Positions 1-37,122 of a DNA stretch of 37,122 nt are shown piece by piece. The notes below the pieces were generated by a model. It was not told the origin of the DNA. It saw only the letters and a list, made by a program, of their open reading frames with translations, and made no database searches. The translations under genes were made by a program, and so were the position numbers. The stretch spans positions 1-37,122 of the forward strand of contig JAGLLT010000014.1 in assembly GCA_023140385.1 (NCBI GenBank). The letters are read 5' to 3'. Positions within the stretch are counted from its first letter, which is position 1; each line of letters begins with the position of its first letter. The stretch is from Candidatus Omnitrophota bacterium. Its GTDB lineage: Bacteria; Omnitrophota; Gorgyraeia; JAGLLT01.

Positions 1-162
1 GGCCTGGAATCAAGGGCGCAGGAAGAGATGGCCAGGATGGTGGCTATGAAACAGGCAACGGACAGCTCCGACGAGATGATTGTTGCTTTGGAACTGCAGT
101 ACAATAAGTTAAGGCAGGCTGAGATTACCAGAGAGATAATTGAAGTCATCAGTGCTTCGTAA
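1..162 (+). CDS. atpG: ATP synthase F1 gamma subunit, C-terminal fragment
   Basis: Partial gene entering from the left edge; the last 53 codons are present, ending in TAA. Gamma is the central rotor shaft of F1 and turns inside the alpha3beta3 ring. The visible tail is one long helix. It contains the family's conserved ending, with AQEEMARMVAMKQATDSS followed by NKLRQAEITREIIEVISAS. In other bacteria this helix penetrates the catalytic head. The gene sits 12 bases before atpD, the standard atpG-atpD-atpC order, so it is the third-last gene of the atp operon. The upstream atp genes lie outside the window. Confidence 0.95.
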   Translation, partial: GLESRAQEEMARMVAMKQATDSSDEMIVALELQYNKLRQAEITREIIEVISAS

Positions 163-1822
<1,660 letters not shown>

Positions 1823-1844
1823 AGAACCATAACCCAAAAAATTT

Positions 1845-3140
1845 ATGAGGAAGATTGTAAGGCAGTTTAAGTTAGTTATCCTTCTTTTCTTAATCAACGG
1901 GTTTGTGCCCGCGGCCGAGGCCGCGGATAAAAGGATAGAGTTGACTAATATTAAGGTGAGAAGCTCCGCTGAAGGAACAATCATCAGGGTAAATACCAGC
2001 AGGCCGGTTAAATTTTTATATTATAAAGTTGAAAACCCCGCCCGCTTAATAATTGATTTTATCAGCACTAATATTTATTCACGGGAACCTGAAAAAATTG
2101 TTTTTACTCGCGGTAATTTAAGAGAAATCCAGAGTGTTTTTTATGAGACAGAAGGCGGCCAGCCGGGATTGGATTCACTTGTTTTAAAATTTGTTCCGAA
2201 TGTTACGGTAAAAGTCAAAGGGGAAAAAAGCGGAATTTTATTGAGAGTTGAAAGATCCGCGGTGTTTTCTCAAGCCGTAGAACCGCCGGATAAAAATTCC
2301 GAAGCTTATATTTTAGCCGAAAAAATTGCCCGCCGGAAAAGCCTGGCCGGCCGGGGAGATAAGCGCAACCATAGTTTGCTTTCATCTCTGTCTTATATGC
2401 TGAGCTTGTACGAGAACTCGATAAAGAAGGAGTTGGCTGTTTTTGAGTCCAGGGAAACTGAGACATCAATGGCCGGTAAACATCTATCGCCAGAGACGCT
2501 TGCTATATTAGCCGCGGCTGGAAAAACGAATATCAATCTTGCTTATAGAAGACCGGATGCTTTAGGGAGTTTAAAGCTGTCATCGGGGCAGAGGCTTAAA
2601 GATGGTGGTTATCTAACGTGGGCCGCGTTGGCCGCCACTTCTATCATAACTGCCTCGGGCGCGTTGATTATGTTGGTTAAAGGCAGGCGGAGAAAAACTA
2701 ATTTACGGCAGGTTAATGTATCCCGCCTTCAAAAGAGCGACTTTAGCCGCCTGCGTATTGTAGAGAGGTTAACTTGCCGGGATAATCAGGCTAATAGATG
2801 TTTCGAAAAAAGGCAATTTGCCAGGCTGGGCGTACCGGCAGAAGGCTTTTTGCGGGTGTCTATGGATATAGAAACACAAAAGCTGTGTAAGGCGCCGGCT
2901 TGCGCGAAGAATATAAGTTTGGGAGGAATTTGCATCGAGATAGAAGGAAATATTGAAATACCCCGAATTTTAGAAATTTGGTTAAGGCTGCCTGATGTGC
3001 GGGAGGCGAATCAGGTTCTTGCCAGAATTGAATGGAGCAGGAAGAAAGACGACGGCCTATGCTGTTATGGTTTGTCTTTTATGATGTTGGGTGAGAAGGA
3101 AGAAGCAAAAATTAAAACATTCCTAAACGACAATTTGTAA
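1845..3140 (+). CDS. AMIN-domain / PilZ-domain transmembrane protein
   Basis: A 431-residue protein of unknown specific role. A signal peptide or membrane anchor covers residues 1-27 (hydrophobic VILLFLINGFVPAAEA). An AMIN-like beta domain spans about 30-140. AMIN domains direct envelope proteins to the periplasm or peptidoglycan in amidases and type IV pilus secretins. A low-complexity linker follows, then a membrane helix at about 257-278 ending in KGRRRK. The cytoplasmic PilZ domain covers about 320-430. Its c-di-GMP signature is present: RQFAR at 323-327 and NISLGG at 356-361. Inference: it senses c-di-GMP inside and acts on the periplasm or wall outside. It lies 22 bases after atpC and 3 bases before rsmI, so may be cotranscribed. 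No good ribosome site is visible. Confidence 0.75.
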   Translation: MRKIVRQFKLVILLFLINGFVPAAEAADKRIELTNIKVRSSAEGTIIRVNTSRPVKFLYYKVENPARLIIDFISTNIYSREPEKIVFTRGNLREIQSVFYETEGGQPGLDSLVLKFVPNVTVKVKGEKSGILLRVERSAVFSQAVEPPDKNSEAYILAEKIARRKSLAGRGDKRNHSLLSSLSYMLSLYENSIKKELAVFESRETETSMAGKHLSPETLAILAAAGKTNINLAYRRPDALGSLKLSSGQRLKDGGYLTWAALAATSIITASGALIMLVKGRRRKTNLRQVNVSRLQKSDFSRLRIVERLTCRDNQANRCFEKRQFARLGVPAEGFLRVSMDIETQKLCKAPACAKNISLGGICIEIEGNIEIPRILEIWLRLPDVREANQVLARIEWSRKKDDGLCCYGLSFMMLGEKEEAKIKTFLNDNL

Positions 3141-3143
3141 AAA

Positions 3144-3815
3144 ATGAGTAGCGAAACAGGCAATTTTTTTATAGTTAGCACACCCATCGGAAACAAAAAA
3201 GACATTACCCTTCGGGCGCTTGAAGTGCTTAAAGAAGTTGATCTCATTGCTTGTGAGGATACACGCCATACTCATCGGCTCTTAAAGCATTATGAGATAA
3301 AAAAGGCGCTTATCAGCTACTTTGAACACAATAAAACAAAGCGGGCCCCGCAAATAATAAAATGGCTTAAAGAAGGCAAGAACGTTGCCTTGGTAAGCGA
3401 CGCGGGAACTCCCGGAATTTGCGACCCCGGCTATTATGTTATTCGTTTAGCGCGGCAGGAGGAAATTCCGGTATCTGTCATTCCCGGGCCTTCCGCATTG
3501 ATTACGGCGCTGATTGCTTCGGGTAAGCCGCCGGATAAATTTATCTTTGAAGGCTACTTGCCCAGAAAAAAAGGCGTCCGCAGAAAAAAACTGGAAGCTT
3601 TGGCTGTTGAGGAAAGAACGGTTATTTTTTACGAGTCCCCCTACCGCCTTCTTAAATCATTAGAGGATATTGAAATTTTTTTTAAGGACAGAAAAATTTG
3701 CTGCTGTCGTGAGCTAACGAAGAAGTTTGAAGAAGTAATTACGGATACTCCGGCAAATTTAGTCAAACACTACAGAGAGAAAAGCCCAAAGGGAGAGTTT
3801 GTTTTAGTTTTGTAA
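3144..3815 (+). CDS. rsmI: 16S rRNA 2'-O-methyltransferase (C1402), RsmI
   Basis: SAM-dependent methylase of the tetrapyrrole-methylase fold that modifies the ribose of C1402 in the 16S rRNA decoding centre. The N-terminus has the family hallmark VSTPIGNKKDITLRALEVL, followed by ACEDTRHTHRLL and the glycine-rich SDAGTPGICDPGY. IPGPSALITALIASG and FEGYLPRKKGVRRKKLE are also standard. At 223 residues it is shorter than the 270-290 residue E. coli type. It ends right after KGEFVLVL, where longer homologues carry a C-terminal extension; short forms of this kind are known. The start codon follows the previous stop by 3 bases. Confidence 0.95.
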   Translation: MSSETGNFFIVSTPIGNKKDITLRALEVLKEVDLIACEDTRHTHRLLKHYEIKKALISYFEHNKTKRAPQIIKWLKEGKNVALVSDAGTPGICDPGYYVIRLARQEEIPVSVIPGPSALITALIASGKPPDKFIFEGYLPRKKGVRRKKLEALAVEERTVIFYESPYRLLKSLEDIEIFFKDRKICCCRELTKKFEEVITDTPANLVKHYREKSPKGEFVLVL

Positions 3816-3816
3816 T

Positions 3817-3829
3817 GGGGTCTGACCCC
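3817..3829. repeat. 13-bp perfect palindrome GGGGTCTGACCCC
   Basis: Six-base arms (GGGGTC / GACCCC) around a single T, located between the rsmI stop and the purN ribosome site. With a one-base centre it is a double-strand recognition site rather than a good RNA hairpin. I saw no second copy in this window. Confidence 0.6.
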
Positions 3830-3843
3830 GAGGGGAAGAACCG

Positions 3844-4455
3844 GTGAATATAGCTGTTTTTTGTTCGGGTAAGGGTACTAATTTACAGGCTATTATTGAC
3901 GCCGTAAAGTCAAAAAAAGTTAAAGCCGGCATAAAATTGGTAATAGCCGATAAAAAAAATGCCCTTAGCCTTGTAAAAGCGGAAAAAGCCGGCATCAAAG
4001 CTATATTTATTAATTCTAAAAGGTTTAAAAGCAGAGAGTCATTTGATAAAGAAGCAATTAAATATCTAAAAAAGGAAAAGGTGGAGCTGGTAGTCCTGGC
4101 GGGTTTTATGAGGATATTAAGCCCTCATTTTATTAAGAAGTACAGAGATAGGATTTTGAATGTTCATCCGGCGCTCCTGCCTTCTTTTAAGGGCAGCCGG
4201 GCAATAAAAGATGCTTTTGACAGCGGGGTTAAAGTGACGGGGGTTACAGTTCACTTTGTCAGCGAGGAAGTTGACAGCGGCCCGATTATATTGCAGGAGG
4301 CCGTTAAGGTTTCGAATAGGGAGAGTTACGTGTCATTAGAGAGAAAGATTCATAAAGTTGAACACCGACTCTATCCTTTGGCTATAAGGTTATTTTGCGA
4401 AGGCAGGTTGAAAGTTTCGGGAGGAAAGGTATTTTGCGAGGAAGCGCTAAAATGA
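3844..4455 (+). CDS. purN: Phosphoribosylglycinamide formyltransferase (10-formyl-THF dependent)
   Basis: Third step of de novo purine synthesis: transfers formyl from 10-formyltetrahydrofolate to GAR, giving FGAR. The start is a GTG preceded by GAGGGGAAGAA. At 203 residues the length is typical. The catalytic triad keeps the E. coli numbering: Asn106 and His108 in NVHPALLPSFKG, and Asp144 in VDSGPIIL. The phosphate loop CSGKGTNLQAI is at the N-terminus and the LAGFMRILSP folate-site motif is near residue 85. The stop codon overlaps the start of the next gene as ATGA, so the two are translationally coupled although their pathways differ. Confidence 0.96.
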   Translation: MNIAVFCSGKGTNLQAIIDAVKSKKVKAGIKLVIADKKNALSLVKAEKAGIKAIFINSKRFKSRESFDKEAIKYLKKEKVELVVLAGFMRILSPHFIKKYRDRILNVHPALLPSFKGSRAIKDAFDSGVKVTGVTVHFVSEEVDSGPIILQEAVKVSNRESYVSLERKIHKVEHRLYPLAIRLFCEGRLKVSGGKVFCEEALK

Positions 4456-5864
4456 AAATTAAGTTTGGGACATCGGGGTGGAGGGCTATAATTAGTGAAG
4501 ATTTTACCTTTGACAACGTAAGATTATTGAGCCAGGCAGTTAGTAACTATTTAAAAGGCGCGGGGCTCTCTAAAAAGGGCGTACTAATAGGCCACGATAC
4601 AAGATTTTTGTCTTCTGACTTTGCCAGGGAAGCGGCCCGGGTGCTTGCTTCGAACGACATCAGGGTTTACCTTCCCAAAAGGTCTACTCCGACGCCCACC
4701 GTATCATATAGTGTCATAAATAAAAAGCTGGGAGGAGCTATTATGATAAGCGCCAGCCATAATGCTCCCGAATACAACGGTTTTAAGTTTTCCGCGGAAA
4801 CAGGCGGCCCTTCTTCTGAGAAGGTAAGCAGGATGATAGAAAAACAGGCGGCCTGCGTTAAAATTAAAGATGTTAAAAATGATGAAAAAAAAGCGGAAAA
4901 AAACATTATAACCTTTGATCCCAGACCGGCCTATATGAGAAAACTAAGAAAAGTTCTTAATATGTCAATGCTTAAAGCAAGCAGGATGAAGATTGCCGTG
5001 GACTGCATGAACGGAATAGCTGCCGGTTATCTGGATAGATTTATCAAAGATCTTAATTATGAAGTAAAAGTTATCAACGCCCACAACGACCCGCTGTACG
5101 GAGGTAGAAATCCGGATCCTTCTCCTGAGAATTTGAAGGAATTGATTAATGTGGTCAAAAAAGAGAACTTTGATATAGGGCTGGCAGTTGATGGTGATAG
5201 CGACAGATTTGGCGTTATTGACGGGAACGGGGAGTTTATTATACCTAACAAAATTATTTCCTTGATATTTTACTACTTGGTAAATAGCGCCAAACTAATG
5301 CCTTGTGTTGCCAGGAGTGTGTCAACCACGCACCTGATTGATGAAATAGCGAAAGATTACGGTGTAAATACGGTGGAAACGCCCATCGGTTTTAAATACA
5401 TAGCTGAACAACTTTTAAGCGGCGCCTGTATGCTTGGAGCCGAAGAGTCGGGAGGGCTTTCTGTAGCCGGCCACGTTCCTGAAAAGGACGGACTGTTGGC
5501 CAATTTACTGGTTGTGGAAGCAATGGTTTATTTTAAAAAACCCTTAAGGGCTATTCTGGATGAGATTTATCAAAAGTATGGCCGTTTTTATAATAAACGC
5601 ATCAATATTAAAGTGGACTGGCCGTCCCAGCGTAAATTTATGGCAAAGTTGGCGCAAAAACCCCCCTTAAGGATAGCTAAAAGAAAAGTGGTGACAATTA
5701 ACAAGGTAGACGGGTATAAATTTATTCTTGAAGATGGCGATTGGCTGATGTTCAGGCCCAGTGGCACAGAGCCAATGGTGCGCTGTTACATTGAAAGCCG
5801 CAGCAGGAAGAGATACAATAATCTGTTGAAAGAAGCCGGGAATTTAATAGAAACAATGAGGTAG
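4452..5864 (+). CDS. Phosphoglucomutase / phosphomannomutase
   Basis: Alpha-D-phosphohexomutase that interconverts hexose 1- and 6-phosphates through a phosphoserine. The start is the ATG of the ATGA overlap with purN; a longer frame inside purN exists but the family begins at FGTSGWRA. All four domain signatures are present: catalytic Ser102 in SASHNAPEYNG, the metal loop DGDSDRFG, the sugar-binding GAEESGG, and the phosphate-binding RPSGTEPMVRC near the C-terminus. The 470-residue length is normal for the archaeal/PGM-like branch. Sequence alone does not settle glucose versus mannose preference, so no gene symbol is given. Likely supplies sugar phosphates for LPS or glycogen. Confidence 0.92.
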   Translation: MKIKFGTSGWRAIISEDFTFDNVRLLSQAVSNYLKGAGLSKKGVLIGHDTRFLSSDFAREAARVLASNDIRVYLPKRSTPTPTVSYSVINKKLGGAIMISASHNAPEYNGFKFSAETGGPSSEKVSRMIEKQAACVKIKDVKNDEKKAEKNIITFDPRPAYMRKLRKVLNMSMLKASRMKIAVDCMNGIAAGYLDRFIKDLNYEVKVINAHNDPLYGGRNPDPSPENLKELINVVKKENFDIGLAVDGDSDRFGVIDGNGEFIIPNKIISLIFYYLVNSAKLMPCVARSVSTTHLIDEIAKDYGVNTVETPIGFKYIAEQLLSGACMLGAEESGGLSVAGHVPEKDGLLANLLVVEAMVYFKKPLRAILDEIYQKYGRFYNKRINIKVDWPSQRKFMAKLAQKPPLRIAKRKVVTINKVDGYKFILEDGDWLMFRPSGTEPMVRCYIESRSRKRYNNLLKEAGNLIETMR

Positions 5865-5879
5865 TTTTTTGCGAATAGC

Positions 5880-5901
5880 GGAAAGTAAAATTTCCTTTTT
5901 T
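5880..5901 (+). terminator. Possible weak intrinsic terminator after the phosphohexomutase gene
   Basis: GGAAA and TTTCC form a 5-bp stem around GTAAAA, followed directly by six Ts. The stem is short and AT-rich, so efficiency is doubtful. A second weak candidate (AAAAGC-GAC-GCTTTT then Ts) lies at 6021-6038. The rest of the 5865-6075 gap shows no gene. Confidence 0.4.
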
Positions 5902-6075
5902 ATGTAAAGGTTAAATTTGTCCCTTAAAAACACAGTTATTGCCGGCTATATATACTGTATTTTGTATCTATAAAATAAAACACCACAAGTATTGTTAAAA
6001 ATCAAGGAAGATGAGGGAAGAAAAGCGACGCTTTTTTTGCGAGTGGTTAAATGATGTCTATTTTCAAAAAAGCAT

Positions 6076-7691
<1,616 letters not shown>

Positions 7692-7716
7692 TGGAATTTT
7701 AGGAAAAATTGTGGTT

Positions 7717-7793
<77 letters not shown>

Positions 7794-7818
7794 ATTCAGG
7801 AGGCAGACAGCGGTAATA

Positions 7819-8232
7819 ATGGGTTTTTATCACGCCGGAGGAAAACTTCAGAAAGGCCTATCCGAGAGAAGGAAGTATGTAAGGTTAGATGCCCGTGTTC
7901 CGGTTCAGTATTTTGTTATACCGGAGAAAAAAGAAGAGGAAATAGCGAAGAATTTTTGCCATAAAGCGCAAAGCCGCAACATCGGAGGCGGCGGACTATT
8001 GATAGAAGTGCCGGTTCTGACCGATGAACTATTTTTTACCACTCACCTGATAAAGGTTCAATTCTCATTGCCGCAAAAGGCTAAATTCATTACGGCCATT
8101 GCCAGGATGATTTCCGTTGAGAAACCGGAACACGTTAAAAGCTTTTACGTAAGATTAGCCTTTATAAAGATTAGCAAAGAAGATAGGCAAAGCTTGATTG
8201 ATTATATAAATAAAGAACACGGCAAAACCTGA
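7819..8232 (+). CDS. PilZ-domain protein
   Basis: A 137-residue soluble protein consisting of one PilZ domain, a c-di-GMP-binding beta barrel. The binding signature is near the N-terminus as ERRKYVRLDARVPVQY (RRxxxR). The second motif is RNIGGGGLLIEV, where Gly replaces the usual Ser of NxSxxG; binding may still occur. No effector domain is fused, so it probably acts by contacting a partner. An AGGAGG lies 15 bases before the ATG, unusually far. The gene starts 25 bases after the tRNA-fMet CCA end, so its mRNA may begin at an RNase-processed tRNA end. Confidence 0.8.
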   Translation: MGFYHAGGKLQKGLSERRKYVRLDARVPVQYFVIPEKKEEEIAKNFCHKAQSRNIGGGGLLIEVPVLTDELFFTTHLIKVQFSLPQKAKFITAIARMISVEKPEHVKSFYVRLAFIKISKEDRQSLIDYINKEHGKT

Positions 8233-8277
8233 AAAGATGCAGCTGTAAAAAGATAATAAAGGCTATGCTTTTCAACT

Positions 8278-8814
8278 ATGCGCTATTTTGGATTGAGAAT
8301 TATCAAGTTATTCATAATAATACTGTTACTGATAAATCTAACGGGTTGTGCCTTATTGGGCACGATTCTTCAACTCGCGCCGTTGGCAACTATCTTTGTC
8401 TATTACTCCGCTCCGTCTGAAGTTGAGGACGGCAAGCTCCTCTGCTTTAAAACCGTCGAAAGCTATAAAGCGGGCGGCGGCAAAGACGCGCAGTCGGCGG
8501 AGAGAGTTAAGAGTGAATATTACCTCTGTCTTCTTGACTATGAAAAGGGTGAGGTGCGGGAACTCGCGAAGATACTCAATGATAAACCTTACAGCCTGGA
8601 AGATGGTGTAATCTATTACGAAAAAGATGAAGGCAAAATCCTTTTTGCCTTAAGTGAACCTGAAGGTACATGGCAGTTGAACGTCGATGGGTCCGCGCTG
8701 GAGAAAATTTCTGAAGAGAAGATGGTGCCCGCGGGAGTTATCTGTTCGGAAGGACGCTATGTTTATTTACCCCCACCTTATTTTACAAATGATATTTCCC
8801 GCCTAAATCCGTAG
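8278..8814 (+). CDS. Putative lipoprotein, unknown function
   Basis: 178 residues beginning with a lipoprotein signal: basic start, hydrophobic LFIIILLLIN, then the lipobox LTGC with Cys24 as the lipidated residue. A second hydrophobic stretch follows (LLGTILQLAPLATIFVYY). The rest resembles short beta-strand repeats (GVIYYEKDEGKILFALSEPEGTWQLNVDG) as in TolB/propeller-like lipoproteins, but is too short to call. I do not recognise the family. Its last 12 bases overlap the end of the convergent TPR-channel gene. Confidence 0.7.
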   Translation: MRYFGLRIIKLFIIILLLINLTGCALLGTILQLAPLATIFVYYSAPSEVEDGKLLCFKTVESYKAGGGKDAQSAERVKSEYYLCLLDYEKGEVRELAKILNDKPYSLEDGVIYYEKDEGKILFALSEPEGTWQLNVDGSALEKISEEKMVPAGVICSEGRYVYLPPPYFTNDISRLNP

Positions 8815-9579
8815 ATATTTCCTGGAAAAGCCGATTATAAAAAGAGGCATAATGAATATACTGCAGAGGGATTCCAGCATAACTATTATTTTGTTAAGCC
8901 CTACCGCGGTTACATCTCCGAAGCCAACGGTGGTAAAAGTAACCACACTGAAATAGAGAGCGTCTAAAAAATGGGGGCGTGAGACAAGGCCTTCTTTTAA
9001 AAGATACCCCGCGCTGTAAAACAAAGATGAAATCAGAATGACCAGGACGCAGGATGCGAATGTCCTTGAGGGGCGTTCGCCGTGCCCCCAGATAAGATAA
9101 GAGAGGGTTAGCATAAGGCAGAGAACACCCCTCTTTAAGGATGATATTAAATTTTTCTTCTCTTTGCTTTTAGTAATTGGGTGAATCTTTTTGGCGTTAA
9201 ACAGCCGCCGGACTAAAAACTTTCTGTAACATTCTTTTGAGGAGTAAAGGCAATCGGAAAGGTTTATGAGTTCACGGTCTCTTTCATGGTTTATGGCTGC
9301 TTGCTTGTAGAGCAGGGAAGCGTACTCTAAATCACGGCAGGCCTCCGCGTCGCGGGCGGCGTTTTCATATAATATAGCGGCGTTATTAAACCTCTTTTCC
9401 CCCGACCTTATAGACCAACAGCTGGCAGCCATGGCGGAGCAGAAGGCAGACTGCCTAAGATTTTTATTTTTTCTATAAAGCCCCGCGGCTTTCTTAAATA
9501 GCCTGTATGCCTCGTGATACTTCTCTTCCGCGAGGAGCGCGTTTGCTTTTTCTTCGATAACTTGAGGATTATCTTGCAT
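8803..9579 (-). CDS. TPR-like N-terminal domain fused to a two-pore-helix potassium channel
   Basis: A 258-residue fusion. Residues 1-125 are helical repeats like TPR/alpha-SNAP (ANALLAEEKYHEAYRLFKKAA, AAILYENAARDAE, YASLLYKQAAINHE). Membrane segments follow at about 151-165 and 172-195. A pore helix and the potassium selectivity filter TTVGFGD are at 216-222, and a final membrane helix spans about 228-250 (Ion_trans_2 type). It should be a tetrameric potassium channel whose gate is controlled by the cytoplasmic repeat domain. The start lies only 10 bases after the CCA end of tRNA-Leu with no ribosome site, so it probably shares the tRNA-Ala/tRNA-Leu transcript. Confidence 0.85.
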   Translation of the reverse strand: MQDNPQVIEEKANALLAEEKYHEAYRLFKKAAGLYRKNKNLRQSAFCSAMAASCWSIRSGEKRFNNAAILYENAARDAEACRDLEYASLLYKQAAINHERDRELINLSDCLYSSKECYRKFLVRRLFNAKKIHPITKSKEKKNLISSLKRGVLCLMLTLSYLIWGHGERPSRTFASCVLVILISSLFYSAGYLLKEGLVSRPHFLDALYFSVVTFTTVGFGDVTAVGLNKIIVMLESLCSIFIMPLFIIGFSRKYLRI

Positions 9580-9589
9580 ATTTTTAATA

Positions 9590-9677
9590 TGGTGCCGGAG
9601 GTGGGACTCGAACCCACACGAGGGGTTGCCTCACACGATTTTGAGTCGCGCGCGTAAGCCAATTCCGCCACTCCGGC
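9590..9677 (-). tRNA. tRNA-Leu (CAA)
   Basis: An 88-base class II tRNA with long variable arm and encoded CCA. The acceptor GCCGGAG pairs with CTCCGGC. The anticodon loop is CTCAAAA (anticodon CAA, reads UUG), closed by a CGCGA/TCGTG stem with one G·U. The variable arm and GGTTCGAGTCC T-loop are present. It is transcribed after tRNA-Ala on the minus strand. Confidence 0.95.
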
Positions 9678-9719
9678 AAATTAAATTAAAGATAAGGCAA
9701 AGTACAAACCTTTTGCGCG

Positions 9720-9749
9720 CACTACCGAACCACGTAGGGTTCGGTGGTG
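9720..9749 (-). repeat. 12-bp stem-loop between tRNA-Ala and tRNA-Leu
   Basis: On the minus strand, arms CACCACCGAACC and GGTTCGGTAGTG around loop CTACGT; one G·U and otherwise perfect. The 5' arm includes the CCA end and discriminator of tRNA-Ala, so the hairpin competes with the mature 3' end. No T-run follows, so it is not an intrinsic terminator. Likely a processing signal. Confidence 0.65.
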
Positions 9750-9820
9750 GAGCTGAGGGGGCTCGAACCCCTGACCCCCACGCTGCCAGCGTGGTGCTCT
9801 CCCAGCTGAGCTACAGCCCC
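9745..9820 (-). tRNA. tRNA-Ala (GGC)
   Basis: 76 bases with encoded CCA. The anticodon loop is CTGGCAG (anticodon GGC) on a CACG/CGTG stem. The acceptor GGGGCTG pairs with CAGCTCC, placing a G3·U70 wobble, the main alanine identity element. First gene of the minus-strand tRNA transcript. Confidence 0.97.
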
Positions 9821-9831
9821 ATTAAATCCTA

Positions 9832-9860
9832 AATATAACATTCATTTAATAGCTTGTCAA
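9832..9860 (-). promoter_or_regulatory. Strong promoter of the tRNA-Ala/tRNA-Leu/channel transcript
   Basis: On the minus strand, TTGACA (9855-9860) and TATATT (9832-9837) are separated by 17 bp. The start point would fall a few bases before the tRNA-Ala 5' end at 9820. Confidence 0.8.
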
Positions 9861-9892
9861 CGATTTTTAACCGGAGTCTTTATCAATTTGCC

Positions 9893-9920
9893 TTGACGAT
9901 ATAGCGCTATTTATGATAAT
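9893..9920 (+). promoter_or_regulatory. Promoter of nfo-leuS
   Basis: TTGACG at 9893-9898 and GATAAT at 9915-9920 with a 16-bp spacer, divergent from the tRNA promoter. The palindrome ATAGCGCTAT (9901-9910) sits in the spacer and could be an operator. Confidence 0.55.
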
Positions 9921-9952
9921 ATAATACAAATACTTAATAGAGTTTAAATAAA

Positions 9953-10795
9953 ATGAAGTTAGGAGCTCATATATCAATCGCGGGGGGAATTTTTGAGGCT
10001 GTAGACAGGGCTCGAAAAGGTGGTTGTGATTGTATGCAGATATTCAGCCGCAGCCCCAGAGGTTGGGAGGCGCCGGCGCTCAACAGGGACGATGTTAAAG
10101 AGCTCAAGAGGAGAAGAAGAGAAGCGGGTATCACTCCTCTGGTTATACATGCTCCCTATCTGATAAATCTGGCTTCGCCGGATGAGGAGCTTTACGAAAA
10201 GTCTCTTAAGAGCTGTATAGAGGAGCTGAGAAGGGCGGATTTTTTAGGAGCGGAGTATTTTGTAACTCACCTTGGTTCGCATAAAGGTGATGGGGTTAAA
10301 GCCGGTGTCAGTAGATTTGGCGCGGCACTTAATAGGATATATAATGAGTTAAATCCCGGGGTTATGATGCTGCTTGAAAATACCGCCGGAGGCGGCAATA
10401 GCCTGGGAGGCACCTTTAGAGAAATTAATGAAGTGATGAAGGCCTCAAGGCATAAAAAAAGGCTGGGCCTGTGTTTTGATACCTGTCACGCCTATGCCGC
10501 CGGCTATGACATTGGGCACAAGAAGGGGTTGGAAGATACCCTGTCCGAGATTGATAGTTTAATGGGTTTGGATAAGTTAAAGGTGATACACCTTAATGAC
10601 TCTAAGGGTGATTTGGGTTCTCACCTTGACAGGCATGAACATATAGGGGAAGGAAGAATCGGAACAAGCGGGTTTAGGGTTATTTTAGGCCATCCGCGAT
10701 TGGAAAAGCCGGCTTATATCATTGAGACACCCGAAAAAGGCCCTGACTCCGACCCCTTGAGCATAAAAAAAATCAGGAAAATCTATGGAAGGTAG
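9953..10795 (+). CDS. nfo: Endonuclease IV (AP endonuclease)
   Basis: Zinc-dependent enzyme that nicks DNA 5' to abasic sites in base-excision repair. The 280-residue length is normal. All family metal ligands are readable: His66 (HAPY), His106 (VTHLGSH), Glu142 (LENTAG), Asp176 and His179 (DTCHAYAAGYD), His213 (HLNDS), Asp226 and His228 (DRHEHIGEG) and Glu258 (IETP). The start MKLGAHISIAGG is the conserved N-terminus. Its end overlaps the start of leuS by 11 bases, so the two are probably cotranscribed. Confidence 0.97.
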   Translation: MKLGAHISIAGGIFEAVDRARKGGCDCMQIFSRSPRGWEAPALNRDDVKELKRRRREAGITPLVIHAPYLINLASPDEELYEKSLKSCIEELRRADFLGAEYFVTHLGSHKGDGVKAGVSRFGAALNRIYNELNPGVMMLLENTAGGGNSLGGTFREINEVMKASRHKKRLGLCFDTCHAYAAGYDIGHKKGLEDTLSEIDSLMGLDKLKVIHLNDSKGDLGSHLDRHEHIGEGRIGTSGFRVILGHPRLEKPAYIIETPEKGPDSDPLSIKKIRKIYGR

Positions 10796-13283
10796 ATATC
10801 CGCACCGCGAAATAGAAAAAAAATGGCAGGAGTTTTGGCAGAAAAGTAATTTGATGAAGATGGAGCCTTCGTCAGCCAAGCCGAAGTTTTACTGCCTGAT
10901 GATGTTTCCCTACCCATCCGCTTCCCTTCACGTCGGCCATGGCAGAAACTACATTATCGGAGATGCTGTCGCCAGATTTATGAAAATGAGAGGCTATAAC
11001 GTTCTTGCCCCTATGGGCTGGGATGCTTTTGGCCTGCCGGCGGAAAACGCCGCTATCAAAAATAATGTCCACCCTAAAGATTCTACCGCCAACAATATTA
11101 AAAAAATGAAGTCTCAGTTGTATGAATGGGGCGTCCTCTATGATTGGGATAGAGAGATAAGCTCCTCCAACCCGGATTACTACAAATGGACACAGTGGCT
11201 TTTTTTAAAACTTTATCACAAAGGCCTGACTTACAAAAAGGAGGCCTCTGTCAATTGGTGTCCCGGATGCCGGACGGTACTGGCTAATGAACAGGTAATA
11301 AACGGCGCCTGCGAGAGGTGTTCTTCGCGGGTGAAACAAAAAAAGCTTAAGCAGTGGTTTTTTAAAATAACGGATTACGCCCAAAGACTACTTGATGACC
11401 TGGAACTTCTTAAGGAGTGGCCTGAGCGTGTTAAAATAATGCAGAGAAACTGGATTGGCAGGTCAGAAGGTTCCTTTATTGATTTTAAGGTTGAGGGTAT
11501 GAATAAAACTTTAAGCTGTTTCACTACCCGGCCCGACACTATTTTCGGCGCCGCCTATATGGTATTGGCGCCCGAACATCCTTTTATAAATGAGATTCTC
11601 AAGGATTTACCTGAGAAAGCAAGAATTAATGATTTTTTAGAGAAGATAAAAGGCCAGAGTAGTTTTGACAGGCAGTTTGGGCAGGTTGAAAAAGAGGGAA
11701 TCTTTAGCGGCAGGTACGTTATTAACCCCGTAAATAACGAAAAAATACCCCTTTGGATAGCCAATTATGTCCTTTTTGAATATGGTACCGGGGCTGTAAT
11801 GGCCGTACCCGCTCACGACCAGCGTGATTTTGAGTTTGCCAAAAAGTACAGCCTGAATATTAAAGTGGTTATTGATAATCCCGAATGTCATCTGGAGGCT
11901 TCATCAATGAGCCGCGCCTTTGAAGGCGAGGGCGTATTAGTAAACTCGGCGCAGTTTAATGGGATAGGTTCAAAAGAAGCTAAGGAAAAGATGGCCCTCT
12001 GGATGCAGAAAAGCAGTATGGGCAAAAAAGCCGTAAATTATAAACTGCGCGACTGGCTTATTTCGAGGCAGAGATACTGGGGAGCCCCTATCCCCATAGT
12101 GTACTGTGATAAATGCGGTATTGTGCCGGTAAAGGAGGAGAATCTGCCGGTTGAGCTGCCGTATGATATTGAGTTCAGGCCAAGCGGCGTGTCACCGCTT
12201 CAGGATAATAAAGATTTTATTAATACCGCCTGTCCCGCCTGTGGCGGCCCTGCCAGGCGCGAAGTGGATACCATGGACACCTTTGTTGACTCCAGCTGGT
12301 ATTACCTGAGATTTCTGTCGCCTGATAACGCGGAAAAGGCTTTTGATGTTGAGATGGTAAATAAGTGGCTGCCGGTTGATCAGTATATCGGAGGAGTTGA
12401 GCACGCCATTTTACATCTTTTGTACTCGAGATTTATTACCAAGGTTTTTTGTGATATGGGTTTTGTCGGTTTTAAAGAGCCCTTTGAGAGGTTATTTACT
12501 CAAGGTATGATTGTTAAGGATGGGGCCAAAATGTCTAAGTCCAAAGGCAATGTAGTCAGCCCCGATAAGTTAATCGCGGACTATGGGGCGGATACGATAA
12601 GAGTTTACACTTTGTTTATCGGCCCGCCCGAAAAGGATGCTGAGTGGAATGACCGGGCGGTTGAGGGCGCGTGGAGGTTTTTGAATAAGGTATGGAAGAC
12701 AGCCGGTTCTCTCCTTAAAAACGCGGCGCCGGAGATCAGGGATGAGAAGCTTGTTAAGAGGCTGAAGAAAAAAAACAATGAGGTAATTAAAAAAGTAACT
12801 TTGGATATGGAGGGCTCTTTTCACTTTAATACGGCCATCAGCTCTATTATGGAGTTAGTTAATAAAATAAAGAGCGTGATGGATAAACAGACAAAGATTG
12901 ACGTTGAATCGGGTTATTCCAATGAAGGTAAGAAAGACTATAAAAACCTCAAAGCGGCCATTGAATCAACTGTTATTCTTTTTTCTCCCTTCGCCCCCCA
13001 CATAGCGGAAGAGCTCTGGCAGGCCTTAGGCAATAAGCCGAGTATTTTTGAAAATAAATGGCCTGATTATGATGAGTCAGTATTGAAGGAGGGTTCTGTC
13101 TCCGTGATTATTCAGATTAACGGTAAAGTTCGTTCAAAGATAGAACTGGCCAGGGGGTCTGGCGAGGCCAGCCTGAAGACGGCCGCTCTGGAAGATGAAA
13201 CGATAAAAAATTATCTTAATAATAGAGAGATAAAGAAAATTATTGTTGTACCCGACCGGCTGGTCAATATTGTCCTTGTGTAG
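10785..13283 (+). CDS. leuS: Leucyl-tRNA synthetase
   Basis: Class I synthetase charging tRNA-Leu, one of whose tRNAs lies just upstream at 9590-9677. At 832 residues the length is typical. The HIGH motif is HVGH at 49-52 and the KMSKS loop is at 582-586. The CP1 editing domain carries TTRPDTIFGAAYMVLAPEHP and GTGAVMAVPAHDQRDFEFA. Two zinc-knuckle-like Cys clusters are present (CPGCRTVLANEQ...CERC and CDKCG...CPACGG). The WYYLRFLSPDN and GGVEHAILHLLYSRF segments are standard. The C-terminus keeps the QINGKVRSKIE domain. Confidence 0.98.
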   Translation: MEGRYPHREIEKKWQEFWQKSNLMKMEPSSAKPKFYCLMMFPYPSASLHVGHGRNYIIGDAVARFMKMRGYNVLAPMGWDAFGLPAENAAIKNNVHPKDSTANNIKKMKSQLYEWGVLYDWDREISSSNPDYYKWTQWLFLKLYHKGLTYKKEASVNWCPGCRTVLANEQVINGACERCSSRVKQKKLKQWFFKITDYAQRLLDDLELLKEWPERVKIMQRNWIGRSEGSFIDFKVEGMNKTLSCFTTRPDTIFGAAYMVLAPEHPFINEILKDLPEKARINDFLEKIKGQSSFDRQFGQVEKEGIFSGRYVINPVNNEKIPLWIANYVLFEYGTGAVMAVPAHDQRDFEFAKKYSLNIKVVIDNPECHLEASSMSRAFEGEGVLVNSAQFNGIGSKEAKEKMALWMQKSSMGKKAVNYKLRDWLISRQRYWGAPIPIVYCDKCGIVPVKEENLPVELPYDIEFRPSGVSPLQDNKDFINTACPACGGPARREVDTMDTFVDSSWYYLRFLSPDNAEKAFDVEMVNKWLPVDQYIGGVEHAILHLLYSRFITKVFCDMGFVGFKEPFERLFTQGMIVKDGAKMSKSKGNVVSPDKLIADYGADTIRVYTLFIGPPEKDAEWNDRAVEGAWRFLNKVWKTAGSLLKNAAPEIRDEKLVKRLKKKNNEVIKKVTLDMEGSFHFNTAISSIMELVNKIKSVMDKQTKIDVESGYSNEGKKDYKNLKAAIESTVILFSPFAPHIAEELWQALGNKPSIFENKWPDYDESVLKEGSVSVIIQINGKVRSKIELARGSGEASLKTAALEDETIKNYLNNREIKKIIVVPDRLVNIVLV

Positions 13284-13375
13284 ATTTTTAAGAGGTTAAA
13301 AAAGAGGGGCAATGTTAGAATGAACAAGGGTTGCCTGAAAAAAGAAAAGAATAAAGAAAAGAGAGAGGTGATAGA

Positions 13376-15952
13376 TTGGCAATGGTAAAACGCCTTTTAT
13401 GCTGGTTTATTATTATTTTTACAGGATTAAATTTTTGCGTTTTGGCTTTTGCCGCTACAGACAGCCAGCTATTAAGGCAGGGTCAGGAATATTTTGACAG
13501 CCAAAAGTATGAGAAAGCCGCGGCCGCTTTTCAGGTATTGATTGAAAAATATCCTGACAGCGAATATATGCCCTATGCCTTTTATGGACAGGGCTTGTCT
13601 TATTTAAAAAGCGGTGAGTATAAAAAAGCAAAGGGCAGGTTTCGCGAGGTACTCAGCGAGTATGTGGATGAAAAAAAAATAGCCGTTGATTCTATGTTGG
13701 GCCTGGCCGAATGTTACCGGAAGTTAGGGGAGTATAATTTAGCCATTTCCACCTATGATAAAATTTACAGGAAGTATCCGGGCAAGCGGGCGGAAGTGAA
13801 TATGGGCAAGGCCTGGACATTTTATACAAAAGGCGATATGCCTTCGGCGGAGCGCTGTTTTCAAAAATTGATTAAGTCGTCCTCCAATCTTAAATCATTG
13901 GAAAAGATTTATATTTTAGGCACTATGTATAAAGAACAAAATGACCATAAAAAAGCGATTGAGGTTTTTAAGAAAATTCCTAAAGATTCAGTTTTAATTG
14001 ATGACACATATTACCAGATGGGTGATATTGCCCTAAAAGTGAAGAACCATGAAAAAGCGATTGAATTTCTGCGCGGCGTAAAATCTCAAACTTCTTACTT
14101 CAATAAAAAGGTTAACTTGCTGGAGATGGCGCGTTACCGCATGGCCGCGACTTATTATAGTCAAGATAAATTTTATGAAGCCAGAATCATTTGTGAAGAT
14201 TTTCTGAAAAAATTTCCAGCCAGCCGCCTAAAGTCCGATATTCAGGAGATTAGCGTATTAACTTATGTGGAGCAGGAAAAGATAAAAGAACTGCTTGGCT
14301 CGTATGCTAAGCTCGCGGATATTGACGCGCAAGAAAAAGAGGGGCTGAAGATTGAAAAGACAATAGCCGGTTATTTCTATTCAAAAGGTGACTATAAAAG
14401 AGCGGCGGAGTTTTATGAAAAGCAAGTTGATATTGGCAAAGGGGTTTTTGAAGAGGAAAACTTATTTAATCTGGGGAATTCGTATTTTTATCTGAATAAC
14501 TTTTCTAAGGCAATAGAGGCGTATAAAGTCTTTCTTGAGAAATTTCCAAACAGTCCTCAGATGCCGCAGGCTGCCTTCAGGTTGGGGTATGCTTTTTCAG
14601 CTAAAGGTGACTATGAAGCTTCCCTCAAACTGTATAAGATAGTAGAGAGCAGCTTTAAGGATGCCGACTATATGGATCTGGTGGTTTATAATATAGGCTG
14701 GTGTTATTTTAAACTGGATGAGAGCTCCGAAGCGCTTAAATATTATGAGAAGTTTGTTAATGCCTTCCCTCAGAGCAAAATGCTTCCGATTGTTTTGTTT
14801 GAAATAGGCAATGTTTATTATGGCGACAGCCGCTTTAGCCGGGCCATCGAATATTACCGGCAGGTAGTTGATAAATTTGCCGGTGAGGAAATTGCTCCGG
14901 CGGCCCTTTATCGCCTGGGGAGAAGTTATGCTTATAGCGGTGACACCGAGAGTGCCAATAAACAGTGGAAGAGGCTGTCTCGTGATTATCAAGGGACGGA
15001 GATGGCCAAAAAGGCTAGTCTTGAGCTGATCGAGAGTTCTTTTAATAATAAAGAACATCAAAACGCTTTTGGCACCGGCAGGAATTTTTTGAATGCCTAC
15101 CCCGATGATCTTTTAGCCGGCAGGGTAATAAAACAGATGTTGGACTTTTATCTTGAGAACAAGGAATATGATGAAGGGCTTGAGTTTTTCAACTGTTTAA
15201 CTAAAGACTATAAGGGCAAAACACTCCTTCTTGTTGAACTGTATGCAAGCTTAGGGGAGTTATATTTGGCAAAGAAGCTTAATAAACAAGCTCTCGAATC
15301 CGCGAAAAAAATATTTCTTTTAACCGATAACTTTTCTAAGGCAGTACCTTCAGAGAGCAGTATCTATGCCATCGGGAGCATTTTGTTGACTGCCGACAGC
15401 CAACGTGAAGCGATGAACTTTTATGAATTAATAGGCTCAAAAGCGGAGAACGAAGAGATGCTTAAAGCCTGCCTCTTGGGCAAAGGGGAGATTTATCTCA
15501 AATCAAAAGATTACCGGCAAGCCGGAGAATTTTTTAAAAAGTTAATTAATCAGTATCCCCGCTCAGAATTCACGGTTGAGGCCAATATGGGGCTGGCAGA
15601 CAGCTTGTATTACCGCGATATGTTTGATGAGGCGGAGGAGATATATAACAGCGTCATAACTAATTATAGAGACAAAGGGACGGTTGAAGCGTATTATAGA
15701 TTGGGACAAATTTACTTTGATAAAGGTAAGTGCAAGGAGGCGCTGGCTTGCTATCAGCATATTATTGTTTTTTGTTCAGATAAAAAGGAATGGGCTGCCG
15801 AATCCCTTCTTATGGCCGGCCGGTGCCAGGAGGAATTGGGCGTTCACGACAAAGCCGCGTCATTGTATAAGAAACTAATCAGTAATTACCCGGATACCGA
15901 AGAAGCGGAGACTGCTAATCAAAAGTTGAAAGGTTTGAATATTAAGCAATGA
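13376..15952 (+). CDS. Large exported TPR-repeat protein
   Basis: 858 residues: a signal peptide (hydrophobic CWFIIIFTGLNFCVLAFA), then TPR units almost end to end, for example YFDSQKYEKAAAAFQVLIEKYP, SGEYKKAKGRFREVL, GDYEASLKLYKIVE and KDYRQAGEFFKKLINQYP. Periplasmic TPR scaffolds of this kind are common next to Tol/Exb-type systems. The start is either TTG 13376 or ATG 13382; GAGGTGAT at 13365-13372 suits TTG slightly better. It opens the operon that includes a second TPR protein, ExbB and two ExbD, and its stop overlaps the next start as ATGA. Its specific partner is unknown. Confidence 0.85.
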   Translation: MAMVKRLLCWFIIIFTGLNFCVLAFAATDSQLLRQGQEYFDSQKYEKAAAAFQVLIEKYPDSEYMPYAFYGQGLSYLKSGEYKKAKGRFREVLSEYVDEKKIAVDSMLGLAECYRKLGEYNLAISTYDKIYRKYPGKRAEVNMGKAWTFYTKGDMPSAERCFQKLIKSSSNLKSLEKIYILGTMYKEQNDHKKAIEVFKKIPKDSVLIDDTYYQMGDIALKVKNHEKAIEFLRGVKSQTSYFNKKVNLLEMARYRMAATYYSQDKFYEARIICEDFLKKFPASRLKSDIQEISVLTYVEQEKIKELLGSYAKLADIDAQEKEGLKIEKTIAGYFYSKGDYKRAAEFYEKQVDIGKGVFEEENLFNLGNSYFYLNNFSKAIEAYKVFLEKFPNSPQMPQAAFRLGYAFSAKGDYEASLKLYKIVESSFKDADYMDLVVYNIGWCYFKLDESSEALKYYEKFVNAFPQSKMLPIVLFEIGNVYYGDSRFSRAIEYYRQVVDKFAGEEIAPAALYRLGRSYAYSGDTESANKQWKRLSRDYQGTEMAKKASLELIESSFNNKEHQNAFGTGRNFLNAYPDDLLAGRVIKQMLDFYLENKEYDEGLEFFNCLTKDYKGKTLLLVELYASLGELYLAKKLNKQALESAKKIFLLTDNFSKAVPSESSIYAIGSILLTADSQREAMNFYELIGSKAENEEMLKACLLGKGEIYLKSKDYRQAGEFFKKLINQYPRSEFTVEANMGLADSLYYRDMFDEAEEIYNSVITNYRDKGTVEAYYRLGQIYFDKGKCKEALACYQHIIVFCSDKKEWAAESLLMAGRCQEELGVHDKAASLYKKLISNYPDTEEAETANQKLKGLNIKQ

Positions 15953-16797
15953 AACTAAATAAGAATGTTTTGCTTTCTTTTTTTCTAATAGGGATTATAA
16001 TATTAAAAGGAACTTGCGCTTTTGCCCTGGATGAAGTTATTTTAAAAAGCGGTAAAGTAATAAAAGGGGAAATTCTGGGAGCCGATGATAAAGAGGTGCT
16101 TATTCAGTCTCCTGATAAGAAGGTTACCTTTACGATAGTTTATACGGATATTAAAAAGGTTAATTCTCCTAAGCCCCAGCTTTTGCTTTTAGCCGACAGT
16201 GATTTTTTCATGGGCAACTATGAGCAGGCCTATAAGAAATATCTGGAGGTGATGGGTAAGTACGGCCCTTTGAGTTGGGGAGCCCGGGCGCATTTGAAGG
16301 CGGCCAACTGTTTGATTGAATTAGGGCAGGTTGAAAAGGCGGTAAGGATGCAGGAGGAGTTTATAAAGAAATATCCTTCTGCCGGAAACGTCAGTAACTT
16401 TAAACTGAACCTGGCAAACATATTTTTTAAAGATGGCAGGCGGGATAAGGCGATAAAGATATACGAAGACTTGGCAGCTTCGGGCGGCGATGATCTGCTG
16501 GGAGAGATTAATTTTAAACTGGGTGAAATTTATTTTGGAGAAGGCGAATTTGAGAAGTCGTTAATTTCCTATTTGAGGGTTGTTGTTCTTTATCATCAGG
16601 TTAAGTGGGCAAGAAAGGCTAAATTTAAAAGCGGCCTCTGTTATGAAAAGTTAGGCGATAACCTAAGGGCACTTAAAACATACGAAGAGTTTATTAAAGA
16701 GTTTCCTCAGGGTGATTTTTCCGCTGAATCAAAGGAAAAAATAAACAGTCTTAAGAAAAGGAGAAAGGGAAATGTTGAAAAGGACAAACAGGAGTAA
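15949..16797 (+). CDS. Exported protein with N-terminal Sm-like strand region and TPR repeats
   Basis: 282 residues. A signal peptide covers about 1-26 (LLSFFLIGIIILKGTCAFA). A short beta region follows, DEVILKSGKVIKGEILGADDKEVLIQ, of the kind found at the start of many periplasmic TPR proteins. At least four TPR units occupy residues 80-270. It resembles the Tol-Pal cell-division coordinator CpoB/YbgF in layout and neighbours but lacks an obvious N-terminal coiled coil, so that name is not assigned. ATGA overlap with the previous gene; 26-base overlap with exbB downstream. Confidence 0.8.
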   Translation: MKLNKNVLLSFFLIGIIILKGTCAFALDEVILKSGKVIKGEILGADDKEVLIQSPDKKVTFTIVYTDIKKVNSPKPQLLLLADSDFFMGNYEQAYKKYLEVMGKYGPLSWGARAHLKAANCLIELGQVEKAVRMQEEFIKKYPSAGNVSNFKLNLANIFFKDGRRDKAIKIYEDLAASGGDDLLGEINFKLGEIYFGEGEFEKSLISYLRVVVLYHQVKWARKAKFKSGLCYEKLGDNLRALKTYEEFIKEFPQGDFSAESKEKINSLKKRRKGNVEKDKQE

Positions 16798-17512
16798 TTT
16801 TAAAAAAGCGACTTTTGTTTTAATGCCGGTTCTTTCATTGGCGGTTTGTGTTAGTGTTTGCGCGCAGGACGCGGCGGTAGAGGGGGGCAAGGGCTTGACC
16901 TTTTGGCGGTTGATATTTAACGGGGGCTGGGTAATGGCGGTTATTGGTATATTGTCCATTGTAGCTTTGACTCTGATTATTGATCTTTTTTTCAGGTTAC
17001 GTTCCGCAAAGATGATTCCTGCGGGTTACTTAGACGGGGTGAAGGAAACCTTGAAGGCGAGAGACCTGAAAAAAGCTATGCAGGAGAGCGAATTGCAGGG
17101 TAGCTTTATGTCCAATGTTATTCTGTCCGGCTTAAAGAAGTGCGGCCAGGACTTAAAAATGGTGCAGGAGGCGATGTCTGAGACGGGAGCCAAGGAGGCT
17201 GTTGGCCTTCAGCAAAGAGTAAATTATCTTTCTACTATTGGTACCACCGCGCCCATGCTTGGACTGTTAGGTACGGTGCTGGGTATGATCCAGGCGTTTA
17301 ACATTATTGCTTATGAAGCTGGACTGGGAAAGCCTACGGCTTTGGCCGGGGGCGTAGCTCAGGCGCTTGTTACGACCGCCTTTGGCCTGATAGTTGCTAT
17401 TCCGGCTATGGGCTTTTTCTTTTACTTCAGAAACAGGTTGGAGAAGATTGTTTTCGAGGTTGAAATAAACGCCGGTGATATTAGCCTATATCTGGGCAGG
17501 AAAAACAGCTAA
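16772..17512 (+). CDS. ExbB/TolQ/MotA-family proton channel subunit
   Basis: 246 residues. An N-terminal signal-like segment (FVLMPVLSLAVCVSVCAQ), found in some ExbB-type proteins, is followed by membrane helices at about 52-74, 154-176 and 198-218. The family core is clear: TIGTTAPMLGLLGTVLGMIQAF and GGVAQALVTTAFGLIVAIPA, the helices that line the proton path with ExbD/TolR. It powers an envelope process from the proton-motive force. AAGGAGAAAGGGAA precedes the ATG. Two ExbD genes follow, making a one-ExbB/two-ExbD motor. Confidence 0.93.
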   Translation: MLKRTNRSNFKKATFVLMPVLSLAVCVSVCAQDAAVEGGKGLTFWRLIFNGGWVMAVIGILSIVALTLIIDLFFRLRSAKMIPAGYLDGVKETLKARDLKKAMQESELQGSFMSNVILSGLKKCGQDLKMVQEAMSETGAKEAVGLQQRVNYLSTIGTTAPMLGLLGTVLGMIQAFNIIAYEAGLGKPTALAGGVAQALVTTAFGLIVAIPAMGFFFYFRNRLEKIVFEVEINAGDISLYLGRKNS

Positions 17513-17523
17513 AGAGATATAAG

Positions 17524-17940
17524 ATGAGATTTTTAAAACAGGATAAAAAGCAATTTGGATTTCAGATGGCTCCGATGATAGACGTGGTTTTTCAGCTGCT
17601 CATTTTTTTTATGAGTGTCTCAACTTTTCATCAGCTGGAGACTGAGAAAGATATTAAAATTCCGGTTGCCGATGAGGCGAAGTCTTTGCAGGAGGCTGCA
17701 CAAAATCTAATTGTTAACATAAGAAAAGATGGGACGATAATTATAAATCAAATCATTTACCGGCCGGAGCAGATAGTAGCTATACTTGCTGATTTGCCTC
17801 TTAAGCATGTGCATCAGGCAATTATCATCAGGGCTGATAAAAATGTATCCCACGGTCGGGTTTCTGAAGTTATGAGCGCCTGCGCGGCGGCAGGCGTGTG
17901 GGATGTATCTTTTGCCGCTTACCAGGAAGAACAAAAATAG
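17524..17940 (+). CDS. ExbD/TolR-family motor protein (first copy)
   Basis: 138 residues: a short cytoplasmic start, one membrane helix and a periplasmic domain. The proton-carrying aspartate is Asp20 in MAPMIDVVFQLLIFFM. The periplasmic part has the ExbD pattern (LIVNIRKDGTIIINQ, then AIIIRADKNVSHGRVSEVMSAC). It lies 11 bases after exbB and 17 before the second exbD. The two ExbDs share the membrane helix but differ outside, suggesting a heteromeric stator. Confidence 0.93.
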   Translation: MRFLKQDKKQFGFQMAPMIDVVFQLLIFFMSVSTFHQLETEKDIKIPVADEAKSLQEAAQNLIVNIRKDGTIIINQIIYRPEQIVAILADLPLKHVHQAIIIRADKNVSHGRVSEVMSACAAAGVWDVSFAAYQEEQK

Positions 17941-17957
17941 GCGAGGGTTTAGAGAAG

Positions 17958-18407
17958 ATGAAGTTTTTACCCAAAAATGATGAGGAAATTGGCTTTGAGT
18001 TAGCTCCGATGATTGACATAGTTTTCCAGCTTTTGATTTTCTTTATGTGCGCTTCAAGTTTTTTTGTCGCTGAAAGCCTGCTTAATGTTAATCTTCCTAC
18101 CTCTGTTGGCGTTCAGAAGAAGCCGGCGATAGCGGTAGACGTACTGATAAACGTTTTGTCTGACGGAACGGTGTTGATGAATGAGAAAAAGTACGATAGT
18201 TCAAAGTCAAGGGATTTGCCGGAGCTAAAAGGGATATTATTAAGCCTGTCTGAGAGTTTTGAAGATCAGCCGGTTATTATCAGCGGAGATTGGAATACGC
18301 GCCATGAACGCATAGTTGACGTATTAAATGTTTGCGCGGCCGCCAATATTAAATCAGTATCATTTCTAATCCCGGAAAAAACTATTAGCAGAATGCGAAG
18401 TAAGTGA
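17958..18407 (+). CDS. ExbD/TolR-family motor protein (second copy)
   Basis: 149 residues. The start is ATG 17958 (MKFLPKNDEEIGFELAPMID), matching the first copy residue for residue in layout; a longer frame overlapping the previous gene is less likely. The proton-carrying residue is Asp20 in APMIDIVFQLLIFFM. The periplasmic domain contains DVLINVLSDGTVLMNEKKY and PVIISGDWNTRHERIVDVLNVC. In the last motif Gly-Asp-Trp replaces the more usual Ala-Asp. It precedes the TonB-like gene by 13 bases. Confidence 0.92.
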   Translation: MKFLPKNDEEIGFELAPMIDIVFQLLIFFMCASSFFVAESLLNVNLPTSVGVQKKPAIAVDVLINVLSDGTVLMNEKKYDSSKSRDLPELKGILLSLSESFEDQPVIISGDWNTRHERIVDVLNVCAAANIKSVSFLIPEKTISRMRSK

Positions 18408-18420
18408 AATAGAGAATAAT

Positions 18421-19512
18421 ATGAAAGAAAAACCATATCCGTTAATAATCGCGGTAGCGATTCATGTAATCTTGCTTTTATGTTTGGCTAATATTTTGAT
18501 CGTTAAGCCCAGCGTGAGAAAAATTCTTTTTGATGCCAAGCTTATTTCGAGTAAAGACATAGGCCGGCCCACAGAGAGGAAAAAACATGATACTGTGGTT
18601 TCAAAAGAAGGAATTACACCAGTTAAAGAACTTATGGTTCCTAAACAGGATGCCATTACGGTTGATAGAAAACTGGACATGCCCGCTTTAAGTACAAGTA
18701 TTGACGTAGGCACTGAGGATTTTAAGATAGACTTAGACCTCAAGGATTTAGATAGTTTGGGTATGGATAAGTCGATGACCGGTAAGCTTAAGTTTACCTC
18801 TACGGCACGAATAACAGGCAGAGGGAAGAGAATAAGAGGCCGGCTGATTTTTCCTATTTCAACTTATGCCGACTGGGATAACGACCCGACGACTATTCCC
18901 AACTTAATGAATGAACTTGGGCGCCGCACCAATATTAGGGTTTCTATTGAAGAGAAAAAGATTGATTTTACCGATAAAAAGGGGCTGTTTAAGTTTCCGA
19001 TGCTTTTTATGAACGGCCACAACGAGTTTCTCTGGAGTTCAAAAGAGATAGATAACCTGCGTGAGTACCTTACCCGCGGAGGTTTCTTTTTTGTAGTCAA
19101 CGACAACGCTGAAAAGGGGCCCTTCGAAGAGAGTTTCTATAAAGAAATGAAAAAGGTTTTTCCGAAAAAGAGCTTTAAAAAGCTTCGTATGAGTCATCCC
19201 ATATGGCAGTCATTTTACAAGTTTAAAAAATACGGCGACCTGGGCGATGCCTTGTACAAAGATTTGCCGGTTGAGGCCTACGCGATGTATCACGACGAGA
19301 AAATGATAGTATGTTATTTGGCGACAGGTGATGCTTGTGACGGATGGGCGGAGGCCGGTGGTTTAAAGTGGCCGGGAACAAAAAAGTCCCACCATGACTA
19401 TGCCCATTCGAACATGGAGTGGCAGCAAGCGGCCGGCGCGGGAGATGAGGGCATAGAAAATTCCTTCAAAATCGGCATAAACATTATTGTTTACGCTCTT
19501 ACTAATATGTAG
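18421..19512 (+). CDS. TonB-like N-terminal anchor fused to a DUF4159 domain
   Basis: 363 residues, in the position where tonB normally follows exbB-exbD. Residues 1-30 look like a TonB anchor: a short basic start and a helix containing His (LIIAVAIHVILLLCLANIL). An extended linker runs to about 138. The rest matches DUF4159: RLIFPISTYADWDNDPTTIPNLMNELGRRT, LFMNGHNEFLWSSKEIDNLREYLTRGGFFFVVND, and PFEESFYKEMKKVFP. DUF4159 has a class I glutamine amidotransferase-like fold and unknown function; it usually occurs as a separate protein. Inference: the motor acts on, or through, this domain in the periplasm. Confidence 0.82.
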   Translation: MKEKPYPLIIAVAIHVILLLCLANILIVKPSVRKILFDAKLISSKDIGRPTERKKHDTVVSKEGITPVKELMVPKQDAITVDRKLDMPALSTSIDVGTEDFKIDLDLKDLDSLGMDKSMTGKLKFTSTARITGRGKRIRGRLIFPISTYADWDNDPTTIPNLMNELGRRTNIRVSIEEKKIDFTDKKGLFKFPMLFMNGHNEFLWSSKEIDNLREYLTRGGFFFVVNDNAEKGPFEESFYKEMKKVFPKKSFKKLRMSHPIWQSFYKFKKYGDLGDALYKDLPVEAYAMYHDEKMIVCYLATGDACDGWAEAGGLKWPGTKKSHHDYAHSNMEWQQAAGAGDEGIENSFKIGINIIVYALTNM

Positions 19513-19531
19513 TTTACCCTATATTTTCTGT

Positions 19532-19900
19532 ATGTTAAATCTTACCAAAGAAGAAAAGCTTATCACCATCTTTATTATTCTGGCCCTTATTTTAGGTATG
19601 GGCACTCTTCACTTTAAAAGGTCGATTAAGAGCCCTGATGAAAGCGCGAGCCAGCAGGATTTTAAGCGGGGCGCGGGTTTGATAGAGGAAGAAATTAAGA
19701 AGAGTAAACAGGTCAATATAAATAGAGCTGATGTAGACGAGCTTAGCAGTCTGCCGGGGGTAGGAAAAGTGATAGCCGCCAGGATCACGGCTTACCGCCT
19801 GGAGAAAGGGGATTTTATACACAGGGAAGACATTAAAAAGGTTAAGGGGATAGGAGATAAAAAATTTGAAAAGATGAGGGAATATATACTACTTAAATGA
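19532..19900 (+). CDS. comEA: ComEA-like DNA-binding protein
   Basis: 122 residues: one N-terminal membrane helix (ITIFIILALILGMGTLHF), a linker, and a C-terminal helix-hairpin-helix domain with the family signature VNINRADVDELSSLPGVGKVIAARI and IKKVKGIGDKKFEKM. It binds incoming double-stranded DNA for natural transformation. ATG 19532 is chosen; a TTG frame from 19487 would overlap the previous gene, and neither has a clear ribosome site. Its stop overlaps the comEC start as ATGA. Confidence 0.9.
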   Translation: MLNLTKEEKLITIFIILALILGMGTLHFKRSIKSPDESASQQDFKRGAGLIEEEIKKSKQVNINRADVDELSSLPGVGKVIAARITAYRLEKGDFIHREDIKKVKGIGDKKFEKMREYILLK

Positions 19901-21468
19901 ATAATGACCCCCTGAGAACCGAAAATTATCATAGCGTGGAACGTCCCTGGTTTTGGGTAAGTGTCTTTTTTATTTTAGGGGCCGCGGCGGCTAATCAGAT
20001 TAAGCTGCCTTTTTTTATTCTATATCTCTTGTGTTTTGGCGGCCTCCTTTTTTCTTTTATCTTCCTCTTGAATAAACGGATATTTTTTTTGTGCCTGGTA
20101 TTAAGCCTGTCGGCTTTTGGTTTTTTGAGGTTTCAGATTGCCTCTTTTGTGCCGGATGATAATATCGGAGAGTTTATCAGTGAGGAGAAAGAAAAGGTTA
20201 TAGTAGAAGGTTTCATTGCCGACAACCCGCAAGGGACGGTTGACCGCTTTAAAAGAGAAGTAGTGGAGTTTTTATTTGAGACAGCCTCTTTGATAAAAGA
20301 GGGAGAGAGGATTGATGTTTCCGGTAAGTTAAAGGTGAGTGTTTATAATCTTAGAGCCGGAGATTTTAGATACGGAGATACATTCCTTTTAGAAGGCAGT
20401 TTGTCCAGGCCGCGGGCGCCCGAACACCCTCAGCAGTTTGATTACGGAGAGTACTTAAAAAGGAGAGGTATTTACGGGCTCTTTTACGTAAATAAAAAAG
20501 ACGGAATTGTCAGGCTGGGTGGAAACAAAGGCAAATCCTTACTGAAAGCCGCCTATTGCTTAAAGAATAATTTAAAGAAAAAGTACGCCTCGCTTTTACC
20601 GCCAACCCACAGCGCCATATTAAGCGCCCTTATTTTAGGCGACCGGAAGGAAATTCCGGCGCCCGTCCTTGACTCTTTTATTCATACCGGCTGTGTCCAT
20701 ATTTTAGCTATCAGCGGTTTGCACGTGGGCCTGGTGATCTTAATTATTTTGGCTATTTTCAGGTTAACGCGCGTCAAGGCCAAAGCGGCTGTAGTTCTCT
20801 GTATCTGTTTTTTGATTTTTTACTGTTTTTTAACCGGAATGAGAGCCTCTGTTGTGCGTGCCTGTATTATGGGAAGCCTTGTTTTAGGGGCGATGGTTTT
20901 GGAAAGAGATGTTGACTTATATAATTCTTTAGGGCTGGCGGCGTTTTGTATGCTGCTTTTTAATCCTTATCAGCTTTTTGATGTAGGGTTTCAGCTTTCC
21001 TTTGCAGCCGTCCTTTCTATTGTTTATCTGACCCCCAAACTTCTGAATTTTACCGGTCCGGCCTTTGAGCTTGTTAAAAAGGCTCCGCTCCCCTGGCTGA
21101 GGAAGACTTTGCTGTTTACGGGGCAAGCCGCCTGTGTTTCATTTTCCGCCTGGCTGGGCGTTATGCCTTTAACTTTACACTATTTTCATCAAGCCTCTTT
21201 AGTGAGCGTTATAGCTAACCTGTTTATCTTGCCTCTGTTGACTATTTCTCTGGCGCTGGGCTTTTTGGTGAGTGTAGTGAGTTTTTTATCATTTACTCTG
21301 GCTAAGATTTTCAGTGAAAGTTTATGGCTCACTCTTTTTTCTATGGTTAAAACCGCTCAAATCTTTGAAAAAATTCCCTGCGCTTTTTTTCACTTTGAAG
21401 GCGTAACCGCCCCGCTCCTTTTTTTATATTACGGAGCTTTACTTGGCCTAACCTTCAGGCTTGATTAA
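19897..21468 (+). CDS. comEC: ComEC/Rec2 DNA-uptake channel, without metallo-beta-lactamase domain
   Basis: 523-residue polytopic inner-membrane protein thought to pass single-stranded DNA into the cytoplasm. The N-terminal DUF4131 region (two to three helices, then the beta-rich OB-like part with IVEGFIADNP and FLLEGSL) is followed by the Competence domain. The latter has the conserved HILAISGLHVGLV and FYCFLTGMRASVVRACIMG. The protein ends after the last helices. The C-terminal beta-lactamase-like domain of the 750-800 residue ComEC proteins is absent, and the region after the stop does not encode it. Forms like this are known in several phyla. Confidence 0.93.
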   Translation: MNNDPLRTENYHSVERPWFWVSVFFILGAAAANQIKLPFFILYLLCFGGLLFSFIFLLNKRIFFLCLVLSLSAFGFLRFQIASFVPDDNIGEFISEEKEKVIVEGFIADNPQGTVDRFKREVVEFLFETASLIKEGERIDVSGKLKVSVYNLRAGDFRYGDTFLLEGSLSRPRAPEHPQQFDYGEYLKRRGIYGLFYVNKKDGIVRLGGNKGKSLLKAAYCLKNNLKKKYASLLPPTHSAILSALILGDRKEIPAPVLDSFIHTGCVHILAISGLHVGLVILIILAIFRLTRVKAKAAVVLCICFLIFYCFLTGMRASVVRACIMGSLVLGAMVLERDVDLYNSLGLAAFCMLLFNPYQLFDVGFQLSFAAVLSIVYLTPKLLNFTGPAFELVKKAPLPWLRKTLLFTGQAACVSFSAWLGVMPLTLHYFHQASLVSVIANLFILPLLTISLALGFLVSVVSFLSFTLAKIFSESLWLTLFSMVKTAQIFEKIPCAFFHFEGVTAPLLFLYYGALLGLTFRLD

Positions 21469-21508
21469 AACCGAGTTTCAATCAGAAATATCTTGATAGC
21501 GGGAGAGA

Positions 21509-22501
21509 ATGTGGTACTATTTAAAAGATATGTTAAAACAGGAAATTTTTAGAACTTTTTATGTGTTATTAATTTTGTTTTTGCCGCTTGCCGCCGGTTA
21601 TGGCTTGAGAAAGAAAAACCTTATACCCGGGCCGGAGCGCGTTTCAATACGGCTTATTGTGTTTTTGACCAAAACGGTTACGCCTTTTGTGGTTTTATTC
21701 TCTTTCTGGAAGCTTGAATTAACCAGCGCCAAAATCTTTACCCTGCCGCTGGTAGGAATGGCTATTTCCACGCTGGCTTTGGTGCCTGCTTTCTTTTTTG
21801 TAAAAGTTCACGGGTTAAACCGGAAGCAGGCGGGAAGTTATCTAACCTCAGCTATGTTCTCCAATATAGGCTATACATTGGGCGGCTTTATTGCTTTTGT
21901 TTTATACGGTGAAGCGGGCTTTGGCCTGACCGTCCTTTACTGTCTTTATTTTAAACCCTTTTACTATACCATCGGTTTTTATATAGCCGAAAATTACAGT
22001 TCCCAAAAGGGAGTAAAAATTAAAGATAATCTTAAGAAGGTTTTTACTGATGGTATAAGATTATTTCCTCTTTTGGGCCTCGCCGCCGGTATTGGGCTTA
22101 ACTTACTTGATGTACCCAGGCCGGGTTTTATACAACAGTTAAACGGTTTTTTGATACCCGCGACAACCTTTGTATATATGCTGGCCATCGGTATGACCTT
22201 AAAATTAAGGGCGATTAAGAGATTTAAGGTGCCGGTGCTTTCCATGAGTGTTATAAAATTTATCTGGTCGCCCCTTATAGGCTTAGCCATTGCTTATTTT
22301 TTGGGTTATCGTTTTATTCTGGGGGGTTTACTCTTTAAGGTAGCTTTGATTGAGTCCTTTATGCCCACGGCCATTACAAGCTTAATGCTGCCCGCTTTAT
22401 TCAATCTTGACCAGGATCTTTCAAATTCATGCTGGATTTTTACCACCCTCCTGCTCATCCCACTCTTGCCGGTTATGTTCTGGATATTAAGCCTTTTGTA
22501 A
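21509..22501 (+). CDS. AEC-family (auxin efflux carrier type) membrane transporter
   Basis: 330 residues with about ten hydrophobic helices and the two-half layout of the membrane-transport family PF03547. Near the start it reads FLPLAAGYGLRKKNLIPG; in mid-protein GSYLTSAMFSNIGYTLGGF; near the end ESFMPTAITSLMLPALFNLD, all typical. Substrates in bacteria include malate and other dicarboxylates, but cannot be assigned here. GGGAGAGA precedes the ATG. It is the last core gene before the cassette array. Confidence 0.85.
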   Translation: MWYYLKDMLKQEIFRTFYVLLILFLPLAAGYGLRKKNLIPGPERVSIRLIVFLTKTVTPFVVLFSFWKLELTSAKIFTLPLVGMAISTLALVPAFFFVKVHGLNRKQAGSYLTSAMFSNIGYTLGGFIAFVLYGEAGFGLTVLYCLYFKPFYYTIGFYIAENYSSQKGVKIKDNLKKVFTDGIRLFPLLGLAAGIGLNLLDVPRPGFIQQLNGFLIPATTFVYMLAIGMTLKLRAIKRFKVPVLSMSVIKFIWSPLIGLAIAYFLGYRFILGGLLFKVALIESFMPTAITSLMLPALFNLDQDLSNSCWIFTTLLLIPLLPVMFWILSLL

Positions 22502-22504
22502 CAT

Positions 22505-22553
22505 AAAAAAAGAGGGGGGTTAAGTTGCCCCCTCTTACTATGTCTCTTTTTTT
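22505..22553. terminator. Bidirectional intrinsic terminator
   Basis: AAGAGGGGG (22510-22518) pairs with CCCCCTCTT (22528-22536). On the minus strand the hairpin runs directly into seven Ts, an excellent terminator for the cassette genes. On the plus strand a T-run follows ten bases later, ending the AEC transporter transcript. Confidence 0.85.
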
Positions 22554-22656
22554 ACCTAACGGTTGAACTAAGTAACGTTGTAGGCACATAAAAATCAAAA
22601 ATTTCTAATTTTTGCGCGGCCGCTTATACAACATCCACTGAATTGCTTGGTTATAA
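22554..22656 (-). repeat. attC site 5 (left end of array)
   Basis: Plus-strand ends are ACCTAAC (22554-22560, the complement of the consensus GTTRRRY) and GTTATAAG (22650-22657). An inner stem GTTGTA/TACAAC lies around an AT-rich loop. The 16-mer TAACGGTTGAACTAAG (22557-22572) recurs exactly in the attC at 23957. The brnA stop lies 10 bases to the right. Confidence 0.75.
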
Positions 22657-22665
22657 GTTTATCTA

Positions 22666-22896
22666 CTATTTTGCGATGGCTTCTTCTAACCGTTCCGCAA
22701 CCCAAACTTTGATAATAGACTGACGAGGAACCCCGAGGCGCTTGGCTTCTTTATCAAGCGAATGAACCATCCAAATAGGAAAATCAACATTTACTCTCTT
22801 TTGTTCCTGCTCCGGCCTTCTGGCTTTTGAGAGATCTAAATACTTCTTAATGTTTTTGCCTTTATCAAATTTTTTATCAAATTCTTTAGCTTTCAT
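22666..22896 (-). CDS. brnA: BrnA-type / CopG-like antitoxin
   Basis: 76 residues. An acidic/basic N-terminus (MKAKEFDKKFDKGKNIKKYLDLSKARRP) is followed by a ribbon-helix-helix stretch: RVNVDFPIWMVHSLDKEAKRLGV and RQSIIKVWVAERLEEA. This is the usual partner of BrnT toxins: it binds the toxin and represses the pair's promoter. Its start overlaps the end of a broken brnT gene (22886-23101). It is thus an apparently intact antitoxin without an intact adjacent toxin; the other BrnT in the array (23589-23879) belongs to a different pair. Last gene of the cassette ending at attC 22554-22656. Confidence 0.85.
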   Translation of the reverse strand: MKAKEFDKKFDKGKNIKKYLDLSKARRPEQEQKRVNVDFPIWMVHSLDKEAKRLGVPRQSIIKVWVAERLEEAIAK

Positions 22897-23101
22897 ACAT
22901 TTCCACCTCCTCTGGTCTAGAGCGACGCACAGAGATAATTCTTAATTTTTCGTTACGATAAACAATAATTCCCGACCAACATTTTTCCTCAATCTTGCCA
23001 ACAACCAAAAATCTTGGTTCATCTACCGTCTTGGCAGGAATTTCAATTAAATCGGGATCATCCCATAATTTTTGGGCTTCAATAAATCAAATCCCATGCT
23101 T
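22886..23101 (-). pseudogene. brnT: BrnT-family toxin, 5'-truncated with in-frame stop
   Basis: Not annotated by simple ORF rules. The minus strand reads KHGI, then TGA (23087-23089), then FIEAQKLWDDPDLIEIPAK, EPRFLVVGKIEEKCWSG and IIVYRNEKLRIISVRRSRP, ending EEVEMYES with TAA at 22886-22888. This is the BrnT ribonuclease fold, with the conserved PRFLVVGKI and RIISVRRSR strands. The first 15 or so residues (up to the KHG motif) are missing: a TAA stop of the neighbouring lipoprotein gene directly precedes KHGI. The gene therefore lacks a start and has a stop. The truncation point coincides with a missing attC site. Confidence 0.8.
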
Positions 23102-23302
23102 TTATTCTCTTAGCCAAATGTGGAATACATCTTTAAACTCTTCCATTGTTAACTCCTGCATCGTTTTTCCATATTTATCCATTGCAATTTTCCTCGTGGT
23201 ACGGCCTCTGGACGGTGAATCATCTTTAGGAGTATTAGTGGTTTCACAGCACCCGGCTAAAAGAAAGATTAATAAAAAAAATAATATAATTCTCTTTTCC
23301 AT
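23102..23302 (-). CDS. Small lipoprotein, probably 3'-truncated cassette gene
   Basis: 66 residues with a clear lipoprotein signal (RIILFFLLIFLLAGC, Cys18 lipidated) and GAGGAAT 6 bases before the ATG, so it is expressed as a gene. The mature part is polar and has no recognisable domain. It begins right after attC 23326-23402 in cassette direction, as a cassette gene should. It ends against the brnT remnant with no attC between, so its original 3' end was probably lost in the same deletion. Confidence 0.65.
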   Translation of the reverse strand: MEKRIILFFLLIFLLAGCCETTNTPKDDSPSRGRTTRKIAMDKYGKTMQELTMEEFKDVFHIWLRE

Positions 23303-23325
23303 TATTCCTCAGCCCTTTTTATTTT

Positions 23326-23402
23326 CCCGTAACATGGAGATCAGGTATTTTATGGAGCGGCTTTGCCGCGAAATAAAATTGCCTGGATTGTTTTGTTATG
23401 AC
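23326..23402 (-). repeat. attC site 4
   Basis: Plus-strand ends CCCGTAAC (23326-23333) and GTTATGAC (23395-23402). The outer stem is CAGGTATTTTAT / ATAAAATTGCCTG, with an extra base in one arm as in the extrahelical bases of attC. The inner stem is GCGGC/GCCGC around TTT. The R'' box GTCATAAC is the exact complement of GTTATGAC at the start of the same cassette. The brnA stop codon lies inside R''. Confidence 0.85.
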
Positions 23403-23605
23403 CATTTAAATTGAGGTTTTCTATGTGATTGCGCGCAATCTCTAAGGTAAAGATTAATTAAGTTTTGATATGGGACGCCTGTTTCTCCAGCAAGAGATTT
23501 AAAATAATCAATCGTTTTCCGTTCAATTCTAATACTAATTTGCTGTTTTAGCCGTTTAACGTAAGGATTTTTTGTGGATTTTGAAAAATCATATTCTTTT
23601 CGCAT
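23396..23605 (-). CDS. brnA: BrnA-type antitoxin
   Basis: 69 residues, of the second BrnA-like kind: MRKEYDFSKSTKNPYVKRLKQQISIRIERKTIDYFKSLAGETGVPYQNLINLYLRDC. It has an N-terminal toxin-wrapping segment followed by a ribbon-helix-helix. It overlaps the end of its brnT partner by 17 bases, a standard toxin-first BrnTA operon. Its stop codon TAA is part of the attC R'' box. Confidence 0.88.
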   Translation of the reverse strand: MRKEYDFSKSTKNPYVKRLKQQISIRIERKTIDYFKSLAGETGVPYQNLINLYLRDCAQSHRKPQFKWS

Positions 23606-23879
23606 AGTATTGTTTCTCCTCCTTCTTTGTTGCTTTTCGTGCTGATATGATTCTTATTATTTCATCATTTTCTCTATAACAATGACATACTACAAGTATT
23701 CTTAAGCGCATGCTCATTCCTAAAAGCAAGAATCTATCCTCACTTTTAGAATGATCTGGATCATAGATAATTTGAGCAATATCGTCAAGAAAAACAGTCT
23801 GTGCTTCTTTAAAAGAAACCTGATGTTTCTTTTGGTTAATTTTACCCTTATTTTTATCCCAAACAAACTGTATATCCAT
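23589..23879 (-). CDS. brnT: BrnT-family ribonuclease toxin
   Basis: 96 residues with the RelE-like BrnT pattern. The N-terminus MDIQFVWDKNKGKINQKKHQVSFKEAQTVFLDD leads into RFLLLGMSMRLRILVVCHCYRENDEIIRIISARKATKKEE. BrnT cleaves mRNA and arrests growth until neutralised by BrnA. The KHQVSF and RIISARKA motifs place it clearly, and unlike the copy at 22886-23101 it is intact. First gene of its cassette, about 80 bases from the attC at 23957-24052. Confidence 0.88.
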   Translation of the reverse strand: MDIQFVWDKNKGKINQKKHQVSFKEAQTVFLDDIAQIIYDPDHSKSEDRFLLLGMSMRLRILVVCHCYRENDEIIRIISARKATKKEEKQYYAKRI

Positions 23880-23956
23880 AATAATTATACCATAATTATA
23901 AAATAATTACCACATTAAGTCAATAAATAGTTTTTTTATGATTTTTCTATTTTATC

Positions 23957-24052
23957 GTCATAACGGTTGAACTAAGCCGCGTGGGAATTAACATAAATCA
24001 GCTTTCTGCCACAAGCGCTTATTCCACGTCGGCTTCAGTGATTTGTTATCTG
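23957..24052 (-). repeat. attC site 3
   Basis: Plus-strand ends GTCATAAC (23957-23964) and GTTATCTG (24045-24052). The stem is AAGCCGCGTGGGAA / TTCCACGTCGGCTT, complementary except for extra bases in each arm, the classic imperfect attC stem. TAACGGTTGAACTAAGCCGCG resembles the reverse of well-known attC sites such as that of aadA cassettes (from memory). The stop codon of the next gene lies in R''. Confidence 0.88.
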
Positions 24053-24546
24053 GGAATATTAATAGGTTTTTCTTTCAGCACCTTTATTTTCAAACTTCTT
24101 ATCTTATCTTCGTCTTCAGATACATATTCAATATTTGTTTCTTTTTTACCATTTATTGTTTTTTTAACGACTTTGCATGAAATGCCATTTTCTTCTAATA
24201 GAGATATAAAATATTTATTTTGTTCCTCTGTGATAAATGAAATATTTGAAGGAAGCTGCTCCCCATTTTCTTCATAAATATCTTTGATTAAAGTTCTAAC
24301 CATTTTACTGTATTGGGATTCCCAAGCTATATAATCATTTCCGTCTTTATCAAATTGCTCCACGGTATATGGGATATTATTTTGTTTTAATAAATTGACT
24401 AGTTTTGTTTGTCTTTCAACATCTGAGAAATGAATATTGGGGTTTGGTTGTTTAATCTCATTATAGATAGATGGCGGTTTTTTACATGAAATTATAAACA
24501 CCATACTCAACAAAGAAACCATTAAAAATATTTTATTTCTTTTCAT
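24046..24546 (-). CDS. Cassette-borne lipoprotein, unknown function
   Basis: 166 residues from ATG 24546; the frame opens at GTG 24573, but that falls within the neighbouring attC and would put nine polar residues before the signal. The signal is MKRNKIFLMVSLLSMVFIISC with Cys21 lipidated. The mature part has two similar halves: LVNLLKQNNIPYTVEQFDKDG and FISLLEENGISCKVVKKTING. Each has a helix followed by a strand, suggesting a duplicated small alpha/beta unit such as SPOR- or DUF2007-like folds; no family is claimed. It fills one cassette between two attC sites. Confidence 0.75.
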   Translation of the reverse strand: MKRNKIFLMVSLLSMVFIISCKKPPSIYNEIKQPNPNIHFSDVERQTKLVNLLKQNNIPYTVEQFDKDGNDYIAWESQYSKMVRTLIKDIYEENGEQLPSNISFITEEQNKYFISLLEENGISCKVVKKTINGKKETNIEYVSEDEDKIRSLKIKVLKEKPINIPR

Positions 24547-24553
24547 CTTTTTA

Positions 24554-24633
24554 CAAATAACATTTAAACTCACCTGCCTTTGAGCGCGCCGTTTTCGGCG
24601 CGGGAAAAGGCAGGTGTAGTGCGTTGTTATAGG
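24554..24633 (-). repeat. attC site 2
   Basis: Plus-strand ends CAAATAAC (24554-24561) and GTTATAGG (24626-24633). A long stem: CACCTGCCTT/AAGGCAGGTG (10 bp), then CGCGCCG/CGGCGCG (7 bp) around TTTT, with unpaired bases between. Its R'' box CCTATAAC exactly complements GTTATAGG at the right end of the same cassette (25069-25076), 440 bases away. Confidence 0.88.
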
Positions 24634-24644
24634 TTATTTATATT

Positions 24645-25061
24645 TTAATCATGCTTCAAATGTCCAATTAGTTCTTTGTTTGTATCGGGGTATAGGATCT
24701 TCACCTTATAGTTATCTACATTTACTAGACAAGACCAGAAAAGTCTACTTCCAAGCAGATCTTTCTGAATGAAATGCAATATTTGGTGTCTCTGTTTTCC
24801 GAATTCATCATCCTCCGTTAATCTGTAATTTCCTATCAATTCAATGTGTCCCGTTGAGGACAACCCTAATTCTATTACAAGATAATGTTCTATCTCTTTT
24901 TTAGTATGGTTATCAATTTTTTTCCATGCTACTTCCAGTTTTTTGTCTGCCCCATAAGAAATAATGCTTTTCTCATTTTTTGTTTCTGCCAAGGTTTTGT
25001 TAGCAGCAGTGATAAATAAGCAAAGACATATAAACGTTATTGATAATATTTTTTTCTTCAT
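24645..25061 (-). CDS. Cassette-borne exported protein, unknown function
   Basis: 138 residues. The signal peptide is MKKKILSITFICLCLFITAANKTLAE with a likely cleavage after LAE or TLA. The mature part alternates charged strands (KLEVAWKKIDNHTKKEIEHYLVIELGLSSTGHIELIGNYR) and ends LIGHLKHD. No family recognised. GGAG lies 8 bases before the ATG. It stops 12 bases from attC 24554-24633 and starts 8 bases from the 25069 site, so it exactly fills a cassette. Confidence 0.75.
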   Translation of the reverse strand: MKKKILSITFICLCLFITAANKTLAETKNEKSIISYGADKKLEVAWKKIDNHTKKEIEHYLVIELGLSSTGHIELIGNYRLTEDDEFGKQRHQILHFIQKDLLGSRLFWSCLVNVDNYKVKILYPDTNKELIGHLKHD

Positions 25062-25068
25062 TTTTTCT

Positions 25069-25119
25069 CCTATAACAATTAATATACGGAATCCGTATTT
25101 TTTTGAAACTACGTTATTG
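25069..25119 (-). repeat. attC-like site 1 (right end of array)
   Basis: Plus-strand ends CCTATAAC (25069-25076) and GTTATTG (25113-25119) around stem ATACGG/CCGTAT with loop AAT. At about 51 bases it is short for an attC; it could be a degenerate attC or a secondary site. Its left end is strongly supported as a cassette junction by the perfect match to the next attC's R''. No gene is seen in the cassette that would belong to it (25120-25203). Confidence 0.6.
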
Positions 25120-25203
25120 TTTTAATAGGAATGTTGCCAATCACTCCTGATGTATTTATGTTTATTGTATGATGGTTCATTCAGCGACGTACCTTTAATA
25201 TTA

Positions 25204-25232
25204 ATTATTTCATTTTTAACAACTTTTGTCAA
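25204..25232 (-). promoter_or_regulatory. Promoter reading into the cassette array (Pc-like)
   Basis: On the minus strand TTGACA (25227-25232) and AATAAT (25204-25209) are 17 bp apart. It lies outside the last attC and points into the array, where an integron's cassette promoter would be. Divergent from the PilZ promoter, whose -35 begins 8 bp away. Confidence 0.6.
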
Positions 25233-25240
25233 TGAATAAC

Positions 25241-25270
25241 TTGACAAAATAGGAGCTTTTGTGGTATATT
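25241..25270 (+). promoter_or_regulatory. Promoter of the PilZ gene
   Basis: TTGACA (25241-25246) and TATATT (25265-25270), spacer 18. The 13-mer GTGGTATATTAAA around the -10 recurs exactly at the next promoter (25778-25790). A 5' leader of about 90 bases follows, holding two predicted hairpins (25309-25329 and 25337-25354); the second pairs CCTTTT with AAAAGG of the ribosome site. Confidence 0.7.
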
Positions 25271-25365
25271 AAATTTACAATGTTAACGCGCTCGCTTACC
25301 TAATGATCCCGTTCTTGGGGAGAATGGGACATATTGCCTTTTTCGACCAAAAGGAGAGATTGTGT

Positions 25366-25719
25366 ATGGATGCAAGCGGCTCTATCGAAAGAAGGTGTTT
25401 TTCTCGTTTTGACTGTGCCTTACCGGCGGAATATAAAACAATTGGCCTCCTTAATAACGACACGTTAACAGGCGCGATCAAAAATGTAAGTGAAGGCGGA
25501 ACCCGCCTGATTACAGATGATTTCATACCGCTTAATTCAAGATTAGTTTTAGCATTTAGCTTTCCTTTCAGAAACCGCAAAATTAAATCCCTTTGCAAAG
25601 TAGTTTGGACCAAAAGGTTCGCGACCCTTGCCAAATACGATTTGGGTGTTGAATTTTTGGATATGACAGGTAAATGCAAAGATGATATGGCGGCTTTCAT
25701 TAAAAGCAAACTATCCTGA
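25366..25719 (+). CDS. PilZ-domain protein
   Basis: 117 residues from ATG 25366, chosen because AAGGAGAG lies 9 bases upstream; the frame is open back to 25303, but that part is unlike the family. A single PilZ domain: ERRCFSRFDCALPAEY carries the RRxxxR arginines and KNVSEGGTRLI the NxSxGG motif, so both c-di-GMP contacts are intact. AFSFPFRNRKIKSLCKVVW and YDLGVEFLDM are the usual later strands. No fused effector. It is monocistronic by the look of the next promoter. Confidence 0.82.
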   Translation: MDASGSIERRCFSRFDCALPAEYKTIGLLNNDTLTGAIKNVSEGGTRLITDDFIPLNSRLVLAFSFPFRNRKIKSLCKVVWTKRFATLAKYDLGVEFLDMTGKCKDDMAAFIKSKLS

Positions 25720-25758
25720 GAAAAAAAGACACTCCTGCTCTTCCTTTTTTCTGTTTTC

Positions 25759-25787
25759 TTGACAAAGATAACCTTCAGTGGTATATT
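25759..25787 (+). promoter_or_regulatory. Promoter of bamD-like/lptE/holA operon, giving a nearly leaderless mRNA
   Basis: TTGACA (25759-25764), 17-bp spacer, TATATT (25782-25787). The ATG of the first gene is at 25795, so transcription should start at or within a base or two of the start codon. Confidence 0.75.
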
Positions 25788-25794
25788 AAAATAT

Positions 25795-26751
25795 ATGAAA
25801 AAAATAGGTTTTCTTTTATCTGTAATCGGGCTCATTTTTTTGTGTTTTTCGGATTGCCATGCCTTTTGGGTTTGGACACCTAAGACAAAAGGATGGGTAA
25901 ATCCTAAGCACGCGCCCAAATCAACGCCTCAGAAACAGTTTGACTACGCCAAGAGCTTTTATGATAACGAAGAATATAAAAGTGCGGCGGTGGAGTTTGA
26001 AAAGTTGGTGAACTCTTATTCCGGCTCTTCTCTGGCTCCTGACGCGGGTTATTATAGCGGGTTATCATATCAGAGGGAGGAGTTGTATTACAAAGCTTTT
26101 GTAGTTTACGATAAAATACTGTCCCAGTATCCCAACTCAAAAAGGACTTCCCAGATTGTTGAAAAGATGTATGAGATAGGCAATGTTTTTCTTGACGGAA
26201 AGAAGCGAAAAATTTTGGGATTGGAGTTACTGCCCGCCCTCGCGACGGCTGAACAAATATTCGCGACTATTGTTGACAATGCTCCATACAGTGAGCTTGG
26301 CGATGACGCCCAATTTCAAATGGGGGAGTGTTATAAAAAAATGAAAGAGTACGCCAAGGCTGTTGAAGCCTTTGAAAAGGTGATAAAAAAATATCCCGAA
26401 AGTTCTCTCGTAGATAATGCCCGGTATCAGATTGCCATTTGTTCTTTAATGGCCAGTCAGCCGTCAGAGTATGAACAGGGCAGTACCGATAAAGCAATAA
26501 GGGAATTTAAGGACTTTATTGATGAGACTCCTCCCGAAGATTTAGTGGAGGAGGCTCAAAAGGCCATAAGCCGGCTGGAAAGTAAAAAGGCCAAGCATGA
26601 GTATGAAATTGCCCAATATTATGAAAGCAGGCGCGGGTATGACAGCGCCATTATTTATTACCGGTCTGTTATAACAAATTATCCCGGGACGAAGTGGGCT
26701 GAAATGGCAAAAGAGAATTTAAAAAAGGTTAAAGAAAAGCAAAAGAAATGA
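25795..26751 (+). CDS. BamD-like exported TPR protein
   Basis: 318 residues from ATG 25795; an upstream in-frame TTG lies within the -35 box and is excluded. The signal segment is MKKIGFLLSVIGLIFLCFSDCHA, with a possible but poor lipobox. Five or so TPR units follow: QFDYAKSFYDNEEYKSAAVEFEKLV, APDAGYYSGLSYQREELYYKAF, DDAQFQMGECYKKMKEYAKAVEAFEKVIKKYP and a final EIAQYYESRRGYDSAIIYYRSVITNYPGT. This matches BamD/YfiO, the partner of BamA in outer-membrane protein insertion. The lptE neighbour supports an envelope role. It overlaps lptE as ATGA. Confidence 0.82.
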   Translation: MKKIGFLLSVIGLIFLCFSDCHAFWVWTPKTKGWVNPKHAPKSTPQKQFDYAKSFYDNEEYKSAAVEFEKLVNSYSGSSLAPDAGYYSGLSYQREELYYKAFVVYDKILSQYPNSKRTSQIVEKMYEIGNVFLDGKKRKILGLELLPALATAEQIFATIVDNAPYSELGDDAQFQMGECYKKMKEYAKAVEAFEKVIKKYPESSLVDNARYQIAICSLMASQPSEYEQGSTDKAIREFKDFIDETPPEDLVEEAQKAISRLESKKAKHEYEIAQYYESRRGYDSAIIYYRSVITNYPGTKWAEMAKENLKKVKEKQKK

Positions 26752-27260
26752 AAAGGTATAAAGCGGTCATTTTTCTGCTGATGTTTGTCAGCGGCTGCGG
26801 ATATACGGCCGGCTCTCTGATTCCATCGCATATTAAAACCATCTACGTGGAAACATTTACTAATAAAACATCAGAGCCAAATATTGAGTTGGACATTACG
26901 AACGCTATTAAAGATCGTTATGCCTGGGCCAGCTCTTTAAATATTGCCAACGACAAAGAGAACGCGGACTCAATGCTTCAGGGAGAAATTATTAACTTTG
27001 AGAAACAACCCGTTGCCTACGGCGCTAATAACGAAATTGCTGAATACAGGCTGATTCTAACAGTTAACCTTATCTATACGGATTTAAACAAAAACAAGAT
27101 AATATGGGAAGAGAAAAAGTTCAAGGCGGATTCCGAGTACTACACTACAATGAAAGAACAGAAGTTCAGCAGTACGAATTTAGACAAACAAGCCCTGATA
27201 GAGAACGCGGCAAAGGAGTTGGCCTTGGAAGTTGTAGCCAGAACGGTGGAAGGGTGGTAA
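26748..27260 (+). CDS. lptE: LptE-like LPS-assembly lipoprotein
   Basis: 170 residues. Lipoprotein signal RYKAVIFLLMFVSGC, Cys17 lipidated, followed at once by the family hallmark GYTAGSLIPSHIKTIYVETFTNKT. LptE plugs the LptD barrel and helps place LPS in the outer leaflet. Later segments EPNIELDITNAIKDRY, LQGEIINFEKQPVAYGANNEIAEYRL and LIENAAKELALEVV fit. It indicates an outer membrane, probably with LPS. Confidence 0.88.
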   Translation: MKRYKAVIFLLMFVSGCGYTAGSLIPSHIKTIYVETFTNKTSEPNIELDITNAIKDRYAWASSLNIANDKENADSMLQGEIINFEKQPVAYGANNEIAEYRLILTVNLIYTDLNKNKIIWEEKKFKADSEYYTTMKEQKFSSTNLDKQALIENAAKELALEVVARTVEGW

Positions 27261-27274
27261 GCAGAGAAGGGGCA

Positions 27275-28237
27275 ATGAACGCGGTTTATCTGTTAGCGGG
27301 AGAAGACGAATACTTAAGAGAAGCGGCCATAAAAGATATCAAGCATAAAGTTTTTAAAGGAATAAAGAGCCGCCAAGGATTTAATTATAAGATTTTTTAT
27401 GGTGAAAATGTTAGAGCGCGGGAGATAGTTGACCGCGCTCGTTCTTTTGATTTCCTCGCGGGGCGGCAGTTAATTTTAGTCAGGAATTTTAATATTCTCA
27501 CTCCTTCCGATAAGAAAAATATCCTTAACTACTCAAAGAATCCCAGCGAATTTACGGTTCTTATGCTCGAGGCCGTGGGCAAAATAAATCTAAAAAAGGA
27601 TGTTTATAAAGAAATACACGATTATTCAAAGTTTATTAATTGCGGTAAACCTTTAGCTTCATCTATGGCCGGCTGGATTGTTAAACTTGCCGCCAGCAGA
27701 AAAAAACGAGTAGAGGCTGCCGCCGTCCAGTTGTTAAAGATGAGATTAGGCAGCGACCTTCGCGCCTTAGATAGCGCCCTTGAAAAATTATCTTTATACG
27801 CTGGTACCAGGGAAAATATTACCGCAAAGGACATAGAGGCGACAATCGGGTTTGATGTTAGTTACTCCGCTTTTAATTTTTCTGATGCCGTTACAAGAAA
27901 GGCGCCTCAGGAAGCGTTAAGGATAATTAAAAGCCTGGTTTTTAATAAAGGAGACGCGGTAAAGCTTATAGGAATGATAGCCTGGCAGTTTGAGAGGATA
28001 ATCAAGGCCAAAAGGATGCTTGATGAGGGAGTATCCGCGCGGGATACGGCCGGCCGGCTGAACATTCACAGTTTTTTTATAGAAAAATTTATGAGCCAGG
28101 TGAAAAGTTTTGATGGGCCTTCTATAAAGAAATCACTCACGTATATAATAGAGGCAGACCTGGCTATGAAAACGGGCAAGACAGAGTCAAAAATTATTCT
28201 TGAGTCTCTTGTTTTTAGGTTGTGCTCGCTGAGGTAA
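27275..28237 (+). CDS. holA: DNA polymerase III delta subunit
   Basis: 320 residues from ATG 27275 (MNAVYLLAGEDEYLREAAIKDIKHK), preceded by AGAAGGGG; the frame opens 171 bases earlier inside lptE, but that part is unlike the family. Delta is the wrench of the clamp loader that opens the beta clamp. Typical pieces are the N-terminal GEDEYL, ARSFDFLAGRQLILVRNF, the domain II LGSDLRALDSALEKLSLYAG, IEATIGFDVSYSAFNFSDAV and the C-terminal LIGMIAWQFERIIKAKRML. The last 23 bases overlap the convergent rpsT. Confidence 0.92.
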   Translation: MNAVYLLAGEDEYLREAAIKDIKHKVFKGIKSRQGFNYKIFYGENVRAREIVDRARSFDFLAGRQLILVRNFNILTPSDKKNILNYSKNPSEFTVLMLEAVGKINLKKDVYKEIHDYSKFINCGKPLASSMAGWIVKLAASRKKRVEAAAVQLLKMRLGSDLRALDSALEKLSLYAGTRENITAKDIEATIGFDVSYSAFNFSDAVTRKAPQEALRIIKSLVFNKGDAVKLIGMIAWQFERIIKAKRMLDEGVSARDTAGRLNIHSFFIEKFMSQVKSFDGPSIKKSLTYIIEADLAMKTGKTESKIILESLVFRLCSLR

Positions 28238-28493
28238 GGCTGTTGAGCTTTTTCATTAAGCGGGAGGACTTTCTGCTGACCTTTTTTTTATGAATAATTT
28301 TCTTAGAAGCAGCCTTGTCCAGTTTGGTAATGTAGGTTTTAAGATAACTTTTGGCCTCATCCAGCTTCTTTTCGCCCAATAAAGCCTTCATTGTTTTGTC
28401 TCTGGTCTTCAATTCTGAGCGGACTGCTTTATTTCGCGTATGTTTTATTTTATTCTTTTTTAAGTCTTTTATGGCAGATTTTCTAGTTGGCAT
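28215..28493 (-). CDS. rpsT: Ribosomal protein S20
   Basis: 92 residues, strongly basic, MPTRKSAIKDLKKNKIKHTRNKAVRSELKT, then an Ala/Lys-rich helical body and KKIIHKKKVSRKSSRLMKKLNSL. It binds 16S rRNA early in 30S assembly. AAGGAGAT lies before the ATG. The holA-rpsT pairing, here convergent, is common in bacteria. In some bacteria S20 represses its own translation; no such element could be identified here. Confidence 0.95.
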   Translation of the reverse strand: MPTRKSAIKDLKKNKIKHTRNKAVRSELKTRDKTMKALLGEKKLDEAKSYLKTYITKLDKAASKKIIHKKKVSRKSSRLMKKLNSLTSASTT

Positions 28494-28540
28494 TTCATCT
28501 CCTTAATCGATAAATTCATTTAACTTTTTAATCTCAGCAT

Positions 28541-28568
28541 ATTATAGCAAATAATTTCTTTTTGTCAA
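28541..28568 (-). promoter_or_regulatory. Promoter of rpsT
   Basis: On the minus strand TTGACA (28563-28568), 16-bp spacer, TATAAT (28541-28546): full consensus hexamers, as expected for a ribosomal protein gene. Confidence 0.85.
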
Positions 28569-28590
28569 CCTAAAACAAACTGTGCCGGTG

Positions 28591-28762
28591 TTATTTTAAA
28601 AGAGATAAGGAGCGTTGGCCTCAAGCCTTACAAGAGCCTGCTCAGAAGGCTTGGGGCTATCAACCGGGTGAAAAGGCAGGATTAAAAGAATTAAGAGAGG
28701 CAGAGTTGATAGATGAAAAAACGGCCCGCGGCATTATTGAGTACTTTAAAAAACTGCACTGA
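28591..28762 (+). pseudogene. 3' fragment of an unidentified gene
   Basis: An open frame without any ATG, GTG or TTG start upstream reads LKRDKERWPQALQEP, then AWGYQPGEKAGLKELREAELIDEKTARGIIEYFKKLH and TGA. The composition looks like real protein. It lies just outside the left direct repeat of the island. I do not recognise the family. The remaining 28763-28875 stretch shows no gene. Confidence 0.4.
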
Positions 28763-28875
28763 AACGTAACCCCTATCCTTTTATTATTCCCTGCCATAGG
28801 GTTATTAAGTCAGACGGCAGTCCGGGAGGCTATATTTTTGGCAAAAGAAAGAAAAAACTACTTAAACTGGAACAA

Positions 28876-28951
28876 AAGTTTTTAAAAGACTGTTTTTGAA
28901 ATATACTTGCAAAACAAGTCTTATGCTATATAATGATATAAAGTATATATA
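28876..28951. repeat. Left copy of 76-bp direct repeat, contains a promoter
   Basis: Matches 34393-34468 at 74 of 76 positions (C/T at 28890 and G/A at 28925 differ). It contains TTGCAA (28907-28912), 16-bp spacer and TATAAT (28929-28934), plus the inverted repeat ACTTG-CAAAA-CAAGT over the -35. This copy would drive the KAP NTPase gene. The 18-codon frame at 28989-29045 (MVIKLIDALGINIDELVR) between it and the KAP gene resembles the tail of an XRE-type regulator. Confidence 0.85.
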
Positions 28952-29048
28952 TCGTATCAAGCAGAAATTGAAACACCTCAAAAACGAGATGGTTATCAAG
29001 CTAATTGATGCTTTAGGAATTAATATAGATGAATTAGTGAGGTAAAGT

Positions 29049-32000
29049 ATGAATAAAATAGATAAAAAAGAAATCGAATATAATTTTTTAATTGATAAAC
29101 CAGTAGAAGATGGCGAGGAATTGAAATTTGGGCATTATGAGCTTGGAGAAACCCTTGTCGATATAGTTAGAAAATGTAAAACTCCATTCACCATAGGATT
29201 ATTTGGTAGGTGGGGTAGTGGGAAAAGTACATTAGCACACTTTCTGCGAGCAGAATTACAAACGCGAAAAATTCCTGTAATTATTTTTGATGTATGGAAG
29301 CACGAAAAAGATAACATATTAAGACGAGCATTTCTAAAAGAATTAGTTTCACAATTAAAAGAAGAATATGGACGCAAAAAAATAAACAAAGATATTTTTG
29401 AAATCGGTGATGATAGGTTTGAGATAAACGATAGGATTGATTCCGCAATTACCAAAAATAATGAAGGTAAAATTAAAATAAATTGGGAAAAAGTAAAACA
29501 AGCACGGGAAATTTTAGTACTGTTTGTATTAATAGGATTACTAATTGCCATTATTCCATCTTCCATATTAACTAGCTGGAGGATGTTTTGGACTATTTTA
29601 TCATGGATGATATCACTAGTTTTTGGAGGCACTGTCCTAATTTGGCTACTTAAAATTACTACAACATTCTTTTATACAGAAACCACAACAATTGGGCGTG
29701 ACCGCTTTCAAGATCCATCAGAGTTTGAGAAAGAATTTAAAAGGATTCTTGAAGCAATCAGGAAAGATTATGAAAAGATATTAATTGTTTTCGATAATAT
29801 CGATAGGGTATCTAGCGATAAAGCATTAGAAGTTTTATCTGCAATAAAAACTTTTCTTGAACCAGATAAGAAAGTAATGAAGAGAGACGTTGTATTTCTT
29901 GTTCCATGCGATGCACAAGCATTGCGCAAGCATATTATGGACATATATCAAGTTGAAAATACTAGTGCCTATGATCCGGATGAATTTTTAAGAAAATTCT
30001 TTAGTACCACAATTCGCATACCAGATTTTTTTGTTACAGAAATGGAACTATATGTGAGAAGTAAACTTGAAAATACGAATGTTGCTCATTTTAATAACGA
30101 TCTTATCTCTGCCTTAATCACTATAGCATTTCGAGATAATCCTAGGCAAGTTATTCAATTTATCAATGTATTGTTAGCGAGCTATTTACTTATTTTACAC
30201 CGATGTGGAGAAAATGAAGACTTTGACTCAGATTTCTTGGACAAAAGAACTCCTGAGTTGTGTCGCTACCTATTGTTAGAAAGTCGCTTTCCAGCGATTA
30301 TGGAAAAAATCAAGGAAAAGAATATCTATGATGTTGATTCTGTAGATATTCAGCAACTAAAGAATATGGGGCTTGAAGACAAAAATAGTATATTCGATAA
30401 ATTTATTGATATCAAAAAACGGACTGTAAACTTGGCGCCCTTGAAAAATGCGCGTATCTTTTATACAATGCGCCGCTCAAATGAAGAAAAGGAATTCTCT
30501 GGCATAAACGATTTCTTTATAGCTCTTGAAGAACAAGAAAGCGAAAGCGCACAAGGTTTCATTAAAGGTATTGATAACTTTCAAAAGAAAAGACCGTCAT
30601 TGTCTAGGTTAATAAGCGATCGCTTAGAAAAAATTACCAATCCTATAATGAAGGCAAGATTTATTGACTCATTACTTTCTGTTCTTTATAAGGAGAAGAA
30701 GGACTTAGAAGAAAGTACTGTTTCTTCCATTTATACAGCAACAGAAAATTTGGAATTGATGTGCCTAATATATATCCAACCTAATGTTTTTGCAGAAATA
30801 ATGTTGAAGCACAAAAAAGAGTGGAGAAGGCCGACATTTGATAGATGGATATCAATAATCTCTAAAAAGACAGAAGAAGATAAGCAGGAGAAAATATCTG
30901 ATGATTTTATGGAAATATTGCTATCAGTATTCATTTCCCGCATAGGGTGGCTTACTCAACAGCAGATAAGCAAAGTGGTGAAGAATATTGTGCAACCAGT
31001 ATTTTTTATGCCTTCCTCAGGAAAGTTACTTACGGCCAATTTAGGAATTCAGGATCAACTCGTATCAGAAGATTATGTTAGAGGATTCATTGAAAATATG
31101 ACTACAGGCGATATAACGCAGGAGATACCTGAGAATATCAAAATAGTTACTAAATTTAAAGACAAATTCTTCACAGAAAATACAAGTAACGAGTTATTAA
31201 GAAAGTTTACAGAAATTTTAAAAGAAGCACAAGAAGGAATAGAAATTTCAGATTTTTTAGAAAACGAAAAAGGAATACCAAGCAAAAATGTCTATATGCA
31301 TCTAAATAAATTAATGTTAGAAAAAAAAGATATTTTTTCAAAAGTTGATGATAAACCTCTTTGGAATGATGTGCTCGATGATATAAATGAATTAAACTCC
31401 TCAACGGATACTAACAATAGAAAGATTTTTATGCCTTTATGCTTTTCGCTATGGCTTGTAGTACCTGATGGCATAAAAAATCAATTAGAAACTTACATAT
31501 CAGATTTTATACAACAGGCATCCTTAGAGAGTGTTAAATATTTTATATCTAATAGTGGAAATCAGATTTTGTCAGAAGGTGAAGAGTTTATGGAGGGTTT
31601 AGAGAATCAAGCACTGCAAGATGACGATTATTTTAATTATTTATATAATGAGTTTTATAAAGATCCAGATTTAAAATACAATATTCTAATAAAGCTTATC
31701 AACACCGACTTAATGAGTGCTTTATCAAAAATTAAATCCGAACACGCAAATCTACCTAAAAAGGCAGATGTTATCAATAAAATACTAGATAAGTTTGACA
31801 ATACGTCCAACCAAGATAAATCGGAAATAATTGAAATCTGCAACTTAACAAAATGTGCAAAAAATACAGTCCTTAGAGATAAACTAGGAGAAAAAATTAA
31901 GACTTTATTAACACAACCTAACAAAGAACAACAAGTTATTATGCAGGGGGTGGCTAGTAAACTAAACTATTTCGGTGATAAAAAACTGCGTCAGATAAGC

Positions 32001-32309
32001 ACAGATATATTTGATTGGATAAAGCATCAAGGACTAGCAGGGAGTTATCATGTAGTACCAATTACATTTATTTATGATTTGAAACAACTTACCGCTGAAG
32101 AGTTAAACGAACTTCCGTATTATATTTTCCAGATTTTGAGAACTAGCAATGATCCGGCGGAGCTTGAATTGGCTAAAGATGTTTTACTTAAAGTTAAACC
32201 GAAGCGCAAAGATAAACAACAGGAGTTAACTGACATAGAAGGTAGGATAGAAGCTGAGGGTAATGACACTATAAAACAAATCTTACGCCAAGTACTTGAT
32301 GCAGTATAA
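29049..32309 (+). CDS. KAP-family P-loop NTPase with membrane insertion
   Basis: 1086 residues. The Walker A motif is GRWGSGKST at 53-61, followed by the KAP-typical FDVWKHEKD (80-88). Two membrane helices at about 154-172 and 181-201 are inserted before Walker B (ILIVFDNIDRV, 244-253); this insertion defines the KAP family. The nucleotide domain continues to about 400 (FLRKFFSTTIRIPDF, DNPRQVIQFINVLL). The remaining 650 residues are helical and look like repeats, plausibly a sensor. KAP proteins include the phage-excluding PifA of plasmid F. Inference: membrane-anchored, STAND-like anti-phage ATPase. GAGGTAAAG precedes the ATG. Confidence 0.85.
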   Translation: MNKIDKKEIEYNFLIDKPVEDGEELKFGHYELGETLVDIVRKCKTPFTIGLFGRWGSGKSTLAHFLRAELQTRKIPVIIFDVWKHEKDNILRRAFLKELVSQLKEEYGRKKINKDIFEIGDDRFEINDRIDSAITKNNEGKIKINWEKVKQAREILVLFVLIGLLIAIIPSSILTSWRMFWTILSWMISLVFGGTVLIWLLKITTTFFYTETTTIGRDRFQDPSEFEKEFKRILEAIRKDYEKILIVFDNIDRVSSDKALEVLSAIKTFLEPDKKVMKRDVVFLVPCDAQALRKHIMDIYQVENTSAYDPDEFLRKFFSTTIRIPDFFVTEMELYVRSKLENTNVAHFNNDLISALITIAFRDNPRQVIQFINVLLASYLLILHRCGENEDFDSDFLDKRTPELCRYLLLESRFPAIMEKIKEKNIYDVDSVDIQQLKNMGLEDKNSIFDKFIDIKKRTVNLAPLKNARIFYTMRRSNEEKEFSGINDFFIALEEQESESAQGFIKGIDNFQKKRPSLSRLISDRLEKITNPIMKARFIDSLLSVLYKEKKDLEESTVSSIYTATENLELMCLIYIQPNVFAEIMLKHKKEWRRPTFDRWISIISKKTEEDKQEKISDDFMEILLSVFISRIGWLTQQQISKVVKNIVQPVFFMPSSGKLLTANLGIQDQLVSEDYVRGFIENMTTGDITQEIPENIKIVTKFKDKFFTENTSNELLRKFTEILKEAQEGIEISDFLENEKGIPSKNVYMHLNKLMLEKKDIFSKVDDKPLWNDVLDDINELNSSTDTNNRKIFMPLCFSLWLVVPDGIKNQLETYISDFIQQASLESVKYFISNSGNQILSEGEEFMEGLENQALQDDDYFNYLYNEFYKDPDLKYNILIKLINTDLMSALSKIKSEHANLPKKADVINKILDKFDNTSNQDKSEIIEICNLTKCAKNTVLRDKLGEKIKTLLTQPNKEQQVIMQGVASKLNYFGDKKLRQISTDIFDWIKHQGLAGSYHVVPITFIYDLKQLTAEELNELPYYIFQILRTSNDPAELELAKDVLLKVKPKRKDKQQELTDIEGRIEAEGNDTIKQILRQVLDAV

Positions 32310-32532
32310 ATTTTGTCAATGAGATAAAGGAAGCCCGCCCGGCTGTGACTGCCGGAGAAAATTTAAGCTGTAACCACATAGCAAACCCATTACCTATTTG
32401 TAACAGACCCTGTGAGAAGAAAGGAATTCAAAAAAACAAGTAAAAATAATTTCTGCTTGTACCTACTTTAGCCAGTGCATGTATATCAAAACAATTAAAT
32501 TAATCCTACGAAATATCAGTAGACTTATTTGG
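32310..32532. other. Intergenic gap between convergent island genes
   Basis: A 43-codon frame without a start codon (32312-32443) reads VNEIKEARPAVTAGENLS and later ICNRPCEKKGIQKNK. It looks like protein and may be a gene remnant. No clear terminator; a small CCGGC/GCCGG stem lies near 32354-32370 without a T-run. Confidence 0.35.
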
Positions 32533-33537
32533 TTAAATTACAAAATTTGTTTCCTTTATGATTTGGTAAACACCCTTAATGCCAATTAAATTTATTGGGG
32601 TTTTACCTATTCCCTTTGCTTCGCTAATTGCGCTTGATGTAAAATGACTTGTTGAAATAATTACTCCGAAGCTATTAAATCCTAAGCTTCCTCTTAAATT
32701 TGCTATTTCTTTTCTTCCAACAGAATGTTTCCATCTTTTTACTTGAAATTGATAATTTAAATCTAAACTAAATCTATGCCTTAAAAAAGCGCTGATATCA
32801 ATACCATCATCACCGCTCTTTTTAGTTACTTTTACATCTATAAATCCAGTATGTTCAATTAGTTTAGCCATTAAACCTTCAAATTCATAGGGATTAATGG
32901 TTAGCAAGTTTTTCTTTAAGGCCTCAATGCTTTTTAATGTTTCTTCGGTTAGTTTTGGTAATATTTTTTCTTTTTCGGGTTTTTCTAGAATTACAGAATC
33001 AATAAGGGTATCTTCTGGTAAAATATCTTTCTTAAATTGGCTGTATAAAGGCAAAAAAGGTTTTGCAAAATCTCCGATTTTTAAAATTGGAATATCTGAA
33101 TAAATCTGGAATTCAAAAATCCATACTTTTCTCAAATTGCTTTGATTATCTATTTGATAATCCTGATAATGTCTTAATAAAAATAAAAAGCCGATAAATT
33201 TATATTGACTAATGCCTTCTTTTATAAATCCTAATATTGGAATGGGAGTTTCCATTTGCTCAACAATTCTTTTATTGACCCCTGATATTTCTTGATCTCC
33301 TTTTAATCCTGCTCCAGTGTATGTTAAAATATCCCCTTCAATTTTATCTGCGTATGGATTTCGTGTGGTATTTTTGTTTTCTTCAGCAGAGGTAATTAGA
33401 ACTATAAAATCAAGCTCTTTATTTTTTAGTTTTGGTCTAATTCCACCTAAATTAGAAACCTCCAGCGCATATTTAATTTGATCATTGTTGTAATGTTCAC
33501 CTATTTTCAATATCTCAGGAACAACAAATTTTTTCAT
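32533..33537 (-). CDS. Mrr-like restriction endonuclease with N-terminal putative modified-DNA reader
   Basis: 334 residues. The C-terminal part (about 212-334) is an Mrr-type PD-(D/E)xK nuclease: NPYEFEGLMAKLIEHTGF with Glu220, SGDDGIDISA with Asp247, and YQFQVKRWK with the Gln265-x-Lys267 pair, then FGVIISTSHFTSSAISEA. The N-terminal part (about 1-145) includes GDILTYTGAGLKGDQE, reminiscent of SRA/YDG-like readers in McrA-type enzymes, then strands and a linker. This points to type IV restriction of modified DNA; the reader assignment is inference. AGGAAAT precedes the ATG. The 64-residue gene at 33540 ends 2 bases upstream. Confidence 0.8.
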   Translation of the reverse strand: MKKFVVPEILKIGEHYNNDQIKYALEVSNLGGIRPKLKNKELDFIVLITSAEENKNTTRNPYADKIEGDILTYTGAGLKGDQEISGVNKRIVEQMETPIPILGFIKEGISQYKFIGFLFLLRHYQDYQIDNQSNLRKVWIFEFQIYSDIPILKIGDFAKPFLPLYSQFKKDILPEDTLIDSVILEKPEKEKILPKLTEETLKSIEALKKNLLTINPYEFEGLMAKLIEHTGFIDVKVTKKSGDDGIDISAFLRHRFSLDLNYQFQVKRWKHSVGRKEIANLRGSLGFNSFGVIISTSHFTSSAISEAKGIGKTPINLIGIKGVYQIIKETNFVI

Positions 33538-33539
33538 AC

Positions 33540-33734
33540 TTATTTCCTAGCAAAAGATAAGGTGTTTTTTTGATGGATTGAAATCGTATAACCTCTTACA
33601 GTTAAAATTTTTTCTAGAACTAACAATCTAATTAATGTTCTCGCACAATAATTATCGAAATTTTGTTCCGATTCATACTCAGAGAATACTTTTCTGTATT
33701 CTGCTAACAATTTTCTATTAGATAGACTTTTCAT
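33540..33734 (-). CDS. Small hypothetical protein upstream of the Mrr-like nuclease
   Basis: 64 residues, MKSLSNRKLLAEYRKVFSEYESEQNFDNYCARTLIRLL and VRGYTISIHQKN, mostly helical and basic, no signal or membrane segment. It ends 2 bases before the nuclease start, so the two form an operon. No ribosome site is obvious. It could be a specificity, regulatory or immunity partner; the family is not recognised. Confidence 0.55.
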   Translation of the reverse strand: MKSLSNRKLLAEYRKVFSEYESEQNFDNYCARTLIRLLVLEKILTVRGYTISIHQKNTLSFARK

Positions 33735-33806
33735 AATTGGGAAGAAGCAACCTCCAAAACTAAACCGCCTGGACCGCAGAAAAGTTCTCCAAATTTAAAA
33801 GCAATT

Positions 33807-33840
33807 ATTTTATTGCCGGTTCTTTTGGGGGGCAATAAAA
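33807..33840 (-). promoter_or_regulatory. Candidate promoter with an inverted repeat over both core elements
   Basis: On the minus strand TTGCCC (33830-33835) and TAAAAT (33807-33812), 17-bp spacer, 72 bases before the small gene. A perfect 10-bp inverted repeat TTTTATTGCC/GGCAATAAAA (33808-33817, 33831-33840) places one arm on each element, as expected for a dimeric repressor. On the plus strand it is also followed by six Ts after CTG, so a terminator is an alternative reading. Confidence 0.45.
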
Positions 33841-33968
33841 CTGTTTTTTAAAAGCGGTTGTGTCTGCATATTTAGTACCTTCGGCCTATTTAAAATAATT
33901 ATAGCAGAAAACAGTATGAAATGAAACCGAAAAAATGCACAGAAAAGTATCCCAGCTTGCTCTGATAA

Positions 33969-34226
33969 TTAATCGCTATAGAGTGTACAGCCTACCTCAA
34001 AACCCATCTTTTCGAGCTGTCGGTGGGCAGCGGTTGTGATAAATGTTGAACGGCCGATTTTCAACGTTTCAGCCAGTGCCTGTTTAGCCGGGAATCGTTT
34101 TCCATGAACCATTATGTAATATGTATTGACCCTTTCTGGTGAAACGTTTTTTAACGCCTGCTCAACATCTTTCTTTGAGCAGGTATACGGTTTTCCATTT
34201 AGACTAAAAGAAATAGCTTTTGCCAT
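33969..34226 (-). CDS. Small protein resembling a restriction-enzyme DNA-head domain
   Basis: 85 residues. The core MVHGKRFPAKQALAETLKIGRSTFITTAAHRQLEKMGFEV has the GKxYPxKQ...GxxRxxFxTxxAxxxLxxLGF pattern I associate with N-terminal DNA-recognition heads of McrA-like and other modification-dependent restriction proteins. That attribution is from memory. A perfect AGGAGG lies 8 bases before the ATG. It has its own promoter (34275-34302) and is separated from the nuclease operon by 230 bases. Confidence 0.65.
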   Translation of the reverse strand: MAKAISFSLNGKPYTCSKKDVEQALKNVSPERVNTYYIMVHGKRFPAKQALAETLKIGRSTFITTAAHRQLEKMGFEVGCTLYSD

Positions 34227-34274
34227 TTGTATACCTCCTTTTTATATTTACCAATTACTATTACAACTACTACT

Positions 34275-34302
34275 ATTATACCTATTATCTTTAGGATGTC
34301 AA
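34275..34302 (-). promoter_or_regulatory. Strong promoter of the 85-residue gene
   Basis: On the minus strand TTGACA (34297-34302), 16-bp spacer, TATAAT (34275-34280): both hexamers match consensus exactly. Confidence 0.8.
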
Positions 34303-34392
34303 GGAAAATATTGGAAGCTTTCCCGCGTTTACTGCAAGGATTTCTTGCAACAAATTGATTATCAATAGGTTCGAAAAAACTGCTTAAAATAG

Positions 34393-34468
34393 AAGTTTTT
34401 AAAAGATTGTTTTTGAAATATACTTGCAAAACAAGTCTTATACTATATAATGATATAAAGTATATATA
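34393..34468 (+). repeat. Right copy of 76-bp direct repeat, promoter of the helicase gene
   Basis: Contains TTGCAA (34424-34429), 16-bp spacer and TATAAT (34446-34451), with ACTTG-CAAAA-CAAGT (34422-34436) over the -35. Transcription would start near 34458, 57 bases before the helicase ATG. See the left copy at 28876. Confidence 0.85.
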
Positions 34469-34514
34469 AACTAGTAGATTAAGATAACATATTCAAAAGT
34501 GAGATCGGTTACGG

Positions 34515-37122
34515 ATGAAAAAGCAGGATATTTTAAATAATCTAAACCCCGAACAAAAGAAAGCGGTTATTCATGACAAGGGGCCGCTTTTGATTATTGC
34601 CGGGGCCGGGACCGGCAAGACAAGAGTTATTACCAGAAGAATTGCCTATCTTATAGCCTCTAAAAGAGCGGAACCCCAGCAGATTTTAGCCTTAACCTTT
34701 ACCGATAAGGCTGCCGCCGAGATGGAAGAAAGAGCGGATGTTTTAGTTCCCTATGGATACGCGGACATCTGGGTGAGTACCTTTCATGCTTTTGGGGAGA
34801 GGGTGCTGAGCGAGAAGGCGCTTGAAATAGGCATGGACTCCAACTTCAAGGTTTTGACTAAAGCTGAGCAGATAATTTTTATCAAGGAGCGTCTCTTTGA
34901 ATTTCCTATGAACTATTACCGGCCCCTGGGCAACCCGGACAGTTTCATCAAGGCTCTGGTGAGTGTTTTTTCAAGAGCCCGCGACGAGGATGTAAGCCCC
35001 GAGGAGTATCTGGCCTATGCCGAAAAGTTAAAGAAGAAGTTAAAAAAAGAGCCCGGCAATCGGGAATTAGGCGAACTGGCCAAAAAGGAGGAAGAAGTCG
35101 CTCTTTGCTATCAGAAGTATCAGGAATTGAAGTCAAAAGAAGGGATGATTGATTTCGGAGACCAATTTTTTCTGACACTCAAAATACTGAGAAAACACCC
35201 CACGATATTAAGCGAGTATCAGCAAAGGTTTAAATATATCCTGGTTGATGAATTTCAGGATACTAATTATGCCCAGTTTGAACTGGTTAAACTGCTGGCG
35301 GGAGGCCACGGAAACCTGACGGTTTCAGCTGATGATGACCAGTCTATATATAAATTCAGAGGAGCGGCTATTAGCAACGTACTGGGTTTTTTGGATACCT
35401 ATCAGGATGCCAAAAAGGTGGTTATTACAGAAAATTACCGTTCGTCCCAGCCGATTTTAGATTGTGCCTACAGGTTGATAGAGCACAATAACCCCGATCG
35501 CCTGGAAGTAAAGGCGGGAATTGACAAGAGGCTAAAGGGGATAAGCAAAAAAGGCCCTCTTCCCAGGCATCTTTATTATGACACCTTATCTCATGAAGCG
35601 GATGCTGTCAGCGAACTTATAAAGGAAAAGATTGATAAGGGCAAGTATACTTATCAGGACTTTGCCATTTTGGTGCGTTCTAACAATGACGCTGAGCCTT
35701 TTCTGCAGGCTATGAATATGAAGGCTATACCATGGCGTTTTAGCGGCAATCAGGGGCTTTACTCGCGGCCTGAAATTCGCCTGGCGACCGCTTTTTTTAG
35801 AGTTCTCTCTAATCTGTCGGATTCTGTCAGCCTCTTTTACCTGGCAAGTTCGCAGATTTATAAGGTCAAGATGGAAGCCTTAACCCTCTTTATGAATTAC
35901 GCCCGGAGAAGAAATAGTTCTCTTTATAGCGTATTTAAAGAAGCGGATAATCTAGCTTCCTTTATAAACGTTGAGGCTGAAGAAGCGGATAAAATAAAGC
36001 GGTTTTTGAATGATATCGATAAGTTTCTTGAAGCCTCCCGGAATTTACCCGCGGGCAACGTGCTCTATATGTTTTTAAGCGAAACAGGTTACCTCAATTA
36101 CCTCACAAAACAAGAGAACCAGGATAGTGAAGACAAAATTAAAAATCTCTCCAAGTTCTTTGAGATAGTAAAAAATTTTAGCAGTCTGACCGAGAAAGAC
36201 AGAGTGCCTATGTTCGTTTCGCATCTGGACCTGTTGATTAATAGCGGAGACGACCCGGCTGTGGTTGAAGCCGATCCGGATATACCGGCGGTCAATGTTT
36301 TAACGGTGCATAAAGCTAAGGGGCTTGAATTTCCGGTGGTTTTTTTGGTGAGCCTGGTTATGGGTAAGTTTCCCTGGCCGAGAAGGCGGGAGGCCATCAG
36401 GCTTCCTGATGATTTGGTAAAGGATATTCTGCCGGTGAGTGACTTTTATCTTCAGGAGGAGAGGCGGCTTTTTTACGTAGCTATGACCAGAGCCAAGAAA
36501 GAACTTTTTATGATGAGTTCGAGGGATTATGGAGGCAAGCGCCCGCGAAAAGTATCTATTTTTGTGCTGGAAGCTCTGGACTTGCCTAAGGCAGACTTTG
36601 AACCGTATAAGTCAAACGCCCTCGAGACAATAAAGAGGCATACTCCGCGGGCCGATAGCCCGGAAGCAAAGAAGACGGAGATAGCGGATGATAAAATCAT
36701 TAACCTAAATGCCTATAAGATGGATGACTACCTGACCTGTCCCCTGAAATACAAGTACATTCATATATTGGGAGTGCCTATTTTTAGACACCATACTGTA
36801 ATTTATGGTAAAATTTTACATGATGTTGTCGGCGAATACTTTCAAAATAAAATGAACAAAAAAAAGATTACGCTGGATAATTTACTTGCTTTTTATGAAA
36901 AGATATGGATAAATGAAGGTTATCTGACAAAGGCCCACGAGAAGGAGCGTTTTAACACGGGGCGCGAAACGATTAGAAATTTTTTTGAAAGGGAAGAGAA
37001 GATTAAGAAACTTCCCACCTGTATTGAAGAACCCTTTAAGATTATTTTGAACAAAGACAGGATTTCCGGCAGGTTTGACCGGCTGGATGAAGAGGGGGAT
37101 GAGGCGGTAATTATTGATTACA
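34515..37122 (+). CDS. UvrD/PcrA-type helicase with C-terminal RecB-like nuclease domain (3' end missing)
   Basis: Open from ATG 34515 to the window edge, 869 codons without a stop. Superfamily 1A helicase motifs in order: AGAGTGKT (29-36), LTFTDKAAAEM, VSTFHAFG, VDEFQDT (about 244-250), SADDDQSIYKFRGA, ENYRSS, VLTVHKAKGLEFPVVF, and FYVAMTRAKKELFM. After a linker comes DYLTCPLKYKY and ILHDVVGEYF, then SGRFDRLDEEGDEAVIIDY at the edge, the start of a PD-(D/E)xK active site as in AddB/RecB/Cas4. So this is a helicase-nuclease for double-strand break processing, possibly AddA-like. The ribosome site is weak (GGTTACGG). Confidence 0.9.
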   Translation, partial: MKKQDILNNLNPEQKKAVIHDKGPLLIIAGAGTGKTRVITRRIAYLIASKRAEPQQILALTFTDKAAAEMEERADVLVPYGYADIWVSTFHAFGERVLSEKALEIGMDSNFKVLTKAEQIIFIKERLFEFPMNYYRPLGNPDSFIKALVSVFSRARDEDVSPEEYLAYAEKLKKKLKKEPGNRELGELAKKEEEVALCYQKYQELKSKEGMIDFGDQFFLTLKILRKHPTILSEYQQRFKYILVDEFQDTNYAQFELVKLLAGGHGNLTVSADDDQSIYKFRGAAISNVLGFLDTYQDAKKVVITENYRSSQPILDCAYRLIEHNNPDRLEVKAGIDKRLKGISKKGPLPRHLYYDTLSHEADAVSELIKEKIDKGKYTYQDFAILVRSNNDAEPFLQAMNMKAIPWRFSGNQGLYSRPEIRLATAFFRVLSNLSDSVSLFYLASSQIYKVKMEALTLFMNYARRRNSSLYSVFKEADNLASFINVEAEEADKIKRFLNDIDKFLEASRNLPAGNVLYMFLSETGYLNYLTKQENQDSEDKIKNLSKFFEIVKNFSSLTEKDRVPMFVSHLDLLINSGDDPAVVEADPDIPAVNVLTVHKAKGLEFPVVFLVSLVMGKFPWPRRREAIRLPDDLVKDILPVSDFYLQEERRLFYVAMTRAKKELFMMSSRDYGGKRPRKVSIFVLEALDLPKADFEPYKSNALETIKRHTPRADSPEAKKTEIADDKIINLNAYKMDDYLTCPLKYKYIHILGVPIFRHHTVIYGKILHDVVGEYFQNKMNKKKITLDNLLAFYEKIWINEGYLTKAHEKERFNTGRETIRNFFEREEKIKKLPTCIEEPFKIILNKDRISGRFDRLDEEGDEAVIIDY

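Follow-up and report, generated by a model that had tools for sequence, protein, structure and literature searches.

The attC array between the permease and PilZ genes

The window, the whole stretch of 37,122 nucleotides that was analysed, is one entire contig (C6) of its source genome (G000; 1.495 Mb in 57 contigs, 92.7% complete), to which Candidatus Omnitrophota MAGs are the closest named relatives. Core genes and tRNAs are present on the contig; a chromosomal location of the array described here is not proven. Between a permease gene and a gene for a PilZ-domain protein lies an AT-rich interval of ~2.7 kb (GC 0.29–0.38, cf. ~0.41 on either side) in which all likely genes are on the minus strand, as a first-pass annotation made from the sequence had stated. 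Read along that strand, the order is candidate Pc, attI, cassettes 1, 2 and 3, and a degenerate cassette 4. Scores in the following list are from an attC covariance model (R1) and an attI model (R2).

21509-22501, plus strand: left flank, Mem_trans permease (Pfam), neighbour of PilZ in three relatives
22553-22657, minus strand: degenerate last attC (R1 13.5 bits, E 0.55)
22560-23332, minus strand: degenerate cassette 4, 773 bp, with a lipoprotein-like ORF (23102-23302), a broken BrnT-like frame and a CopG-type antitoxin (22666-22896)
23326-23402, minus strand: attC of cassette 3 (R1 47.5 bits, E 3.3e-9)
23333-23963, minus strand: cassette 3, 631 bp, with a BrnT toxin (23589-23879) and a CopG/BrnA-type antitoxin (23396-23605)
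23957-24052, minus strand: attC of cassette 2 (R1 46.4 bits, E 6e-9), whose L'' arm has two extrahelical bases
23964-24560, minus strand: cassette 2, 597 bp, with a lipoprotein-like ORF of 175 aa (24046-24573) without a Pfam match over the cut-off
24554-24633, minus strand: attC of cassette 1 (R1 59.6 bits, E 4e-12; fold z -7.3)
24561-25075, minus strand: cassette 1, 515 bp, encoding a 138-aa protein (24645-25061) whose start resembles a signal peptide and which has no match in Pfam
25073-25106, minus strand: attI (R2 29.9 bits, E 2.5e-8)
25180-25230, no strand: putative junction left by intI loss; the intI of a same-genus genome (G384) sits here, and homology to its contig (L085) begins at window position 25226
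25204-25232, minus strand: candidate Pc promoter reading into the cassettes (TTGACA-17-AATAAT, TG before the -10, 11/12 consensus match)
25303-25719, plus strand: right flank, PilZ-domain protein (Pfam)

A search of Rfam returned tRNAs only and no attC family match, and we therefore built an attC model from intI-bearing relatives. IntI scored above the NCBIfam cut-off in 18 genomes of a 384-genome sample of the phylum, none of them in the window's family as represented there, and loci were retrieved around 20 IntI genes, many of which held chained attC arrays with matching R'/R'' boxes. Model R1 was made from 34 aligned attCs, none from the window, at 10 loci of IntI-bearing Omnitrophota genomes. 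A simple home-made attC scorer, which recovered three of the four window attCs along with false sites elsewhere, served solely to gather training sites. Across the 34 training attCs, 98.9% of cells were paired in the R1 structure, and the structure score collapsed once partners were shifted by 1–3 columns. A search of plasmids for IntI1 gave near-identical class 1 integrons only and was set aside.

With filters off, R1 recovered three strong attCs and one degenerate attC in the window, all in one orientation; the remaining matches reached at most 11.2 bits, save a match of 20.7 bits to the other strand of the 24554 hairpin. The plus strand is the attC bottom strand, and there the three strong sites, which have paired R and L boxes, gave the canonical hairpin (z -7.3, -2.1 and -3.6) with an R-box stem, spacer bulge and extrahelical base. 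The site at 22553-22657 folded no better than shuffles (z -0.5), and its R'-side half is an exact 16-nt repeat of the R'-side half of the 23957 attC. Near-copies of the 23326 attC were found in two arrays of intI-bearing genomes (L038 and L042). The first-pass annotation had proposed five structured sites of one orientation with imperfect stems and extra unpaired bases, and had suggested a covariance model and bottom-strand folding as checks. The stems and unpaired bases were as described in the strong sites, and the model found more than the two sites asked for; folding bore out the three strong sites but not the last, and the fifth (25073-25106) turned out to be attI. Elsewhere in G000, single attC-like sites adjoin RAYT-like transposase genes (L061:352-939 in C54 and L062:5874-6265 in C48), and the C54 gene is Y1_Tnp by Pfam.

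Toxin-antitoxin and secreted cargo had been named at first pass: cassette 3 matched BrnT_toxin (8e-28) and CopG_antitoxin (4e-7) in Pfam, and the products of cassettes 1 and 2 are small proteins that are apparently exported. The BrnT-like frame of cassette 4 is interrupted by two in-frame stops. The sizes listed above correct the range of about 450–680 bp given at first.

Down the array, each R' agreed with its own cassette's R'' at 8/8, 7/8, 8/8 and 5/8 positions (cassettes 1 to 4). Random R'/R'' pairings reached 8/8 in 3.5% of cases and at least 7/8 in 13.8%, since unrelated pairs have the TAAC/GTTA core in common. The agreement was thus significant for three sites jointly (~2e-4) and not for one alone, and a permutation test of the pairing within the window alone was weak (2/24). 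Among relatives, most pairs of attI and a first attC agreed at 7 or 8 of 8 positions where the attC was strong. The complementarity that the first-pass annotation took as created only by recombination is therefore present but less diagnostic than claimed: the argument is good for the first three cassettes jointly and in relatives, and fails for the last unit.

The attI site and candidate Pc promoter

The attI model R2 is a sequence-only model of 18 attIs from intI-bearing loci, and its second-best match in the window scored 8.3 bits, far from the 29.9 bits of the listed site. Similarity of this site to the attI stretch of several intI-bearing loci was well above that of shuffles. Crossover is expected between G (25076) and TTA, and the attI core GTTATAGG is complementary at 8/8 positions to R'' of the first attC. 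At most intI-bearing loci, ~440–520 bp separate attI from the start of the IntI core domain. We had first read 25073-25106 as a short attC, which was ruled out when R1 gave no minus-strand match there. Across 99 related genomes, attI matches occurred in 23 and attC matches in 24, with both in 19 (hypergeometric p 3e-12), and the attI model therefore tracks integrons rather than background.

The candidate Pc stands back to back with the plus-strand promoter of PilZ, and three promoter-like sites were found in its region, cf. 1.3 expected in shuffles. By eye, the block TTGACA..TTGTTA..ATGA.ATAATTA also lies upstream of another attI of the same genus (L105). At present this promoter can probably drive transcription of the cassettes, which would be mobile only if an IntI acted in trans.

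The intI promoter (upstream of intI, L034-L052) seems to repeat a palindrome that lies at attI in that genome (e.g. TACGAATTCGTA), and the sequence of this palindrome varies between genomes; it could possibly be a binding site for IntI or a repressor. The Omnitrophota IntIs of these loci have ~100–130 extra N-terminal residues before the core domain, with the motif LPEFQ/LPDFQ..FL, and this region had no Pfam match in the one protein tested.

The locus in related genomes and the origin of the array

The permease and PilZ genes are adjacent, 88–171 bp apart, in three relatives that thus hold an empty site: G276 (Ca. Kappaea frigidicola, of the same family as G000), G385 (CSMAG_1427, of a different family) and G147. 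The first-pass annotation had called for such a comparison; because the flanking genes adjoin without the array, the relatives did not show the same gene order conserved without cassette boundaries, the outcome it had named as refuting.

The locus looks different in G384 (CSMAG_1507), a genome of the same genus as G000 whose permease is 95% identical to that of the window. Its contigs break at the permease-PilZ locus, and the PilZ-bearing contig (L085) opens with a 196-aa IntI C-terminus that lies directly upstream of PilZ and reads toward it. This fragment scored 293 bits against TIGR02249 (NCBIfam cut-off 265), shares 74% identity with the G175 IntI, and stops ~57 bp before DNA homologous to window 25226-27000 (88% identical). 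The N-terminal half was searched for and not found; the gene is cut by the contig end and may be incomplete.

No IntI was found at the window locus or elsewhere in the 92.7% complete G000, where the search gave only XerD, XerC and one phage-like recombinase; an intI could still lie in the missing part of the genome. The genome search suggested at first pass agreed with an integrase-less array. A phage-like tyrosine recombinase gene (L009:4523-8896, in C56 of G000) is followed by genes for a DNA methyltransferase and a DUF262-like protein, apparently a distinct mobile or defence island. Beside the orphan attIs of the window's family, a search for intI remnants gave none at E ≤ 0.01 except the G384 intI, and one marginal match (E 0.099) was taken as noise.

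With at least two attCs less than 4 kb apart and no associated intI, the window array is a CALIN by operational definition. In calling it one, the first-pass annotation was right about an attC array that lacks an adjacent integrase but missed the attI, the candidate Pc and the same-genus intI at the locus. Given these three, it is not a stray group of attCs but an integron deleted for its integrase, and the region is very likely an integron of chromosomal type from which the integrase gene has been lost. The IntI C-terminus at the exact locus in a same-genus genome points to intI loss in the window's lineage; the comparison involves two genomes of one genus, and the direction, loss rather than gain, is the simplest reading.

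An integron comprising intI, Pc, attI and cassettes would have entered between the permease and PilZ genes in the ancestor of the genus. IntI would have put circular cassettes into attI through attI x attC recombination, of which the complementary R'/R'' pairs would be the still visible trace, and a later deletion between Pc and the PilZ promoter would have removed intI and its promoter. Left behind would be Pc, attI and four cassettes (two secreted or lipoprotein-like, a BrnT/BrnA pair and a decayed unit). We infer this recombination history, like the activity of Pc, from the arrangement of the sites.

An improbable alternative is that an attI-Pc unit was copied or moved to the window locus without intI, as a satellite platform served in trans by an intI elsewhere. 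The approximately five further attI-like sites in G000 speak for it, as do genomes with one intI, such as G119, that hold several attI-bearing arrays far from it; the intI in place at the window locus in G384 speaks against it, and G000 shows no intI able to act in trans. Such an origin as satellite platforms may apply to further attI arrays dispersed in these genomes. Still less probable is a true CALIN, in which IntI acting in trans inserted cassettes at a secondary site (attG) that never had an integrase. Cassette arrays are known to arise outside integrons through attG insertion (see the discussion in PMC12444791), and no intI adjoins the window array. We rejected this origin: the insertion point is not a bare, minimal GTT but a full-length attI that matches the 18-locus model over 34 nt, and intI is present at the locus in G384. 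That the supposed attCs are hairpins formed by chance, or structured repeats of the REP/RAYT type, might be suggested by two single attC-like sites beside RAYT-like genes in G000 and by the fact that any one R'/R'' agreement could be chance; this reading is barely credible against scores of 46–60 bits, the spacing, the extrahelical bases, a different gene in each unit, an attI at the correct end, and sites of the same types chained in arrays beside true intI genes.

Dispersed attI sites and comparison with known integrons

The integrase-deleted integron of the window was accompanied in G000 by further attI-like sites with no intI nearby (C4:9115, C4:1234, C18:7954, C54:968 and C38:28352; L101, L102, L061 and L064). 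About nine such sites were found in G047 (CSMAG_1405, also of the same family), two in G384 and two in G385, and many of these orphan attIs are followed by an attC cassette, with 7–8 of 8 positions matching between its R'' and the attI core. The C38 site in G000 heads a decayed array of ~six attCs that is rich in toxin-antitoxin genes.

Additional attI-led arrays were also found in intI-bearing genomes: three in G119, which has one intI, on other contigs or ~70 kb away; one each in G019 and G159; and two or three in G033, where one unit may be the contig-split continuation of the main integron. A case analogous to the loss proposed for the window, but with a remnant of intI, is a satellite of G119 (L119:5377-5496, C5), in which 107 bp identical to the start region of the main intI jump across a large internal deletion to the C-terminal end of intI. 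At least that satellite therefore descends from an integron that was copied and then lost its intI by deletion. Several satellites lie directly behind housekeeping genes. An orphan attI directly follows gltD (glutamate synthase small subunit, recognised from protein sequences) in G000, G119 and G019 (L064, L120 and L122), three genomes of two families, and this placement reflects either shared ancestry or a preferred site. We tentatively propose that Omnitrophota could have a distributed integron system, in which one IntI, or none after its loss, serves several scattered attI-Pc platforms, often behind housekeeping genes like gltD, and in which the platforms, the window array included, are copied integrons minus intI; we lean slightly against this broader view.

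CALINs, a category of IntegronFinder, are thought to be degraded integrons (PMC9024848). The window array is like them in having at least two attCs of one orientation, no nearby intI and few cassettes, and differs in that it retains attI and a candidate Pc and that a partial intI occupies the same locus in a same-genus genome. Loss of intI with retention of the array has been described in Xanthomonas, where sedentary chromosomal integrons at ilvD (PMC12444791) likewise have intI deleted or absent in some members and the array at the same locus; here the hosts are Ca. Omnitrophota MAGs, the locus is another one, the array is small and each genome has several further attI-bearing arrays. Integrons of archaeal MAGs (PMC9668308) are also from uncultured lineages, are mostly CALINs and had their attI recognised by comparison, whereas in this bacterial phylum attI is kept without intI and is repeated at several loci. 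In mobile integrons, attI sequences shown to recombine also occur at unusual positions in arrays, as Delta-attI-type gene cassettes (PMC12901181); those attIs stand behind a cassette gene of class 1 integrons, whereas here many orphan attIs lead arrays with a complementary first cassette. We found no description of integrons in Omnitrophota in the literature searched. Within that literature, the kind of array is already known, and what appears to be new is that attI is retained and dispersed in an uncultured phylum.

Most integrase-less arrays are catalogued as CALINs, and their origin, by loss of intI or by insertion in trans, is usually unsettled because attI is recognisable only in a few classes. 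Here the phylum-level attI model shows that the docking site was kept and a same-genus IntI fragment lies at the locus, and the probable intI loss is therefore directly readable. With this model, several platforms that lack an integrase were found per genome, which makes it a directly testable question whether one IntI runs several loci. In G384 (L087:6660-8456, C194), one cassette behind an orphan attI, beside a pyrophosphatase pump gene, encodes an AAA ATPase (AAA_21/AAA_15) and is possibly defence cargo.

Follow-up and report, generated by a model that had tools for sequence, protein, structure and literature searches.

A defence-type gene island between duplicated copies of the ogt-uvrD junction in a Candidatus Omnitrophota genome

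In a genome of a Candidatus Omnitrophota bacterium (assembly GCA_023140385.1, here G000), a small island of defence-type genes lies between two direct repeats that consist of the host's own sequence. This is a real insertion scar: the cargo of the island is ordinary, the manner of its insertion less so. We favor, with a probability of about 0.6, an insertion between ogt and uvrD that duplicated 96–101 bp of the target and in which the KAP gene of the island captured the promoter of uvrD. Throughout, the window refers to the entire analyzed stretch of 37,122 nucleotides (contig JAGLLT010000014.1).

The repeat pair

The 76-nt core of the repeat (28876-28951 and 34393-34468) is identical at 74 positions, as the initial annotation had it, and the homology reaches slightly further to the left, so that the full copies occupy positions 28851..28951 (101 nt) and 34373..34468 (96 nt), both on the forward strand. 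These align with 5 substitutions and a single gap of 5 nt, a match far beyond chance (E = 4e-34), with exact common stretches of about 34 nt (the longest) and 26 nt. Both copies contain the promoter TTGCAA-16-TATAAT (-35 and -10 elements at 28907-28912 and 28929-28934 in the left copy, and at 34424-34429 and 34446-34451 in the right one), with an inverted repeat, ACTTGCAAAACAAGT, over the -35 element, again as originally described. In the relatives G002 and G003, only ACTTGCAAAA remains of the inverted repeat; given this lack of conservation, an operator function is unlikely, and a conserved operator was rejected. The right copy and the start of uvrD are separated by 46 nt, and the left copy lies upstream of the KAP gene and points toward it, positions that fit the earlier proposal that the right copy drives the helicase gene and the left one faces KAP.

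The repeat is present in exactly two copies in the 1.5-Mb genome, and none was found in 59 relatives, save for one 30-nt partial match. The many stand-alone copies that would speak against a link to this locus are thus missing from the genome. A mobile or multi-copy element was rejected on the same count, along with the lack of plasmid copies (blastn) and of exact matches to the core in viral contigs.

The host site

The island is anchored on the left by rpsT (ribosomal protein S20; 28215..28493, reverse strand), which is 90% identical to its counterpart in the genus-mate G001, 70% in G002 and 66% in G003, and has a conserved neighborhood. The right anchor is a gene for a UvrD-type helicase (34515..37121, forward strand; PF00580, E 1.6e-77), which shares 70% identity with its G002 counterpart and 69% with that of G003 and continues past the contig end. 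Between rpsT and the left repeat lie the remnants of two genes, both on the forward strand. One is the 3' part of uvrC (28590..28762), frameshifted and with the 5' part deleted, of which two frame fragments match the C-terminus of the G003 UvrC (scores of 62 and 84 against shuffle maxima of 46 and 44). The other is the 3' end of ogt/MGMT (28768..28899), with 56% identity to the MGMT of G006 (E 6e-11; alignment score of 118 against a shuffle maximum of 46). The ogt frame extends into the left repeat and terminates there, at the TGA at 28897, so that each repeat copy comprises the ogt 3' end, with a 5-nt deletion in the right copy, followed by the uvrD promoter. The native upstream side (ogt) runs unbroken into the left copy, as the right copy does into uvrD, which bears out the initial suggestion that an insertion duplicated the helicase promoter.

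Relatives in the family lack the island and have one promoter, in the gene order rpsT-uvrC-uvrD or rpsT-uvrD; the former order is found in the Candidatus Kappaea frigidicola record JAVCCI010000014.1, taken as G003, and in G006, the order is uvrC-ogt/MGMT-uvrD. The check proposed at the outset, a search for relatives with a single copy and no island, was answered by G002 and G003, each of which has one promoter and lacks the island. In G001, rpsT is followed by the intact start of uvrC and then by the contig end; because this contig ends inside uvrC, the nearest single-promoter examples belong to another genus.

The fate of uvrC itself is a separate observation. This nucleotide excision repair gene is present in 55 of the 59 related genomes and absent from G000, where a second uvrC was not found anywhere in the genome, and from G002. 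The G002 version is an in-frame fusion of the first and last codons, and the G000 version is the frameshifted 3' tail; apparently, the gene was lost twice independently within one family.

The cargo and its foreign origin

The 5.4-kb insert has a GC content of about 0.32 compared with about 0.40 in the flanks, and the drop is restricted to about 28.9-34.5 kb. Elsewhere in the window, a second AT-rich patch (23500-25300) contains a BrnT toxin gene (23589-23879, reverse strand) and two ORFs that belong to no family.

At the left edge of the insert is the C-terminal fragment of an XRE-type helix-turn-helix (HTH) gene (28944..29045, forward strand) that leads into KAP. The gene is cut inside the HTH, and the fragment starts where the left repeat ends, in a TATATATA run that is common to the target; this shared run suggests microhomology at a putative illegitimate joint. 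The HTH_3 score of the fragment is 15.1 bits, under the 23-bit cut-off, and an XRE gene at L093 in the same genome was rejected as its source, similarity being absent. Against the XRE protein encoded upstream of KAP in G051, the fragment scores 51, which exceeds all 2000 shuffles. In that genome (locus L047), a complete XRE gene (461-658) precedes the KAP NTPase gene (1459-4692), and the arrangement in the window is likely a truncated form of this pair.

The KAP-family P-loop NTPase itself (29049..32309, forward strand; 1086 aa) matches PF07693 with E 2.9e-28, above the cut-off, and KAP matches are found in 4 of the 384 Omnitrophota genomes searched, G000 included. On the reverse strand, the Mrr-type restriction endonuclease (32533..33537; PF04471, E 5.6e-21, 75.3 bits against a cut-off of 21; PADLOC PDC-S02, E 8.6e-23) contains the Mrr catalytic domain that defines type IV (Mrr-like) restriction endonucleases, with a GIDI...QVK motif readable in the sequence. 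Its N-terminus weakly matches RE_AspBHI_N, a domain that reads modified DNA (19.6 bits, cut-off 27), and is possibly AspBHI-like; the other 383 Omnitrophota genomes searched contain no relatives of this protein. Two small ORFs follow, both on the reverse strand: one of 64 aa (33540..33734), with no family match in the Pfam, NCBIfam and PADLOC scans, and one encoding an 85-aa SCO5918-like protein (33969..34226; NF038312, E 4e-7, 30.1 bits under a cut-off of 60) with 40% identity to actinobacterial plasmid ORFs. The latter is faced by a promoter of its own, TTGACA-16-TATAAT (34275..34302, reverse strand), that matches the consensus at 12 of 12 positions. The initial view that the island came under host control could accordingly hold at most for KAP, which can use the captured left promoter and presumably would be transcribed from it, and not for the other three ORFs, which lie on the opposite strand.

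An NTPase of the KAP family adjoining an Mrr nuclease is reminiscent of defence islands with QatA-type KAP and type IV Mrr proteins. Unlike in QatA-type islands, KAP scores far under the QatA cut-off (62.9 bits against 600), and QatB, QatC and QatD have no match among the island ORFs scanned; the Qat anti-phage system was rejected. KAP, Mrr and the 85-aa protein were not found in viruses, and no island genes were detected in G001 (only 85% complete), G002 or G003; two short DNA matches in G001 and G003, which cover 25-31 nt of the Mrr gene, were not counted as homologues. With its foreign composition, the block appears to be a horizontally acquired, AT-rich set of defence-type genes with a patchy distribution in the phylum.

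The divergence of the two repeat copies gives an indication of age. They show 5 mismatches over 96 aligned sites, whereas a comparison of G000 with G001 gives 51 differences over 286 four-fold sites (bamD, lptE, holA and rpsT), a contrast with P = 2.6e-4, or 0.004 without the promoter core. If the copies were initially identical and have evolved neutrally, the insertion probably postdates the split of the two species; this dating fails if they were different alleles already at the time of joining, as they may have been.

A likely route of insertion

Under the favored scenario, a 5.4-kb AT-rich defence-type block would have entered the host sequence between the decaying ogt and uvrD, with duplication of the 96-101 bp of target that comprise the ogt 3' end and the uvrD promoter. 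The right copy would leave uvrD with an intact promoter, and the left copy, joined to the middle of the XRE gene of the insert, would read directly into KAP; promoter capture via illegitimate recombination has an experimental precedent (PMC11111574). The joining might consist of two offset illegitimate joints, made for example by template switching in replication or by the filling-in of a staggered break into which foreign DNA had been taken up; such fill-in is documented for eukaryotic breaks (PMC8355091). We infer this chemistry from its products: two offset joints would explain the long target duplication, the arbitrary targets and the truncated gene at the edge.

Most likely, the joining was recombinase-free. 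None of the island ORFs contains an integrase, transposase or relaxase domain detectable in the Pfam, NCBIfam, PADLOC and PHROGs scans, although a recombinase could have been present once and since lost. Ku (PF02735) is encoded in none of 59 genomes, including G000, with a positive Bacillus subtilis control, which makes classical bacterial non-homologous end joining unlikely, and Ku-dependent end joining was rejected as the insertion route. The reverse event is possible: as proposed initially, recombination between the repeats would, in principle, excise the island and restore one promoter. It is constrained by identical stretches of at most about 34 nt that lie 5.5 kb apart, and no excision enzyme was found.

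Similar scars elsewhere

Sampled stretches of several genomes, a small set of mostly draft sequences with one non-Omnitrophota control, were scanned for direct repeats 50-250 nt long that share at least 85% identity, lie 0.3-15 kb from each other and occur exactly twice in the sample. Two-copy repeats (52-228 nt) around gene blocks number 8 in 686 kb of G000, the window included, and 3 in 302 kb of G002. There are 4 two-copy repeats in 400 kb of G026, one of them within a single large ORF and not counted as an insertion. None was found in 400 kb of G040 or in 300 kb of Escherichia coli K-12, where the hits are families of 11-15 copies and were excluded. Genes at these loci that are named here without a Pfam result were recognized by eye from the protein sequence.

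At several of the scars, which clearly resemble gene-end insertions, the repeated sequence is one end of a host gene that is still intact, namely ilvD, topA, ilvC or that for endonuclease V. In G000 (contig C30, L086), the repeat is the 5' end of ilvD (first 47 codons, 143 nt; 12594-12736 and 19724-19866): an ilvD fragment remains beside the native upstream gene and, after a 7-kb insert with secretion and signalling genes (a GspE-type ATPase, a pilin-like protein, a histidine kinase and response regulators), ilvD restarts behind a new ribosome-binding site. The site is uninterrupted in G001, where ilvD adjoins the upstream gene. In G026, an 82-nt repeat with the first 22 codons of topA (L123, 17505-17586 and 19346-19427) flanks two ORFs that are followed by topA; dprA adjoins topA in G040, although G026 has extra genes between dprA and the scar. 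Also in G026, small inserts lie between copies of the 3' ends of ilvC (L119, 2761-2830 and 3239-3308) and of the endonuclease V gene (L125, 7736-7821 and 9730-9815); the insert ORFs at these three G026 loci have no Pfam matches. Another G000 locus (contig C10, L066) holds two interleaved repeat pairs, at 8617-9963 and 9825-11720: one, a perfect 68-nt repeat from a YwbE-like gene, encloses a DUF4153 gene, and the other, of 69 nt and with GTAGTCAAGTCGAGACTTGACCCC, flanks nucleotidyltransferase-like genes. Finally, a promoter-like 59-nt direct repeat in contig C18 of G000 (L074, 8489-8547 and 10856-10914) encloses 2.3 kb of AT-rich inserted DNA, with a DNA/RNA non-specific endonuclease among its products. 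Not every repeat pair is an insertion scar of this type, and this 59-mer and the Pho-box-like repeats of L060 may instead be regulatory sequence common to both sites.

No recombinase domain was found in the insert proteins tested from the scar loci. Recurrence of the scar across G000 and a distant relative points to recurrent gene gain without an obvious recombinase. Tentatively, and against our own leaning, some Omnitrophota lineages might gain genes by a route that is independent of both recombinases and Ku and duplicates about 60-140 bp of the target, the island in the window being one of several products.

Alternative explanations

The main rival is a Campbell-type event, in which a circular DNA with the island and a related strain's allele of the ogt-uvrD promoter segment entered the chromosome by recombination with its one copy, leaving diverged copies on both sides. 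This would account for the difference of about 5% between the copies and for the position of 3 of the 4 differences in the ogt part at third codon positions, as between functional alleles (a weak signal, with a chance of about 0.11); insertion of a circular product is also the model that the authors preferred for the genic flanking repeats in Arabidopsis (PMC2869330). With such a circle, the island-promoter junction would still have had to arise, only in another strain, and we consider this origin improbable. A circle opened inside XRE was rejected: it should have left the N-terminal half of the gene beside the right repeat, where none is seen.

Islands are often bounded by a copy of a gene 3' end that makes the target gene whole again. 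A site-specific integrative element with the ogt 3' end and promoter as its att site and a since-lost integrase gene would share this common boundary, and the left copy does retain the ogt stop codon in frame. Nevertheless, the ORFs include no integrase, transposase or relaxase, the left edge cuts the XRE gene, and the other scars involve unrelated targets and different gene parts, unlike the product of one integrase with one att site, so that this origin appears still less probable than the circle. Illegitimate tandem duplications occur in bacteria and may capture promoters (PMC11111574), but duplication of a larger unit of island plus promoter with subsequent loss of the first island copy requires both an earlier insertion and a precise later deletion, and the left copy is still in register with the native upstream sequence; this we regard as very improbable. 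Equally little weight falls on an assembly chimera of strains with and without the island. The draft state of the genome (57 contigs) and the exact stretches shared by the copies would permit one, but the copies are distinct (5 substitutions and one indel), contamination is 0.16%, and the same architecture is found in the single-contig genome G026.

Relation to known systems and significance

Several known systems come close to the favored reading, insertion with target duplication. Transposed genes of Arabidopsis lie between direct repeats, mostly genic, that are homologous to their target site, and a relative retains the uninterrupted target (Woodhouse 2010, PMC2869330). The island likewise sits at a new site between target-derived repeats, with an uninterrupted relative, but the plant genes relocate within a genome whereas here foreign multi-gene blocks are involved, in bacteria. 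E. coli offers a case of promoter capture (PMC11111574 and references therein) in which, similarly, a transferred gene gains a promoter through a duplication that involves no long homology; the outcome there is a tandem duplication, whereas at this locus the insert splits the duplicated segment. Integrase-driven islands with att repeats similarly have direct repeats and a duplicated gene end that frame the insert, with a single site in relatives, but differ from the present case, which combines the lack of a recognizable recombinase with a truncated cargo gene at the edge and unrelated targets in the same genome. Insertion sequences and transposons encode a transposase and make a short target duplication of fixed size; here there is no transposase and the duplication is about 100 nt long.

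The settling of foreign genes beside core genes in bacteria with no evident integrase is poorly understood. A long target duplication spares the host gene or promoter and offers the newcomer a promoter, and would thus be a low-cost way of gaining accessory or defence genes. If the proposed route exists in these lineages, an interrupted gene or promoter would be restored, and incoming genes would be able to adopt the host promoter. The scar is easily searchable, so that its frequency, choice of targets and dependence on lineage can be tested across genomes, and its recurrence in the lineage is the aspect worth following.
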